Shown here: one piece after another, positions 1 to 64,000 of the stretch
Position numbering within the stretch: the stretch's first letter is position 1
How the letters are laid out: each line of letters opens with the position of its first letter
Assembly (NCBI RefSeq): GCF_000018885.1
Contig: NC_010168.1
Location: 2,232,001-2,296,000 of the forward strand
Reading direction: 5' to 3'
Length of the DNA: 64,000 nt
From: Renibacterium salmoninarum ATCC 33209
GTDB lineage: Bacteria > Actinomycetota > Actinomycetes > Actinomycetales > Micrococcaceae
Notes under the pieces: generated by a model
What the model was told of the DNA's origin: nothing
The model's input: the letters and a program-made list of their open reading frames with translations, nothing else
The model's database searches: none
Program-made: the position numbers and the translations under genes

Positions 1-1458
1 GGTAGCCGGCGCGCCCGGCATTTTGTGTTCGGTACCATCTGCGTCGATCACTGAGTCCACGAGCCTAGGCTCCAACCGGACGCCATTATTGGCAATGGTT
101 TGGTAGATCATCGCGGTCTGCAACGGCGTTTGTGATACACCTTGGCCAAAGAGCACCGTGTACTGCTGCCGAACATCCCATTTATCCGGCGGAGCCAAAA
201 TGCCGCTGTTTTCACCAGGCAACGGAATTCCGGTTGCCTGGCCAATGCCAAACTTTGTCAGATAGTCAAAACGTTGCTGCTTGGTCAGTTGCGAGCCAAC
301 CATCACAGTGCCGGTATTGAGCGATTCGCCAATGACCCCAGCGAAAGTCTTATTGATAGTGCCGTGCTCTTCTGCATCCGCAATCCGTTGACCATCGATC
401 AGCAGAGTGGGCGGCAGCGTCAACTTGGTCTCGGGTGTGACCTTACCTTCTTGAATCGCCGCAGATGCGGTCACTGACTTTTCCGTTGAACCCGGTTCAA
501 TGGCGTTGGTGACCGCCCGAGAATCACGAGATTCAGGCGGCGTAGCACCAGGATTATTCGGGTCAACCGTGGTGTCCTCAGCCAGCGCAATAATATTGCC
601 GGTCTTGACCTGAACCACGACGATATTTCCCCAGGCCGCTTTGAGATTCTTCACCTGGTTAGAAATTGCCTGCTGCGCAAAATATTGAATGTCAGAGTTG
701 ATAGTCAGTTTGACGGTTTTGCCATCGACAGCGGGCTTGATTTGTGCTGGCGCATTCGGAATTGCGATGCCATCCCGGCCACGCTGATAGGTGCGGGATC
801 CGGGCTGACCTTGGAGTTTTTGGTCGTAAGTAAGCTCGATGCCGCCACCGGGGCCATTCGCACCCGTGAATCCGACAACGTTTCCGCCCACCTGACCCAT
901 CGGATAGACACGCTGCTCAAGGGCTTGCGAGGCAACGCCAGGGACCCTGAGAGCGGAAACTTTAGCTTCCACCTCGGGTGTAACAGCCTTAGCCAGTACC
1001 GAGTATTTGGAGGTTCCAGTGGCTAGTTTCCGGACGTCGTCAACCTTCATGCCCAAAGCAGTTGCCAGTTCTTGGAGCGCCTGGTCGCGGCTGATTGTCT
1101 CGGTCTCGCCCTTGTCTTTGTTGTACCGCTTATAGCCCTTTTCCGAGATCGCCACGTTGTTAACCTGATCCACCACAATGTCGTAACGCACTACGGATTG
1201 CGCCAAGATCTTGCCATTGGAGTCAACAATCTCACCGCGATTCGCGGCGAGAACCTGCGTTTGCGTCAATTGGCTTGTCGCGGCTTCGGCGTAATTACCA
1301 AGGTCTAGCCCTTGAACCAGAACCAGCTTTCCAGAGATCAACAGCAACAATGCGAGCACAAAGCCCAAGCCAAAGCGCAATCGTCGTCGGGCTTTGAGCG
1401 ACATTTTCGCCTGGGTCGTTTTGTTCGGCCGGTTGGGGCTGTTCAGCTGTCCTGCCAC
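1..1458 (-). CDS. ftsI: Peptidoglycan transpeptidase FtsI/PBP (3' end outside window)
   Basis: Septal class B penicillin-binding protein that cross-links peptidoglycan at the division site. The start is taken as GTG at 1458, preceded by an AGG-rich ribosome site. The product begins with a short basic cytoplasmic tail and one membrane segment (about residues 31-47), followed by the dimerisation region and the transpeptidase domain. The active-site SxxK is visible as EPGSTEK near 500-485, and the second motif SLN as GESLNTGT near 330. The KTG motif would lie beyond position 1. It follows ftsL by 35 bases in the usual dcw order. Family assignment is secure; only the C-terminal part is missing because the window ends. 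Confidence 0.95.
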   Translation of the reverse strand, partial: MAGQLNSPNRPNKTTQAKMSLKARRRLRFGLGFVLALLLLISGKLVLVQGLDLGNYAEAATSQLTQTQVLAANRGEIVDSNGKILAQSVVRYDIVVDQVNNVAISEKGYKRYNKDKGETETISRDQALQELATALGMKVDDVRKLATGTSKYSVLAKAVTPEVEAKVSALRVPGVASQALEQRVYPMGQVGGNVVGFTGANGPGGGIELTYDQKLQGQPGSRTYQRGRDGIAIPNAPAQIKPAVDGKTVKLTINSDIQYFAQQAISNQVKNLKAAWGNIVVVQVKTGNIIALAEDTTVDPNNPGATPPESRDSRAVTNAIEPGSTEKSVTASAAIQEGKVTPETKLTLPPTLLIDGQRIADAEEHGTINKTFAGVIGESLNTGTVMVGSQLTKQQRFDYLTKFGIGQATGIPLPGENSGILAPPDKWDVRQQYTVLFGQGVSQTPLQTAMIYQTIANNGVRLEPRLVDSVIDADGTEHKMPGAPAT

Positions 1459-1493
1459 GGAAAGACCTCGTTACGTTTCACATCGTTTATCGG

Positions 1494-2159
1494 TTATTTC
1501 TGGGGAGCTTTTTGTTCCGGCGGTGGGACGGTGCCACCATGCAAATCTACGGGCGGCACTGCCGGTACCACGGGAGGCGCGACCGTTTGTTGACCAGTTG
1601 TTGCTGTTCCCGAAGTTGACGTACCAGCTGCTGCATCGGCAGGTTTCGTGCTGCCTGGCAAAGCTGGCGCGGCAAGAACTGGAGAGGTGGCGTCGGGCTT
1701 CGTTGCTGGTTTAGGATTTCCAGCGACTGTTCCTGCCTCTACATTGATCTGCCCCGTCGACGTCGAATTGATCATGCCCAATTCTTGCGCCTTCGAGACC
1801 AAATTCTGCGGAGCTTGGAAGTTTTGTACCTTCTGTGTCAGATCCTGATTTACCTTGTTCAGGTTGCTTTGCTCTGTTTTGAGCTGAACAAGTTCGTACT
1901 GGCTCGAAGAGACTGAGATGTTCAGCACAAGAACTGTCGCTAACGCGCCAACAAGTGCCAAGAAGCAAAATACGGCGAAGGGCGAACGACGCCGGGCTAT
2001 GGCTTTTGGTACCACTGACAGCGGAGTGCGGACCCGTTTCGGTGCGGCACTCGGCTGCCCTGGGGTGCGCTGCGGGTTGAGTTTTCGAGCGGTATTTCCG
2101 ATGACGGGTCCGAAGGATCCCGCACGGGCTTTTCCGGCGTTTTGCGCAGCGGTGCTCAT
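1494..2159 (-). CDS. ftsL: Cell division protein FtsL-like
   Basis: Small bitopic divisome protein expected to bridge FtsB/FtsQ and FtsWI. It has a long basic N-terminal tail (about 60 residues), one membrane helix (about 62-82), and then a heptad-like coiled coil rich in Leu, Gln and Asn (about 85-125). The C-terminal tail is low complexity (Ala, Pro, Thr, Gly), which is common in actinobacterial FtsL. Its ATG overlaps the rsmH stop as ATGA (2159-2156), so translation is probably coupled. Sequence conservation in FtsL is low, so the call rests on topology plus its place between rsmH and ftsI. Confidence 0.88.
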
Positions 2160-3304
2160 GATGTTCTCCTCGGTCGGATTCGTTCAACTGCTCGTAGTCG
2201 TGCGGACGCGGCACGTGGATTCTCCGCGATTTCTGCTTCAGTGGGCACCTCAGTGCCTTTGGTTAAGGTCTTCAGCTCCGGCTTTTGCGAGTCGAGCTCA
2301 ACGGGAAACCCTGGCGGGGCAGACGAAGTTACCCCAGTGCTAAAGAACTTTTTCACAATCTTGTCTTCAAGCGAGTGGTAGGACATGACCACAGCTCGGC
2401 CACCGATTGCTAAGGCGTCCACCGCGGCCGGAACCGCACGTTCAAGCACAACGAGCTCTTCATTTACTTCTATTCGCAATGCTTGAAATGTCCGCTTCGC
2501 TGGATGCCCTCCGGTGCGTGCGGCGGCAGCCGGCACCGCTTTTCGGATAACTTCAACGAGCTCGCCGGTTCCTGCGAAAGGTTTTTCCGCTCGGGCAGCA
2601 ACAATGCGATTTGCGATTCTGCCCGCAAATTTCTCTTCGCCCCAGCGCCGGATGATCGAGACAAGCTCGGTTTCGGAGTATGAATTGACCACATCGGCCG
2701 CACTCTGGCCACGACTGGTGTCCATCCGCATGTCTAAGGGCGCATCGTAAGAATAGGCAAAGCCACGTTCGGCCTCGTCCAGCTGAAGCGAAGAAACGCC
2801 AAGATCCATCAAAACGCCATCGATGCTTTCGAAGCCTAGATCGTCAAGAACCTCGGTGATTTCGTCGTAGACCGCGTGGACAAGATCGGTGCGGTCCTCA
2901 AACGGTTTTAGCCTAGCGCCGGAGAGATCCAGAGCTTGGGTATCACGATCGATCCCGATCAAATGCAAATTTTCGAATCGCGTTAACATCGCTTCGCTGT
3001 GCCCACCCATGCCAAGGGTGGCATCGACGACGACGGCACGGCGACCTGCGAGGTTAGCAGCTTCAATTGCTGGCGCTAGCAGATTGACACAACGGTCACG
3101 AAGCACCGGAACATGGCGGGGAGCGTCGGCTGGCGGTGGTGTCGTTGCCACTGCTATCCCCTGTCTGAATCGATACTGCTGTTTCTTGCCGTGCGATGAG
3201 TCCCGCTTTGGTTCTGAGACCAGATCCCCCTCCGCGCCGTTTGCCCCGCCTGACACCGGGGAAGGTGAGTCAGGATGGGCCGGGCGGCTGGAGATCTCGT
3301 CCAA
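2156..3304 (-). CDS. rsmH: 16S rRNA (cytosine1402-N4)-methyltransferase RsmH
   Basis: Methylates N4 of C1402 in the ribosomal P site using S-adenosylmethionine. The SAM-binding loop appears as [12 protein letters not shown] at about residues 94-105, the partner motif as [11 protein letters not shown] around 165, and the family C-terminal block contains [11 protein letters not shown] near 308. At 382 residues it is longer than the usual 310-340 because of a roughly 60-residue charged, Pro-rich N-terminal extension; a later start is possible. It sits just downstream of mraZ and upstream of ftsL (ATGA overlap), the standard dcw order. Confidence 0.95.
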
Positions 3305-3310
3305 GAACCG

Positions 3311-3742
3311 TTACAGAATTCCTGGTATGTCGTTGTCGTCGGTATCCGAGAAGGCGTTTTCCTTCTCTTCGAGGTATTCCGCCCAAGCGGTGGCGCCCCA
3401 AATCTCTGCTCGAGAACCAGCACCGATCACGGCAAGCTCCCGATCCAGTCCGGCATATGCACGAAGCGCCGCCGGGATGGTGACGCGGCCTTGCTTATCC
3501 GGCATTTCGTCTGAGGCTCCAGACAGGAAAACTCGAATGTAATCACGGGCCTGTCGGGACGAGATTGGCGCGTCCCGCATTTGCTCGTGCACACGTTCGA
3601 ACTCGCGCTGGCTGAAAACGTAGATGCATCGTTCTTGACCCCTGGTGAAAACAAGCCCGTTGCCAAGTTCATCTCTGAATTTGGCTGGAAGGATCAAGCG
3701 ACCCTTCTCATCAAGACGCGGCGAATGAGTTCCAAGGAACAC
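3311..3742 (-). CDS. mraZ: Transcriptional regulator MraZ
   Basis: DNA-binding regulator of the dcw cluster, built from two tandem SpoVT/AbrB-type half-domains (residues about 1-55 and 76-125). The conserved block begins [15 protein letters not shown], with [10 protein letters not shown] in the second half. Length 143 residues is typical. The ATG at 3742 has a strong GGAGGTGG ribosome site. It is the first gene of the minus-strand division cluster, and its own leader holds a triplet of GTGGRG repeats (3779-3804), the expected autoregulatory site. Confidence 0.97.
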
Positions 3743-3778
3743 ATCACCACCTCCTATACACCATTACCCTCTTATCTG

Positions 3779-3804
3779 CTCCACTTTACTCCACAATGCC
3801 CCAC
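3779..3804 (-). promoter_or_regulatory. MraZ-binding repeat array in the mraZ promoter
   Basis: Read on the minus strand, three GTGGRG units (GTGGGG, GTGGAG, GTGGAG) are separated by exactly 4 bases, a 10-bp period that puts all on one DNA face. The array overlaps a possible promoter: TTGACG just upstream and TAAAGT 16 bases later. Known MraZ boxes are TGGG-type direct repeats with the same period, so autoregulation is the natural reading. Confidence 0.75.
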
Positions 3805-4089
3805 CGTCAACGCGACATTGCCCTTTTATTCCCGTGTGTCGTGTGCGTAGAGCGAATTTTTTCCCGAGATCTCAAGGTTTTTGCCGACTGGGAGGAAAGT
3901 GGAGGGATTTTTTGGCAGATTTTGCACTGGAAGGTCACAGAAAGCCAGAATCGCCAGCGAAGCAGGAGAATCCGGGCCCCGAGGCGCGCAAATCAACCAA
4001 GCTAACTTGGTAGTGGAGGCGCCTGGGTGCGCGCCCCATACACCGGAAGCTTCCGCAGAATTGACGGTGCGGGCTGAGTCCAGAAATAG
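3805..4089. other. Intergenic region upstream of mraZ
   Basis: No convincing gene. The stretch separates the divison cluster from the 3' end of the broken peptide-binding gene. A 6-bp inverted repeat ACCAAG-CTAA-CTTGGT lies near 3996-4011. Otherwise it is leader/spacer DNA, including G-rich and A-rich tracts upstream of the mraZ promoter. Confidence 0.5.
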
Positions 4090-4121
4090 CCGTGACCCCG
4101 GAATTTACTCCGGGGCCACGG
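4090..4121 (-). terminator. Hairpin terminator after the peptide-binding pseudogene
   Basis: Thirteen-base arms (4090-4102 and 4109-4121) pair with one G-T mismatch around a 6-base loop. It lies 17 bases beyond the stop at 4138 of the minus-strand substrate-binding gene. There is no long T tract, as is usual in actinobacteria. Confidence 0.7.
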
Positions 4122-4137
4122 CGATCTGGTGCGAATC

Positions 4138-5846
4138 CTAGTTGCGCGCGGATCCCTTTTCCCAGCCAACAACAGTCCAACCGCGCAAGGCAAAGAGTTC
4201 CGGACCCCAGTTAGCTAAGCCCTTCTTGACTGCGAAGATATTTGGCCCGTTGTAAACCGGAAGAATTGCGTACAGTTTGGAGAATTCCTTTTCCACTTCA
4301 TTCGCAGCAGCCATTCGCGCCTCCTTGTCCGCGATGGCTGGAACTTGCTTGATTAGCTCGTCGATCTGAGCTGTGCCAGCACCGGTGGCGTTGCCAGGGT
4401 TTTGCGAATTGAACAACTGAGCTAGGCCGGATGTTGCATCCGCGCCCACGCCATTTCCTGAATAAGCCGTGCTGAACTTCTTTTGCCCCATGTAATCAGC
4501 GAAGGCCGCGACCGGTTGGGAGTCAATTGCTACCTCGACCCCGATGGCTTTCATCTGAGCTTGAAAGCTCTGGGTGAAGGCCGCAATTGTCGTGTCGTCA
4601 CCAAAGTAGGTTGCTGCAGTGCTCAATTTCTGGCCATCTTTTTCGCGAATACCATCGGTTGAAACTTTCCAGCCCGCATCGTCAAGAACCTTTTTTGCGC
4701 CTTCAACATCAAAGCTGAATGCTGCGTTGTCTGAATAGTTTGGATCAAAGGGCATGAGTATCCAGCTATTTGGCGCTTTTCCGTCCAGTTCAAGCCGTTG
4801 AAGATGATCTTGGTCAGCTTCTCTCGATCAGTTGCCATAAACATTGCCCGGCGAACATTCACATCAGTGAGTGTCCCTTTAGCGGTGTTTAACACCATGC
4901 CAAAGACTGCGGTCTTCTGTCCGCGGCGGATTTCCGTGCCTGTGACGTTTTCTACCTGCTTATAACGGCCAAGTGTTGTTGCCGGAGTCACGTCAATTTC
5001 GCCGTTTTTGAAAGCTGGGATTGTTGCATTAGCTTCCATCCCCCGAACCGTTATTTTGCTGAGCACCGGCTTCGCGCCCCACCACTTTTCGTTAGGCACG
5101 AAGGCTGCGGTTTTGGTCGTGTTATCTAAGGCATCGAGCTTGAACGGCCCCATCCGCCAACCAGGCTTCAGATCGTTGACGAAGCCATTGTTAAAAACTT
5201 GCGGATCTACATCTGACTTTGGATGCATGAATCCTGAAGCGCCGTTTCCGATGCTAAATAGATCGGTATACGGCTCATAAATCGACTTCATCTTCACCAA
5301 GACTTCGCGGTCGTCTTTGCCCGCAGTCACTGATTCAATCAGATCGTAGCCCTGTGTTGAGGGCACATCGAAGTTCGTATTTGATCCGTTGAGCGCTTGC
5401 CACTGATTCGCAAAGGTCTTCACATCAATCGGCGTGCCGTCGTTCCAGACTGCTTTGGGATTGAGCGTATAGGTAATGGTTTGCTGGCCGTCTTTTATCT
5501 CCTCCTTGACGTCCGTGCAGTAATCCTTATTCAAGACCGGTGTGCCGTCGAGCGTTAATTTGTAACAGCCGGTGTTGTCAATTGGCTGCAACGTCTGACT
5601 CACGCCGTCGGAAAACCCGGAACTTGTGCCGAAGTTGAAGTTTGGACCGAAGTCACCCACCGCGAAAGTGAAGCTACCGCCTTGTTCCAGTTTGTCGATC
5701 GGTTGCGGATTGTTGGCAGCCAATTTGGCAGTATCCGCATCCGAGGTTGCCGACGCCGGCCCAGATGAGTTATTTCCTCCGCAGCCTGCCAGAAGCAAAA
5801 CTAGTCCAAGCGCTGCCGCACCAGCGGCTAGGTGACGTCTTATCAT
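4138..5846 (-). pseudogene. Family 5 peptide/nickel ABC substrate-binding lipoprotein, frameshifted
   Basis: Extracytoplasmic solute-binding protein of the oligopeptide (SBP_bac_5) type. The start at 5846 has an AAAGGA site; the signal peptide ends in the lipobox LLAGC (Cys22), followed by a Gly/Ser linker. The reading frame is correct to about position 4787 (…FNGLNWT), then goes out of frame; the true C-terminal third continues in another frame (GKAPNSWILMPFDP…) to the stop at 4138. A single missing base near 4777-4786, next to a short A run, explains this. No permease or ATPase genes adjoin it, so it was an orphan binding protein. A sequencing error cannot be excluded, but similar lesions recur in the window. 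Confidence 0.85.
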
Positions 5847-5960
5847 CGGGTAAATCCTTTCGTCATTTTGCTGTCCTCACGGGCATATCTCGCAGAATTT
5901 AACACAGCAATCCCCGGAGAACCTGGCAGGCGAAAGGTGCCTGGTTTAGCGCTTACCAAA

Positions 5961-5998
5961 CGCAAAATGCCCCGGCATCATCACCGGGGCATTTTGCG
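5961..5998 (-). terminator. Hairpin terminator after the DUF3040 gene
   Basis: Perfect 15-base arms (5961-5975 and 5984-5998) around an 8-base loop, with GC-rich cores and A/T-rich ends (AAAATGCCCCGG type). It sits 55 bases past the stop of the minus-strand gene ending at 6053 and upstream of the substrate-binding gene. Confidence 0.8.
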
Positions 5999-6052
5999 AA
6001 ATATTAGGCTGTACGGCTACTTCACCGTGAAGTCAGTTATTTATTCAACAGT

Positions 6053-6421
6053 TCATTCGCCTCTGCGACGTTCGTCCCAGCGGTCTTCTAGCGAGCTCAT
6101 AAAGCCAGTCTTGCTACGCCCGACCTTTGCGCCATCGTCCGATGCCGGGGTCTTAGCGGTTCCGCGCCGAATTGTTGCCACATACACACCGACACCCATC
6201 ACCAGGAATCCTAGAACTCCGACAATGATTTGCTGAATGGTTACACCAAAGAGCAATACCAAGATGCCAACAATGCTGATCAAGACGCCAAGAATGATGT
6301 GTCGAGTTGAAAGCGTTCGGGCACGATCATCACCCAAGGCACTTGCAAACTTCGGATCAGTCGCGTGCAATTGCTGCTCCAACTGATCGAGCAACCTCTG
6401 TTCGTGCTCCGACAGGGGCAT
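6053..6421 (-). CDS. DUF3040 family small membrane protein
   Basis: Small actinobacterial membrane protein of unknown role. The start is taken as ATG 6421 (MPLSEHEQRLL), directly behind a near-perfect AAGGAGGT ribosome site; an upstream in-frame start lacks one. The N-terminal MPLSEHEQ…LEQQL block is the family hallmark, followed by two hydrophobic segments (about residues 40-58 and 62-82) and a basic, charged tail. It stands alone with its own terminator. Members often lie near division and cell-wall genes, as here, but no function follows from the sequence. Confidence 0.88.
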   Translation of the reverse strand: MPLSEHEQRLLDQLEQQLHATDPKFASALGDDRARTLSTRHIILGVLISIVGILVLLFGVTIQQIIVGVLGFLVMGVGVYVATIRRGTAKTPASDDGAKVGRSKTGFMSSLEDRWDERRRGE

Positions 6422-6634
6422 CACGACCTCCTTAAGGCCAATGCCATCTCCATGACCAACCGTTGACTGTGAGTTACACACACTCAACGAATTATGCCCT
6501 GGTTCTGGTTCCCAGTGTTGACGGCAACTTCAGCGATGGGCTGCTGCCCAGACACTTTTAGTCGTCGTCTTAACTTTAAGAATAGGCTTCTTGGCCCAGA
6601 ACCGAAAGCCGGAGAGAGCCAAAGAGCTCAGTCG

Positions 6635-7909
6635 TTACTCATCGGTAAGTTTTTCGGGCCGTTTTGCAGCGTCATTCGCTCGTTTAAGTAGCCTTGCCGG
6701 AAGTATCTGATCTGCACCGAAACGCGCGCCTAGCGCATCAATAACCACCTCCGCACTTCGCCAGTTATCTTCGCTGCGTTCCAAGCTCAATTGCACGGCA
6801 ACTTGGCCGGCAAGTTCCAAGCCTTCGCCACGCAAGCCGATCAATCGAACCGCCATTGGACGCTTACCCAAGGCTTGAAAGAGCTTCAACCCTTCCTGAT
6901 ACAAAAGCTGCGCGCTATTGACCGGCACCGAAAGCGTTCTTGATCGAGTAATCACGGAGAAGTCCTCAAAACGAATCTTGATTGCCACGGTTCGAGCCAG
7001 ATAGCCAGCAGATCGCAGCCGCTGCCCCGTCCGGTGTGCCAACCTCAGCAATTCTCGATGCAAAATCTCATCGTCTCGAGTATCTTCTGCGAAAGTTTCC
7101 TCTGATCCGATGCTTTTGTCGATCCGCACCGGAGTAACTGCTCTGGGGTCGATTCCCCAAGACAGTCGATAGACGTGATCGCCCGTTGCACCTAGCACTC
7201 TTCGCAACATATGCACCGGTGTGTTGGCAATTTGAGCCACCGTGTGGATACCCATATCTGCTAAAACTTTTCGAGTTTTCGCGCCCACTCCCCACAATGC
7301 TTGCGCAGGCAAGGTGTGCAGGAATGCGACCGTATCTTCGTGGGGAATCAGCAATAAGCCATCCGGTTTGCTCTGGGTAGAGGCAATTTTGGCGACAAAC
7401 TTTGTTGAAGCGATCCCGACCGAAGCGGTAATGCCCAGCTCGTTGCGCACGCGAGTTCGGATAAGGCGAGCAATTTCCAGAGCTGAGCCGAGCCGCCGAC
7501 GCGAGCCAGCAACATCGAGAAACGCCTCATCGACGCTGAGCGGCTCTACTTTGTCTGTGATTGATTCGAAAATCTGCATCAAGACTTTAGACACTTCGTA
7601 ATAGCGGGAGTGCTTAGGCTCGCAAATTACTGCCTGCGGGCAAAGTCTCATAGCAGCCGCCATCGGCATCGCAGAACGCACACCAAAGGCACGCGCCTCA
7701 TATGAGGCGGAAAGAACCACCGAGCGACCCTGCGGGAAGCCGACGATAACCGGTTGACCAACTAGCTCTGGGCGTTCAAGCAACTCGACAGCTACAAAAA
7801 ACGCATCCATATCCACATGAAGGATGGTGCATTCTGAGTAGCCGCTAGCCACCTCACCACCGGGTCCCTGAGTCGGTCCAGAATTAGTGCTGACCATAAC
7901 TAAAGCCAT
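6635..7909 (-). CDS. dinB: DNA polymerase IV (Y-family translesion polymerase)
   Basis: Error-prone polymerase that bypasses damaged bases. The catalytic N-terminal motif ILHVDMDAFFVAVE and the second acidic motif SVDEAFLDV (preceded by EPL) supply the metal-binding carboxylates. YEARAFGVRSAMP is the family nucleotide-site segment, and a little-finger domain fills the C-terminal third. About 425 residues is typical of actinobacterial DinB1. The start is uncertain: three ATG codons lie at 7924, 7909 and 7897, none with a good ribosome site. I prefer a downstream one so as to leave room for the divergent lipoprotein promoter. Confidence 0.95.
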   Translation of the reverse strand: MALVMVSTNSGPTQGPGGEVASGYSECTILHVDMDAFFVAVELLERPELVGQPVIVGFPQGRSVVLSASYEARAFGVRSAMPMAAAMRLCPQAVICEPKHSRYYEVSKVLMQIFESITDKVEPLSVDEAFLDVAGSRRRLGSALEIARLIRTRVRNELGITASVGIASTKFVAKIASTQSKPDGLLLIPHEDTVAFLHTLPAQALWGVGAKTRKVLADMGIHTVAQIANTPVHMLRRVLGATGDHVYRLSWGIDPRAVTPVRIDKSIGSEETFAEDTRDDEILHRELLRLAHRTGQRLRSAGYLARTVAIKIRFEDFSVITRSRTLSVPVNSAQLLYQEGLKLFQALGKRPMAVRLIGLRGEGLELAGQVAVQLSLERSEDNWRSAEVVIDALGARFGADQILPARLLKRANDAAKRPEKLTDE

Positions 7910-7944
7910 AATAGTTGGGGGCACCGACAGTTAGACTGGCAAGC

Positions 7945-8493
7945 ATGACTGAACGCCAAGCCTTTACCAAGGTCGCCATCGCCGGAGCCGGGGTACTATT
8001 TGCCCTAGCAGCTATAACAGCATGCACTGACGCCAACCCCAAGCCCAGCGAATCGACAGGTTCGGCTTCCGCTTCATCATCAGAAAAGCCCACTAGCAGC
8101 ACTTCGAGCGTTAGTACCCCGCCCACTTCATCGCCGTCGGCGCAGGCCACCTCAACTGTTGGTAATTTGGTCGCCGGTTTCCCTAGCACCTTGCTGCCGT
8201 TACTCCCCGGCGCACAAGTGAAACAAAGTGCTTTCGACAAGACTAAAGAGCCTGCCGGCGCCTCCTTGGTAGGCGCTACGACGTCGTCAGCTACTGACAT
8301 TGTTGCCTTCTACACCAAGGCCTTCGGCGATCAAGGTTTTAGCTTGCTGCCAGGAGAAGACGTGGGAGCAGTGGTGAGTAAAGACTTTGTGCGCAATAAC
8401 GGCCAAGAAACCATCAACCTTTCGGTGACTACCGATGCTGGCACTAGCACCTTTACCTTGGGCGCAAACGTAGCGCAGGCCTCACTGAAGTGA
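7945..8493 (+). CDS. Secreted lipoprotein of unknown function
   Basis: Predicted lipoprotein: a hydrophobic signal segment ends in the lipobox AITAC (Cys at about residue 27), followed by a 40-residue Ser/Thr/Pro/Ala-rich linker and a folded domain of about 110 residues. No enzymatic motif is visible. The chosen start (MTERQAF) is 30 bases inside a longer reading frame that would run into the dinB promoter. Its stop overlaps the GTG of the polyprenyl synthase (GTGA), so the two are co-translated, although no functional link is evident. It may be a membrane-anchored binding or scaffold protein. Confidence 0.8.
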   Translation: MTERQAFTKVAIAGAGVLFALAAITACTDANPKPSESTGSASASSSEKPTSSTSSVSTPPTSSPSAQATSTVGNLVAGFPSTLLPLLPGAQVKQSAFDKTKEPAGASLVGATTSSATDIVAFYTKAFGDQGFSLLPGEDVGAVVSKDFVRNNGQETINLSVTTDAGTSTFTLGANVAQASLK

Positions 8494-9578
8494 CAACGCA
8501 ACCTCATAGCTCGGTGCAAGACGACTACACGCAGGCTCTTGGTCTGGAACTTCAAGAATTTCTCGCCGTTAAACGAAACGAGCTTGCCGAGATTTCTGTT
8601 GATGCCCCGGCGCTCATCGATACAATTTCTGGGCTAGTCACTGGCGGTAAAAGAATGCGCGCTCTACTGTGCTACTGGGGCTGGCGAGGAGCCGGTGGCA
8701 ACCCTGAAACCAGCAGCCCTATCACCACCGCTGGCGCGGCCCTAGAACTTTTCCAAGCGGCAGCTCTCATTCACGATGACATCATTGACCGTTCAGATAT
8801 ACGTCGTGGGGCGCCAAGCGTTCATCGGCAATTTAGCCAATTGCACCAACGGCAGCGCTGGGCTCTCGACCCGGAGCGATTCGGGCACGCTGCAGCGATC
8901 CTTGCCGGGGACCTCTGCCTTTCCTTCAGCGAGGAAGTCTTTTCATCGATTAACGTACCGGCGCCACAAAAGGCTCGCTCCGTCTTTAACACCATGCGCG
9001 CCGAGGTGATGGCTGGGCAATATCTGGACATTCTGGAGGAGGTCGCTGGCCCATCACGGGGGCCGGAAAACGCTGTGGAACGCGCTCAGTCAATTATTCG
9101 CTACAAGTCGGCAAAATACTCCAGCGAACATCCACTAGTACTAGGCGGAGCACTAGCCGGCGCAGACGCAAATCTGCTAAGCGGATATTCTGCCTTTGCC
9201 TTGCCGCTAGGCGAAGCCTTCCAACTACGCGATGACATGCTCGGCGTCTTTGGCGATCCGGCGACTACGGGCAAGCCAGCTGGCGACGATCTGCGCGAAG
9301 GTAAACGTACCGTTTTGATCGGGTACACCTTGCGTTTAGCAGACTCGGATCAGGCCGACTTTGTCGATCAACGACTGGGCATCCCCGATCTAGGCGAAGC
9401 CGATATTGAGCAAATTCGGTCCATCATGGTTGGCTGCGGAGCAGTTGCCGCTACCGAAGACTTAATTGGCCGCTACAGTGACACGGCATTCGAAGCTCTA
9501 GATTCGCTGCCAATCGACGAAAACACCATGCTTGCTCTACGATCGATGGCTCAGGCGGCAGTCCAACGAAGCGCCTAG
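8490..9578 (+). CDS. Polyprenyl diphosphate synthase
   Basis: Trans-prenyltransferase that condenses isopentenyl diphosphate with allylic diphosphates to give C15-C20 or longer chains. The first aspartate-rich motif is HDDIIDRSD (about residue 93) and the second is LRDDMLGVFGD (about 247), with GKRMRALLCYW near residue 55. At 362 residues it matches actinobacterial IdsA/GrcC proteins. GTG start at 8490 overlaps the lipoprotein stop. The order polyprenyl synthase, Rv2175c-like regulator, Ser/Thr kinase resembles the mycobacterial Rv2173-Rv2176 neighbourhood. Chain length cannot be read from the motifs with confidence. Confidence 0.93.
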   Translation: MTTQPHSSVQDDYTQALGLELQEFLAVKRNELAEISVDAPALIDTISGLVTGGKRMRALLCYWGWRGAGGNPETSSPITTAGAALELFQAAALIHDDIIDRSDIRRGAPSVHRQFSQLHQRQRWALDPERFGHAAAILAGDLCLSFSEEVFSSINVPAPQKARSVFNTMRAEVMAGQYLDILEEVAGPSRGPENAVERAQSIIRYKSAKYSSEHPLVLGGALAGADANLLSGYSAFALPLGEAFQLRDDMLGVFGDPATTGKPAGDDLREGKRTVLIGYTLRLADSDQADFVDQRLGIPDLGEADIEQIRSIMVGCGAVAATEDLIGRYSDTAFEALDSLPIDENTMLALRSMAQAAVQRSA

Positions 9579-9623
9579 CGGGCCTCTACGGGTTCCCGCC
9601 TGCGGGAGAATTTGCGAGTTGCG

Positions 9624-10022
9624 CTACCAAGCCAAAGCTTGCGCGCGACGCCGGATCTCAGTTTTGCGTCCAGCATGCAACGCATCGATGGGACGGCCGG
9701 GCAAGGTCTCATCGGCGGTAAAAAGCCAGACGATTGCTTCTTCATCCGAGTATCCAGCGTCCAAAAGCACGGCAAAGGTGCCCTTCAGGCTGTCAACTAC
9801 CCGGTCTCCGGCCAAAAATTCTGCCGGTACCGACCTAATTTTGCGCTCTCCAATGCGTATTGCCAGCAGCGCGCGCTCATCAAGAAGCGCGTGCACTTTA
9901 GTGATCGAGACATCAAGGATCTCTGCGACGTCCGGTAAAGGTAGCCAGGCTTCCACCATGGATTCCGCACTGGACGCCGGTTGATCAGTGTTTTTCGACT
10001 CTGGGTTTTCAGCAATTCTCAC
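9624..10022 (-). CDS. Rv2175c-like DNA-binding protein
   Basis: Small winged-helix DNA-binding protein; the mycobacterial homologue is a substrate of the kinase PknL. The segment WLPLPDVAEILDVSITKVHALLDER is a clear helix-turn-helix, and the C-terminal part carries the family DAGYSDEEAIVWLFTADETLPGRPIDALHAGRKTEIRRRAQ block. GTG at 10022 gives 132 residues, close to the family size; an ATG at 9959 would trim the N-terminus to the domain edge. It faces the polyprenyl synthase and lies near a Ser/Thr kinase, as in mycobacteria, which supports regulation by phosphorylation. Confidence 0.88.
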   Translation of the reverse strand: MRIAENPESKNTDQPASSAESMVEAWLPLPDVAEILDVSITKVHALLDERALLAIRIGERKIRSVPAEFLAGDRVVDSLKGTFAVLLDAGYSDEEAIVWLFTADETLPGRPIDALHAGRKTEIRRRAQALAW

Positions 10023-10249
10023 CTGATAATGGTGCCATATTTTTGGCTTCGCTTCAGCCAGAACTAGGAAACTAAAGCGGCAAAACACTACTAAAAAGTC
10101 GACTAGCACAGATTTCGACACGCCGGAAATCAAAATACTAATTTTCTAAGCCCACTTGTGATAATCGAAAATTCGTGTAAATTCACAATAGTCACATAGG
10201 AAACACAGTTAACTCTGGCCACTTTAGCCACTGACGATGAGGATCGACC

Positions 10250-11638
10250 ATGACATCCCCCCCCCAGCCCAATTCCAAGGCTGCCAAGCAGGCAAAGCAG
10301 CTTGCCGTCGTCAGCACGGCCGCGCTTCCGGTCATCATGCTTTCTTCGCTAGCGCTCGCTCAGCCAGCGAATGCGGCCCCCACCAGCACTCCGCAATCCG
10401 CGGGCACGCTTAATGCCGCGGTCAAAAATGCGGTAGCTAAAGTCTTAGCAAATCGGCCTGCTGGATCTTTTATCCCGGCAGGAAACGTAGCCGCCAGTCT
10501 GCCCAATCTGAAGACAGCGACTACGCCATCGGCAATCAAGCCAGCAGCGCCGTCGTCGAGCACTTATACCGTGCGCGCTGGCGACACGATTAGCTCGATC
10601 GCTGCCCGCAATGGCCTAAACGTCAATGACGTGCTGAGCCTCAATAGCCTGGGCCAAACCAGCCTGATCTTTCCTGGCCAGCAAATCAAGCTAACCGGCG
10701 TCGCTGCCGCTGCTGCGCCGGCGGCCGGCCCGAGTGCACCGGCGAGCGGCACTGCCTCCTACACGGTTCGCGCCGGCGATACTGTCAGTGCGATCGCCGC
10801 CAAAAACGGCCTCAAACTCAACGATGTCTTGCGGCTCAACGGCCTAGGCATGACGAGCATTATCCGACCGGGACAGGTACTTCAGCTTGGTGGCAATGCC
10901 GCACCAGCCGCGCCTGCACCAGTAGCCAGCACGCCAGCGCCAGCAGCGCCGAGCGCCCCGGCACCCAGCGGCGGTTACAAGATCAAATCTGGCGACACGC
11001 TCAGCTCAATTGCCGCGCGCAATAACGTCAGCTTGAACGACTTGCTCCAAGCGAACGGGCTCTCCATGAGCAGCGTGATCTACGCCGGAAAAACGCTCAG
11101 CATTCCCTGCGCGGTAACTCCGGCGAGTAACGTCACTCCGGCTGCACCTGCCTCAGGCCCGAGCACCTTTGGCAACTACACCTACCCTGAAGCCGTAGTT
11201 TCACAAGCGAACGCTAACCGCGCCGCATTGGCCGCTGCCCCGTTGCCAAGTCAGGCCGAGATGAAACAGCTCATCGCAGCTACCGCAGCCCAAATGGGTG
11301 TGGATCCTTCCCTGGCACTTGCCTTCGCCTTCCAAGAATCAGGGTTCCAGGCCCAGGTAGTGTCGCCGGCGAATGCTATTGGCGCCATGCAGGTCATCCC
11401 GCAGTCAGGGCAATGGGCCTCCGAGATGGTCGGACGTCATTTGAACCTCCTCAACCCGCAAGACAATGTGGTTGCAGGCATTGCCATCATCCGCGCGTTA
11501 GTACGTACCTCCCCCTCGGTAGAAACTGCAATCGCTGGCTATTACCAAGGTCAGACTTCGGTCAAGCTCTACGGCATGTACTCGGATACCAAGGACTATG
11601 TTGCGGCAGTACTTTCGCACCAAAACAACTTTCGCTGA
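10250..11638 (+). CDS. Secreted triple-LysM lytic transglycosylase-like protein
   Basis: Cell-wall hydrolase. After a basic N-terminus and signal peptide (cleavage near QPANA, about residue 42) come three LysM peptidoglycan-binding repeats (about 105-148, 165-207, 243-286), each with the YTVRAGDT or YKIKSGDT signature, separated by Ala/Pro/Ser linkers. The C-terminal SLT-type domain (about 340-460) carries the catalytic Glu in FAFQESGFQ and the downstream GAMQVIP block. A run of nine C residues occupies codons 3-6. A bidirectionally shaped hairpin follows the stop. Expected substrate is the glycan strand of peptidoglycan. Confidence 0.93.
   Translation: MTSPPQPNSKAAKQAKQLAVVSTAALPVIMLSSLALAQPANAAPTSTPQSAGTLNAAVKNAVAKVLANRPAGSFIPAGNVAASLPNLKTATTPSAIKPAAPSSSTYTVRAGDTISSIAARNGLNVNDVLSLNSLGQTSLIFPGQQIKLTGVAAAAAPAAGPSAPASGTASYTVRAGDTVSAIAAKNGLKLNDVLRLNGLGMTSIIRPGQVLQLGGNAAPAAPAPVASTPAPAAPSAPAPSGGYKIKSGDTLSSIAARNNVSLNDLLQANGLSMSSVIYAGKTLSIPCAVTPASNVTPAAPASGPSTFGNYTYPEAVVSQANANRAALAAAPLPSQAEMKQLIAATAAQMGVDPSLALAFAFQESGFQAQVVSPANAIGAMQVIPQSGQWASEMVGRHLNLLNPQDNVVAGIAIIRALVRTSPSVETAIAGYYQGQTSVKLYGMYSDTKDYVAAVLSHQNNFR
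10257..10265 (+). repeat. Poly-C tract of nine bases at the start of the LysM gene
   Basis: Nine consecutive C residues follow ATGACAT, so the tract forms most of codons 3-6 of the LysM/transglycosylase gene. At this length the reading frame is open. Loss or gain of one C would abolish translation of the whole protein. Position right after the start codon is typical of slippage-prone switches. Confidence 0.6.
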
Positions 11639-11663
11639 GTAGCTAATCTGCTTGCTTAGGTAA

Positions 11664-11704
11664 CGAAAAGCTCCCGATTCCGTGTTGGATTCGGGAGCTT
11701 TTCG
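11664..11704 (+). terminator. Hairpin terminator after the LysM gene
   Basis: Perfect 14-base arms (11664-11677 and 11691-11704, core AAAAGCTCCCGA) with a 13-base loop lie 26 bases past the stop at 11638 and just before the kinase start. The arm carries TTTT in the right place for rho-independent stopping. Confidence 0.85.
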
Positions 11705-11726
11705 CATCAGCATCTAGGATCGAAGG

Positions 11727-13814
11727 GTGCAAGATAAGGTTCAAGAGCCGTTGGTTGGCACACTCGTCGACCAGCGGTATCAAGTGTTGAGCAAGGTAGC
11801 GCGTGGCGGGATGGCCACGGTGTACCTTGCCACTGACCTGCGCCTGGACCGAGAAGTGGCGCTCAAAGTGCTGCATCCGCGTCTGAGCATGGACGATTCG
11901 TTCCTCGACCGATTGGGGCGCGAAGCGAAGGCTGCTGCCCGGTTGTCGCACCCGCACGTGGTTGGCGTACTGGACCAAGGTGAAGAGCTACGCGACGGTC
12001 ACCAGCTGGCCTATCTGGTGATGGAATACATTCCGGGCCACACTTTGCGTGATGTTCTCAACGACCACGGTGCCTTGTCGCCGCGACTTGCCTTGGCCTA
12101 TCTCGACGCCGTGGTTGAAGGATTAGCCGCAGCACACCGTGCAGGCTTAGTGCACCGTGACGTCAAGCCCGAAAATGTACTGATTGCCGACGACGGTCGA
12201 ATCAAGGTGGGCGACTTTGGCTTAGCCCGAGCGGTTACCACCTCGACCAGTACCGGAACCCTGATCGGTACCGTGGCTTACCTCTCCCCCGAGCTAGTTA
12301 TGGGTAAGCCTTCCGATGCGCGCAGCGATATTTATGCCGCCGGAATTATGCTTTTCGAGCTGCTCACCGGTGAGCAGCCATTCCGTGGTGAGGTGCCAAT
12401 TCAGGTCGCCTATCAACACGTGAATTCCGTGGTGCCGCCGCCCTCCAGCGTGCTACCCGGCCTGGCCCCAGACCTGGACGAACTTGTTCGCTGGTGCACG
12501 GAATCTGATCCAGAAGATCGCCCGCACGATGCAAATGCATTACTTGGTGAACTCCGGCATATTCGAACCTCCCTGACCGACGCCCAACTTGATTTCAGCG
12601 GTGATCCGAACCGCACCGCGGCAGTCCCTGCGCCGCCGTCGTTCCCGCCGAGTTCTGCCGGACTCACCGAAGCTCTCAGTAGCGCCGCTCAGCCCACCGA
12701 GATTTTCACCGGGCCGCCGGCGCCGCAAGCAACGACAATCATGGACCGGCAGGTCAATCCGACCACCATGATGGAACGCCCAGCTCCGCTGACAGTGGAT
12801 ACGGAAGACGCGCCACGAATTAGTGCCCGAGCGGCGAAAAGCGCGCAGAAAAAGTCCGATAAGGCAGCAGCCCGCGAGGCAGCTCGCAATGCTTCTACGC
12901 CAGTGACTACTTTGCGAAAAGGCAACTCGCGGCGCAAAGGCATGATCTGGCTGGTACTAGTGCTGATCTTGATTTTGCTGGGCGCAACAGCTGGCTGGTT
13001 CTTTGGCTTAGGCCCGGGCGCCTTGGCTACGGTGCCCGATTTAAAAGATAAGACAGTCGCCGAAGCCCAAGCTGAATTGAGCAAGCTGGGCTTCAATTCG
13101 ACGACGCAAGCCATCGATGATGAGACGATCGTCCAAGATCATGTGGTATCCAGCCAACCCGCAGCACAGAGCCAGCAGCGAAAGTTCCTCTCGGTAGTGT
13201 TGCTGGTCTCGCATGGGCCGACGCTTTACGCAGTCCCGGCAATGGTTGGTGGCAGCCTTGACGCAGCCAAATCTGCACTTAACTCGGCGCATATGGCCCT
13301 TGGCGCCGTGACCCAGCAATACGAAGAACAGATTCCTGCCGGTCAAGTACTGAGTCAAGATCCGGCGGCCAATGTGCAGAAACGGGCTGCCACACCCATC
13401 AACCTCTTGGTGTCGCAGGGGCCCAAACCGCTACCGGTGCCAGCCGTCGTCGGGCAGACTCAGGAGGCCGCGGTTAAGGCACTCACCGACGCTGGTCTCA
13501 CGCCCGTGGTGGCAACCGATCAGGTCAATGACGCCAAGGTTTCAGCTGGCTCCATCGTTTCGCAAGATCCCGCCACCGGAACGCTTAGCAAGGGTGGCAA
13601 AGTAAATCTGGTGGTATCCAAAGGGCCGAAGATGGTTAATGTACCCAGCTTTATCGGTAAGCAGGTGGATCAGGCCGTTGAAGAACTTAAACGCCTGAAT
13701 CTGCCGTACAAAATCAACGAAATCCTAGGCGGATTCTTTGGCACCGTGAGAGCTCAGGACCCAGTGAACGTATCGGTCCCTGAGGGCACCACGATCAACC
13801 TCACCGTCGTCTAA
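11727..13814 (+). CDS. Ser/Thr protein kinase with four PASTA domains
   Basis: Membrane receptor kinase that links muropeptide or lipid II sensing to phosphorylation of division and cell-wall proteins. The kinase domain (about residues 17-280) has GGMATVYLA in the glycine loop, VALKVL with the ATP-binding Lys, VHRDVKPEN with the catalytic Asp, DFGLA, and a Thr/Ser-rich activation loop before GTVAYLSPE. A disordered Pro/Ala/Thr juxtamembrane stretch leads to one membrane helix (about 407-430). Four extracellular PASTA repeats fill the rest. GTG start at 11727. It follows a LysM hydrolase; GarA (31691-32155) is a likely substrate type. Mycobacterial PknL at the syntenic place lacks PASTA, so it is closer to PknB in architecture. 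Confidence 0.95.
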   Translation: MQDKVQEPLVGTLVDQRYQVLSKVARGGMATVYLATDLRLDREVALKVLHPRLSMDDSFLDRLGREAKAAARLSHPHVVGVLDQGEELRDGHQLAYLVMEYIPGHTLRDVLNDHGALSPRLALAYLDAVVEGLAAAHRAGLVHRDVKPENVLIADDGRIKVGDFGLARAVTTSTSTGTLIGTVAYLSPELVMGKPSDARSDIYAAGIMLFELLTGEQPFRGEVPIQVAYQHVNSVVPPPSSVLPGLAPDLDELVRWCTESDPEDRPHDANALLGELRHIRTSLTDAQLDFSGDPNRTAAVPAPPSFPPSSAGLTEALSSAAQPTEIFTGPPAPQATTIMDRQVNPTTMMERPAPLTVDTEDAPRISARAAKSAQKKSDKAAAREAARNASTPVTTLRKGNSRRKGMIWLVLVLILILLGATAGWFFGLGPGALATVPDLKDKTVAEAQAELSKLGFNSTTQAIDDETIVQDHVVSSQPAAQSQQRKFLSVVLLVSHGPTLYAVPAMVGGSLDAAKSALNSAHMALGAVTQQYEEQIPAGQVLSQDPAANVQKRAATPINLLVSQGPKPLPVPAVVGQTQEAAVKALTDAGLTPVVATDQVNDAKVSAGSIVSQDPATGTLSKGGKVNLVVSKGPKMVNVPSFIGKQVDQAVEELKRLNLPYKINEILGGFFGTVRAQDPVNVSVPEGTTINLTVV

Positions 13815-13825
13815 TTCCCCGTTTC

Positions 13826-13895
13826 AGATAGCAAGACGTCTTTGCGATAGCAAGGAAACCATCGTTCTTGCTATCGCAAAGGCGTCTTGCTATCT
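13826..13895. repeat. Palindromic repeat family, copy 1
   Basis: Arms 13826-13854 and 13867-13895 pair over 29 bases with one G/T-compatible mismatch; the loop is 12 bases. Each arm contains the 9-mer GATAGCAAG twice, 19 bases apart, so the element is two direct plus two inverted units. It lies between the convergent kinase and nuclease-like genes; the TAG stop of the latter (13890) is part of the repeat. It may act as a bidirectional terminator. Confidence 0.9.
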
Positions 13896-14867
13896 CAGCT
13901 GAGTTTTGACGCCGGCGGCGCGCAGTTTCGTTGCAAGCCGTCTGGGGTCGTTCGCCGTTTCCCAGGTCCAGCGAACCACGGTAAGGCCCAACGCCCGCAG
14001 TCTGTCTTCGCGTTCCTTCTCCGCGATGACCACTTCACTCGGATCGCGGCCACGAAGATACTCTGGGTTTCGATACTTCACTCTGCCGTCGAGCTCTCCC
14101 GCTACGCCGAATTCCTGCCAATCGAAATCCGTATACCAAATCAGGCCATCCGTGTCGTCGAACCTTTTTTGCAGCGTAGGTGTAGGTAGCCCGGCCAGAT
14201 GCATGTTGGCGCGGCTAATTGATTCGCCAACAGATCCAGATTCAGCCACCGCTAGATCCACAACGGCAAGCTCTCTTCGCATTTTGGTTTTGCTCGGCAA
14301 TTTCAAAATCGCTTCGATGACCTGCGGCGCTAACACCGGATGAGAAAACTGCTCCGCGGCCAAGGGCTCAATGTTCAATAATCTGTCCATAGCCGCGAGC
14401 GCCGAGGGAAATTGTTGTCGCAAAGCCAATTCGACCGCAGTCTGGATCTTGCCCGTGACGGCTAAGCCATCGATTTCCCACGGTCCCGGTTCGATCGTCG
14501 GAAATATTCGACGTCGAGCCAATCCTGCTGAACGTTGCCCGCTACCCGGCGAAATGTTTATCTGGACGTGTTCAGGCAGCGCCGCAACCGGAAGTCCCCA
14601 GAGAATAGCCGCAGATTCTCCGCTACAAATCGGTGCGCAATGTTTCGCCGATGCGTTGACGGCATGCATTTTGAGCCGGTGTTTTTCTCCGCTGTCCAAA
14701 GTGACCCAGGTTTCCGCCTCGACGTACTTCGCATACCGCAGTCGGTGCAAAGTTCCGGTTTTGGCGGCACCGAGCAATCGGCGGGCACGGCCTTCAGCCA
14801 AGGGATCATCTGACGGACTGATCAGCAGCTTACGAAGGTCATCCATGGGAAAACTATTGAGCTTCAA
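13890..14867 (-). CDS. AbiEi/DUF559-like protein with a nuclease-type C-terminus
   Basis: Protein of 325 residues of a family common in actinobacteria. The N-terminal part (about 1-90) resembles AbiEi-type winged helices (…LLGAAKTGTLHRLRYAKYV…, SGESAAILWGLPV). The C-terminal part (about 225-310) resembles Vsr/DUF559 restriction-type folds: WYTDFDWQEFGVAGELDGRVKY then VVIAEKEREDRLRALGL, offering acidic and Lys residues in the order of a PD-(D/E)xK site. No partner toxin gene adjoins it. Both ends are bracketed by copies of one palindromic repeat, and its stop codon lies inside copy 1. Function unknown; a role in DNA cleavage or defence is inference only. Confidence 0.75.
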   Translation of the reverse strand: MKLNSFPMDDLRKLLISPSDDPLAEGRARRLLGAAKTGTLHRLRYAKYVEAETWVTLDSGEKHRLKMHAVNASAKHCAPICSGESAAILWGLPVAALPEHVQINISPGSGQRSAGLARRRIFPTIEPGPWEIDGLAVTGKIQTAVELALRQQFPSALAAMDRLLNIEPLAAEQFSHPVLAPQVIEAILKLPSKTKMRRELAVVDLAVAESGSVGESISRANMHLAGLPTPTLQKRFDDTDGLIWYTDFDWQEFGVAGELDGRVKYRNPEYLRGRDPSEVVIAEKEREDRLRALGLTVVRWTWETANDPRRLATKLRAAGVKTQLR

Positions 14868-14910
14868 CCGGGAGAGCGCCAGCTAAACGTCGGAGCCTGT
14901 GGATAAAACA

Positions 14911-14980
14911 AGATAGCCAGACAGCTTTGCGTTAGCAAGAACGTCTGTCTTCTCGCTAACGCAAAGCTGTCTGGCTATCT
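14911..14980. repeat. Palindromic repeat family, copy 2
   Basis: Perfect 26-base arms (14911-14936 and 14955-14980) with an 18-base loop. The left side aligns without gaps to copies 1 and 3 (GATAGCCAG … GTTAGCAAG units, 19 bases apart). It lies between the start of the nuclease-like gene (14867) and the 3' end of aroG (14990), where it can serve as the aroG terminator. Confidence 0.9.
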
Positions 14981-14989
14981 GAAACGGGT

Positions 14990-16393
14990 TTAGCGCTGGG
15001 CTAGGGCTCCTGAAACCAGGAACGCCATTTCTAGCGACTGCATGTGGTTCAGGCGCGGGTCGCACACTGATTCGTATCGAGTCAGGAAGGCTTCCTGATC
15101 GATCGGATCAGCGCCACCAAGGCACTCGGCTACATCGTCACCGGTCATTTCGACGTGCAAGCCACCGGGGAAGGTGCCCAAGGCTTGGTGCACTTCGAAG
15201 AAGCCACGCACCTCGTCCATTACGTCGTCGAAATTGCGAGTCTTGTAACCATTAGGTGAGGTCACCGTGTTGCCGTGCATCGGATCGGTCACCCAAAGCA
15301 CCTGCGCACCAGAGTCAGTAACCTTCTGCACCAAGGCGGGCAGCTTCTCACGAATGTTTTTCGCGCCCATCCGAGTGATGAAGGTGATCCGACCCGGTTC
15401 CCGGTTTGGATCCAATTTGTCGATCAAGCGCAGCGCATCGTCGCCGGAGGTGCTTGGGCCAAGTTTGACGCCGATCGGGTTGCGCACCTGAGAAAGGTAA
15501 TCCACGTGCGCAGCATCGAGCTGCCGGGTCCGCTCGCCAATCCAGAGGAAGTGTCCACTTGTGGCATACGGCGTCCCGGTCCGCGAATCGATACGAGTCA
15601 GCGAACGCTCGTAATCCAGCAGCAGCGCCTCGTGGCTGGCAAAGAACTCAGTGCGCTTGAGCGCCTCAAAGTCTGAGCCGCAGGCTTCCATAAACCGGAT
15701 TGCCCGGTCGATCTCCCCCGCCAATGATTCGTAGCGTGCGTGCGCCGGATTCTGCGTGAAGCCCTTGTTCCAGTGATGCACTAATCGGAGGTCGGCAAAA
15801 CCACCCTGAGTGAAGGCTCGAATTAAGTTCAAGGTCGACGCCGAGGTATGGTAGGCGCGCACCAGCCGCTGTGCGTCGTGGCCGCGTGATTCGGGCGTGA
15901 ATTCGTAATCGTTGACCATATCGCCGCGGTATGCCGGCAAAGTCACGCCGTCGCGCGTTTCGTCGTTCGAGGACCGTGGCTTAGCAAACTGGCCAGCCAT
16001 CCGACCCATCTTGATCACGGGCAATGACGCGCCATAGGTCAACACAACCGCCATCTGCAGGATGGTTTTGACGCGAGCACTGATTTTATCTGCCGTGGCA
16101 CCATCGAAGGTTTCAGCACAGTCGCCGCCTTGCAACAGAAATGCCTTGCCCTGCGCTGCGGCGGCAAGCCGGTCACGCAGAATATCAACTTCACCAGCAA
16201 AAACCAGCGGCGGCAGCGAGGAAAGCTCTTTGATCGAAGACTGATAGACCGCTTCATCTTGCCATGTCGGCTGCTGGGAAATCGGCAGCGAGCGCCAGGC
16301 ATCCAAGCCCGGGTAGTTCGCGGCGCCGGCTTGGCCAAGCCGGACAGCAGAGTCGTCAAGGGTCATGAAGGGTGAATTCGTCTGATCTTGCAC
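14990..16393 (-). CDS. aroG: Class II 3-deoxy-7-phosphoheptulonate (DAHP) synthase
   Basis: First step of the shikimate pathway: condenses phosphoenolpyruvate and erythrose 4-phosphate. This is the plant-type (class II) enzyme, recognisable by FLLQGGDCAETF (about residue 80), KMGRMAGQFAKPRS, the LVRAYHTSASTLNL stretch, WIGERTRQLD, and VTDPMHGNTV…FFEVHQALGTFPGGLHVEMTGDDVAECLGG near the C-terminus. Length 467 fits. It stands alone, with palindromic copy 2 immediately downstream. Feedback by aromatic amino acids is known for the family but cannot be seen here. Confidence 0.97.
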   Translation of the reverse strand: MQDQTNSPFMTLDDSAVRLGQAGAANYPGLDAWRSLPISQQPTWQDEAVYQSSIKELSSLPPLVFAGEVDILRDRLAAAAQGKAFLLQGGDCAETFDGATADKISARVKTILQMAVVLTYGASLPVIKMGRMAGQFAKPRSSNDETRDGVTLPAYRGDMVNDYEFTPESRGHDAQRLVRAYHTSASTLNLIRAFTQGGFADLRLVHHWNKGFTQNPAHARYESLAGEIDRAIRFMEACGSDFEALKRTEFFASHEALLLDYERSLTRIDSRTGTPYATSGHFLWIGERTRQLDAAHVDYLSQVRNPIGVKLGPSTSGDDALRLIDKLDPNREPGRITFITRMGAKNIREKLPALVQKVTDSGAQVLWVTDPMHGNTVTSPNGYKTRNFDDVMDEVRGFFEVHQALGTFPGGLHVEMTGDDVAECLGGADPIDQEAFLTRYESVCDPRLNHMQSLEMAFLVSGALAQR

Positions 16394-16459
16394 CCGTTAA
16401 GACTAGTTGTTCGGAGGCTACAGTGGGTGGCCGGTGCATAACCTATCAGGCGATCTTCG

Positions 16460-17173
16460 TCACACAGCGGGCGGTGGCTCCGATTTGCCCTTGCGCGCAG
16501 CCTGCCGTTCCTTGACCGTGCCAGCATAAATATCAACGTACTCTTGGCCAGAAAGCCGCATTAGTTCGTACATGATCTCGTCGGTAACACTCCGCTGAAC
16601 GAAGCGGTCGTCTTCGAGCCCTTCGTACCTGCTGAAGTCCAATGGTTCACCAAAGATCATGCCAATGCGACGAATATTAGGTAGCTTGCGGCCAATCGGT
16701 TGCACTTTGTCAGTTCCGATCATGGCAACCGGGATAACTCGGACACCAGAACTGAGAACGAGCTTCGCTACGCCGACCTTGCCCCGATAGAGCTTGCCAT
16801 CTGGGCTGCGCGTACCTTCTGGATAGATGCCCAGTAGGCCACCGTTTTCCAGTACCTCAGTTCCGGAGCTGAGCGAATTAGCCGACGCCGTGCCGCCGGA
16901 TCGGTCCATCGGCAGTTGGTTCGTGAGTCGAAAAAACAAAGCGGTCAGCTTACCTTTGATCCCTTTGCCCGTGAAGTAATCGGATTTCGCCAAAAACACC
17001 ACTGGACGAGGCACCATGAGCGGCATAAAAATCGAGTCAGAAAAGGACAGATGATTACTTGCCAAAATTGCTGGACCGTCACCTGGAATGTTGTCTAGCC
17101 CTTTGACCCAAGGCCGAAAGAGTAACTTGAGCAACGGACCGAGAAAAATCCGTTTCATCACCCAATAAAACAC
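16460..17173 (-). CDS. plsC: 1-acyl-sn-glycerol-3-phosphate acyltransferase
   Basis: Membrane-associated acyltransferase making phosphatidic acid from lysophosphatidic acid. The HxxxxD catalytic motif is SNHLSFSDSIFM (about residue 41) and the substrate-binding motif is YPEGTRSPDGKLYRGKVG (about 119). A third conserved segment, VIPVAMIGT, follows. It lies upstream of a divergent alpha/beta hydrolase and downstream of aroG. The start GTG 17173 gives MFYWVMKRIF; an ATG five codons on would hardly change the protein. Length 237 is normal. Confidence 0.93.
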   Translation of the reverse strand: MFYWVMKRIFLGPLLKLLFRPWVKGLDNIPGDGPAILASNHLSFSDSIFMPLMVPRPVVFLAKSDYFTGKGIKGKLTALFFRLTNQLPMDRSGGTASANSLSSGTEVLENGGLLGIYPEGTRSPDGKLYRGKVGVAKLVLSSGVRVIPVAMIGTDKVQPIGRKLPNIRRIGMIFGEPLDFSRYEGLEDDRFVQRSVTDEIMYELMRLSGQEYVDIYAGTVKERQAARKGKSEPPPAV

Positions 17174-17358
17174 GCTGTTCGCCTTTGTTCGGCCTGAGAA
17201 CGCTTTGAGTACGGCAGATCGCTCCGAACTCGCGGCAAAGCTTTCTGCCAGCCTACTCTAATGAGATAACCTGCTCAGTGGGAGAACCTAGACGAAATTC
17301 CAGTCGATTCGGCCGGTGGTGACGAACTAGGACGACAAGCCAGATGGAGGCAACCACA

Positions 17359-18114
17359 ATGGCCTTGCATGATCCAATGACGTCGCCGGGACACGGCGAT
17401 TTGGCGCGCATCGGCGTCGTAGTTTCGCATGGCTTCTCCGGTTCGCCCGAAAGCGTCCGGCCTTGGGCAGAACATTTCGCTGCCCAAGGTTTCGCGGTCA
17501 GAATGCCATTGCTACCCGGGCACGGTACTAGCTGGCAAGAAATGTCTCGAACACCCTGGCAACGCTGGTACTCGGAAGTGGAACGGGCCTATTTTGAACT
17601 GGCCAGCACTTGTGAGCAAGTTTTTGTTGCTGGACTTTCGATGGGCGGCGCGCTTGCGCTACGAATCGCAGAGCATCATCCAGTGGCGGGCCTTGCCTTG
17701 GTCAATCCGGCGCTGGCTGTGGTGGACCCCCGAGCCAAGCTCGCTGGCCTGATGCAATATGTGCTCAAATCGACGCCGGCAATTGGCAATGACATTTTGA
17801 AGCCTGGCGCGGAGGAATACGCCTACGACCGAACGCCAGTTGCCTCGGTAGCTCAACTGATGAAGCTCATCAAGGACACCAGCGGAAATCTAGCGAAAGT
17901 TACCGCGCCGATCACAGTTTTTCACTCAACCGTGGATCACATTGTTGCGGCGTCCTCGGTGGCCCGGATTCAGGCCGGAGTTTCCAGTAAAGACGTGCAC
18001 ATTCTGAAATTGTCCAACAGCTATCACGTAGCCACTTTGGATAATGACGCCCCCGAAATATTTACCCGTTCAAGCGATTTCTTCAAGGAGCTGGCCGGTG
18101 TCCACAACTCCTGA
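17359..18114 (+). CDS. Alpha/beta hydrolase, carboxylesterase/monoacylglycerol lipase type
   Basis: Serine hydrolase with the complete triad: nucleophile Ser in GLSMGGALAL (about residue 98), Asp in FHSTVDHIV, and His in NSYHVATLD. The oxyanion block is VVSHGFSGSPES. ATG 17359 is chosen because GGAGG stands 8 bases before it. Its last 17 bases overlap the next gene, so the two are translated together. It is divergent from plsC, and a role in acyl-glycerol or ester turnover would fit. The natural substrate is unknown. Confidence 0.88.
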   Translation: MALHDPMTSPGHGDLARIGVVVSHGFSGSPESVRPWAEHFAAQGFAVRMPLLPGHGTSWQEMSRTPWQRWYSEVERAYFELASTCEQVFVAGLSMGGALALRIAEHHPVAGLALVNPALAVVDPRAKLAGLMQYVLKSTPAIGNDILKPGAEEYAYDRTPVASVAQLMKLIKDTSGNLAKVTAPITVFHSTVDHIVAASSVARIQAGVSSKDVHILKLSNSYHVATLDNDAPEIFTRSSDFFKELAGVHNS

Positions 18115-18553
18115 GCGCCGAGAAGGCCCCAGCGAAGACGAAGTATTGGAAGACCTCGTTTCCCGCCTCAAGGAAAATTCCGACGACGCGTTGCTGAACT
18201 CGGATTCCGACTTCAGCCGCTTCGATCCGCTTAATGTCAGTCAGCGCAATGATCCACCTCCCGCAGCAATGCCGGCGCGCGGACCGCGCGACTACAGCCC
18301 GCCAGAAGAACCCGAAGAAGACTTCGTGCCAGCTGAACCGGAGTCGCTATCTTCGGTGGAGCCAGCAATTGCCCTGGGTTGGATTGGCGCGGCCGGTGCG
18401 CCGATCGCACTTTTGCTCTCAGCAATGTTCTGGCGCAGCCTGCCTTCGGTAGTGATAATCGCGCTGGTATTGGTTTTCTTGGTCAGCGCTGGTTACCTGG
18501 TCTACCGCTTACCCGGGCATCGAGATCACGACGACGACGGAGCTAAACTCTAG
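18098..18553 (+). CDS. Small membrane protein of unknown function
   Basis: About 151 residues. An acidic, Pro-rich cytoplasmic N-terminal half (EDEVLEDLVSRL…, then PEEPEEDF) precedes two closely spaced hydrophobic segments (about residues 88-106 and 109-128) and an Asp/His-rich tail ending DHDDDGAKL. The start GTG 18098 lies inside the upstream hydrolase and has an AAGGAG site. The gene ends 4 bases into the 3' end of the convergent glucokinase. No enzymatic motif; conserved only as an actinobacterial membrane protein as far as I can tell. Confidence 0.75.
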   Translation: MSTTPERREGPSEDEVLEDLVSRLKENSDDALLNSDSDFSRFDPLNVSQRNDPPPAAMPARGPRDYSPPEEPEEDFVPAEPESLSSVEPAIALGWIGAAGAPIALLLSAMFWRSLPSVVIIALVLVFLVSAGYLVYRLPGHRDHDDDGAKL

Positions 18554-19599
18554 CTGCCCGACGCCGACCGAGAGAGGTCAGCTGCTCCTATCAAGCCTGC
18601 GCTGGGCCCGAGCTCGGCAAGGGCAATTGCGGCGGCTGGCCGGAATCCGCGACCAGTCAGGTTCCGCCCGAAGGCTCGTCTAGCTGGTTCAAGCAGCAAC
18701 TCCCCGGCCTCGCACAGTCCGCCACCAATCACGAACATGCCTGGATCGAGCGCAGCGGCCAAATTAGCCATCCCCAGACCTAACCAGCTGCCAACATCTT
18801 CGATGAGTTCAATCGAAGCAGCGTCACCGGCGCGCGCTAGGTCGGTAATGATCGCGCCGGTGATCAGATCTGCATCGCCATCTACTGCGCGCAAGATCTC
18901 CTGGGCAACCGGAGAATTAGCCCGTGCCAGCTCTCGAGCTTCACGGCCTAAAGCATTTCCCGAAGCGTATTGTTCCCAACAGCCGCGATTGCCACATTCA
19001 CAACGATACCCACCCGGCATGATGATTTGATGGCCGAATTCACCGGCCACACCAAAGCGCCCTCGTTCAATTCGGCCGTCCATCACCATGGCACCGCCTA
19101 TTCCGGTGCCAAGCGTGATGCAAACTAGCCGGGACTCATCCCGCCCCGAGCCGAACCGCCACTCAGCCCAGGCAGCGGCGTCGGCGTCGTTCGTGAGTCG
19201 AACCGGGCGGCATAAAAGTCGTTCCAAGTTTTCTCTGAGCGGCTCGTTACGCCAGGCCAAATGCGGGCTAAACAACACGGTTCCGCCGCTAAGATCCATC
19301 CAGCCAGCGGCGCCGATGCCGACCGAAGCAATTTCATGACGCTGGCCAAGATCGCGAACCAACTCCACAATCGTCTCTTCAACGGCCCGCGGGTCGCTGC
19401 CGGGGGTACTGCATCGTCGTTCTTCTAACACCACACCGTGCTCATCGACGACGCCAGCCGCGACTTTGGTTCCGCCAATATCTATGCCAATTGCCAGTGT
19501 TGAAGGCACGTCAAAGCTTGCGGACAGCTCGGGATCGGCAGGGTTAGATACCGATTCGGCTACGGATGCCCGGTCAAGGGGCGAATTATTGCTGCTCAT
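18550..19599 (-). CDS. glk: ROK-family glucokinase
   Basis: Phosphorylates glucose in the cytoplasm. ATP-binding GIDIGGTKVAAGVV is at about residue 37; the catalytic region has LTNDADAAAWAEW; the ROK zinc signature appears as CECGNRGCWEQYASG (about 198-212) after GHQI with its His ligand. At 349 residues it has an N-terminal extension of about 30 residues relative to typical members. The ROK fold also includes repressors, but no helix-turn-helix is present, so a sugar kinase is the right call. Convergent with the small membrane protein upstream in coordinates. Confidence 0.93.
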   Translation of the reverse strand: MSSNNSPLDRASVAESVSNPADPELSASFDVPSTLAIGIDIGGTKVAAGVVDEHGVVLEERRCSTPGSDPRAVEETIVELVRDLGQRHEIASVGIGAAGWMDLSGGTVLFSPHLAWRNEPLRENLERLLCRPVRLTNDADAAAWAEWRFGSGRDESRLVCITLGTGIGGAMVMDGRIERGRFGVAGEFGHQIIMPGGYRCECGNRGCWEQYASGNALGREARELARANSPVAQEILRAVDGDADLITGAIITDLARAGDAASIELIEDVGSWLGLGMANLAAALDPGMFVIGGGLCEAGELLLEPARRAFGRNLTGRGFRPAAAIALAELGPSAGLIGAADLSRSASGS

Positions 19600-19758
19600 C
19601 AGGCATCATTCTAGAAGAAGCTGCTGTTGGAACCTACCTGGTTGTAGGCGCGTTGGTTGGGGAGAGACTCTATGGCAGACTAATGTTACTGACCAGTAGC
19701 TTTTTGATGCAGAATCGAAGAGCTGCTTGGTTCAGCCGAAGATATCGAGGGAGCTATC

Positions 19759-21573
19759 GTGCAGGAAATTTCTGTCCCACCGGTCGTCGTGATTCCAGAA
19801 ACGACCAATTGCACCGACTTTGTTGAGCGCCAGGCGCAAGACCCCGCAAACCGAGCACTTTTCGCGGTTCTTGGCGACAACGGTCAGTGGCAAGATATTC
19901 GGGCCACTGAATTCCGCGCTGACGTGATTGCCTTGGCCAAAGGGCTCATCGCCCTCGGCGTGCAGCCGGGCGACAAAGTAGGCATCATGTCCCGGACTCG
20001 GTACGAATGGACCCTGGTCGATTTTGCTATTTGGTATGCTGGCGCGGTCTCGGTACCCGTCTATGAGACTTCCGCCCCGAGCCAAATCGCCTGGAATCTT
20101 TCCGACTCAGAGGCGATAGCAATCTTCGCCGAGTCTGAGCAGCACGTAGCCAGCATTCGGCAAGCAATCGCTTCCGAAGGGCTAGAAGCGGTCAAACATC
20201 TCTGGCAAATCACCGGCAACGGACTCGATGAGCTCCGAAATGCTGGCCAAGAAGTTAACGACGCCGACGTCGAAGCCCGCCGCACCTCCGCTGGCCTGCG
20301 TGACTTGGCCACCATCATTTACACCTCGGGAACCACTGGCCGACCCAAGGGTGTTGAGCTCACACACGGCAACTTTGTTGAGCTCGCCGACAACGCCATG
20401 GGCGTCTTAGGCCGTTCTGTTGTCACTGACGATGCGCAGACCATTATGTTCTTGCCACTCGCTCACGTATTCGGCCGCTATATCTCGATTATGAACATCG
20501 CTGGCGGCGCCAGGGTGGCGCATACCCCAGATATCAAAAACCTGTTGGCCGATTTCCAAAGCTTTCACCCAACCTACATTTTGGCCGTGCCCAGAGTGTT
20601 TGAAAAGGTGTATAATTCGGCGGTACTCAAAGCTGAGCCTGAAGGCAAAGGCAAGATCTTTGCTCAGGCGGCCGACGTCGCTATTGCCTACTCTCGGGCC
20701 AAGCAAGAAGGCAAAATCCCCTTCATGCTCAACCTGAAACACACCGTCTTCGACAAGCTTGTCTATAACAAATTGCGCGCGGCAATGGGCGGGCAACTAA
20801 CCTACGCCGTTTCCGGTGGCGGTCCACTGGGCGAACGGTTAGGTCACTTCTTCTACGGCGTTGGCGTAATGGTTCTAGAGGGTTACGGTCTGACCGAGAC
20901 CACAGCACCGGTCACGGTGAATCAACCAGATCAAATCAAAATCGGCACGGTTGGCCGACCGCTGCCCGGCAACTCCGTAAAGATTGCCGACGACGGCGAG
21001 GTGCTGGTCAAGGGTGTTTGTCTGACTCGCGGGTATCACGGTCGCGACGACCTGACGCAAGAATCATTCAGCGGAGAATGGTTCCGAACGGGCGACATCG
21101 GCGCGCTTGATGACGAAGGCTTCTTGCGAATCACTGGTCGCAAAAAGGAAATCATCATTACCGCTGGTGGCAAAAATGTGGCGCCGGCTCAGCTGGAAAA
21201 TCAAATTCGATCTGACGCTTTGGTCTCGCAATGCGTGGTTGTTGGCGAAGGCAAACCGTTTATCGCGGCACTAGTTACTTTGGATGAGGAAGCTTTGCCA
21301 CAGTGGGCCAGCCAGCACGGACTGAGCCAGCAAATAACACCGGAGCAAGCCAGCACCGATCCAATTGTGTTGGCCGCGGCGCAGAAGACCGTCGATCACG
21401 CCAACGAATCCGTATCGCATGCCGAAGCAATCAAGGCATTCCGGATTGTTCCGACCGACTTCTCGGAGGCTTCCGGCCACCTCACGCCATCGCTGAAAAT
21501 CAAACGAGCCCAGGTGCTCAAAGATTTCTCGAACGTGGTCGAGGAGATTTACTCAGCACCCAAGCCAGCGTAA
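19759..21573 (+). CDS. fadD: Long-chain acyl-CoA ligase (AMP-forming)
   Basis: Activates fatty acids to acyl-CoA via acyl-AMP. The P-loop-like motif YTSGTTGRPKGVELTHGN (about residue 190), the EGYGLTETTAPV motif (about 375), the FRTGDIGALDDEGFLRITGRKKEIIITAGGKNVAP hinge and the C-terminal catalytic Lys region are complete. 604 residues, resembling FadD15/long-chain types. GTG start at 19759 with GAGGGAG before it. It stands alone and ends 9 bases before a 54-bp perfect palindrome. Confidence 0.95.
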   Translation: MQEISVPPVVVIPETTNCTDFVERQAQDPANRALFAVLGDNGQWQDIRATEFRADVIALAKGLIALGVQPGDKVGIMSRTRYEWTLVDFAIWYAGAVSVPVYETSAPSQIAWNLSDSEAIAIFAESEQHVASIRQAIASEGLEAVKHLWQITGNGLDELRNAGQEVNDADVEARRTSAGLRDLATIIYTSGTTGRPKGVELTHGNFVELADNAMGVLGRSVVTDDAQTIMFLPLAHVFGRYISIMNIAGGARVAHTPDIKNLLADFQSFHPTYILAVPRVFEKVYNSAVLKAEPEGKGKIFAQAADVAIAYSRAKQEGKIPFMLNLKHTVFDKLVYNKLRAAMGGQLTYAVSGGGPLGERLGHFFYGVGVMVLEGYGLTETTAPVTVNQPDQIKIGTVGRPLPGNSVKIADDGEVLVKGVCLTRGYHGRDDLTQESFSGEWFRTGDIGALDDEGFLRITGRKKEIIITAGGKNVAPAQLENQIRSDALVSQCVVVGEGKPFIAALVTLDEEALPQWASQHGLSQQITPEQASTDPIVLAAAQKTVDHANESVSHAEAIKAFRIVPTDFSEASGHLTPSLKIKRAQVLKDFSNVVEEIYSAPKPA

Positions 21574-21582
21574 ATAGTTCGG

Positions 21583-21636
21583 CTGATACATGAGGAGGGG
21601 CGCCAACATATGTTGGCGCCCCTCCTCATGTATCAG
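21583..21636. terminator. Perfect 54-bp palindrome between convergent genes
   Basis: Arms 21583-21609 and 21610-21636 are exact reverse complements over 27 bases with no loop. The core is GGGGCGCCAACAT and its complement. It sits between fadD (+) and the decayed ParA-like gene (-), so a bidirectional terminator is likely. The sequence is not related to the GATAGCAAG palindromes. Confidence 0.8.
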
Positions 21637-21657
21637 TTCTTAGCGACTGAATAAGTT

Positions 21658-22948
21658 TTAGAGACCTTGCAGATCGTCGACCACCAGGGCGGCGAGTTCG
21701 AAGACTGCGTCCCGGGTAGCTGGTTTGAGCCTGTCTAGGCTCACCCGGCTACCCTAGGCTAGATTCCGGTCATAAGGCAACCGGACAACGGACTTTGCCC
21801 TGGAGCGAAAATGTCCTTCGATTTCCTCAATGTTCACCAGCGTTCCTTCACCAGCGGGCATATTGACCACTACGATGGCGCGGGCGACTAAATCATGCCG
21901 ACCGTGCGCTTCGAGCCAAGACAGCGTCTCAGAGGCCAATCGAGCCTCATCGACGCTGCCACCGGAGACCAAAACCACGGTATCGGCCTTCTCTAAAAGT
22001 GCCCTTCATGACTGAGTGCACCATTCCGGTGCCAGAGTCTGTGAACACAACGGAGTAATACCGGCTCAGAATATCGGTCACAGCCCGATAGTCCGAGTCG
22101 TCAAAAGCTTGGGCTATCGCCGGATCAGTATCCGATGCAAGAACGTCGAGTCGTTATCCGTCTCTTGCCACGTAAGCAGCTAGTTGCGAAAAGCTCGTGA
22201 CATCGAAACGGTTTTTTACCAAATGCCTGGCGGTGAAATCCGCCCGGCCCGGTGAACGGTCCGAGAGGGTGCCACGATCCGGATTCGCATCCATGGCGAT
22301 GACGCGGTCCTCGCGCATATCCGCAAGCGCCATGCCCAGCAATGTGGTCACCGTAGTTTTTCCCACGCCGCCCTTGCGGGAAAGCACTGGCACATATCGA
22401 GTCCGCTGCCCCAGCCGCATCGAAATTCGGTGCGCACGCGCACGCTGCAACCGAACTTTATCCGAATCGCCAACGTTGATGTAGCCGAAGGAGGCACTGT
22501 AAAGCACCCGTCGCCAGCCCGAGACCGGAGGCGTCTCCCGCGTCGTCAGCAATCGGTCTGAGGTTAGCGCAGCGGCTGGCTCAGGACCATCCTCACGTTC
22601 GCGCCGTGCGCTCGGCCGCGGCGCGTCTTCCGAGGCAACTAACTTCTGGCTGTTAGAGACGCCAGAAGGCTGCCACGTTGACGTTTCATCGAAAGCTGGC
22701 TGTTCTGCCGCGGGCTCAGCCACCAGGGGCTCGGAAACCGACGTCGTAGTTTCTGCTGCTATTTCTGCATCAGCCTCGACCTCTGCGGCACCTTCTGGAT
22801 CAGCCGAGTTTGATGCCTCAGCACCAGGTTGAGCCGCAATAACCGGCCCAACCTTCGTCATCACTCCGGTGCTCGTCGGATCACCTGCAGCATCACTGCT
22901 CAGGTCTCTGTGCGACTGCGGATCGGTTTCCACCTTGTCCTGCGGCAT
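21658..22948 (-). pseudogene. ParA/MinD-like ATPase, decayed (two stops and one frameshift)
   Basis: Remnant of a chromosome- or secretion-associated P-loop ATPase. The N-terminal ~110 residues are acidic and Pro/Ser rich; the ATPase core then starts with YVPVLSRKGGVGKTTVTTLLGMALA (deviant Walker A) and VIAMDANPDRGTL. A TAA at 22154-22156 interrupts the frame, which continues in register (RLDVLASDTDP…TDSGTGMVHSVMKG). A one-base loss near 21991-22002 shifts it; the next frame reads ADTVVLVSGGSVDEARLASETL. A TAG at 21754-21756 interrupts again before the natural end (…LVVDDLQGL, stop 21658). Three independent lesions mean a true pseudogene, not an assembly slip. Start taken at MPQDK; an upstream ATG at 22999 exists. 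Confidence 0.9.
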
Positions 22949-23097
22949 TTCGTTCTCTTTTCTCTGCATGCTGTTCGTTCCCCAGCATGAAACATGCATG
23001 AATCAGCATTCACCCTAACGCACAGAAGGTTCATAGGGCCAAACGCAGGACAGCACTCAGCGGCCGAGGCATGAACGGAAAGTGAACGAATCTGCGC

Positions 23098-26000
23098 TCA
23101 GTTGGCGATGATCAGCAGCAAATCTCCACCCTGCACCTGCTCCACAGGCCCTATGGCAGCACGCGCGACAGTGCCGGCTACCGGGCTAGTGATCGAGGCC
23201 TCCATCTTCATTGCTTCGATCGTTGCAACACTCTGCCCAGCACTAATTGAGGCGCCCGGTTCCACCAAAAGCGTGACTGCACCGGCAAAGGGGGCCGCAA
23301 TCTGCCCGGGCACACTTGGGTCTGCCTTCTCCGCTGCTTTGACCGTGGATTCAATATTGCGATCGCGCACGCTGACCGGCCTTGACTGGCCGTTCAATTT
23401 GCACATCACGGTACGCATACCCTTTTCGTCCGGATCAGAAATCGCCTCCAGCGAGGCAATCAACCGGACGCCCTTTTCCAACGGAATCACGTGTTCTTGG
23501 CCTTGCTGCAACCCGAAAAGATAATCCCTAGTATCGAGCACCGATACGTCGCCATAGCTTTCCCTCGTGGCAAGGAAATCTTTAGTTGGCCCGGCAAACA
23601 AGAGTCGGTTGAGCGTTCCGCGGCGGCTGGCCGAGTCCCCCGCAAGTCCAGCCTTATCCTCGGTGGTTAGCTCCGTGTCGCGAACCTTTATTTCTCGACC
23701 CTGCAGCGCCTTGCTCCGGAACGGCTCCGGCCAGCCGCCAGGAGGGTCGCCCAGCTCGCCAGAAAGGAAGCCAATTACCGAATCTGGAATGTCATAATTC
23801 TGCGGGTTCTCTTCGAAGTCCGCTGGATCAGCACCAAGACCAACCAGGTGCAAAGCCAAGTCACCGACGACCTTCGACGACGGCGTCACCTTGACCAGGT
23901 GGCCAAGAATTCGATCCGCCGCCGTGTACATGTCTTCAATCGCTTCAAATCGCTCACCAAGACCCAGTGCAATTGCCTGCTGGCGTAAGTTCGAAAGCTG
24001 GCCACCAGGAATTTCATGCTGGTAAACCCGGCCTGTCGGCCCTGGCAATCCTGACTCGAATGGCGCATAGAGCCTCCGGACAGCTTCCCAATATGGTTCA
24101 AGCGCGCTGACGTCGGCTAGCGACATTCCGGTATCCCTGGGGGTGTGTGCCAACGCCGCAACCAGGGCAGATGCCGAGGGCTGACTTGTAGTTCCGGCCA
24201 AAGAGGCCGAAGCAACGTCTACTGCATCGACTCCGGCGTCAATGGCAGCGAGCAAGGTTGCTAGCTGGCCACCGGCGGTGTCATGGGTGTGCAGATGGAC
24301 TGGCAAGTCGAAGCGTTCACGTAATGCGGTGACGAGCTTCGCGGCCGCTGCCGGACGAAGTAGCCCAGCCATGTCCTTAATAGCCAAAATGTGTGCGCCG
24401 GCGTCGACAATACGCTGCGCCAATTCAAGGTAGTAGTCCAGCGTGTAAAGCTTTTCTTCTGGATCTAACATGTCTGAGGTGTAGCAGAGCGCGACCTCAG
24501 CAACCGCAGTTCCAGTGGCCCGGACCGCCTTGATAGCCGGTGCCATTTGGTTGACATCGTTGAGTGCATCGAAGATGCGGAAGATATCAATCCCGCTAGC
24601 TGCTGCTTCTTGCACAAACGCCTCGGTGACCTCCGTGGGGTACGGGGTGTATCCCACGGTATTTCGTCCGCGCAAAAGCATCTGCAGACAGATATCTGGC
24701 AACGCCGCACGCAAGGAGGCAAGACGCTCCCAGGGGTCCTCGCCCAAGAACCGCAAAGCAACATCGTAGGTAGCTCCGCCCCAGGCTTCGACGGAAAGAA
24801 GTTGCGGGGTCAAAGCAGAGACCGCCGGACCCGCTGCGACGAGATCCCGGGTGCGGACTCTAGTGGCCAGTAGCGACTGGTGCGCGTCCCGGAAGGTTGT
24901 GTCAGTAACAGCTACCGCTTGCTGCGCACGTAGTGCAACTGCGAAGCCCACCGGACCCAGCTCAGCGAGCCGTTGCCGGGAACCGTGCCCAGCTTCCAAC
25001 GTGGTGTTCTTCACGACCGGAAGCTTTGCCTCCGGGGCCGAATGCACGGTCAATTCGCCATGTGGCTTATTGACGGTGACATCTGCCAACCAGGTCAGCA
25101 ACTTGGTACCACGATCGGCCGAGGGCCGAATTTTAAGCAGCTCTGGGCGTTCCTCAATGAAGCTGGTGGCTACGTTTCCGGCGACAAAATCCGGATCGTC
25201 CAGCACAGCTTGCAAGAACGGAATATTGGTTGAGACACCACGAATCCGGAACTCCGCCAAAGCACGCCGAGCCCGCGCAACCGCGGCAGGATAATCTCGG
25301 CCGCGGCAAGTTAGCTTGACCAGCATTGAATCGAAGTGTGGGCTGATCTCAGCGCCAGAATAAACAGTGCCACCATCGAGCCGCACGCCGGCGCCGCCAG
25401 CGGAGCGGTAGCCGGTGATTTTGCCGACGTCGGGCCGGAATCCATCGGCCGGGTCTTCAGTGGTGATTCGACACTGTAAGGCCGCACCCTTGATGAAAAC
25501 TGTGTCCTGACTCAAGCCAAAATCTGCCAGCGTAGCCCCGGCGGCAATGCGCATTTGCGCCTGCACAAGATCGACATCGGTAATTTCTTCAGTGACCGTG
25601 TGCTCAACCTGAATCCGCGGGTTCATTTCGATGAAAACGTGCTGGCCGGCGCGTTCGCCGACGGTATCTACGAGGAATTCGACAGTGCCCGCGTTGACGT
25701 AGCCAAGTGCCTGCGCAAAGGCAACCGCGTCGCGGTAAAGCGCTTGCCTGATCGTGTCGTCTAGTTGCGGGGCCGGTGCGATTTCGATGACTTTTTGGTG
25801 CCGCCGTTGCAAAGAACAATCGCGCTCAAAGAGGTGCATCACGTTGCCTTGAGCATCAGCTAAGATTTGGACTTCAATATGGCGAGGCCGCAACACGGCT
25901 TGTTCCAAGAACATCGTCGGATCGCCAAAGGCCGCATCTGCCTCACGCATTGCCGACTTGAGCGCCTCGGGCAGATCCTCGCGGGTTTCCACTCGGCGCA

Positions 26001-26502
26001 TGCCGCGACCGCCACCACCGGCAACAGCTTTAGCAAAAATCGGGAAGCCGATCTCGTCCGCGGCCGCAATCAATTCGGCCACGTCCTGGGACGGTTCCGA
26101 AGATTTGAGCACCGGCACGCCAGCCTTTTTCGCTGCTTTCAGCGCTGCTACCTTATTGCCTGCCAATTCAAGGACTTCAGCTGGCGGGCCAACGAAGGTG
26201 ATGCCTGCGTCTTTGGCGGCACGGGCCAAGTCCGGATTCTCGCTCAAGAATCCGTAGCCCGGGTAGATTGCATCCGCGCCAGCTTCTTTGGCAACGCGAA
26301 TGATCTCCTCAACATCTAGATAAGCACGGACTGGATGGCCCTCTTCACCGATCAAATAGGCTTCATCAGCCTTCTGTCGGTGGATTGAATTGCGGTCCTC
26401 GTTGGGGAAGACGGCAACGGTCTTCGCGCCGAGTTCGTAGCTGGCACGGAAGGCGCGGATCGCGATTTCGCCGCGATTTGCCACCAATATCTTGGAAAAC
26501 AT
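23098..26502 (-). CDS. pyc: Pyruvate carboxylase
   Basis: Biotin-dependent anaplerotic enzyme making oxaloacetate from pyruvate. Single-chain architecture: biotin carboxylase (about 1-450) starting MFSKILVANRGEIAIRAF with the AVAGGGGRGMR ATP loop and FIEMNPRIQVEHTVTEEITDVD; carboxyltransferase (about 530-810) with DTTFRDAHQSLLATRVRT and the metal site HLHTHDTAG; PYC allosteric/linker region; biotinyl domain ending at 1134 with biotin-Lys1099 in EAMKMEASI. All key residues present. Stands alone upstream of a divergent ParA gene. Confidence 0.98.
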   Translation of the reverse strand: MFSKILVANRGEIAIRAFRASYELGAKTVAVFPNEDRNSIHRQKADEAYLIGEEGHPVRAYLDVEEIIRVAKEAGADAIYPGYGFLSENPDLARAAKDAGITFVGPPAEVLELAGNKVAALKAAKKAGVPVLKSSEPSQDVAELIAAADEIGFPIFAKAVAGGGGRGMRRVETREDLPEALKSAMREADAAFGDPTMFLEQAVLRPRHIEVQILADAQGNVMHLFERDCSLQRRHQKVIEIAPAPQLDDTIRQALYRDAVAFAQALGYVNAGTVEFLVDTVGERAGQHVFIEMNPRIQVEHTVTEEITDVDLVQAQMRIAAGATLADFGLSQDTVFIKGAALQCRITTEDPADGFRPDVGKITGYRSAGGAGVRLDGGTVYSGAEISPHFDSMLVKLTCRGRDYPAAVARARRALAEFRIRGVSTNIPFLQAVLDDPDFVAGNVATSFIEERPELLKIRPSADRGTKLLTWLADVTVNKPHGELTVHSAPEAKLPVVKNTTLEAGHGSRQRLAELGPVGFAVALRAQQAVAVTDTTFRDAHQSLLATRVRTRDLVAAGPAVSALTPQLLSVEAWGGATYDVALRFLGEDPWERLASLRAALPDICLQMLLRGRNTVGYTPYPTEVTEAFVQEAAASGIDIFRIFDALNDVNQMAPAIKAVRATGTAVAEVALCYTSDMLDPEEKLYTLDYYLELAQRIVDAGAHILAIKDMAGLLRPAAAAKLVTALRERFDLPVHLHTHDTAGGQLATLLAAIDAGVDAVDVASASLAGTTSQPSASALVAALAHTPRDTGMSLADVSALEPYWEAVRRLYAPFESGLPGPTGRVYQHEIPGGQLSNLRQQAIALGLGERFEAIEDMYTAADRILGHLVKVTPSSKVVGDLALHLVGLGADPADFEENPQNYDIPDSVIGFLSGELGDPPGGWPEPFRSKALQGREIKVRDTELTTEDKAGLAGDSASRRGTLNRLLFAGPTKDFLATRESYGDVSVLDTRDYLFGLQQGQEHVIPLEKGVRLIASLEAISDPDEKGMRTVMCKLNGQSRPVSVRDRNIESTVKAAEKADPSVPGQIAAPFAGAVTLLVEPGASISAGQSVATIEAMKMEASITSPVAGTVARAAIGPVEQVQGGDLLLIIAN

Positions 26503-26749
26503 TCATTCCCCTTGTTCCCGATGTTTGCTGTACTGTCTCAGATCCCTACTGCTGCTGAGCTAGCATACCGTTTCGCGAGGCTGATTTTGGTGGCGAGTGT
26601 CACTGCGTTACTCAGCAAAGTTGTCATCACCAGATGGTTTATCAGCAGCTAACCGCACCATACCTGGCTGAATAACTCGAAACTCATCCGGATCAACATA
26701 TGATGAAGGGAAGTTTGGACTGAAAATTTCTACTCAGTTGGGATCTCGA

Positions 26750-27634
26750 GTGCAGGTAGTGAGTATTAGCTCGTTGAAGGGCGGTGTGGGCAAAACCTCG
26801 GTGACACTGGGACTTGCATCAGCCGCTTTGGCCGCAGGTATTCCCACGCTTGTCATCGACTTAGACCCGCATGCCGATGCCACAACTGGCCTGGGCGTGC
26901 GTGCGGACGCTCAGCTGGACATTGGTCGAATGCTAAAAAATCCGCGCAAAGCTAATCTGGCTGGACAAGTAGCCCCGTCTGGCTGGATTGAAAATGCGAT
27001 CGCGCGCGCGGCAAGCACCTCGCCCACCGCAGCCGTCGGCAGGCGTAGCCAGCGAACCCACCAGGGCGATTCGCACCCCGTGCTTGATGTGGCTGTTGGT
27101 TCCGCCTACGCCGGAATTTTTGACCGCCCCGATCTTGGTAAACGCGATTTGCGTCGGCTTTCGGCAGTATTAGCAGGGCTGGATCGCCGTGAACGCGTGC
27201 TGGGCGATAAGCCAGACTACGAACTGGTGTTGATTGATTGCCCGCCGTCGTTGAACGGTCTGACTCGAATTGCTTGGACCGCGTCTAACAAAGTTTTGCT
27301 CGTTGCCGAGCCTGGCCTGTTCTCAGTTGCAGGCACCGAACGTACCTTGCGAGCTATCGACTTGTTCCGCAATGAGTTTACCCCGGGTCTTTCGGCGGCC
27401 GGAATTGTGGCCAACCGGGTACGACAGTCCTCAGCGGAGCACCAATATCGGCTTGACGAAATGGCCACGATGTTCGGTTCGCTTTTGCTGAGCCCGACCA
27501 TGGAAGAACAAACTAACTGGCAACAAATCCAGGGCGCTGCCCGCTCGGTGCATCAGTGGCCTGGCGAGGCTGCGAAGAACGCTGCTGCTGGATTCGATGA
27601 ACTCCTGCAACAAATCCTCGGCGCAACCCGTTAG
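26750..27634 (+). CDS. ParA-family ATPase
   Basis: P-loop ATPase of the ParA/Soj class. Deviant Walker A SSLKGGVGKTSVTLGLA lies at residues 6-22 from the chosen start, DLDPHADATTGLG is the A' segment, and VLIDCPPSLNGLT the Walker B region. GTG 26750 is preferred over a TTG four codons earlier. No ParB gene or parS-like site is next to it, so it may act alone, for example in polar positioning. It is intact, unlike the ParA-like pseudogene at 21658-22948. Confidence 0.9.
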   Translation: MQVVSISSLKGGVGKTSVTLGLASAALAAGIPTLVIDLDPHADATTGLGVRADAQLDIGRMLKNPRKANLAGQVAPSGWIENAIARAASTSPTAAVGRRSQRTHQGDSHPVLDVAVGSAYAGIFDRPDLGKRDLRRLSAVLAGLDRRERVLGDKPDYELVLIDCPPSLNGLTRIAWTASNKVLLVAEPGLFSVAGTERTLRAIDLFRNEFTPGLSAAGIVANRVRQSSAEHQYRLDEMATMFGSLLLSPTMEEQTNWQQIQGAARSVHQWPGEAAKNAAAGFDELLQQILGATR

Positions 27635-27650
27635 CCTCACCAGGCCGGGC

Positions 27651-29505
27651 TTAGGCGCGCTGTCGAGCGACCACCGTCATACTGACGCCAAGGCCTAAGA
27701 GGAGCAGCGCAGCCGTAGCGAGCGCCCAGACCAATTCCGGTACGCCGGTCGCGGCGAGCGGCGCCGTGGCCGCAGACGGCGGTGTTACCGGCGGCACCGC
27801 TGGATTGCTGGGTGGGTTCGAGCCGCCGGGTTGAATCGGATCAGTAGGTTGTTTTGCCGTAACGGTAATTTCGATAGTTTGACTCATAGGCGTTGCTGGC
27901 AATTTGCTGAGGTCAACGATCAGATACTCGCCGTCATCTTGGCTACCATTTGGCAGCGTCTTCGGGTGCAGTACATTATGGATTCTTACTGCCGTCGAAA
28001 ACTGCATCGATACCAAAATCATTGTCATTAGAAATCAATAATTTGCGGCCACCGTCAAGCGGGAAAACTCCTTCGATTTTATCGTGGCCAAAGAATGCAC
28101 CACTTGGATTGAGCGAGGTAACCAGGGCGCCCAAGTCCAGCGTCAGCTTCTTGGCGGCAGCTTTGATGCCTGCCGCGGCAAGAGTTGCAGTGGCAGCTTC
28201 AGTCGTAGACTCCCCTACCGTCACTTCAATCGTTTTACCAGCAATGAGCAAGCCGCCCTTGGCCCCGTCATAGCTTGTACCAGCTACAGTAGCTGCCGGG
28301 CCGACGTCGGTCGCGTCTTTGAGGTCGACGTTGTAGAACAGCTTGCGGCCGCCGGGCTGCATAAGACCGTCACGCTCATCGATCAAGAATTCGGTCGCAG
28401 AAAGCGCAGTGATTTCGCTGACCGCATCTTTTGTGCTGCCGGGGTTTTCCAACATCACCAAATATTCATGAACGCTCTGATCGTTAAGGCCTATGGTGAC
28501 GATTCGAGTGGGCGCGACTTTCTTCGCACTGACCCCTTTAGCAAGATCCGGCTGATTCAGCCCGCTCTGCATAATGCCAACCAGCGTGCTGCCGTCCGGG
28601 GTAATAGTCAGCCCCTCCATGCCTTGGTTGGGCGTCCGGTTGGCTAATTTAGCTGGCAGCCCGGCACCGAACGGACTCATTCGGCCGATCTCTCGCCCGT
28701 CAGCAGCGAAATGCACAATAAAAGGGCCGTATTCGTCTGAGACGTAAAACGTGCCATCAGCCATTGCGACTAAACCTTCAGAATCAAGGCCATTTGCCGA
28801 AGCGGGCAGCACATTACCGTTGAGATCTCTGATGGTTTCTCCGGTTGAAGCGCTGGTATTTACTTGACCGTTCATTGGAGTGCCGTCTGCGGCTTTTAGC
28901 GGGATATTTCGAATCAGCGTTGCTTGGCCGTCAATCAGCTGAAACTCGCCAATCGACGGCGTGAAGTCCGCAATGGCCTCGATCTTAAGATTTTTCTCCG
29001 GACCGTCAACGTTCGGACCACGATCGGTCAGCCCGTAAATGAATCCGGGTTTACCGGGTACCGCTACCACGGAGGATCCATAGCCACCCGCAGTAATATT
29101 CGTACCGCTGAAATTTTCCAGTGCTGGCAGCTGAGTGCTGAAAAGCTGCAAGGCATCCGAGCTACTGACGGAAAAGGAGTCTTTGCCGGTGAAGCCTGCC
29201 GCTGGGGTGTACTGGTAATCGCCATTCGAGCTGATGCTGAGATCGCCGTGGCTCGGCTGCGAATGCCCGACGACGGTGGAGCGGTAACCTTCGTTGCCGC
29301 CGAAGGCGTTTGCTTTGACCGCGGTATCTTGCGGCGTGGAAACCTGCACGGGCGAAGCGGCAAAAGCGGTTGATGTACCAAGAGTTGTGAGCGTAGCGAC
29401 AAGTGCTACCGCCACTACCGGTAGGATAATTTGCCGAATTTTAGACCCGGCAGTAAAAGATGGTGAATGAGTGCTTGGCATGCTGAAACGCTGCCATCTT
29501 GGCAT
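27651..29505 (-). pseudogene. Esterase-like phytase-family surface protein, frameshifted near its C-terminus
   Basis: Secreted, wall-attached protein. Signal peptide ends in STAFA (about residue 50), then an Ig/cadherin-like repeat (…GDYQYTPAAGFTGKDSFSVSSSD), then the esterase-like-phytase beta-propeller (GLTDRGPNVDG, LDSEGLVAMADGTFYVSDEYGPFI, GMEGLTITPDG). The frame breaks near 27980-28005, after ISNDNDFGID; the correct continuation (LHPKTLPNGSQDDGEYLIVDL) is in another frame and ends with a Pro-rich linker, a sortase-type LAATG motif, a membrane helix and a basic RQRA tail. Thus the wall-sorting signal is disconnected. One lesion only, so a sequencing error is possible. Confidence 0.85.
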
Positions 29506-29547
29506 GAACGCAATACGCCTAAAAGACGAACTCCAGGTGACTAAAAG

Positions 29548-30132
29548 TCAGGAGATCTTTCGCGATGCCCGAAGCTTGCTGAGCTCATCATCCGGGAATG
29601 ACTGGTCAACGGCATGTTCGCTGGGCAAATCGGAAAGGCTTCCTTCGACTTCGCGCCAAACCTTACCTACAGCAATACCGAATACGCCCTGGCCACCCTG
29701 AACCAAATCAATAACTTCATCAGCCGAGGTGCATTCGTAAACCGAAGCGCCATCGCTCATCAAAGTGATTTGGGCAAGGTCATCGACGCCGCGCTCACGG
29801 AGGTGCTCGACGGCTGAACGAATCTGCTGCAGGGATACTCCAGTGTCCAAGAGTCGCTTGACGACTTTGAGCACCAAAATGTCACGAAAACCGTATAAAC
29901 GCTGAGAACCAGAACCAGCGGCATTGCGCACGGTTGGCTCTACCAGGCCTGTCCTAGCCCAGTAATCGAGTTGCCGATAGGTGATTCCGGCAGCCTTACA
30001 TGCAGTGGGTCCGCGGTAGCCAGCGTCCTCATCCAGGACCGGCAAATCCTCAGTAAAAAGCAGTCCCTGCGCCCCGGCCGGTATGACCGCGGTGGGATTG
30101 ACGGCTTGTTTCAGCTCGCCACCTTCACCCAT
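29548..30132 (-). CDS. MerR-family regulator (Rv1830/ResR-like)
   Basis: DNA-binding regulator, 194 residues. The winged-helix region YRGPTACKAAGITYRQLDYWARTGLVEPTVR (about 38-68) recognises DNA, and GSQRLYGFRDILVLKVVKRLLDTGVSLQQIRSAV forms the wing and start of the dimer helix. The C-terminal half (DGASVYECTSADEVIDLVQGG…) is typical of the mycobacterial Rv1830 family. It lies downstream of a bifunctional nuclease and FtsR, the same order as Rv1828-Rv1830. A GGAGGG site precedes the ATG. Ligand unknown; the family regulates cell-cycle or growth genes in mycobacteria. Confidence 0.9.
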   Translation of the reverse strand: MGEGGELKQAVNPTAVIPAGAQGLLFTEDLPVLDEDAGYRGPTACKAAGITYRQLDYWARTGLVEPTVRNAAGSGSQRLYGFRDILVLKVVKRLLDTGVSLQQIRSAVEHLRERGVDDLAQITLMSDGASVYECTSADEVIDLVQGGQGVFGIAVGKVWREVEGSLSDLPSEHAVDQSFPDDELSKLRASRKIS

Positions 30133-30399
30133 CGGACCCTCCGTCTTTTGTCCATCAAAGTTCCCAGGGAAGGTGCAGTCCGGGCTTCGTCACAACCGAG
30201 CAAAAAACACGGCGATGAAAAATTCATCAAAGTAACTTCTCAACCTAGTGTGACGAAACATCGTCGGACATGCAATGGGAACTGTCTAATTCGACGTTAG
30301 AACCGCGGAGGCCTTTGGTCAAAGATGCCGAAGAAAATCTTCTGGCGTGTCGAAAGTTTCACCTTCTACTTAAAGCTTAGCCCAAGCGTTGAATCTGGC

Positions 30400-30888
30400 T
30401 TAATTTCCAAAATCTTCCGGCTCAAGGTCGTCCAAAAAGGCCCGGAATCTCTCAACTTCCCGCTCTTCACCCTCGGTTGACTCATCGTCGTCAGCATCGC
30501 TGATCCGTACGCCGGCTTCATCCATGACGGAGTCCGCGCACCAAATCGGACAAGCCGCACGCTGGGCCATGGCCAATGCGTCTGAAGCCCGCGAGCCCAC
30601 CACCGTGCCGTCGTCGAGCACCAATTGCGCAAAGAACACGGCATCTTCAACTGAGGTGATGGTGATGTGCGAAAGGCTACGCCCCACAGCGGCCAAGACA
30701 TCAGCCAATAAATCATGAGTCAAGGGTCGCGGCGGCGTAACACCCTGCTGGGCTATTGCGATGGCGCTAGCTTCCGGAGTGCCAATCCAGATTGGCAAAT
30801 GACGATCCCCGTCGATTTCTTTGAGCAGCACTAGCGGTTGGCTAGAAGGCATCTCGATGCGGACCCCTACGAGTTCGAGTTCAACCAT
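30400..30888 (-). CDS. Bifunctional nuclease family (DUF151) protein
   Basis: About 162 residues starting MVELELVGVRIEMPSSQPLVLLKE, with the family core LPIWIGTPEASAIAIAQQG and PRPLTHDLLADVL. The C-terminus is strongly acidic (DADDDESTEGEEREVERF). ATG 30888 follows GGTGGGGG; an earlier GTG lacks a site. Family proteins (mycobacterial Rv1829) sit between two MerR regulators as here. Plant relatives have nuclease activity on RNA and DNA, but bacterial function is not settled. Confidence 0.92.
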   Translation of the reverse strand: MVELELVGVRIEMPSSQPLVLLKEIDGDRHLPIWIGTPEASAIAIAQQGVTPPRPLTHDLLADVLAAVGRSLSHITITSVEDAVFFAQLVLDDGTVVGSRASDALAMAQRAACPIWCADSVMDEAGVRISDADDDESTEGEEREVERFRAFLDDLEPEDFGN

Positions 30889-30910
30889 CTGAACCCCCAC
30901 CTAACACGCC

Positions 30911-31684
30911 TCAGCTATCCATCCGGGCAATATGGCCTTGCACAAGGGCTGAATGCAAGCCGAGGCACAGTTCGCTGATTTCCCGCGCAGCTTCGGCAGC
31001 CCGAGCTTGCGAGGACCCATCCTTACGGGAGACCAACGGTGAAACTGCGCGCTCAACTAAGCCGAACTCACGTTCTGCCGCCGCTTGGAACGGCCGAAGG
31101 TGGCGAGGCTCAAGCCCATGAGCAGCTAAGGCCGTGCAAGCTTTAGCGACCCGCAAACTGTGATCGTCAAAATGATTGTCAACACTGCTGATGAGGCCAA
31201 AGCTCAATAACGACTCGATGAGTTCACTACTAGCCCCGGATTCGATCCGCAGCTGTTCTGCGGTCAACCTGCGTGCTCGGCCAGCTAATTCGGCGGCTAA
31301 CTCAGGATTAACCGGACGTGGCGCGATGGATGCGCTAACGCGGGGCGGTAAGTTTTCTGGCCCTCCGCCCCGATCAATGGCATCAAGGTAGTCACGAATC
31401 ACTTTCAACGGAAGATAGTGATCCCGTTGTAACGCCAACACAAATCGAAGTCGCTCAACATCCGACTCGGAAAACTGTCGATAGCCGGCCGGAGTCCGTT
31501 GCGGGGTAACCAGACCCTTTTCCTCATAGAAACGAATTTGTGAAGCTGTCACCGAGGGAAAGTCTTCGATAAGCTGCGCCAAAACCTCGCCGATATTGAA
31601 AATCACCGGACGAGAGGACGAAGATCTACCCTCACCCAGGCGAGTATCACTCAACTGACGGCGGGCACTTTGCAAACTCATCAA
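30911..31684 (-). CDS. ftsR: MerR-family cell-cycle regulator FtsR (Rv1828-like)
   Basis: Regulator of 257 residues. The MerR DNA-binding domain (about 27-97) reads FNIGEVLAQLIEDFPSV, FYEEKGLVTPQRTPAGYRQFSESDVERLRFVLALQRDHYLPLKVIRDYLD. The C-terminal half resembles the long effector part of Rv1828/FtsR. It lies 6 bases after garA and upstream of the DUF151 gene, the conserved block. In Corynebacterium FtsR activates ftsZ; that role is inferred here from homology and synteny. Confidence 0.92.
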   Translation of the reverse strand: MMSLQSARRQLSDTRLGEGRSSSSRPVIFNIGEVLAQLIEDFPSVTASQIRFYEEKGLVTPQRTPAGYRQFSESDVERLRFVLALQRDHYLPLKVIRDYLDAIDRGGGPENLPPRVSASIAPRPVNPELAAELAGRARRLTAEQLRIESGASSELIESLLSFGLISSVDNHFDDHSLRVAKACTALAAHGLEPRHLRPFQAAAEREFGLVERAVSPLVSRKDGSSQARAAEAAREISELCLGLHSALVQGHIARMDS

Positions 31685-31690
31685 TCAGTC

Positions 31691-32155
31691 CTAGACCGCC
31701 GGGCTGGCGTAAAAGGTCAATCGGAACTTGCCGATCTGCACCTCATTGCCGGTTCGCAAAAGCAAGGAGTCCACCCGATCACCGTTGACATAGGTGCCAT
31801 TGAGGCTACCTGCGTCTACGACCCGGAAGCTTGACCCTTCGCGGCGAAACTCAACATGGCGCCGGGAAACAGTCACGTCATCAAGGAAGACGTCTGCGTC
31901 AGGGTGGCGACCAGCCAAGGTCGTTTCCGAATCGAGCAGAAATCTGGCTCCTTGATTCGGTCCGGAGCGCGCAATCAGCAACGCCGAACCTGCTGGCAGT
32001 GCTTCAACTGCGGAAAGCTCTTCGCTGCTCAAATTTGGCGTAATTACCGGTTCTGCAGCCGCTGACGGCAGATGGATCGACGTCGTCTCGGAAGCAGTGG
32101 GCGTATGAGCCTCTTCCGGCGTCGCATTCAGGGCGTCGCGCTCAGTGCCACCCAT
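31691..32155 (-). CDS. garA: FHA-domain regulator GarA
   Basis: Small phospho-switch protein that controls the tricarboxylic acid cycle/glutamate node by binding 2-oxoglutarate enzymes. The N-terminal tail has the phospho-acceptor ETTSI (about residues 23-27), the site used by PknB/PknG-type kinases. The FHA domain (about 75-140) shows LAGRHPDADVFLDDVTVSRRHVEF and GSLNGTYVNGDRVD, with the phosphothreonine-binding Arg, Ser and Asn present. Length 154 is typical. It lies between gcvH and ftsR; the PASTA kinase at 11727-13814 is a plausible regulator. Confidence 0.95.
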   Translation of the reverse strand: MGGTERDALNATPEEAHTPTASETTSIHLPSAAAEPVITPNLSSEELSAVEALPAGSALLIARSGPNQGARFLLDSETTLAGRHPDADVFLDDVTVSRRHVEFRREGSSFRVVDAGSLNGTYVNGDRVDSLLLRTGNEVQIGKFRLTFYASPAV

Positions 32156-32260
32156 GTTGTTCCCTCCGCATGATGATGATTATTCCTAGCAAATACCTGT
32201 CGAATCACTGCCAATTGCCGCGCGCTTACCCAGCGCACCGCATGATTGCGAGGTATCAGA

Positions 32261-32647
32261 CTACCCTACCTGTTGTTCGTACTCTGAAGCACTGAGCAAG
32301 CTGCCAAATGTGGAAGAATCCTCGAGTTTAATTTCCAACAACCAGCCCTCGCCATACGGGTCCGAGTTGATCAGCGCGGGATCGCTGTCTAGGCCTTCAT
32401 TGCGACCAGAAACTTCCCCGCTCAATGGCGCAAAAATGTCGCTGACGCTTTTCGTCGACTCAACTTCGCCAACTACTTCATTTGCGGTGACCGAGCTAGC
32501 CACCTCAGGTACCTGGACATAAACCACATCACCCAAGGCATCTTGAGCGAAATCGGTGATGCCTACCCGCACCACACCATTAGCATCCGGAGCGGTGATC
32601 CATTCGTGCTCGGCGGTGTAGGACAACTCGGTGGGGATGTTGCTCAT
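32261..32647 (-). CDS. gcvH: Glycine cleavage system H protein
   Basis: Lipoyl carrier of the glycine cleavage complex, 128 residues. The lipoylated Lys is K66 in VGEVESTKSVSDIFAPLSG; the family start YTAEHEWI and the C-terminal GWLLEIKL are present. The other gcv genes are not in the window; isolated gcvH next to garA is the usual arrangement in actinobacteria. Palindromic repeat copy 3 lies 128 bases upstream of its start. Confidence 0.97.
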   Translation of the reverse strand: MSNIPTELSYTAEHEWITAPDANGVVRVGITDFAQDALGDVVYVQVPEVASSVTANEVVGEVESTKSVSDIFAPLSGEVSGRNEGLDSDPALINSDPYGEGWLLEIKLEDSSTFGSLLSASEYEQQVG

Positions 32648-32774
32648 GGAAAGCCTCCAGGTCTAAGCGAGATGTAAAACGAGCTCTGCCACTGCATCAC
32701 TCGTCGAAAAACTATTGCTCCCAGTCAACAGTGCCGCGGCGGTCTAGGGCAAGTGCAATCCAAATCCGATTCGG

Positions 32775-32842
32775 GATAGTAAGACGGCTCCGCGTTAGCA
32801 AGAAAACAGTGCATCTTGCTAACGCGGAGCCGTCTTACTATC
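32775..32842. repeat. Palindromic repeat family, copy 3
   Basis: Perfect 28-base arms (32775-32802 and 32815-32842) around a 12-base loop. It shares the architecture of copies 1 and 2: GATAGTAAG and GTTAGCAAG units 19 bases apart in each arm. Differences from the other copies are compensated in both arms, so the fold is conserved while the sequence drifts. It lies between the gcvH start and the 3' end of the Rpf gene, where it may end Rpf transcription. Confidence 0.9.
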
Positions 32843-32875
32843 GCGGACACGTGGTCAGCGATAAATTAGTGCCTC

Positions 32876-33913
<1,038 letters not shown>

Positions 33914-34780
33914 TCAAACGATCAGCTTTTCTGCCGAAATTCCGCTCTTTTGTGCCATAAGTTTGCCGATGGTACTTCCATAATTGGACGGCATTAGCCT
34001 GGCAATGACATCCAGGAACTTGGCTTCTTTAGTAATCACCAGCCTGTTCTTTCCGGCCGCAACTGCAGCAAGGATTTGCTCAGCAGCAACTCGTGGCTCC
34101 ATAGTCAGCAGTTTGTTGCATGAGCTACGCACATCACCAACCTGCTCCCGGCGCACGTTTTCGCCAATCCGAGCAGCATTGGCAATATTTGTCTTAATTC
34201 CACCGGGGTGTACTTGAAGCACCTTGACGCCCTGATGTGCCAGTTCGGGCCGCAAAGCCTCGGAAAAACCTCGAACACCAAATTTGCTCGATGAATACGC
34301 AGCCTGTCCCGGAACACCAATAATCCCGAACAACGAAGAAAGATTCACCAACTGAGCTGGCGCTGCTTCGAGTAGATCCGGCAAAAATGCCTTAGTCATC
34401 CTGATCGTCGCCCAGAAATTGACGTCCATGACAAACTCGAAATCCGCCAGCGATACATCTTGGAATGCGCCACCAAGAGCCACTCCGGCATTGTTGATCA
34501 ACATGCTCACCCGTCGATGCTGCGATTTAACCGCCTCCGGCAAGGCAGCGATTTGATCCGCATCGCTTAGGTCCACCGCATGCGTGCTGATATTCAACCG
34601 TGGATACTTGGCCCGCAAATCCGCTGCGAGCGCCGCTAGACCCTCTGCGTTCTTATCTATTACGGCAAGGTCGACGCCGCGCAGGGCAAGTCCACGCGCC
34701 AGCGCGTCACCGATTCCACTAGCTGCACCTGTGAGCACCGTAGCTCCAGAGGTATAAGGAAATTCAGACATTTTTGTCAT
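33914..34780 (-). CDS. Short-chain dehydrogenase/reductase
   Basis: NAD(P)-dependent oxidoreductase of the classical SDR fold. The start ATG 34780 overlaps the monooxygenase stop as ATGA. The cofactor motif is TGAASGIGDALARG (about residue 14), INNAGVA the structural motif, and the catalytic residues are Ser in NLSSLFG, Tyr and Lys in AYSSSKFG. The C-terminus resembles fatty-acyl or alcohol SDRs that act with flavin monooxygenases. It is the last and only intact enzyme gene of the three-gene operon. Probable role: alcohol/ketone interconversion before the Baeyer-Villiger step. Confidence 0.92.
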   Translation of the reverse strand: MTKMSEFPYTSGATVLTGAASGIGDALARGLALRGVDLAVIDKNAEGLAALAADLRAKYPRLNISTHAVDLSDADQIAALPEAVKSQHRRVSMLINNAGVALGGAFQDVSLADFEFVMDVNFWATIRMTKAFLPDLLEAAPAQLVNLSSLFGIIGVPGQAAYSSSKFGVRGFSEALRPELAHQGVKVLQVHPGGIKTNIANAARIGENVRREQVGDVRSSCNKLLTMEPRVAAEQILAAVAAGKNRLVITKEAKFLDVIARLMPSNYGSTIGKLMAQKSGISAEKLIV

Positions 34781-36372
34781 ACCGCTTTCTCGATGAAATT
34801 CTTGCTGGACGAGGAATTTTGGCCGAATGTGTGCTTGCTGACGAACTGGAAACTTCGCGCATCGAAATTGCCTAGCAATCTGCGGAAAGCGGCCGCCCGG
34901 TCTGGCCATAGCGTGGTGTTCTTTCCGTTACTGGAAAGGTAGTAACTCGAGCAGCCGCCGCGTACCCAAACCAACCGCTTCATCCGCTTCTGAATCCATT
35001 CGTTGTATCCGGCTTGCGCCTGTGCACTTGGCACCAATCCCACCGCGCCGCGCCGCTTGGTGTGCTTGAGGGCTGCTAGTACATAGCGAACCTGCGCCTC
35101 GATCATGTAGATGATCGAATTATGACCGAGCGCGGTATTCGGCCCCACGATCAGGAACAGGTTGGGGTATCCCGCAACCATCGTGCCGCGATGTGCCTCA
35201 AAGTCTGCACCCCAACGTTCGGCCTACGAAATTCCGTCACCATCCCGGATCAGCCCGGCAATCTTGGGCTGAGTTGCCACAAAACCGGTACCATCAATCA
35301 GCACATCAACGGGATGCTCCACGCCATCTTCGGTGACGATGCCGGTCTCGGTAATACGTTGGATCGACTCCGTAACCAGTTCAACATTGGGTTGCTGAAC
35401 TGCTTTGAAATAGTCATCAGAAATCAGAATCCGCTTGCAACCAATCCGGTAATCCGGGGTGAGCTTGGCGCGCAGTTGTGGATCCTTGACCTTCCGCTCC
35501 AAGTAGCTGAGTGCAAAATCCTGCATGACTTTGTTGAATCGTGGTGTGGTGAAGCCCAAATGTCGAGTTTCTAAGATTCGAAACTTTCGCTGCCGATCGA
35601 TTTTTTGCAGGATCGGGTATTTGACGAAAAGTTCCCTACGGCGCTCGCTCGTCGGATGCCAACCTCGTGGAGTGATCCAAGGCGCTGTCCGCTGGAACAC
35701 GGTCAGCTCGCCAGCGATCTTCTGAAGATGCGGGACAAACTGGATGGCACTGGCACCGGCGCCAATCACTGCAATTCGCTTGCCTGCTAGTTCAACGCTG
35801 TGATCCCACTGCGCCGAATGGAAGGCGGTGCCTTTGAAGCTCGCTAGACCCGCAATTTCGGGCCACTTTGGCGTAATGAGCGGCCCGTGCCCCGAGATCA
35901 GGTAGCGAGCGTGTACCGTGCCGCGATTGGTTTCAATACGCCAATGCTGCGCGATCGGATCCCAATCTGCACCCTGCAATTCGGTACCGAAGCTAATGGT
36001 GCAATTTGGCACGTTCGGCAGTTCGACGTCGTCCATCGCCTTGTCGGTCGGCTCGCCATGTTTTGGCGCCAGCAGTCCAAACTGTGCGGCTACCCGTCGC
36101 AAATAGGCCAAAATTTCTGGCTGCGAGGCGTAATTGCTCGACCAATAAGGGTTTGGTCTGAAGGAGAACGAATAGAGATCGCTGGGAATATCGCAAGCGC
36201 AGCCGGGGTACGTGTTGTCTCGCCAGGTGCCGCCAACGGTGTTGCCACGTTCCAACACAATGAAATCCCGGCGACCTTTTCTGACCAGTTCACACGCCAC
36301 CCCTAAGCCGGAAAATCCGCTACCCACAATGGCAATTTCGATGTGCAGTTCAGCTGGCTTCAGATCAGTCAT
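34777..36372 (-). pseudogene. Baeyer-Villiger-type FAD monooxygenase, nonsense-interrupted
   Basis: Flavoprotein monooxygenase of the EthA/BVMO group, 531 codons in one frame with a single TAG at 35224-35226. FAD motif IVGSGFSGLGVACELVRKG is at about residue 11; the BVMO fingerprint appears as FKGTAFHSAQWDH (about 157-169); the NADP motif is VIGAGASAIQFVPHL. The stop falls in …GDGIS-stop-AERWG, where homologues have Ser-Leu-Ala; TTG to TAG is the simplest origin. Sequence after the stop (HRGTMVAGYPNLFLIVGPNTALGHNSI) is well preserved, so the loss is recent. A separate C-terminal product is unlikely to work. Confidence 0.9.
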
Positions 36373-36425
36373 GGTGGCTACTCGCTAAAAAAGGTTCGAC
36401 GACGGCCAGGAACGCTTCGGGCACC

Positions 36426-37223
36426 TCAGGTCTGTGGCATATGCCCCACTCGTTGAAAAAGGTGATGTTGTGCCTGCGGCAGCTCACGCTTGGCATTCTC
36501 CATATGTGTGGCCGGCAAGATCTTGTCGTGCGTACCCCAAATCACCAACGTTGGCTTACCCAGGGCTTTGAATTGGTCCAGCAGCGTCCGTCGCCACGCT
36601 TCGTGGACTCCTCGAAAACTTCCTAGGAAGCGCGCAGTTTCTTCTAGAGCACGAACCGCATTCGGTTGGCTAAGCATGTCGAACCCCAGCTGGATTCGCT
36701 CACTTGTCACAATGCGCTGGTCCCGGTAGAGCGAACGTTCTACATTTTTCGCCATGACCATCGAAGGCATCAGTAATTTGGGGCCAATAACAGGAATGTC
36801 TAAGGCTCGGATAGCGATAGTGACGGTTTTGCCAAACCCGGCACTGTTGACCAAAGCCACCCGGTCTACGCGCCCTGGTTGCGCAACGGCAGCCTGCATG
36901 ATCACCGCGCCGCCTAGTGAATTGCCTACTAGACGTACTGGCTCTTACACCCCGGCAGCGTCGAGAAAACCCCAAAGGTACTCCGCCAGGCTGTCCAGCG
37001 TGTACTCCGGGATATCGTCAGAGAAGCCAAATCCGGCCAGATCGGGCGCAAGTACCCAATAGTGCTTTGACAGCGGGTCAATCACTTGGCCCCAGTCTTC
37101 AAGACTGCGGATGATCCCGTGCAGTAACAACAGTGGCGGCCCCTCGCCAACGTCAATGTAGCGAGTACTTCGACCGTTGATCGAAATTCGCTTCACGTCC
37201 GGTCCAATTGGCAAAACTGGCAT
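36426..37223 (-). pseudogene. Alpha/beta hydrolase, nonsense-interrupted
   Basis: First gene of the TetR-controlled operon. ATG 37223 has a GGAGAGG site. The oxyanion region (LLLLHGIIRSLEDWG) and DLAGFGFSD are intact, then TAA at 36945-36947 stops the frame seven codons before the nucleophile elbow GNSLGG. The frame continues without shift to 36426, including Asp in WGTHDKILP and His in RVGHMPQT. Thus the truncated product lacks every catalytic residue. Likely former role: opening of esters or lactones made by the downstream monooxygenase. Confidence 0.88.
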
Positions 37224-37248
37224 TTAGAACCTCTCTCCATCGAGTGTC

Positions 37249-37279
37249 AATACATAATGTATTCAAAACATTCTGTATT
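37249..37279. promoter_or_regulatory. TetR operator: tandem ACATNNTGTATT sites
   Basis: Two 12-base units, ACATAATGTATT (37252-37263) and ACATTCTGTATT (37268-37279), stand 4 bases apart in the 71-bp gap between the divergent hydrolase and tetR genes. The first extends to a 15-base palindrome AATACATAATGTATT (37249-37263). Placement between divergent start codons is classical for TetR autoregulation. Confidence 0.75.
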
Positions 37280-37294
37280 GGATAGACTCTGGCC

Positions 37295-37912
37295 ATGATC
37301 GGCACCGAAAAAATTCCCCGACGCAGATCCGAGACTCGTAAACGCCTCCTCGAGGCCGCCGGCAAAATATTGCTAGAACACGGCATTCAAAGAGCGAGCA
37401 TCGAAGAGATCTGCGAGCGAGCCGGCTACACCCGCGGCGCCTTTTACTCGAATTTCAGCTCTGTTGATGACCTATTTTTTGCGCTTTATGACTACAACGT
37501 GGGCATCTATCTAGAGCGCCTCGAAGAAGCGCTCACCCAGCCCGCAACCCCAACGGACGTTCGTGAAATCGTGAGTAGCGTCTTATCGCTGCTACCGCTA
37601 GGGAACACCTGGCAATTACTCAATGCCGAATTCGCGGCTCAAGCAATGCGTAATCCAGCAGCAGCCCAAGCCTTAGCCGAACATCGAGGGCGACTACGCG
37701 AACGCTTGGAGCCGATGTGGCTAGCCGCCATCAAACGCACGGGCAGGCGCCCCACGGTGCCGCTCACCACATTGGTCAGAATTGTCATGGCCGTCTATGA
37801 CGGTGCCATGACGCATTCACGCTTTCCTGAATCTCCAGCACTCGAACCCAGTGATTTGATCCCTTTGGCGCTGCAATGTGTATTTGAGGCTTTGACGCAG
37901 GAAGAAATATGA
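37295..37912 (+). CDS. TetR-family transcriptional regulator
   Basis: Repressor of 205 residues. The helix-turn-helix lies at about residues 12-55 (RLLEAAGKILLEHGIQRASIEEICERAGYTRGAFYSNFSSVDDLFFALYD). The C-terminal ligand domain is unremarkable. It is divergent from the hydrolase/monooxygenase/SDR operon, with a double operator-like repeat in between, so it very likely represses that operon and itself. The ligand may be a ketone, alcohol or lipid processed by those enzymes. The regulator is intact although two of its target genes are broken. Confidence 0.92.
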   Translation: MIGTEKIPRRRSETRKRLLEAAGKILLEHGIQRASIEEICERAGYTRGAFYSNFSSVDDLFFALYDYNVGIYLERLEEALTQPATPTDVREIVSSVLSLLPLGNTWQLLNAEFAAQAMRNPAAAQALAEHRGRLRERLEPMWLAAIKRTGRRPTVPLTTLVRIVMAVYDGAMTHSRFPESPALEPSDLIPLALQCVFEALTQEEI

Positions 37913-38501
37913 CGTGTTAGTAAAAGTATAACCAGAAGGTTATCCGGTCGGATATTGCAATTACACTCAGGGTCTAGTAGACATGAAATGTATTTAAGCT
38001 GATTGAAATGACTTTGATACAGTCACAAATCGCAATGGCTGCTGGCAATTTTCCGTCGTTGAACTTATACGATACTTTCATCGGAATTGACCCGAAAAAT
38101 TCTCTCATGTAACGAATATCACATGGCTGATAAATTACTGTTGAGCCACTAAATCAGGCGCTCCCACCTTCGAGCTAACCACACCCATGCGCCAATCAGG
38201 CCCGGTAGCTCAAGGAGTAGCGGCACTCTCGAGCATTTATGCAACAAATTGTCGCTTAATAATATTGAATCGCTTATCGCAATTAACTTCGCAAAAAAAT
38301 ATGCCAGATGTATTTCAATATATTTCAGATTTAATAACTTTGAGCACCTAACAGGTAAACAAGACGTACATCCTTCAATCACCGCTTGACGCATGGAATT
38401 ATGACTCTACAATAAAGATTGCAGTAAGCAGGAGATTATTTTCTTCGCTAAACGCCTTTGCCGGTTAACTTTTTTACATTGGAGCCTTTCGGCATCCAGG
38501 G
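37913..38501 (+). other. AT-rich 589-bp region upstream of the synthase operon
   Basis: No gene I can support; an 81-codon minus-strand frame (38149-38394) shows no family features. The region is visibly richer in A/T than its surroundings. A 16-base palindrome ATAACCAGAAGGTTAT (37928-37943) lies just after tetR and may be a weak terminator or a binding site. The promoter of the synthase operon must lie here, probably in the last 150 bases. Confidence 0.6.
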
Positions 38502-41500
38502 ATGGGAAATTCCATGCGCCCTGATATTGCACATCGCATCTCGATCATCGCGATAAGCCCTTTCGCCACTCCGGACGCACGGCTAGCAGCCGCAGCATCA
38601 AACTCCGGAGCATTGGGTGTACTCGATCTGGGCGCATCTGCGAACCAAGCTCAAGACGCGCTCCGTTCTTTGCGGAAATGGACCTCTGAACCTTTCGGAA
38701 TCCGGGTAGATACCGCTTGTGCCCTGCGCCCAGAGCAAGTCTTCGCTGAGGGCCAACCGCATCCAAGCCATGTTCTCTTAGCCCGCGAAGTTGCCGCAGT
38801 CAAAGACTGGGCACCTGGCGCTCTGCCCGCAGTAACTGTCGTCTTTGCCGAAGTAAGGACTCTCGACGAAGCGCTGGTTGCCCAGCGTGCCGGAGTTCAT
38901 GGTCTCATCGCCCACGGGAGCGACGGCGGTGGCCTGGTTGGCCCGCTCAGCTCGTTCGTGCTGCTTCAACAGCTGACCAGTTCGACCGACATTGAGCTAC
39001 GGGTATGGGCCAGCGGCGGAATCGGAGCTCATACGGCTCGCGCTGCTCTTGCTGGCGGGGCAGCCGGCGTGGTGCTAGACACCCAGCTTGCGTTGCTCGC
39101 CGAAGCTGAGACATCGCCCGAGCTCAGCAACGCGCTGGCCGGTATGGATGGCTCTGAAACCGTCGTCATTGACGGGTATCGGGTGCTCCGCCGGCGTGGC
39201 CCTGGCCGCGATAAGTCGGCAGCGGAAATCTCACTCCCCGCTGGACTTGGCAGCAATGACCTCAACAATCAGTTGGTCCCGATTGGCCAGGACGGCTTTC
39301 TCGCAGCGCGCTTCAAATCACTTTGGCGTACCGTACCAGCAGCGGTAAAAGGGCTACGCAAAGCAATCGAGCTGCCCACCGACACTTCGATCCTGCTGGC
39401 TGATTCTCCGTTAGCGCAGGCAATGGGAACTCGCCTAGGCCTGGCACAAGGACCAATGACTCGGGTAAGTGACCAGCCCGAGTTCGCTACCGCGGTGGCC
39501 CAGGCTGGCGGCCTGCCCTTCATCGCGCTGGCGTTGTCCAATGCGGAGCAAAGCCGCAAGATGCTTGAAGGTACCCGCGATCAGATTGGCAACAAGCCCT
39601 GGGGCGTGGGCATCTTGGGCTTTGCCGACGACGCAACTAAGGACGCTCAGCTAGAAATCGTGCATGAAGTGCGTCCCAGCCACGCAATCATCGCCGGTGG
39701 CCGGCCTGCCCAGGCGGCAGCGCTGGAAGCAGTGGGCATCAAGACTTTTCTGCACGTGCCCTCCCCCGCACTTTTGGATCAGTTCCTCACCGCTGGCGCA
39801 CGCCGCTTCATTTTCGAAGGTTCTGAATGTGGCGGACATATTGGTCCGCGCAATAGCTTCGCGCTCTGGGAGGCGCAGCTGGCGGTATTGGAAGACCGGA
39901 TCGACAAGCTCGACGGCGAACCAGTCACCATTTATTTTGCTGGCGGCATCAGCGACGAGCGATCCGCGGCGATGGTCGCCGCCATGGCCGCCCCGCTCGC
40001 CGCAAAGGGTGCGCTGATCGGCCTACTCGTGGGCACGGCTTACCTTTTCACCGCTGAAGCTGTCAGTTCCGGAGCGATCAGCCGGGTTTTCCAGGATCAA
40101 GTAGTAGCTGGCGAGTCCACGGCAAAGTTGGAGACCGCGCCTGGGCACGCTACCCGCTGCGTCACGAGCCCCTTCACCGAGGAATTTTTGGCCATCAAGG
40201 CCAGGCTCAGCGCCGAAGGAACTCAAGATCGCGACGCTTGGCAAGAGCTAGAGGCACTCAATCTGGGTCGCTTGCGATTGGCCAGCAAAGGCATTGAGCG
40301 AATCGGTTCCGAGTTGCTTGAAGTTGATGCTGATCGGCAGCTTTCCGAAGGCATGTTCATGGCTGGCGAAGTTGTCGCCTTGCGCTCATCGATCATTACT
40401 GTCGCTGAGTTACATGAAACGCTTAGCAGCCAGGCCGCTGCCTTCCTCGAAGAACACTCCCCCAAGCTCGTCGAAGCGTCAGCAGAGGCTGCCACCCCAG
40501 CGCCGCTGGACATCGCCGTCGTCGGAATGGCCGGCATGTTTGCCGGCAGCCCTGACCTAGCCGCATTTTGGGCCACGATAGTGAATGCAAAAGATGTGGT
40601 TACCGAAGTGGATCCGGACCGTTGGGACCCGGCTGTGTACTACGACAATCCGACGTCGAACGGCATTCACAGCCCCTCAAAATGGGGCGGATTCCTCCCC
40701 GAAATTCCCTTCGATCCACTACGTTATGGCATTCCGCCAGCATCTCTGGCAGCAATCGAACCAGCTCAGTTGTTGGCGCTTGAGGTAACTCGGCGCGCGC
40801 TTGAGGACGCCGAGCTTAGCTCTGACATTGACCGCAGCAGAATCTCAGTATTCTTTGGTGCTGAAGCTGGCAGCGATATGTCCAATGCCAGCCTGATCCA
40901 AACAATTCTGCCGAATTACGTTGAAAATATCCCGGCAGAACTGGCAGACCAGCTCCCCCGGCTCACCGAAGACTCGTTCCCCGGCATGCTCTCAAACGTT
41001 ATTGCGGGCCGTATTGCGAGCCGCTTGGACTTGGGCGGCGCAAACTACACGATGGACGCCGCCTGCGCTTCATCACTAGCCGCGCTCGATGTCGCTTGCA
41101 AGGAACTCACGCAAGGCACCAGCAACATTGTGCTCTGCGGCGGTGTTGATCTGCACAATACGATCAACGATTATTTGCTCTTCGCTTCGGTCACCGCGCT
41201 CAGCCCGACCGGTCGTTCGCGAGCCTTCGACGGTAATTCGGACGGCATCGCGCTCGGTGAAGGCGTCGGCTGCCTTGTGCTCAAGCGGCTCGAGGATGCC
41301 GAGCGCGACGGCGATCGGATCTACTCGGTCGTCCGCGGCATCGGAAGCTCAAGCGATGGAAAGTCGCTCGGGCTAACCGCGCCCCGGCCGGAAGGCCAAC
41401 GTTCTGCGCTTGAGAGGGCGTACCGCAACGCTCGCGTTGCGCCATCGCAAGTTGGGTTGGTCGAAGCGCACGGAACGGGCACCGTGGTTGGTGACCGCAC

Positions 41501-44500
41501 CGAATTGTCTATGCTGACCAAAGTCTTCCTGGAAGCTGGCGTCCCGGTTGCTAACGCGGCTATCGGCTCGGTGAAATCCCAGATTGGCCACACCAAATGT
41601 GCCGCTGGCGTTGCCAGTATGATCAAGGTTTCTTTGGCTATCTACAACGGTGTCAAACCGCCAACGTTGCACGTCAGCACCCCCAGTGCCGCTTGGACAA
41701 AGGGGCAAAGCCCGTTCGTTTTCAATAAGGAATCAGCACCGTGGCCAATACCGTTGAACGAACGGTTTGCCGGTGTCAGTGGATTTGGCTTCGGCGGCAC
41801 GAACTTCCACATTGTGCTCAGCGGGCATAAGGTTTCAGCTCCACAGCGACACAGCCTCGACGAATGGCCAGCCGAGTTGTTCTTGTTCCGAGGCGAGGCG
41901 ACGGACGCCATTCGCGCGGTCAAAGAACTGGGCGCGATGGTCTCCCTTGGCGACGACAAAGGTCGTCCCTGGAAGTTGCGTGATCTGGCCGCCAATAATT
42001 CGCTTCGCGCAGCCAATAGCGTTAAACCGGTCTCGATCGCCGTCGTAGCTCGGGATATTGACGAGTTGACCCTGTTACTTGCCAGAGCGGCTCAAGGCGA
42101 ATCAGACCCAGACGCCGGGCTGTATACGCCAGCCGCCCAGAGCGAATCAGGCTCGCTCGCCTTCCTATACCCAGGACAAGGCAGCCAACGCCCTGGCATG
42201 CTCAAAGAACTATTTGTCGCATTCCCCGAGCTCCACGAGGTGCTGGCTTTGGGCAGCGAATGGGCCAGTACAATGCTTCCGCCGGCCGCCTTCGACGCCG
42301 AAAACTCGGCCGAACAAGTCGCACAAATAACCGACACCACGGTTGCGCAACCAGTCTTGGGTTTGGCTGCTTTGGCTTTGGGTCAATTGCTTCACAAGAG
42401 CGGCGTACAGCCAGACGTCGCCGCTGGCCACAGCTACGGCGAGCTTGCTGCGCTGGCAGCCGCCGGCGTTGTGGACGCCCAGACCTTGATCTCACTCAGT
42501 GCGGCAAGAGCGCAATCTGTGGTCAAGGCCATCGGCGAGGAGCCCGGAAAAATGGCTGCCATTTCTGCCTCAGCGGCAGACATCGAGGCTGCGCTGCAAA
42601 CTGCGGGCCTCTCCGGAACTGTCACACTGGCAAACCGAAATTCGCCCACTCAGACCGTGATCTCTGGCGCTAGCGTATCCATTGAAACCGCGGTAGAAAA
42701 ACTTCGCGAAACCGGGCTCAGCGTCAAAACCTTCCCGGTTGCCTGCGCATTCCACAGCCCGGTCATTGCCGAGGCTTCGACCAACTTCGCCGAAGCTCTG
42801 CGCACAGTGCCATTATTGGAAGCCAACTTCCCGGTTTGGAGCAATCGACAAGCTGCTCCCTATCCGACCGACGTCGAAGCGATTCGCGCCGAACTCGCCG
42901 CACAAGTTACTGCGCCGGTCCGGTTCATGGAACAAATCGAATCAATGTACGCCGCGGGCGTTCGAACTTTCGTAGAAGTCGGTCCAGGACAGGTTCTTTC
43001 TAAACTCGTTGCCGCGATCCTAGGCCAACGACCACACACGGTGGTTCCGCTGGCGCCCAGCTCGCACGGCAGCATCCGCGAGCTGCTGGTTGCCCTGGCA
43101 AGACTCGCAACCACAGGTATCTCGGTTAGCAGTGACTGGCTTTACCGCGGTCGCAAAATTCAACACATCAATAGCTCAGTGATTCCGACGACGCCCGCGT
43201 GGACCGTCAACGGCGTCACCATCAAAACTCGCGACGGGAAGATCTTGCCCGGCGCGCTAGCCCCAGCCCGACGTCTCCAGGAGGTCACCGTAGTGCACCA
43301 GACCCAGCAGCCAGCCAGCGAGCGTGACACCCTAGTCGCCGAATTCCTGCGAACCAGCCGAGAAATGGTCGCAGCACAACGAGACGTACTGCTCGGGTAT
43401 CTTGGCAGCACAGGTTCGGGCCCAGGCTTACCGTCCAGCCCGTCTCAGGTTTTCAACCCCGCACCGCTAGCGGCTGCGCCAGTTCTGCCTGCAGCTCGAC
43501 CGGTTGAAACTAGCTACGCCGCTCCCGTGCCAGCTCCGGTCTTGGCCGCTACGGCAACGCTCTTGCAGGCGCCAGCTCAGCAGGCAACCCAGCAACAGGC
43601 ACCCGCTGGCCTGACACCTGCCGCAATTTTAGCCGCCGTCGTCGAAATCATCGGCGAGCGCACGGGCTACCCAGCGGACATGATCGAACCCGATCTGGAC
43701 CTCGAAGCAGACCTCAGCATCGACTCGATCAAACGCACCGAAATCGCCGGCGAACTGGCCAGCAAACTTGCAGGTAGCGGCTCGTCTACCTCGTTGACCG
43801 ATTCGCAGCTTGAAGAACTGTCCAAGGCACGAACCACCGGCGCCATTGCCGAATGGCTTTCGGAAAAAATTGGCACTCCCGCTGCTGCTAGCCAAGCTGC
43901 TGTCTCCAGCGCAGTTGCTGCACCGGTTGTTGAAGCAGCTACTGCGGCGGTGAGCTCGGCGAGCATCTTGGCCGCCGTCGTCGAAATCATCAGTGAGCGC
44001 ACTGGCTACCCAGCGGACATGATCGAACCCGATCTGGACCTCGAAGCTGACCTCAGCATCGACTCGATCAAACGCACCGAAATCGCCGGCGAGCTGGCAG
44101 CGCGCTTCGGGGCTCAAGGCTCCGCACTGAACGAAGCGCAATTGGAAGAACTCTCCAAAGCCCGCACCACTGGAGCAATCGCCGAGCAACTGTTGCTTTC
44201 GCTCAACGGCCCAGCGGCTACGCCGGCAGCTCAAGTGACCCAGCCAGCTCAGCAGGCACCGGTTCCGGCCGTTGCCCCGACTGCCGCCCCGACTGCCAAT
44301 GTCCAGGCCGACGTCCAAGGCCACGCTCCCGAAAGGTTAGTTTTTCGCAAAACACGCTTAGACCTGCCCGTTCCAACGGCTGGCGCACTGGCCGGTAGCA
44401 AGATTCTGGTGATCGGCTCCGGAGAAATTGCTGCGAATTCCGTTGCTGCGGCTAATGTTCTGGGCGCTTCTGCCCAACGTGTGGAGCCGTCCGCGGCTCT

Positions 44501-45803
44501 TCACGTTTTGACCGCGCCTGACGCCGCATTCGATGGCGTGCTGTACCTAGACCCGCTAGATAACACCGGCACCGCAAATGTGCCGGAGATCTTCCCGCTC
44601 ATCAAAGCCGCAGTAGCGCTAGCTCCGCGATACTTGATCGCGGCCAGGCCGCTTGCCTCCGACGGCACCGGTAGCGCTGAGCGAACCATTGGCTTACGCG
44701 GACTGTTCCGCAGTCTGGCCAGAGAATATCCGCAGACTTTGGTGCGGCTTGTCGACTTGGAACCGACCAAACCGGCCGACGTCGTTGCTTCGGCACTGAT
44801 AGCCGAGCTTACTGACACATCTAATGAACCAATCGTGAACCTAGTCAATGGCGAACGAAGCGGTTTAGAACTAGCCACAAGTGACTTAGGACTACTCGGT
44901 TCCACCGGAGCTGGCCCAGCTGGTGAGGGTGCGGCTGAGGCTGAGGCACTTCAGCTTGACCGAGATTCCGTGGTTGTTCTGGTTGGTGGCGCTCGTGGAA
45001 TCACGGCGAAATTTTCCGCAACGTTGGCGGCAACTAGTCGCTGCCGGATCGAGTTATTCGGTCGCACCGCATTAGCTACCGAAGCTGAAGCTGCTGACAC
45101 CGCGGCAGCAACCGACCGTGCCGGCCTGCGTCGAGCCTTGGCTGTGCGGGCTGGCGCTACTGCCGCATCGGTGGAACGCGAAGCTACCGAAATTTTGGCA
45201 CGCCGCGAAGTGAACTCGACCATTGAAACGCTGCGCGCGGCCGGCAGCACGGTGGAATACCAATCAGTTGACGTTCGCGACGCTGATTCGGTACGCACCG
45301 CGCTGACCTCAGTCTTTGATCGCTACGGTCGAATTGACGGCGTGGTCTACGCCGCCGGCGTGATCGAAGACAAATTGGTTGTCGATAAGGATCCGTCTTC
45401 CTTCAGCCGGGTTTACAACACCAAAGTCGACGGCGCGGCAACCATCCTGAGCGTGGTGGACACGCTTCCGGTGAGCCCCGGGTTTGTGGTGTTCTTTGGC
45501 AGTATTGCTGCGGCGCTAGGTAACCGCGGTCAAAGCGATTACGCCGCGGCTAACGATGCGCTTGAAGCTATGGGGGCGGCCTGGGCGCTACGCACTGGAC
45601 AGCGAGCAGTAACCGTGCACTGGGGACCTTGGGCACCGTCGGGCAACAACCCGGGCATGGTCAGCCACGAACTGGGACGCGACTACATCCGCCGCGGTAT
45701 CAAACTGATTGATCCGGACGCCGGTACGCATGCACTACTGAAAGAACTGGCCTGGGGCGAGCGCGATCTCAATGCCGTCGTCTACACCGCCTCGGGGTGG
45801 TGA
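38502..45803 (+). CDS. PUFA-synthase-like multidomain synthase: ER-like x2, KS, AT, ACP x2, KR
   Basis: Giant synthase of 2433 residues. Order: two nitronate-monooxygenase/PfaD-like TIM barrels (about 5-245 and 300-560); the second has the usual GSECGGHIGPRNS loop, the first only GSDGGGLVGPLSS without the His. Then KS (about 667-1095; Cys855 in DAACASSL, HGTGT, GHTKCAAG), malonyl-type AT (about 1215-1520; Ser1311 in GHSYGE, CAFHS), two ACPs (phosphopantetheine Ser1742 and Ser1855, LSIDSIKRTEI) and KR (about 2150-2425; GGARGITA, catalytic Ser/Tyr in FFGSIAAALGNRGQSDYAAAN). KS and ACP are closest in style to PfaA. Start 38502 or 38514. Stop overlaps the next gene. Builds or extends an acyl chain; product unknown. 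Confidence 0.93.
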   Translation: MGNSMRPDIAHRISIIAISPFATPDARLAAAASNSGALGVLDLGASANQAQDALRSLRKWTSEPFGIRVDTACALRPEQVFAEGQPHPSHVLLAREVAAVKDWAPGALPAVTVVFAEVRTLDEALVAQRAGVHGLIAHGSDGGGLVGPLSSFVLLQQLTSSTDIELRVWASGGIGAHTARAALAGGAAGVVLDTQLALLAEAETSPELSNALAGMDGSETVVIDGYRVLRRRGPGRDKSAAEISLPAGLGSNDLNNQLVPIGQDGFLAARFKSLWRTVPAAVKGLRKAIELPTDTSILLADSPLAQAMGTRLGLAQGPMTRVSDQPEFATAVAQAGGLPFIALALSNAEQSRKMLEGTRDQIGNKPWGVGILGFADDATKDAQLEIVHEVRPSHAIIAGGRPAQAAALEAVGIKTFLHVPSPALLDQFLTAGARRFIFEGSECGGHIGPRNSFALWEAQLAVLEDRIDKLDGEPVTIYFAGGISDERSAAMVAAMAAPLAAKGALIGLLVGTAYLFTAEAVSSGAISRVFQDQVVAGESTAKLETAPGHATRCVTSPFTEEFLAIKARLSAEGTQDRDAWQELEALNLGRLRLASKGIERIGSELLEVDADRQLSEGMFMAGEVVALRSSIITVAELHETLSSQAAAFLEEHSPKLVEASAEAATPAPLDIAVVGMAGMFAGSPDLAAFWATIVNAKDVVTEVDPDRWDPAVYYDNPTSNGIHSPSKWGGFLPEIPFDPLRYGIPPASLAAIEPAQLLALEVTRRALEDAELSSDIDRSRISVFFGAEAGSDMSNASLIQTILPNYVENIPAELADQLPRLTEDSFPGMLSNVIAGRIASRLDLGGANYTMDAACASSLAALDVACKELTQGTSNIVLCGGVDLHNTINDYLLFASVTALSPTGRSRAFDGNSDGIALGEGVGCLVLKRLEDAERDGDRIYSVVRGIGSSSDGKSLGLTAPRPEGQRSALERAYRNARVAPSQVGLVEAHGTGTVVGDRTELSMLTKVFLEAGVPVANAAIGSVKSQIGHTKCAAGVASMIKVSLAIYNGVKPPTLHVSTPSAAWTKGQSPFVFNKESAPWPIPLNERFAGVSGFGFGGTNFHIVLSGHKVSAPQRHSLDEWPAELFLFRGEATDAIRAVKELGAMVSLGDDKGRPWKLRDLAANNSLRAANSVKPVSIAVVARDIDELTLLLARAAQGESDPDAGLYTPAAQSESGSLAFLYPGQGSQRPGMLKELFVAFPELHEVLALGSEWASTMLPPAAFDAENSAEQVAQITDTTVAQPVLGLAALALGQLLHKSGVQPDVAAGHSYGELAALAAAGVVDAQTLISLSAARAQSVVKAIGEEPGKMAAISASAADIEAALQTAGLSGTVTLANRNSPTQTVISGASVSIETAVEKLRETGLSVKTFPVACAFHSPVIAEASTNFAEALRTVPLLEANFPVWSNRQAAPYPTDVEAIRAELAAQVTAPVRFMEQIESMYAAGVRTFVEVGPGQVLSKLVAAILGQRPHTVVPLAPSSHGSIRELLVALARLATTGISVSSDWLYRGRKIQHINSSVIPTTPAWTVNGVTIKTRDGKILPGALAPARRLQEVTVVHQTQQPASERDTLVAEFLRTSREMVAAQRDVLLGYLGSTGSGPGLPSSPSQVFNPAPLAAAPVLPAARPVETSYAAPVPAPVLAATATLLQAPAQQATQQQAPAGLTPAAILAAVVEIIGERTGYPADMIEPDLDLEADLSIDSIKRTEIAGELASKLAGSGSSTSLTDSQLEELSKARTTGAIAEWLSEKIGTPAAASQAAVSSAVAAPVVEAATAAVSSASILAAVVEIISERTGYPADMIEPDLDLEADLSIDSIKRTEIAGELAARFGAQGSALNEAQLEELSKARTTGAIAEQLLLSLNGPAATPAAQVTQPAQQAPVPAVAPTAAPTANVQADVQGHAPERLVFRKTRLDLPVPTAGALAGSKILVIGSGEIAANSVAAANVLGASAQRVEPSAALHVLTAPDAAFDGVLYLDPLDNTGTANVPEIFPLIKAAVALAPRYLIAARPLASDGTGSAERTIGLRGLFRSLAREYPQTLVRLVDLEPTKPADVVASALIAELTDTSNEPIVNLVNGERSGLELATSDLGLLGSTGAGPAGEGAAEAEALQLDRDSVVVLVGGARGITAKFSATLAATSRCRIELFGRTALATEAEAADTAAATDRAGLRRALAVRAGATAASVEREATEILARREVNSTIETLRAAGSTVEYQSVDVRDADSVRTALTSVFDRYGRIDGVVYAAGVIEDKLVVDKDPSSFSRVYNTKVDGAATILSVVDTLPVSPGFVVFFGSIAAALGNRGQSDYAAANDALEAMGAAWALRTGQRAVTVHWGPWAPSGNNPGMVSHELGRDYIRRGIKLIDPDAGTHALLKELAWGERDLNAVVYTASGW
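43632..44098 (+). repeat. Tandem near-identical ACP-coding repeats
   Basis: Two 128-bp segments (43632-43759 and 43971-44098) encoding the cores of the two ACP domains are almost identical at DNA level, including silent positions. The period is 339 bp (113 codons); the linker DNA between them has diverged. The pattern fits recent duplication or gene conversion of the carrier cores. Confidence 0.85.
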
Positions 45804-48800
45804 GTTTGGCAGCCGAACGCGCCGGAGACGAACTGGTGAACAAGCACACTCAGGAGCCAATCGCCGTCGTCGGAATGGCTGCGATGTTTCCTGGCGCGCG
45901 GAATCTGCGCGAGTACCGGGACAATCTTTTCGCCGGGTTCGACGCCATTACTGATGCGCCAGGTAGTCGTTGGGACCCAGCTCTTTACCACCCTGAGGCA
46001 GTGCACGAATCGGCAAGTTCCGATCGGTTTTACTGCCGTCGAGGTGGTTTTATCGACGATTTCCCCGAAGTTTCTGTGGCCCAGTTCGGCATCATGCCGA
46101 ACTCCGTCGAAGGAACGGAACCGGATCAGCTCATCGCTTTGGAACTGGCCGCAGCAGCGCTCGCTGATGCGGGACTTTCCGGAAAGCTACTCGACGGCGT
46201 GGACCGGTCCCGGGTCGGCGTTATTTTGGGTCGCGGCGGCTATATCTCCCCCGGAATTGCTCGGCTAAGTCAGCGGGTGGGCACCGCAGGCCAGGTGGTT
46301 GCGACGTTGAGTCAGCTCCTGCCAGAGCTCAGCGAGGAAGTTCTTGCGCAGGTCCGGAGTGCTTTCATTGATCAGTTAGGCCCGGACCGGCCAGATAACG
46401 CGATCGGTTTGGTGCCAAATTTGGCCGCCTCCCGGGTAGCTAATCGTCTTGATCTTCGCGGACCGGCTTACACCGTTGATGCTGCCTGTGCTTCCTCGCT
46501 GCTTGCTGTAGGTCATGCGGTGCAGGAGTTGGAAAGCCGCCGCTGTGATATGATGCTCGCTGGCGGCATGCACCATGCGCATGACGCAACCCTGTGGAGT
46601 GTTTTCACCCAGCTCAAAGCTCTTTCGGCAGCACAGCTGAGCCGACCGTTCGACGCCGATTCAGACGGCATTCTGATTGGCGAAGGCACCGGAGTGCTTG
46701 CGCTAAAACGTTTGGAAGACGCCATTCGCGATGGCGACCGGGTCTACGCCACTATCCGTGGCACCGGCATTGCCAGCGACGGACGGACGTCGAGTTTGAT
46801 GAATCCGGATCCGGGCGGTCAAAGCCGCGCAGTTCGTGCCGCCTGGAACCGAGCGGGCTCAGATCCAAAAGCAGCGGGCTCAGTTGGCTTGATTGAAGCG
46901 CACGGCACCGGCACGCCCGCTGGTGATGCCTCCGAACTGACCACCTTGCGCGAAGTCTTCGGACCCACCGATCCGGACGGTCCCCGAGCGGGCCTCGGCT
47001 CGGTGAAATCGATGATCGGCCACGCGATGCCAGCAGCCGGTGCGGCAGGATTAATCAAGGCCGTTCTTGCCGTCTATCACGGCGTATTACCGCCGACCTT
47101 GGGCGTCAGTCAGCCACATCCTGCCCTCTCCGATACTCGATTTGCACCGGTTTCCCAGGCAGCCGAATGGACGCCAGATGCTAGGCAACCGTTGCGCCGG
47201 GCTGGGGTGAACGCTTTTGGTTTCGGCGGTATCAACGCCCATATCGTTGTTGAACAAGTATCCGGCCAAGCGGCGGTTCCGGTCTCCATCAACGGCACGC
47301 TTTTCGATGTGGACCAGCAAAGCGTCGCTTCCCAGAGTGTCAGCAAAGCTGAGCGGCTCCCGATTTATCCGCCGGAGCCCGGCGCAGCACCTGTTTTGCT
47401 TTTGGCCGCAGCGAGCCAGGAAGAACTCCAGCTCATCTTGGCCGAGACCGATGATCAGCTATTAGCGCGAGTTGGCAGCGCACCCGGAACCGGATCAGTG
47501 CGGCTAGGCATTGTCTCCCCTGGAGCCAAACAGTTCTCAATTGCCCGGAAAGCAGTAGCCCGTGGCAAAGCCTGGCACGGGCGCAGCGACGTTTGGTTCC
47601 GGCCGGAACCGTTGTTGGATGCCGACGGCGGCGGCCTCGCCTTTGTCTGCCCGGGCTTGGAAGTGGAGTTCAGCCCACGGATTGACGACGTCTTAAGTTA
47701 TTTCGATTTACCAAGAATTCGAGGCATCGCTGCCGGCAGCGAATTCACCGAAAACATCAATCTCCAGGGCAGCGCCGTGCTTCAGGTATCACGGACTCTT
47801 TCGGCGGCTTTGGCGAAACTTGGTGTGCAAGCTGATGCTTTTGCCGGGCACAGTCTCGGCGAATGGTCCGCCATGATGTTGGGCGATATGTTCGACAGCG
47901 AAGAAGTCGATGCTTTTCTCGACGAATCCGGCATGGCCGAGGCTCAGTTCTCGGGTTTGGCTTTTGCCGTCATTGGTGCACCCGCTTCGATGGTGCTCAC
48001 CGAGTTGGCCGGTCGCGAGGACGTCGTCCTTTCGCATGACAATGCACCACAGCAATCAATGATTTGCGGGCCTGGCGACGTCGTAGACGAACTGGTGGAA
48101 CTTTTCCGCGGCCGCGGCTACGTCTCAAAGACACTGCCGTTCACTTCGGGCTTTCACACGCCGATGTTTGCCAAGTACTTGGACCAGCTTGAAATATTGA
48201 CCGGGAGCCTAGCCATTACCTCAGCTCGGACTCCGGTCTGGTCCGCAACTACCACGCAACCTTTTCCGGCCGATCATGACGAAATTCAAGAGATTTTTGT
48301 CCGGCACCTTTTAGAGCACGTCCGTTTTAGAGAACTCATCGAGAACATGTCCGGCAGTGGAATTAGGTTCTTTGTTCAGCTGGGTCCAGGACAATTGGGT
48401 AGCCTGATCTCGGATACTTTGCATTCAACCGAGCATGTGGTTGTTAGCGCCAATAACGCTAACCGGAGCGGACTTGATCAGCTGCGTACGGTGTTGACCG
48501 CGCTGTGGGCCGCTGGCCGGAACGTTGACTTGGACTTCTTGGGCCAAAAGGTTCTCCAGCTTGATGCGACTGCCAACACGGCGAAATCTCTTACGCCAAA
48601 TTTGGCTGCGGTAACGGACGCTGAAGTAGCTCACGCCGTAGCCGGCCCGCGCAGCAAATTAGATCTTTCCAGCCCGGTTATTGTGCTTACACAAGAAGCA
48701 GCACAACGGCTGGGGAAGTCGCTACACTCGGCTTCGGTCAACACTGCAGCAGCAGGAGGTGCCACGGAACTTTCGGCTGCCGCTCTGGCCCCTGGCAGCA

Positions 48801-50560
48801 ATCTGGCCCCCACAGTGGCCGCCGAGCTCAAGGCTTTCCTCGGCGAGACCGATGCATTCGTTGCCTCGGTGCTTAGCGGCAGCTTGGTGGGAAACTCGGA
48901 TCACGTTGTACCCACAGCTCCGACGCCGCCCGTGCCAAACGAGCCAACTGTTCCGCCGTCGATGCCAGAGATCGCAACACAATTTCTCGACGTCTCGTTG
49001 GCGTCCATGCCGCATTTGGCTGACCACAGTTTCTTCACTCAGCGTGCGGACTGGCCAGATTTCACCGACCGGTTCCCGGTAGTTCCCGGCACGACGATGA
49101 TCAGATTGATGATGGATTCCGCGGAACAATCCACCGGGCGCCATGCGGTGGCCGTGCATTCGGTCCGCTTCCATCGTTGGGCTGATCTCTTCGAGCCAAC
49201 AGTCATTGAGGTCAGCGCAAAGTGGATCGATGAGAATCGGCTCGCAGTCTCCTTTGGTAATTTCTCGCACTGCACGGTAGAGCTAGCCTCGGAGTACGGC
49301 ACCGCTGAATCGCCGCTTTGGTCTATTGAGCCGACCGAAGTGAAGGACATGATCCTCGAAGAGGACATCTCCGAGTTCTACCGCCAACGCTGGATGTTCC
49401 ACGGACCGCAATATCAGGGGCTCACCGCAGTGCACGGCCGCAGCGAAACTCATATTCGCGGTACGGTTTTGGCCAAACCAGCCAAAGGCTCCCTCATGGA
49501 CAATGTTGGTCAGCTTGCCGGGTACTGGCTGATGTCTGAATTTACCGAGCGCGCTACGGTTTATCCCGCGGGAATTCAAACTTTGCGTTTTTACGGCCCG
49601 GACCCTGCGCCAGGTGAGAGCGTCGAGTGCCATATGCGCATCACCGAAGTCAACGATTCCATGTTCCAAACTGACGGTCAGTTAGTGCACAACGGCAAGC
49701 TTTGGTGCGAAGTCACCGGCTGGCAAGACCGGCGATTTGATAGCGCTCCGAACATCAGAGAAGTTGAAGCGGCAGTTGAGCATCACGCTTTTGCACAAGC
49801 GGAACCGGGCGGTTGGGTCATGGTGCCGGATTATTGGCCAGATCTTGCTTCGCGCGACCTCACGATGCGCAGATACTTGGCTAAAGCCGAGCGCTTAGAA
49901 CATCAAGCCAGTGCACCACTCGGGCGCCGTCAGCGGTTGCTCGGCCGACTCGCGGCAAAGGACGCGGTGCGTCTGCATGTTTGGGAGTCTGATCCAGACC
50001 GGCCGTTGTTCCCAGCAGAGGTGGGCATTGGCCACCTCTGCTCGGGTCAGCCAACGGTTAGCGGTATGCATGGCACTGAGCTACCCGAGTTGGACATTTC
50101 CATTGCGCACAGTCGCGACATCGGCGTTGCTATTGCCTCCCCGCGCAAAGCTGGCTCGGTCGGCGTCGGAATTGATATTGAGTCCATCGAAGAACTACCG
50201 GACTCGGTTGAAAATATCGCCTTCACGGCGCGCGAGCAGCAGCTCCTTGACCAACACCGGGCCAACACCGAAGCCGGTTCTTTTGAGTACCGGAGTTGGT
50301 TCACCCGATTCTGGTCGGCAAAAGAGGCAGTCGGCAAAGCGCTGGGTACCGGTCTGGCTGGCAAACCTCGGCAGTTCGAAGTCCGCACGGTGCGCTCCGG
50401 AAGTGCCGAGTCAGACTATATTTTCGACGTCAACGACGGCCAAAACCGAATCTTCGAGGTATCGATAAAAACGATCCAGAATCCAGAAAAGCTCCCAGAT
50501 CACCGTTACGTGGTCGCTTGGACAACCGGTCCAGCCGACCTTGAAAGGAACCCATCATGA
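45800..50560 (+). CDS. Second synthase: KS, AT, DH and fused phosphopantetheinyl transferase
   Basis: About 1586 residues. GTG 45800 overlaps the previous stop as GTGA (a GTG one codon earlier is possible). KS (about 20-460) is catalytically complete: DAACASSL with Cys near 231, EAHGTGTPAGD, SMIGHAMPAAG. The AT-like domain (about 615-900) keeps Ser686 in GHSLGEW and GFHTPMF though its N-terminal motif is unusual (FVCPGLEVEF). A DH double hot-dog (about 1055-1340) has His1077 in LADHSFF. The C-terminal PPTase (about 1390-1570) has GIDIES (about 1458) and WSAKEAVGKALG, the Mg/CoA residues. It can thus activate the ACPs of both synthases and the free ACP. Closest in logic to PfaC plus PfaB plus PfaE. 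Confidence 0.92.
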   Translation: MSLAAERAGDELVNKHTQEPIAVVGMAAMFPGARNLREYRDNLFAGFDAITDAPGSRWDPALYHPEAVHESASSDRFYCRRGGFIDDFPEVSVAQFGIMPNSVEGTEPDQLIALELAAAALADAGLSGKLLDGVDRSRVGVILGRGGYISPGIARLSQRVGTAGQVVATLSQLLPELSEEVLAQVRSAFIDQLGPDRPDNAIGLVPNLAASRVANRLDLRGPAYTVDAACASSLLAVGHAVQELESRRCDMMLAGGMHHAHDATLWSVFTQLKALSAAQLSRPFDADSDGILIGEGTGVLALKRLEDAIRDGDRVYATIRGTGIASDGRTSSLMNPDPGGQSRAVRAAWNRAGSDPKAAGSVGLIEAHGTGTPAGDASELTTLREVFGPTDPDGPRAGLGSVKSMIGHAMPAAGAAGLIKAVLAVYHGVLPPTLGVSQPHPALSDTRFAPVSQAAEWTPDARQPLRRAGVNAFGFGGINAHIVVEQVSGQAAVPVSINGTLFDVDQQSVASQSVSKAERLPIYPPEPGAAPVLLLAAASQEELQLILAETDDQLLARVGSAPGTGSVRLGIVSPGAKQFSIARKAVARGKAWHGRSDVWFRPEPLLDADGGGLAFVCPGLEVEFSPRIDDVLSYFDLPRIRGIAAGSEFTENINLQGSAVLQVSRTLSAALAKLGVQADAFAGHSLGEWSAMMLGDMFDSEEVDAFLDESGMAEAQFSGLAFAVIGAPASMVLTELAGREDVVLSHDNAPQQSMICGPGDVVDELVELFRGRGYVSKTLPFTSGFHTPMFAKYLDQLEILTGSLAITSARTPVWSATTTQPFPADHDEIQEIFVRHLLEHVRFRELIENMSGSGIRFFVQLGPGQLGSLISDTLHSTEHVVVSANNANRSGLDQLRTVLTALWAAGRNVDLDFLGQKVLQLDATANTAKSLTPNLAAVTDAEVAHAVAGPRSKLDLSSPVIVLTQEAAQRLGKSLHSASVNTAAAGGATELSAAALAPGSNLAPTVAAELKAFLGETDAFVASVLSGSLVGNSDHVVPTAPTPPVPNEPTVPPSMPEIATQFLDVSLASMPHLADHSFFTQRADWPDFTDRFPVVPGTTMIRLMMDSAEQSTGRHAVAVHSVRFHRWADLFEPTVIEVSAKWIDENRLAVSFGNFSHCTVELASEYGTAESPLWSIEPTEVKDMILEEDISEFYRQRWMFHGPQYQGLTAVHGRSETHIRGTVLAKPAKGSLMDNVGQLAGYWLMSEFTERATVYPAGIQTLRFYGPDPAPGESVECHMRITEVNDSMFQTDGQLVHNGKLWCEVTGWQDRRFDSAPNIREVEAAVEHHAFAQAEPGGWVMVPDYWPDLASRDLTMRRYLAKAERLEHQASAPLGRRQRLLGRLAAKDAVRLHVWESDPDRPLFPAEVGIGHLCSGQPTVSGMHGTELPELDISIAHSRDIGVAIASPRKAGSVGVGIDIESIEELPDSVENIAFTAREQQLLDQHRANTEAGSFEYRSWFTRFWSAKEAVGKALGTGLAGKPRQFEVRTVRSGSAESDYIFDVNDGQNRIFEVSIKTIQNPEKLPDHRYVVAWTTGPADLERNPS

Positions 50561-50883
50561 CAATCGACCTGCCAGCAAACGCCCCGACGAGCGACGAAGT
50601 CCTTGCCGAAATCACCCGCCTCATTGGCGAGCTTCTGGACGAATATAGCCTGGACGACGTCGAGGTAACCCGGGAGACCTTGTTCCAAGACGATCTGGAA
50701 CTAGAAAGTATTGACCTCGTCTCGCTCGGCGGCCAGTTGCGCGAGAGCTATGGCGAGCGAATCAACTTCGCCGAGTTCATCGGCTCGATGGATCTTGACG
50801 AAATCATCAATATGCGGGTCGGCCAATTAGTCGATTACGTTACCGATCGATTGGCAACTACTTCATCGGAGGGCGCAGCATGA
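50557..50883 (+). CDS. Acyl carrier protein
   Basis: Free-standing acyl carrier of 108 residues. The phosphopantetheine site is Ser51 in DDLELESIDLVSLG; helices around it are typical. ATG overlaps the synthase stop (ATGA) after an AAGGA site, and its own stop overlaps the next ATG (ATGA), so translation runs through the operon. It differs from the two in-cis ACPs (LSIDSIKR) and so may carry a starter, or the finished chain to the hydrolase or glycosyltransferase. Activation by the PPTase fused in the neighbouring synthase is likely. Confidence 0.93.
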   Translation: MTIDLPANAPTSDEVLAEITRLIGELLDEYSLDDVEVTRETLFQDDLELESIDLVSLGGQLRESYGERINFAEFIGSMDLDEIINMRVGQLVDYVTDRLATTSSEGAA

Positions 50884-51725
50884 GTTTCAGCACGATTAAT
50901 GGTCACCGGCTGCACTACGAAGTCTTGCCGGCCGCTGGCGTCCGCCCGGGTGAGCCCCGGGAAACGCTCGTTTTGATTCACGGAATGTTGTTCGACAACC
51001 TCTCCAGTTTCTACTTCACCGTGGCACCGGCTTTTGCCGAGGCTGGCTTTGATGTGATAATGTTCGATCACCGCGGGCATGGTAAGAGCAAGAAAATTGA
51101 GTCCGGCTACCAGCTGCATAATGTGGTTGATGATTTAGCCGCGCTACTCGATGAGATCCACGATGGAACTCCGGTCCATGTGATTGGCAATTCCTATGGC
51201 GGCACGCTAGCATTTTCCTTCGCGCTGCGCTACCCAGAACGCGTGGCCACGATGACCTCGATTGACGCCGAGCCACCGACCAAATCCTGGCTAAAGATGA
51301 TTGATGATGGCATGGCCGAAGCCATGCGAGTCATCGACAAGCCCGAGGTGCAAAGCGATTTCCAAGCACAGTGGGGTCAGCAGGGAATGCGGTTGGGCCG
51401 AGCCGCAAAAAAGATCCTCGACGATACTCGATTCATGTACGAGATGACTGACACTCCGGCGGTTGCAGATGATGCGATTGCCAATCTGGATATGCCAGTT
51501 CTTGCCTTTTATGGCAGCGAATCCGAAGCTTTCAAACTAGAGCCGTTGATCCGTGAACTGGTACCGATCAATAAGACCGTGGTCGCTCAGGGCATTGGGC
51601 ATATGGTGCTGATGGATGTCCCTGAACTCGTCGAGACTGAGGTCATCTCCTGGGTGCGCGAGCACCCCGCTGCAGAAATTGTGGCCCGGCGCGCACATGC
51701 CCAAGTTCCGGAAAATTCGATCTGA
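50880..51725 (+). CDS. Alpha/beta hydrolase, first of two paralogues
   Basis: Serine hydrolase of 281 residues. The nucleophile is Ser105 in GNSYGGTLAF; VLIHGMLFDN is the oxyanion stretch; DHRGHGKSKK is conserved; the His is H241 in GIGHMVLMD, with an acidic residue expected around FYGSESEAF. It shares long identical blocks with the hydrolase at 52961-53791, so the pair arose by duplication. In this operon it could act as thioesterase, cyclase or transferase that releases the chain from the ACP. Start overlaps the ACP stop. Confidence 0.88.
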   Translation: MSFSTINGHRLHYEVLPAAGVRPGEPRETLVLIHGMLFDNLSSFYFTVAPAFAEAGFDVIMFDHRGHGKSKKIESGYQLHNVVDDLAALLDEIHDGTPVHVIGNSYGGTLAFSFALRYPERVATMTSIDAEPPTKSWLKMIDDGMAEAMRVIDKPEVQSDFQAQWGQQGMRLGRAAKKILDDTRFMYEMTDTPAVADDAIANLDMPVLAFYGSESEAFKLEPLIRELVPINKTVVAQGIGHMVLMDVPELVETEVISWVREHPAAEIVARRAHAQVPENSI

Positions 51726-51735
51726 TCGGTTGCTC

Positions 51736-52932
51736 ATGCGCATTCTCATCGTCGTCCCGCCTCTAGTGGGACACAGCAGTCCGCCGCTTGCCATTGCTGA
51801 AGAACTCGAACGTCGGGGCCACCAGGTCGCCTGGGCGGGAGTGTCTGATTTCCATTCACGGTATGTACCAAATTCAGCAACCTTCTACGACTGCCGCACT
51901 GGTTGGGGTGAATCCGGCATGCCGGAGCGTCCCGCAAAGTTGATGGGTCCCGGCGCCCTGAAGTTTTTCTGGGAAGAACACGTGGTTCCGTTCGCTGACG
52001 GCTCAGCTGCCGACGTCGAAGCCGCCGTGCTTGATTTTGGGCCAGACTTGATGTTTGTCGATCAACAAGCTCTAGCCGGCTCGATGGTCGCCGCACGACT
52101 TGGCGTGCCGTGGGTTACCTCGGCAACGACTATGATCGAATTGATCAATCCAGTCTCTCGGCTGCCCAAAGTGCATGCCTGGCGAAACGAACTCTTCGCG
52201 GGTCTTCGACGTCGAATTGGCGATCCGTTAGCCAGACACAATCCGCTCTTCTCCCCCACCCTCACTGTGGCTTTTGGTATTGCTGGCCTCTTCGGCACTC
52301 GGGCTGACGTTGGCTCGCCGGTGGAATTTGTTGGCCCAGTGTTCCGGCCAGTTGTTGCCTCCGCGGAAAAAGCCGCTGAGAACGAACGAATTCTAAATTG
52401 GGCCAAGGCGTCAGTGAAGCCAACAGTGCTGATTGCGCTTGGTACGACCAATATCGGCGCTGGGGACAGATTTCTCCGTGCGGCCACCGAAGGGGTGCTG
52501 AAGGCCGGTTATCGGGCAATTGTTGCGGATCCGTCCCAGGCGCTGGCCGGTGTCAGCGATCCTGACCTACTAGCTGTTCCGTATGTGCCGCAGCAACAGT
52601 TACTTGCCCATGTGGATGCTTTTATCAATCATGGTGGCTATAATAGCGTCTGTGAATCGCTCTGGTACAACGTGCCCATTGTGCTTGCTGGCATCCGAGA
52701 TGACCAGCCATTGATTGCGGAGAAAGCAGATGAATACGGCGTCGGAATCGCGGTTCGCTTTTCCCGGGCCACCCCGGCAAAAATATCCGAAGCAACTCGC
52801 ACCGTCATTGAGGACAATTCTTATCGGGAGAACACTAAGCCATATGGCGATGCGCTCCGTGGCTCCGGTGGCGTGAGCGCCGCTGTCGATGCGATTGAGC
52901 GAGTCACCGCGAACAACCCGGTATTAGCTTGA
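51736..52932 (+). CDS. UDP-glycosyltransferase-like (MGT/GT1) enzyme
   Basis: GT-B glycosyltransferase of about 398 residues. The N-terminal acceptor half starts MRILIVVPPLVGHSSPPLAIAEEL; the C-terminal donor site has VLIALGTTN, YVPQQQLLAHVDAFINHGGYNSVCESLWYNVPIVL and DDQPLIAEK, the family signature. ATG 51736 is chosen because a longer frame upstream would overlap the hydrolase for over 100 bases. The spacing of 10 bases and weak ribosome site suggest reliance on coupling. It probably adds a sugar to the product of the synthases, giving a glycolipid or glycosylated polyketide. Confidence 0.92.
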   Translation: MRILIVVPPLVGHSSPPLAIAEELERRGHQVAWAGVSDFHSRYVPNSATFYDCRTGWGESGMPERPAKLMGPGALKFFWEEHVVPFADGSAADVEAAVLDFGPDLMFVDQQALAGSMVAARLGVPWVTSATTMIELINPVSRLPKVHAWRNELFAGLRRRIGDPLARHNPLFSPTLTVAFGIAGLFGTRADVGSPVEFVGPVFRPVVASAEKAAENERILNWAKASVKPTVLIALGTTNIGAGDRFLRAATEGVLKAGYRAIVADPSQALAGVSDPDLLAVPYVPQQQLLAHVDAFINHGGYNSVCESLWYNVPIVLAGIRDDQPLIAEKADEYGVGIAVRFSRATPAKISEATRTVIEDNSYRENTKPYGDALRGSGGVSAAVDAIERVTANNPVLA

Positions 52933-52960
52933 GAATACTTATTTCGAGGAGGAATTTCAG

Positions 52961-53791
52961 ATGCCGATCACTGTGATCAATGGACTCAAAATGAACTATG
53001 AGATTCTGCGAGCCACTGATCGCGGGCCAGAAGTTCCTCGGGAAACGTTGGTAGTCATCCACGGGATTGTCATTGACAATCTTGCGAGCTACTACCTCAC
53101 CATTGCGCCAGCGATCGCCGCCTCGGGCATCGATGTAATCATGTTCGATCACCGCGGGCATGGAAAAAGCGAGAAGATCGTCAGCGGATATCAGCTCGAA
53201 AACATTGTTGATGACTTGGCAAAGCTTTTGGATCAAATCCATGACGGCACCCCGGTTCACTTAGCCGGAAACTCCTATGGCGGCACGGTGGCTTATGCCT
53301 TCGCGCTGAGTTTCCCGGAGCGAATCGCTTCGCTGAGTTCGTTGGAAGCGGAACCACCAACCCAGTTCTGGTCGGACAGCATCGCGCACACTTTCCGGCA
53401 AAACGACCAGGAGATGAATGAGGTCAGAACCATGGACCGCGTTTTCACTGACTATGGTCAGGGCGGGACAAAAATGCTGAAAAATGGCCGCAGAATGGCC
53501 GCAGAGACCAAGTTCTTCGAGGAATTGCCCTATCCACAATTAGTTGCGGATGATGCCATCAAGGATCTTCAGGTTCCGTTACTGGCCATCTATGGCAGCG
53601 AAAGTAGTTTAGTAGCGCAGGAACCCAAAGTACGCGAGCTGGTCAACGACGTGAAGACGGTAATTTTCCCCGGGGTAGGTCATTCCGTGCTAACCGATGC
53701 GCCCAGGCTGCTTGAAAGAGAATTGATTGATTGGGTTCTCAGCCACCCAGTCGGTTCGGCACAGGGGCAATTATTACAAGCGCAATCGTGA
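52961..53791 (+). CDS. Alpha/beta hydrolase, second paralogue
   Basis: Paralogue of the hydrolase at 50880-51725 with the same length and key residues: Ser105 in GNSYGGTVAY, DHRGHGKSEK, and His in GVGHSVLTD; the segment IHDGTPVH is shared. A strong GAGGAGG site precedes ATG 52961, unlike its coupled partner. It is the last gene of the synthase operon and meets the broken YbaK gene tail-to-tail with 22 bases between. Two similar hydrolases around a glycosyltransferase suggest sequential acyl-release or sugar-dependent steps. No lid domain marks substrate. Confidence 0.88.
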   Translation: MPITVINGLKMNYEILRATDRGPEVPRETLVVIHGIVIDNLASYYLTIAPAIAASGIDVIMFDHRGHGKSEKIVSGYQLENIVDDLAKLLDQIHDGTPVHLAGNSYGGTVAYAFALSFPERIASLSSLEAEPPTQFWSDSIAHTFRQNDQEMNEVRTMDRVFTDYGQGGTKMLKNGRRMAAETKFFEELPYPQLVADDAIKDLQVPLLAIYGSESSLVAQEPKVRELVNDVKTVIFPGVGHSVLTDAPRLLERELIDWVLSHPVGSAQGQLLQAQS

Positions 53792-53813
53792 ACAACGCCG
53801 CAGTTATTTGGCT

Positions 53814-54369
53814 TTAACCGGCGGCAAGTAAGCCGAGCCCGGGAACAATTTCGACGCCGGCCACCTGGGCCAGCACCTTGCCCGGCAAGATGCGCTTAGA
53901 CTTGCGAATTCCAGAACCGATCAAGGCCAGCGGCAGCTCCAGCACCTCGGCGTCGACCAAGATCGGCCATTGCCCAGGCAGCCCCAAAGGCGTAATGCCG
54001 CCAAACTCCATCTCAGTCAGTTCGGTGGCTCGTTCACGCGATAAGAACGACGCCTTTCGCACATCTAGCCGGCGCTTGACCGCGTTATTTAATATCAGCG
54101 CGTTTGGTGAAGGGCACCAGACAGGCAGCAATCCGTTCCACACCCTCACGCTTACCCGCGACGATGACGCAATTGACCAGCATTTCATTGCTCAGCCCGT
54201 AGGCATCCTGGGTTGCCGCGGTATCAGAGAGTTCCGGATCGATTTCGACGACGCCGACCTGCGCTGCTGCAGCAAATCCTTGCAGAAACTGGGCCGTCGG
54301 TGTCGCGACCAAATCAAGCTGATCGAGTACCGAAGCTTTTTCCAAGCTGCCCGCAGTGTAATTTGCCAT
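53814..54369 (-). pseudogene. YbaK/ProX-type aminoacyl-tRNA deacylase, frameshifted
   Basis: Trans-editing deacylase that removes mischarged amino acids from tRNA (YbaK/EbsC domain). The N-terminal frame (MANYTAGSLEKASVLDQL…, …NCVIVAGKREGVERIAACLV) runs to a stop at 54085. The true continuation (NNAVKRRLDVRKASF, then GITPLGLPGQWPILVD, and GSGIRKSKRILPG) is in the next frame to 53814. An extra A in the AAAT run at about 54087-54092 accounts for it. The conserved C-terminal Lys/Gly motifs are kept, so the break is young or an error. Confidence 0.88.
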
Positions 54370-54490
54370 GGCTCAATCCTAAACAGTTCCGGCCAGGTCC
54401 CAGCTTTGCTAGATCACAAATAGTCGCGAGGGACTTTTACTGACATACTGTCGTCAAGATCAATTTTTAGTACTACGCTAGAACTCTAGC

Positions 54491-54509
54491 AAAGGTTAGC
54501 CTTACCTAA
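54491..54509 (+). promoter_or_regulatory. DtxR/IdeR iron box upstream of hmuO
   Basis: The 19 bases AAAGGTTAGCCTTACCTAA match the consensus TTAGGTTAGCCTAACCTAA at 16 positions by my alignment and are near palindromic. It lies 38 bases before the hmuO ATG, over the expected promoter. An iron-loaded DtxR/IdeR repressor would shut off the heme genes when iron is plentiful. Confidence 0.85.
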
Positions 54510-54547
54510 TAGACTTTCTCTGTATCATTCTCACTCCAAGGGTATCC

Positions 54548-55195
54548 ATGACCAGCAACACTGATTTTTCCCATGCTCTCCGCGAATCAACCCACGTCAT
54601 GCATCAAAATGCCCACGATTCGCCATTTATTGCTGAACTGATGACCGGAAAACGAACGATTGCGGACTACACCGCGTTGGCTACCCAGCAGTATTTCTTT
54701 TACCTGGCCCTCGAAGAGACCGCAGCCAAGCTGCAAAGCAATGAAATCGCCGGCGGATTCCACTGCACCGAGCTGAGCAGAGTGCCGGAGATCGAAAAAG
54801 ATCTAGCATTTTTGATTGGACCGCATTGGCGTGACGTGATCTCCCCTTTGCCTGTTACTCGCAGGTACACCGAGCAGATCGCTCAAACCGAAGCGTGGCC
54901 AGCAGGCTTTGTCGCTCATCACTACACCCGCTACTTAGGCGATCTCTCCGGCGACCAAATCATGCAGCGACTTTTGCAACGCCAATTCGGCTTAGACGTC
55001 GATGGTGTGCACTTTTACGCTTTCCCCGCAATCCCCAAAACCAAACCGTTCAAAGACCAATACCGGGCCAAGCTGAACACTCTGAGCTTCAACGCAGCAG
55101 AGCAAAAACAATTCATCGACGAGGTGACCACAGCATTCAGCCTCAACATCGCGGTATTCACTGATTTAGCAAAAACTACGGCAACCGCAGCTTGA
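54548..55195 (+). CDS. hmuO: Heme oxygenase
   Basis: Cleaves heme to biliverdin, CO and iron, so that iron from host heme can be used. 215 residues. The proximal region is ALRESTHVMHQNAHDSPF with candidate axial His, and the distal helix is RYLGDLSGDQIM. The family standard there is GDLSGGQ; the second Gly is replaced by Asp, which could alter the active site. The key distal Asp (GDLS) is kept. An iron box lies 38 bases upstream. It begins the operon with the permease and ATPase. Confidence 0.95.
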   Translation: MTSNTDFSHALRESTHVMHQNAHDSPFIAELMTGKRTIADYTALATQQYFFYLALEETAAKLQSNEIAGGFHCTELSRVPEIEKDLAFLIGPHWRDVISPLPVTRRYTEQIAQTEAWPAGFVAHHYTRYLGDLSGDQIMQRLLQRQFGLDVDGVHFYAFPAIPKTKPFKDQYRAKLNTLSFNAAEQKQFIDEVTTAFSLNIAVFTDLAKTTATAA

Positions 55196-55205
55196 TCCAG
55201 TTATC

Positions 55206-56301
55206 GTGACCGAAACACCCGTGCGCCGCACTGCTCTACGTCGAATATTTAGCATTGCGTTGCCAGTATTGCTCCTTACCGCTGTGGTGCTATCTGCCAT
55301 GCTCGGCCAAGTTATCACCGGACCCGAGCAGGTCATTGGCTCGGTACTTCGCGCTATTGGTCTTAACAATGATTGGGCTCCACAAGACCCACTGATCGAA
55401 AACACGCTTTGGTTGGTTCGCTTCCCGCGCATCCTGATGGGCATCGGCGTCGGCGCAGCCTTGGCCGTATCAGGTGCAGCCATGCAAGCGGTTTTTGGTA
55501 ATCCGCTGGCGGAGCCCGGCGTCGTCGGGGTCTCCTCCGGTGCGGCTTTCGGTGCTTCGGCCGCTATCGTGGCGGTTCCGCTTTTGTTCTCTACTGCGGG
55601 TCAAAGTTCCGCTGGCCAAGCCGCGGCACCAAGTTGGCTCATCGCTGGTTTCGCTTTTTTAGGCGCGCTTGCCGCTGCGTTATTGGTCTATCTGGTCTCT
55701 CGATCAAATGGACGCACCGAGGTGACGACGCTTTTACTCACCGGCATCGCGATAAACGCCTTTGCCGGCGCTGGCATCGCCTTTATGCTGTTCTTAGCCA
55801 AATACCTCCAGCAGAGAACAGATTGTCTTTTGGCAGCTTGGCTCGCTCAATGGTTCACTGTGGCCGCAGGCAATACTGGTCGCCGTGGTGATGTTGCTAG
55901 GAACCCTGGCTGCTTGGGCGTTGGGTAACAAGTTCGATGTCCTTTCGCTCGGCGAACGCAGCGCTCGACAAGTCGGCATCGACGTTGAGTCGCTCCGAAT
56001 GGTTTCAATACTGCTGGTTGCTTTACTCACCGGAGTTGCGGTGGCTTTTGCCGGAATCATCGCCTTCGTTGGTCTGGTGGTACCGCACATCATCAGGATG
56101 GCGATCGGGCCGGCACACCGACCACTGATTTTAGCCAGCGCTTTTGGCGGCGCCCTATTGCTTGTGGCTGCAGACCTTTTTGCCCGGACGCTGATCCGAG
56201 CCGCCGATCTGCCCCTTGGGATGTTGACCTCTTTGGTTGGTGGACCGTTTTTCTTCTATCTCTTGATCCGGCAACGACGCCGTCAAGGCGGTTGGTCATG
56301 A
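55206..56301 (+). pseudogene. hmuU: FecCD-type heme permease, frameshifted
   Basis: Inner-membrane permease of the heme ABC transporter. GTG 55206 begins a normal FecCD protein (SGAAMQAVFGNPLAEPGVVGVSSGAAFGA, then TTLLLTGIAINAFAGAGIAFMLFLAKY), which breaks near 55805-55806: one extra C in TACCTCC sends the frame to a stop at 55926-55928. Removing it restores AKYSSREQIVFWQLGSLNGSLWPQ and continuous sequence (GIIAFVGLVVPHIIRM…) to 56301. No slippery heptamer lies there, so programmed shifting is unlikely. If real, the cell loses this importer although its partners are intact. Stop overlaps hmuV as ATGA. Confidence 0.9.
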
Positions 56302-57065
56302 CCGCGGCAGCGCTGAGCGCACATAACATCAGTCTCGCCTGGACTGGGCGGAAGATTCTGGACGATGTGACACTTACTGTTGAGTGCGGCGAAGTGCTCG
56401 CATTGATTGGCCCAAACGGTGCGGGCAAATCCACCTTACTCGGCGTACTAGCAGGCGATATTTCTGCAGACTCGGGCCAAGTGACCATTAGCGGCAAACC
56501 AATCAAAACGTTCAACCAGTTAGCGTTGGCGCGGGAACGAGCGGTCCTGCTACAGGACAACGCGGTCAGCTTCGCCTTTCGCGCCGCAGACGTGATCGCG
56601 ATGGGGCGCACACCATGGTCACGCGCTCCACAACGCGAAGCAGACGAGGCGGCCATCGCGGCGGCTATTCAAGCCACCGATGTCACGCACCTACTCGATC
56701 GTCCGTATACCCAGCTCTCCGGTGGCGAGCGTGCGCGAGTGAGTTTGGCCCGGGTCTTGGCTCAACAGACCCAAATAGTCTTTCTCGATGAGCCAACTGC
56801 CGCTTTGGACCTCCGCCATCAAGAAGAGGTGATGGCCCTTGCGCGCAAACTAGCTGCGGCAGGCCGGGCCGTCGTCGTAGTCCTACACGATTTGTCGCTG
56901 GCAGGGGCTTTTGCGAACCGGATCGCATTGCTAGATCAGGGGCGGCTGATCCACTGCGGGACCCCAGCCGAAGTGCTGCAGCCGGCACAGATTACCGCTG
57001 TCTACGGACTCGACGTTGAGGTTATCGAACACCACGGCAGCTTGGTGGTTCTCCCTGTTCGCTGA
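56298..57065 (+). CDS. hmuV: Heme ABC transporter ATPase
   Basis: ATPase of the BtuD/FecE type. Walker A LIGPNGAGKSTLL (about residue 34), the Q-loop, signature LSGGERARVSLA, Walker B QIVFLDEPTAALDLRHQ and the switch His in VVLHDLSLAGAFANR are complete. ATG 56298 overlaps the permease stop; a TTG two codons earlier is weaker. It partners the permease frameshifted at 55805. It meets hmuT tail-to-tail with a 10-base gap, so the two halves of one transporter are on opposite strands. Confidence 0.95.
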   Translation: MTAAALSAHNISLAWTGRKILDDVTLTVECGEVLALIGPNGAGKSTLLGVLAGDISADSGQVTISGKPIKTFNQLALARERAVLLQDNAVSFAFRAADVIAMGRTPWSRAPQREADEAAIAAAIQATDVTHLLDRPYTQLSGGERARVSLARVLAQQTQIVFLDEPTAALDLRHQEEVMALARKLAAAGRAVVVVLHDLSLAGAFANRIALLDQGRLIHCGTPAEVLQPAQITAVYGLDVEVIEHHGSLVVLPVR

Positions 57066-57075
57066 AGTTGTTGCC

Positions 57076-58191
57076 TTATTCCGGAGCATAAACCGCTCGG
57101 GCAAGCGCATCCAAGATCTCGGCGCTGCGCGGGCCGAAGGAGAGAATGTCGCTGTCGGCCATATCGACAAACCGCTTATTCTTACCGGCATTACTCAAGG
57201 CGAGCGCAGGTTTTTGCGCTAATAGCCCGTCTACACCGCCAACAGAGGTGATCCCACCGCTCATCACCAGGATCAAATCCGGATTCATTTGTGCAAGTGC
57301 TTCATCCGTCATTGGTTTCATACCTTGCCAATTGATCTCCGCTGCAACATCGATGCCGCCCAGACCGGAAATAAGCGCATCTGCCCCGGATCCTTCACCG
57401 AACAGGTAATAAACTCCGCTACCGCCACGCAGGTAGAGGAAAGCCATTCGGAGTTTTTGTGCTGAAACTTTCGGTGCTATCGCGGCAATTTCAGCCTTTT
57501 TCTCGTTGACCGAGCTGCCAAGTTGCGCTGCCAGCTTGGCTCCGGAGTCCGGTACGCCCAGCGCTGCGCCGACTTGTTTGGCTAGCTCTTGTGCGCCCTC
57601 AAATGACGGCGCGTTCTTCACGAAAACTACCGGAATTCCAGATTGGCGCAATTGCGTGATGATATCGAGCGGCCCAACAGTGCCGTCTGTGATCACAACT
57701 GATGGTTTGAGCGCCAAGATGCTCTCCGCATTGACGGACTGCCCGTTAGGGGAGGTAACCAGCGGTAGGTTTGCTGCCTGCGGCAACGTCGTCGCAACAT
57801 CCCGACCCACCAGTTTCTCGCCCAATCCCAGGCCGTAGACCGTGCCCGCTATTGAACCGGAAAGATCGAATGCCACAATGCGCTCAGTGCTCGTTACCTG
57901 CACGTCAACATCACCACCGCGATCGTGCGAAGCCACGCTGGCTGGCAGAGTCTGCCTCGGATTCGCCTCAACCGGGAGCACGGAAGCATCCGATAATTTT
58001 GCCGTTGAAATGCCCTGGAATGACTTTGGTTCGCGCAGCAGCTTCAGCGAAGACAATGCGGGCAAACTCGCCGAAGTCACTGCCGACGACGGGCTCCCGG
58101 AGTTGGCATCACCGGAACCCAAACCGCAAGAGCTCAACGCAAGGCTCAGCAGCGCTACCCCAGCTAAGCCAACTTTCGACCGCCGGTTCAT
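57076..58191 (-). CDS. hmuT: Heme-binding ABC lipoprotein
   Basis: Substrate-binding lipoprotein of the heme importer. From the chosen ATG 58191 a signal peptide ends in lipobox LSSC. The body has two lobes of the PeriBP-2 fold: TERIVAFDLSGSIAGTVYGLGLGEKLVGRDV, LALKPSVVITDGTVGP and the C-terminal LAQKPALALSNAGKNKRFVDMADSDILSFGPRS. Start ATG overlaps the stop of the HtaA gene (ATGA), so both are co-expressed. Corynebacterial HmuT is the nearest model and uses Tyr/His to bind heme. The specific ligands cannot be named with certainty here. Confidence 0.92.
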   Translation of the reverse strand: MNRRSKVGLAGVALLSLALSSCGLGSGDANSGSPSSAVTSASLPALSSLKLLREPKSFQGISTAKLSDASVLPVEANPRQTLPASVASHDRGGDVDVQVTSTERIVAFDLSGSIAGTVYGLGLGEKLVGRDVATTLPQAANLPLVTSPNGQSVNAESILALKPSVVITDGTVGPLDIITQLRQSGIPVVFVKNAPSFEGAQELAKQVGAALGVPDSGAKLAAQLGSSVNEKKAEIAAIAPKVSAQKLRMAFLYLRGGSGVYYLFGEGSGADALISGLGGIDVAAEINWQGMKPMTDEALAQMNPDLILVMSGGITSVGGVDGLLAQKPALALSNAGKNKRFVDMADSDILSFGPRSAEILDALARAVYAPE

Positions 58192-61100
58192 CGTGTACTC
58201 ACACTCAGCCGACGTCGGAGGAACAGAACCAGCAGCAGAACCAGGGCCGCCGCAATAATGGCCACGGGAATAGCCCAGAGTAGCCACCAGAGATCGCCCG
58301 GCTGAGCAGCACTACCGCCGTCCAAGCTGTTGACCGGCGGCGCTACGACGGGCGTTTTGGCCTCAGTTGGTTTGCCGCAGTCTGCCGGAACCGGGAAGCT
58401 GAAACTCACCGGATCGAAGGCAGCGCCTGACTCATAGTTCGGGAAAGCAATATGTCCTGCCGGCGTCAATGCCGACGGCGCAGCGGTGACTTTCATGGTG
58501 CCACCGTCAAACGAAGTGCTCACCGCTCCCAGATCTAACTTCACAAACGACGAGGCTTTATTATCGATCATCGCGCCGTCCATCGTGGCTCCGGAAACAT
58601 CGAGCAGTAAGAACGCAGTTCGATCGTCCACGAGTTGGATCTGCGGATTGGCCACCGTGGTGTTCAGCACGCCGTCGTGACCAGTGAAATTGACCGAGCC
58701 GGTGAACTTCACCAAACCGGCTTTCGTGCTGGGGTTGATCGCACCGCTGCCTTGTGACCAGGCGAAATTCGGTGTCTGATAGCTTGCCCCGTTTGCTGTG
58801 GTCCAGTTACCGTTCGCGATAGTTGATTGGATGTAGGAGCGGAAAGACTCTTTGAACCCCCAACTCAGGTTTGCCCCATCAACCTTGCACTGGCCAGCCA
58901 GGTCTTGTTCGCCGATTTTCAGCGTCACGCCACGGTTGACGCTGCCTTGGAAGGTCAGGGTGTGCTCCCCCGTTAGATCAGCGGGTAAGGCCCCTGTCCA
59001 GCTGACATTTCCTTGTCCATCCGCGACAAGGTCATCTGCGAGCACTCGTGGCTCGGAGTAGATGACCGCTTTGATGTACTTTTCATTCGGCTGGAATCCG
59101 CTCGCGGTTGCCGTAATGGTGCTACCGGCTTGAAGCTTGAGCGGATCAGCGCCTTGCAGGGTAATACCTTCCTTAACGGGCGCTTCTGCCGGTGGCTTCC
59201 AGTCCTTGTTCGAGAATGCAGCAACCGTGGTCTTACCAGTTCCCGCTTTCGTGCCGTCGGGCCCGATAGCCGTACCTGGCGCTGGCGGCGATCCCACGGT
59301 GAAGGTCACCGGATCCATTACTTGGCCTGGCTGATAAAACTGGCTACTGCCGTAGCTGAACATCCGAGCTCCAGTTGCACTCAAAGTGACTGGCGCATTC
59401 GCATAGGAAACACCGCCGTCGAGTTCGGTTTTTGCCGCTGCCTCGAGGTTTACCGCAGCAATTGCCACAGGCCCTGAACCGTTGGCTGAAACAAACAGAG
59501 TGCCAGCGGTTGCGGAATCAATACTGAGCTGCGGGTTGCTAAAAGTTAGATTCAAAATGCCGCCGTGACCCCAGAACTGTACTGAGCCCTGATACCCGGT
59601 GCTGCCCGTGCCGCTCGCCACGTTCCACGTGCTGGTGCCGGTTTGGGCGAAAGTGAAGTTTTCCCGCCCGCTGGCACCGTTACTCGTAGCAATCCAACCC
59701 CGAGCGATCGAACCTGAGATATAGCTACGGAAACTATCTTTGACGCCCCAGGTCAGAAAACCTGCCACAGTGCTGCCCGGCCTGCTCGTCGCAGTTGGGT
59801 CAATGGGTAGTTGTGGTTCTGGAGCCTTTTCTGTAGTCACCGACAGCGCAGCAGGTTTCGTCGCAATAGCACCGGCCGGATTAGTGAACACTGCCCGGTA
59901 CTGCACGCCGTCATCGAGCTGGCGAGCGCTAATGTTTAGCTCGGCTGCGGTAGCGCCGGGGATGTCTTTGAACGCCAGCACTCCCCTGGCTTTGGCTTGC
60001 CACTGCACGCTCGGCGCAGGTGAGGCGGAGGCCTCGACACGAAAAGTGGCTTGCACAGTTTGACTACCGGTTGGCACGTTCAGCGTCAGCGGAACCGGCT
60101 GCATGGAAATCCTTGGTGAACTAGCTAAGGAGAACGAAGCAAAGCCGAATAGCCCTTTACCGTCGTTTTCAATGCCTTGCTGCCTGCCATCGAAAGTTGC
60201 CGCATAAACCGAGTGATCAGCCGCGACCAAGGGTGGAAAGGGATTTTGGCTCAGGTAGGGCGAAGACAACGTGGTCAGCACGCCGCCGTTACGCACCGCA
60301 CTCAGTGTCTGCGCGTTGCCGTCTTGAGCCCAAAGCGTGGCATTCTCGGGATCAATCGCGAACACCGAGGCCTTAGCTAAATCCGCCACAGGGTTGGAAA
60401 CATAGAGTTGGCCGTTACCAGAACTATTGAGATTCTGAGCCAAGGCAGTGCCCGTTCGGGACGCTGCGCGCGTGAGATAAACACTGTTACCAGCTGCAAA
60501 CGCGCCGTTGTAACCAGTATTGTTCTGCGTGCCAACGTCAGTTCCAGCAATCTCCTCAACAACCGCGGTACCGGGTGCCGGCAGCGTGATGCGTTGCGCT
60601 AACACCTTTTCCGGAACGCTCCCGCCTGGAAGCGGGTTAAGTTTGGCTCGGGGCAACAGTAAGGAGCCGTCGCTCAGCACAACACCACCAGCTAGCCGAT
60701 ACCAGGTGCCACCTCGGTCGGACCCGACTAGCGCTTTAGGCAATGCGTATTCGGTTGCCGTTGCAGCGCCGTTAGCGTTGATAACCCATTTGGTCAGCGT
60801 CCGTTGCCTGTTGTTTTGGTCTTTATCCCCCGGGGGTAGCTTTCCAGCTAACTGAAATGCTTCGCCCCGTGCCCCGCTCCACAAGAACTGCCCACTTGGA
60901 ATGGGAATCGACAGTCCTTTCAACACGGAATAGGTCTGCCGAGCTGCATCCCATTGCAAAGCCGAGTCTATGTTGGCTCCTGGAGCCGTTGACGAGCGGA
61001 AATAGAGTCGTCCCGCAGCCGGATCGGCCATCGCCAAGCTGCCAATCTGGCTACTTTCCGCCCAGCTCAACGTCAACGAGCTGCCAATAAAACTGCGTTT

Positions 61101-61979
61101 GGCCAGATCGTAAGCTCGGTAAATTTTCGTCTGCGTTGTGTCATCGTTCGCCACGGTGTGGTAGATCCCCGAGCTGGGATCGGCCCAGAGCGTGCTGAGG
61201 TCGCGACCATCGATGAGCCGATTTTCAGCCATCACCAATTTGGGACTGCCCGGTAACGTCCAAGATTCGCTGACCACCGGTGCACCGCCGGGACCGGCGT
61301 AGCTGAATCCAACAGGATCAACTATTTGGCCAACCGTGTAACCAACCGCGTCGACTCCTTGCTGCGTCCAGGCTGTTTGAATCTCGGACCACGAGGTGTT
61401 TCCACTGTCCAGGACCGGCTTTTTCTCCGAAACATCGAGCTGCACTAGTGGCACGCGACCAAAATCGACCATTTGCCAGGTGTTGATGTTGCGTGAAACA
61501 ACTTCCATACTCAACGTTGCACCATCGGCTCCGATAGTTACTGAGGGGTTAGCGAATGTCACATCCAGAACGTGAATATCTAATGGACCATTAGAGCCTG
61601 GCGGCGGCGAGATGAGGTTCTTCTCGTCCGGGTAGTAGTGACTTTTCCAATGCAAAGAACCGGAGAAATTCACTATGGTGGTGCCGCTAGTCGCATCAAA
61701 GCTGCCAGACGTTAGGGGGAACGTGAAATTGCCCCCGGGCGTCGGCTGGGCCGAGCCGCCCGCCAGTGCAGCAGGGCCAGCGTACTGTCGCCAACTTGCT
61801 TTAACTCCCCAGTTCAACGAACCCTTGCTGAGTTGAACTGCTGCCGCTGGGATGTTTTCCTGTTTGTCACCTGGTGCCGCGGTTGCAGGTGAGGTGGTGA
61901 GGAAAAGACCAGCAAACGCCAAGGCGATCGCCAAGACGCTAGCAAAAAATCGTTGGGTGGACGGCGAGTGTGCAGGCAC
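58188..61979 (-). CDS. htaA: Large cell-surface heme-binding protein with three HtaA domains
   Basis: About 1263 residues. The chosen start GTG 61979 has GGAG upstream; an earlier GTG at 62030 lies inside a terminator hairpin. Order: signal peptide (cleavage near PATA); HtaA 1 (about 50-233, LNWGVKASWRQYAG); a beta-propeller-like region (about 246-616); an Ig-like domain (620-713); HtaA 2 (738-896, LTWGVKDSFRSYIS); an Ig-like linker; HtaA 3 (1033-1193, LSWGFKESFRSYIQ); a C-terminal membrane anchor (1231-1255) with RRR tail. HtaA domains bind heme in corynebacteria. Here the protein probably captures heme and passes it to HmuT. The propeller insertion makes it larger than known HtaA. Confidence 0.93.
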   Translation of the reverse strand: MPAHSPSTQRFFASVLAIALAFAGLFLTTSPATAAPGDKQENIPAAAVQLSKGSLNWGVKASWRQYAGPAALAGGSAQPTPGGNFTFPLTSGSFDATSGTTIVNFSGSLHWKSHYYPDEKNLISPPPGSNGPLDIHVLDVTFANPSVTIGADGATLSMEVVSRNINTWQMVDFGRVPLVQLDVSEKKPVLDSGNTSWSEIQTAWTQQGVDAVGYTVGQIVDPVGFSYAGPGGAPVVSESWTLPGSPKLVMAENRLIDGRDLSTLWADPSSGIYHTVANDDTTQTKIYRAYDLAKRSFIGSSLTLSWAESSQIGSLAMADPAAGRLYFRSSTAPGANIDSALQWDAARQTYSVLKGLSIPIPSGQFLWSGARGEAFQLAGKLPPGDKDQNNRQRTLTKWVINANGAATATEYALPKALVGSDRGGTWYRLAGGVVLSDGSLLLPRAKLNPLPGGSVPEKVLAQRITLPAPGTAVVEEIAGTDVGTQNNTGYNGAFAAGNSVYLTRAASRTGTALAQNLNSSGNGQLYVSNPVADLAKASVFAIDPENATLWAQDGNAQTLSAVRNGGVLTTLSSPYLSQNPFPPLVAADHSVYAATFDGRQQGIENDGKGLFGFASFSLASSPRISMQPVPLTLNVPTGSQTVQATFRVEASASPAPSVQWQAKARGVLAFKDIPGATAAELNISARQLDDGVQYRAVFTNPAGAIATKPAALSVTTEKAPEPQLPIDPTATSRPGSTVAGFLTWGVKDSFRSYISGSIARGWIATSNGASGRENFTFAQTGTSTWNVASGTGSTGYQGSVQFWGHGGILNLTFSNPQLSIDSATAGTLFVSANGSGPVAIAAVNLEAAAKTELDGGVSYANAPVTLSATGARMFSYGSSQFYQPGQVMDPVTFTVGSPPAPGTAIGPDGTKAGTGKTTVAAFSNKDWKPPAEAPVKEGITLQGADPLKLQAGSTITATASGFQPNEKYIKAVIYSEPRVLADDLVADGQGNVSWTGALPADLTGEHTLTFQGSVNRGVTLKIGEQDLAGQCKVDGANLSWGFKESFRSYIQSTIANGNWTTANGASYQTPNFAWSQGSGAINPSTKAGLVKFTGSVNFTGHDGVLNTTVANPQIQLVDDRTAFLLLDVSGATMDGAMIDNKASSFVKLDLGAVSTSFDGGTMKVTAAPSALTPAGHIAFPNYESGAAFDPVSFSFPVPADCGKPTEAKTPVVAPPVNSLDGGSAAQPGDLWWLLWAIPVAIIAAALVLLLVLFLRRRLSVSTR

Positions 61980-62017
61980 AGAAAGCTCCAAAGGATACGA
62001 AAGATCAAGCGGCGAAA

Positions 62018-62051
62018 GCGAAGGCGACACCCTCTTGAGTGTCGCCTTCGC
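62018..62051 (-). terminator. Hairpin terminator after the small secreted gene
   Basis: Perfect 13-base arms (62018-62030 and 62039-62051; GCGAAGGCGACAC) with an 8-base loop, 49 bases past the stop at 62100 and before htaA. Read-through would link this gene to htaA-hmuT. Confidence 0.75.
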
Positions 62052-62099
62052 CCGTTAGTCGATCAACGGCATCGAAACCGGGTCGAGAAGCAGTCGAAA

Positions 62100-62618
62100 T
62101 TAGTCGACGTAGACGTTCACAACGTCCGGCGCGCCCACCGGGACGTACTGTCCGGCCGGGGTTTTGCCGTAGTAAGAGACAACGATGGCGCACTGCTCGC
62201 CGCCATTGTCCTTAGCCGTGTTCAGACAGGTGGTGCTGCCGACGCCGGGCTGGCGAGTGGTGAAGTCAAAGTTATTGAAGTCGCCATCGATGATCACGGA
62301 GTTGGAGTAGCTGCTTGCCGCGGCGGTTAGACGAGTAGCCCGACCGGATTCACCGTTGCAGGCAGTTCCCGGAGTCTTAGCGACGTTGCAGCTAGAGATT
62401 GCATAAAAACCAGCCCCGGTAGGTACGGTTCCCTGCACAGTAACGGAGCTTCCGCTAACGACGGAAGAACCATTGACCGGGTTGGTTACGGCTGCCTGAG
62501 CAGGCATTGCACTGAGCAAACCCAAAGCAACTACGGCGACAGCGGCCGCTGGGACAGCGAACAGACGGGACTTCTTTTTGGCGTTCGAGGAGGTTTCGGC
62601 CAGCAAGGTGCGAGTCAT
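62100..62618 (-). CDS. Small secreted Ig-fold protein, possibly neocarzinostatin-like
   Basis: Secreted protein of 172 residues: basic N-terminus, signal peptide ending MPAQAA (about residue 42), then one beta-rich domain with two Cys pairs (SSCNVAKTPGTAC and STTCLNTAKDNGGEQC). The pattern of Cys and the motif order (…VTVQGTVPTGAGFYAISSCN…, …GVGSTTCLN…CAIVVSYYG…) resembles the neocarzinostatin/actinoxanthin fold. A hairpin separates it from htaA. It sits in the heme locus and has a DtxR-like box upstream, so a role in surface heme or iron handling is plausible but unproven. Confidence 0.75.
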   Translation of the reverse strand: MTRTLLAETSSNAKKKSRLFAVPAAAVAVVALGLLSAMPAQAAVTNPVNGSSVVSGSSVTVQGTVPTGAGFYAISSCNVAKTPGTACNGESGRATRLTAAASSYSNSVIIDGDFNNFDFTTRQPGVGSTTCLNTAKDNGGEQCAIVVSYYGKTPAGQYVPVGAPDVVNVYVD

Positions 62619-63000
62619 CTGAGACCATTCTTTCTGCGATAGGCTGGCCTCGCAGCCTAGCCCTATGAAGGTGCCGCATTCGCGGCTCTATGTGGGTCGT
62701 ACGGCGTCCGGGGCGGGATCCTTCGACAGTTTTCGCCCCGGTTCGCTGCACATCTAACAAGGTCGTAAACCTTGAGTTCGGCCATTGCATGGAATCTGTT
62801 CGACCGACAGATTCGAGGCTAATCGACAGCCTTTACTTAGGCAAGGCAAGGCTAAGCTAAGCTAATTAAAAGCTGATGTGATGCTCGTCGCATTTCGATA
62901 CTTGAGCACATTTCTCACTGCTGCCAGAACGCAAAGTTGCGGTGCCAAAGGCACCGCCACTTCAGAGTAAAACTGAGCTAATTAGTTGCTAAATCAGGCC
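62619..63000. other. Spacer with iron-box-like motif
   Basis: No gene I can support. It is AT-richer near 62840-62900 and holds the box at 62842-62860; it is the leader of the small secreted gene on the minus strand. Confidence 0.5.
62842..62860 (-). promoter_or_regulatory. Weak DtxR/IdeR-like iron box
   Basis: CAAGGCAAGGCTAAGCTAA aligns with the iron-box consensus TTAGGTTAGCCTAACCTAA at about 13 of 19 positions, with repeated AAGC/GCTAA units around it. It lies 224 bases upstream of the small secreted gene. Weaker than the box before hmuO, so it is a candidate only. Confidence 0.5.
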
Positions 63001-63948
63001 TTAGTAGTTCGCTAAAACCAGATCCGTTTTGAAGGCATTTTCATGCAATAACCGGCCAAGGCCATCAAGGGTTTTGATGACGTCAGAGCGAATCGCCGTC
63101 GCATCGCCGAGCTTGGTCGCATCCGCGCTGACCTCAAGATAGCTGTACGAGCCATTTTGGGACTTCATCGGCGTCAGCTGAAGATCAACAGCGTGCCCGC
63201 CAATGGTCGCCGAGTAGTTTGACTGCCGTACCGGACCATAGATCCGCGATTTGTCGATCACGGAGCTCACCCAATTATTCGACCGCCATTTGCTCAACTT
63301 TCCGGGAAGATTCGACTGAACTACGTCGATAGAATCCGCACCACCGGGCAGCTGGTCGTCATTGAGGCTGTCCGCAGAAGCCTTCTTTTTATTAGAGAAA
63401 TCCAAGGTGGAAATTGTGTAGCTCATGTTTACTTGCGCATCATAATTAGTGTCCGAGGAGCTGAATCCCGAGTCATTGGCGGTATCCAAAGTGGCATTGA
63501 TGTCCTTCGCAGCGGTGCCTCCATTGGCAATACTGAACCGCTTCTTATAGGTCAGTTTTTGATCGCCAGCGCCGTTGTCCCGCTTGATTCGCATGCTCCA
63601 ACCTTCGCTTGCAAGGTCCTGCGCACTGTCATCAATGTACTGGGCCAGCTCATATCCTGACTCTGAGCTAATGCTCAGCTTGCTGCTCGACGTCGCGGTG
63701 AATTTGCCGTTTGAGTCAAGCACCTTTGCCGGGTCCAAACGCAATTTGATCTGGTAGGTAGGGCTGGCATTAGAGGCTGCCCGAGCCGAAAGCGGTGACT
63801 CGAGGGCCGCGGGGCCGCTGATCGTTGCCGCGACGACCGCAGCTGCAGCAAGTAATGCAGTCCAGCGCGGAAGCCGCCGCTGTGCTGCTGAAGTGGTTTG
63901 AATATTCGCAAGTTCGATAGACATGAATTTATTTTCACTAACCAACAC
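63001..63948 (-). CDS. Secreted CYTH-like domain protein
   Basis: Exported protein of about 315 residues with a long signal region (RRLPRWTALLAAAAVV…, cleavage near SARAA, about 58). The mature part resembles the CYTH/triphosphate tunnel fold: YQIKLRLDP strand, paired basic strands WSMRIKRDN and LTYKKRF, and a C-terminal SYLEVSADATKLGD strand followed by a helical RSDVIKTLDGLGRLLHENAFKTDLVL block. CYTH enzymes are normally cytoplasmic. The alternating Arg/Lys is typical of the tunnel. Start GTG 63948 or ATG 63924. It adjoins the heme locus, but no functional link is visible. No firm activity can be given. Confidence 0.7.
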   Translation of the reverse strand: MLVSENKFMSIELANIQTTSAAQRRLPRWTALLAAAAVVAATISGPAALESPLSARAASNASPTYQIKLRLDPAKVLDSNGKFTATSSSKLSISSESGYELAQYIDDSAQDLASEGWSMRIKRDNGAGDQKLTYKKRFSIANGGTAAKDINATLDTANDSGFSSSDTNYDAQVNMSYTISTLDFSNKKKASADSLNDDQLPGGADSIDVVQSNLPGKLSKWRSNNWVSSVIDKSRIYGPVRQSNYSATIGGHAVDLQLTPMKSQNGSYSYLEVSADATKLGDATAIRSDVIKTLDGLGRLLHENAFKTDLVLANY

Positions 63949-64000
63949 GTCCGGAGGCTCTCAACAGAGTGAACGTTTAATGACTCCAAGCTGGGAATTC

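What the first reader, a model, noticed from the sequence alone, without database searches (positions are those of the whole stretch)
38502..53791. PUFA-synthase-like glycolipid/polyketide operon with a rearranged Pfa domain set
Six tightly coupled genes encode ER-like x2, KS, AT, ACP x2, KR on one chain and KS, AT, DH, PPTase on the next, plus a free ACP, a glycosyltransferase and two hydrolases. Together these are the activities of PfaA-PfaE, but ER is fused at the N-terminus of the first synthase, DH and PPTase are in the second, and only one DH domain is present. The glycosyltransferase implies a sugar-bearing product. I do not know a characterised system with this exact order.
Basis: partly seen in the sequence, partly recalled or inferred. 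Interest (0 to 1): 0.88.

Follow-up and report, generated by a model that had tools for sequence, protein, structure and literature searches.

The report
Orphan Type M glycolipid-synthase operon
The operon is real and intact, but it belongs to an already described actinobacterial kind of lipid-making gene cluster (Type M) for which I found no reported product; its genes point to a sugar-bearing long-chain lipid and probably not to an omega-3-like polyene.

Summary
Six overlapping or closely spaced genes (38502-53791) encode ER1-ER2-KS-AT-ACP-ACP-KR, KS-AT-DH-PPTase, a free ACP, an alpha/beta-hydrolase, a GT1-type glycosyltransferase and a second hydrolase. The kind is in print: Shulse & Allen 2011 list Renibacterium salmoninarum under 'Type M' secondary lipid synthases, and a 2026 paper again calls its cluster uncharacterised. 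Ten paper searches showed no product.

Found here: (1) ACP, hydrolase and glycosyltransferase follow the synthases in 72 of 80 relatives; the other 8 end at contig edges. A DH-PPTase probe hit 42 of 296 genomes of the class; all 10 loci examined further hold the cassette, one without a PPTase match. (2) ER2 is FabK-like, not PfaD-family; ER1 lacks the catalytic His in 74 of 75 relatives. (3) AT2 lacks the malonyl Arg, like PfaB. (4) The DH is PKS-type and the genome has no FabA-type match, so cis-PUFA chemistry is unsupported. (5) Three congeners lack KS2. (6) FAS II genes including hadAB are present, against the 2011 idea that Type M is the only complete fatty-acid pathway.

Best reading: an iterative synthase makes a mostly reduced long chain that is off-loaded and glycosylated. 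The product is unproven.

The parts
38502..45803 (+). PKS1: ER1-ER2-KS1-AT1-ACP1-ACP2-KR, 2433 aa
38547..39206 (+). ER1: NMO/FabK-like stretch, Leu at the catalytic-His position (non-His in 74 of 75 relatives)
39387..40451 (+). ER2: FabK-like FMN enoyl reductase, GGH motif in 75 of 75 relatives
40509..41831 (+). KS1, Cys-His-His intact
42162..43124 (+). AT1, malonyl-type (Ser, Arg, His)
43629..43871 (+). ACP1
43974..44186 (+). ACP2
44970..45635 (+). KR
45797..50560 (+). PKS2: KS2-AT2-DH-PPTase, 1587 aa
45854..47266 (+). KS2, Cys-His-His intact; absent in three congeneric genomes
47630..48436 (+). AT2, PfaB-like: Ser and His present, malonyl-binding Arg absent
   Evidence: PfaB comparison
48989..49756 (+). 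DH, PKS-type double hot dog
50162..50416 (+). PPTase (ACPS)
50557..50883 (+). free ACP, Ser51
50880..51725 (+). alpha/beta-hydrolase HYD1
51736..52932 (+). GT1-type glycosyltransferase (listed ORF from 51616; likely start 51736)
52961..53791 (+). alpha/beta-hydrolase HYD2, paralogue of HYD1 (49%)
37295..37912 (+). TetR-type regulator upstream, same position in the Renibacterium sp. MAG (role inferred)
38386..38413 (+). promoter-like site (10 of 12); number of sites near chance (8 found, 6.3 expected)

Best explanation
This is a Type M secondary-lipid synthase operon that makes a glycolipid. AT1 loads malonate on the tandem ACPs of PKS1. KS1 and KS2 extend the chain, KR reduces, the PKS-type DH dehydrates to a trans-2-enoyl chain, and ER2 (FabK-like, FMN) saturates it. 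ER1 is a structural, mostly His-less partner of ER2. PPTase activates the ACPs. AT2, PfaB-like without the malonyl Arg, moves the finished long acyl chain, perhaps to the free ACP. The alpha/beta-hydrolase releases it or joins it to an acceptor, and the GT1 enzyme adds a sugar to a hydroxyl, for example a beta-OH left by the last KR step. Shown from sequence: genes, domains, motifs, conservation. Inferred: order of steps, degree of reduction, off-loading route, sugar, chain length and the role of ER1.
For: Fixed cassette: ACP, hydrolase and GT follow the synthases in 72 of 80 fetched relatives; the 8 others end at a contig edge inside or just after the synthase genes. ACP Ser 72 of 72; hydrolase Ser/Cys (65/7) and His 72 of 72; GT His13 72 of 72 and Asp-Gln in 71, one not covered. 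In the 75 of 80 PKS1 and 66 of 80 PKS2 sequences long enough to align: ER2 His 75 of 75, KS1 triad 75 of 75, KS2 triad 66 of 66, DH His and Asp 65 of 66 with one gap. AT1 Arg in 76 of 76 rows, window included; the AT2 column is Phe, Leu, Tyr, Ser or Val in 67 of 67 rows, with Ser and His kept. PfaB also lacks this Arg and prefers long acyl chains (PMC12895367, passages). The DH-PPTase model (pLDDT 87.5) is closest to MAS-like and curacin PKS DHs; in PUFA synthases the PKS-like DH gives trans-2-enoyl chains that ER saturates (PMC9667614, passages). Within 6 kb after the GT, of 72 loci: methyltransferase 42, ABC exporter-like 12, MFS 9 on the same strand; 9 have none.
Against: No product is known. 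Reduction in iterative synthases is programmed, so an intact ER does not prove full saturation. No sugar-nucleotide genes lie in the operon, and the GT's best matches are macrolide-type and UDP-glucosyl transferases, which fits non-lipid acceptors as well. AT2 keeps GHS, not PfaB's GYS. KS2 is absent in three congeners, so its role is unclear. Two relatives (L006, L007) and one divergent locus (L109) show no PPTase match.
Confidence: 0.55

Rival explanations
1. Glycosylated cis-polyunsaturated fatty acid.
For: PfaA-type KS/AT, tandem ACPs, PfaB-like AT; PfaA is the best NCBIfam model for both synthases.
Against: No FabA-type DH match in the operon or, by PF07977, in the whole genome. FabA-like DH pairs make the cis bonds in PUFA synthases (PMC9667614, passages). 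No CLF follows KS2.
Confidence: 0.07
2. Conjugated polyene glycoside: ER is skipped in most rounds, as in enediyne-type iterative synthases.
For: A single DH fused to a PPTase recalls enediyne PKSs (recalled, no enediyne synthase was compared here); macrolide-type GT.
Against: The ER2 catalytic His is kept in 75 of 75 relatives, and ER1-ER2 are present in all 10 divergent loci examined.
Confidence: 0.17
3. A glycosylated non-lipid polyketide exported as an antibiotic-like metabolite.
For: Methyltransferase next to 42 of 72 cassettes and exporter-like genes next to some (ABC 12, MFS 9 of 72); macrolide-type GT.
Against: A PfaB-like AT2, a single set of reductive domains and, in the window, tandem ACPs fit long-chain lipids better (inference).
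Confidence: 0.16
4. Type M is the organism's only complete fatty-acid synthase (proposal of Shulse & Allen 2011).
For: No FabA/FabZ (PF07977) match in the genome. FabD-, HadA- and HadB-like proteins score under the curated NCBIfam cut-offs. FAS II KR and ER genes were not looked for.
Against: A fabD-fabH-acpP-fabF operon, with FabH, ACP and FabF over a curated cut-off, and HadA/HadB-like genes beside murB. PF07977 is absent in 18 of 19 genomes searched, this one included, while MaoC-type hydratases are in 19 of 19. 144 of 149 sampled family genomes, among them two of the same genus, show no match to the free ACP of the cassette.
Confidence: 0.03

Closest known systems
Type M secondary lipid synthase (Shulse & Allen 2011, PMC3098273)
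   Same: R. salmoninarum ATCC 33209 is listed as a member with Frankia, Actinosynnema mirum and S. avermitilis; the 2026 paper describes fused pfaDA and pfaBC with a PPTase as resembling it.
   Different: In the parts read, neither text mentions the ACP-hydrolase-GT tail, the tandem ER or KS2-less forms; figures could not be seen.
Omega-3 PUFA synthase PfaA-E (Types A/B)
   Same: PfaA-like KS-AT-ACPn-KR, PfaB-like AT, PPTase.
   Different: No CLF, one PKS-type DH in place of a FabA-like pair, FabK-type in place of PfaD-type ER.
Heterocyst glycolipid synthase (hgl, Type F)
   Same: Pfa-related synthase feeding a glycosylated long chain.
   Different: Type F lacks DH/I domains and has KS-CLF-AT; the thioester reductase of that pathway (recalled) is not seen here.
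Rhamnolipid RhlA/RhlB
   Same: Logic only: alpha/beta-hydrolase-fold enzyme next to a GT, using ACP-bound hydroxy acids.
   Different: No RhlA or RhlB family among the rows shown (lists capped); one weak GT match to a PDB 'Rhamnosyltransferase' (9ke2, 3e-6). RhlA was reported absent outside Proteobacteria except Dietzia maris.
Thraustochytrid ERb/ERc heterodimer (PMC13311796)
   Same: Two TIM-barrel ERs that act together.
   Different: There both keep the His and lie on separate chains (passages); here they are in tandem on one chain and ER1 lacks it.

Membership tests
Type M secondary lipid synthase | Organism and cluster named as Type M | tested here: met
   R. salmoninarum listed. The window's genome is a single contig of 3,155,250 bases; that this is ATCC 33209 rests on recall of its size and on a Renibacterium sp. 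MAG as nearest named record
Type M secondary lipid synthase | Fused ER-PfaA and PfaBC-PPTase chains | tested here: met
   Pfam order; text
Type M secondary lipid synthase | KS phylogeny groups with Type M | not tested
   No reference KS tree built
PUFA synthase (Pfa) | PfaA model TIGR02813 over cut-off | tested here: not met
   943 bits (PKS1) and 479 (PKS2) against 1010.1
PUFA synthase (Pfa) | FabA-like DH pair | tested here: not met
PUFA synthase (Pfa) | KS-CLF didomain | tested here: not met
   KS2 is followed by AT2; one ketoacyl-synt stretch in PKS2
PUFA synthase (Pfa) | PfaD-family ER (TIGR02814) | tested here: not met
PUFA synthase (Pfa) | Tandem ACPs | tested here: met
   2 in the window; but by a strict motif 43 of 75 relatives show one, 30 two, 1 three and 1 none
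PfaB-type acyltransferase | Ser/His present, malonyl Arg absent | tested here: met
   one of 67 rows has an Arg within two columns
PfaB-type acyltransferase | GYSxG motif | tested here: not met
   GHSxGE in the window and 66 of 66 relatives; PfaB motif
RhlA/RhlB rhamnolipid synthase | Sequence homology to RhlA or RhlB | tested here: inconclusive
   No such family among the rows shown (capped lists); no direct comparison made
Heterocyst glycolipid synthase | Product a glycosylated very-long-chain diol or keto-ol | not testable with these tools
   needs lipid chemistry

The most novel reading that the evidence does not exclude
The cassette makes one shared class of exported actinobacterial glycolipid in roughly one in seven species of the class: a polyketide-fed analogue of the RhlA/RhlB route, with a dedicated ACP, a hydrolase-fold acyltransferase and a GT1 enzyme. 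It could be the genetic basis for the disputed glycolipid reported from R. salmoninarum 27BN.
Probability: 0.15. Interest if true: 0.65.

Novelty: already known. Interest (0 to 1): 0.42.

Why it matters
An operon type named in 2011 still had no product in my searches, yet a DH-PPTase probe for it hit 42 of 296 sampled genomes of the class, this one included. The constant ACP-hydrolase-GT tail turns 'secondary lipid, unknown' into a testable glycolipid hypothesis, and the natural KS2-less forms give a built-in comparison for what the second KS does. The FAS II genes found here speak against the earlier idea that this fish pathogen depends on Type M for its fatty acids.

Tried and rejected
Rejected: PUFA product (no FabA-type DH match); Type M as sole FAS (FAS II and hadAB-like genes found). 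A provisional reading that divergent loci lack the ER domains was wrong: the fetched regions stopped short. With upstream stretches added, ER1-ER2 are in all 10.

Led nowhere: papers giving a Type M product (open-access library only, mostly listings seen); plasmid search (2 Streptomyces plasmids, no named cluster); the methyltransferase has no PDB match at 1e-5. Gene calls in the high-GC flanks contained antisense artefacts, so neighbours were counted by tblastn instead. The motif-I Gln column was off by one and is not used; in the six pairs the Gln is Gly in AT2. HYD1/HYD2 branching within the genus is unresolved (support 0.26). ER1 was not folded or searched alone; the fold search tested model residues 212-645.

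Full report
Identity. The window is 2232001-2296000 of a single-contig genome of 3,155,250 bases. No tool names it. That size is, from recall, that of Renibacterium salmoninarum ATCC 33209, and the closest named record is a Renibacterium sp. MAG (76% over PKS1).

Observation. Junctions overlap by 7, 4 and 4 nt; 10 nt precede the GT and 28 nt follow it. The GT start is about 51736, not 51616. The catalytic motifs checked in PKS1 and PKS2 are intact in the window, apart from ER1's His. The PKS2 protein cluster holds 8 member sequences on 17 contigs.

What is in print. Shulse & Allen 2011 (read: parts 1-2 of 7, section 9, passages) place R. salmoninarum in Type M, product uncharacterised, and suggest Type M is its only complete fatty-acid pathway. 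A 2026 JACS Au paper (passages) calls the R. salmoninarum cluster an uncharacterised secondary lipid synthase and likens fused pfaDA and pfaBC-PPTase genes to it. Ten searches of an open-access library showed no product. Type L, the S. coelicolor cluster once linked to PUFAs, is a different type.

Distribution. 240 relatives of PKS1 were confirmed in genome contigs and 80 kept. In 72 of 80 the ACP, hydrolase and GT are found downstream. The other 8 (L022, L043, L048, L049, L051, L061, L064, L065) end at contig edges within about 1 kb of their last synthase domain match. Of 84 loci (80 plus four congeners; L101 appears to be the same record as L001) 69 show ER1-ER2-KS1-AT1-KR-KS2-AT2-DH-PPT, 4 lack KS2, 1 is cut by the fetched region, 2 show no PPTase match and 8 are truncated. 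In the family sample the free ACP is in 5 of 149 genomes including this one, all of one genus; two listed same-genus genomes lack it. At class level a DH-PPTase probe hits 42 of 296, this genome included. Ten of the 41 others were examined, and all ten hold the two synthases with ER1-ER2, ACP, hydrolase and GT, one without a PPTase match. The other 31 were not examined.

Rows dropped. Active sites were counted on 75 of 80 PKS1 (five shorter than 2000 aa dropped) and 66 of 80 PKS2 (L001, KS2-less, dropped; the rest not found as one clustered ORF).

Acyltransferases and DH. AT1 has the malonyl Arg in 76 of 76 rows. In AT2 that column is not Arg in any of 67 rows, although one row has an Arg within two columns. 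PfaB lacks the same Arg and acts on long chains (passages). The DH is PKS-type by Pfam and fold.

Fatty-acid synthesis. L089 carries fabD, fabH, acpP and fabF in a row. NCBIfam puts FabH, ACP and FabF over a curated cut-off; FabD is the best match but below it (176 of 260.9). L091 carries HadA- and HadB-like genes (149.8 of 180 and 119.9 of 203, below cut-off) beside murB (over cut-off). PF07977 (FabA/Z) is absent in 18 of 19 genomes searched, this one included. The 2011 inference is therefore not supported. FAS II KR and ER genes were not looked for, so completeness of FAS II is likely but not shown.

KS2-less forms. In G002, G004 and G006 the PKS2 match starts in the KS-AT linker (start seen in L001). 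The closest KS to KS2 in those genomes is KS1 of the cassette (43-44%), the next about 36%. G005 keeps KS2 (80%). The G002 copy falls in several frames. KS2 thus looks dispensable, possibly a chain-length or efficiency factor (inference).

Hydrolases. The window has two (49% identical); each of 72 relatives shows one place, and the genus hydrolases form one clade.

Product. Hydrolase plus GT next to an ACP recalls RhlA/RhlB. A rhamnolipid claim for R. salmoninarum 27BN exists (Christova 2004, seen only as cited) but is judged putative or unproven by two papers (passages). No RhlA/RhlB homology was shown here. This is kept only as the novel case.

Verdict. The system is already described as a type, with product open.

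Noticed in passing
window 54548-62030: Heme-uptake locus beside the operon: heme oxygenase, FecCD permease, ABC ATPase, binding protein and a 1280-aa HtaA-type protein with three HtaA stretches.
   Followed up: partly
window 55206-55928 and 55885-56301: The FecCD permease is split over two overlapping reading frames (profile 1-160 and 184-311), so it looks broken here.
   Followed up: partly
L092 about 4884-5516 (-); G000:C1:2758703-2759311: A second FabF-like gene is interrupted by a TGA.
   Followed up: partly
window 36426-36905 (-): Short alpha/beta-hydrolase matching only the C-terminal part of the Pfam model; a 64% match lies at the same place in the Renibacterium sp. MAG.
   Followed up: no
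L100 2907-14393 (reverse complement numbering): The G002 copy of the cassette lacks KS2 and falls into several frames in PKS1 and the hydrolase: decay or assembly errors.
   Followed up: no
window 50880-51725 and 52961-53791: Two hydrolases here, one place each in 72 of 72 relatives with a match; all genus hydrolases form one clade.
   Followed up: partly
L006 and L007: Crossiella and Umezawaea cassettes show no PPTase match at the end of PKS2.
   Followed up: no
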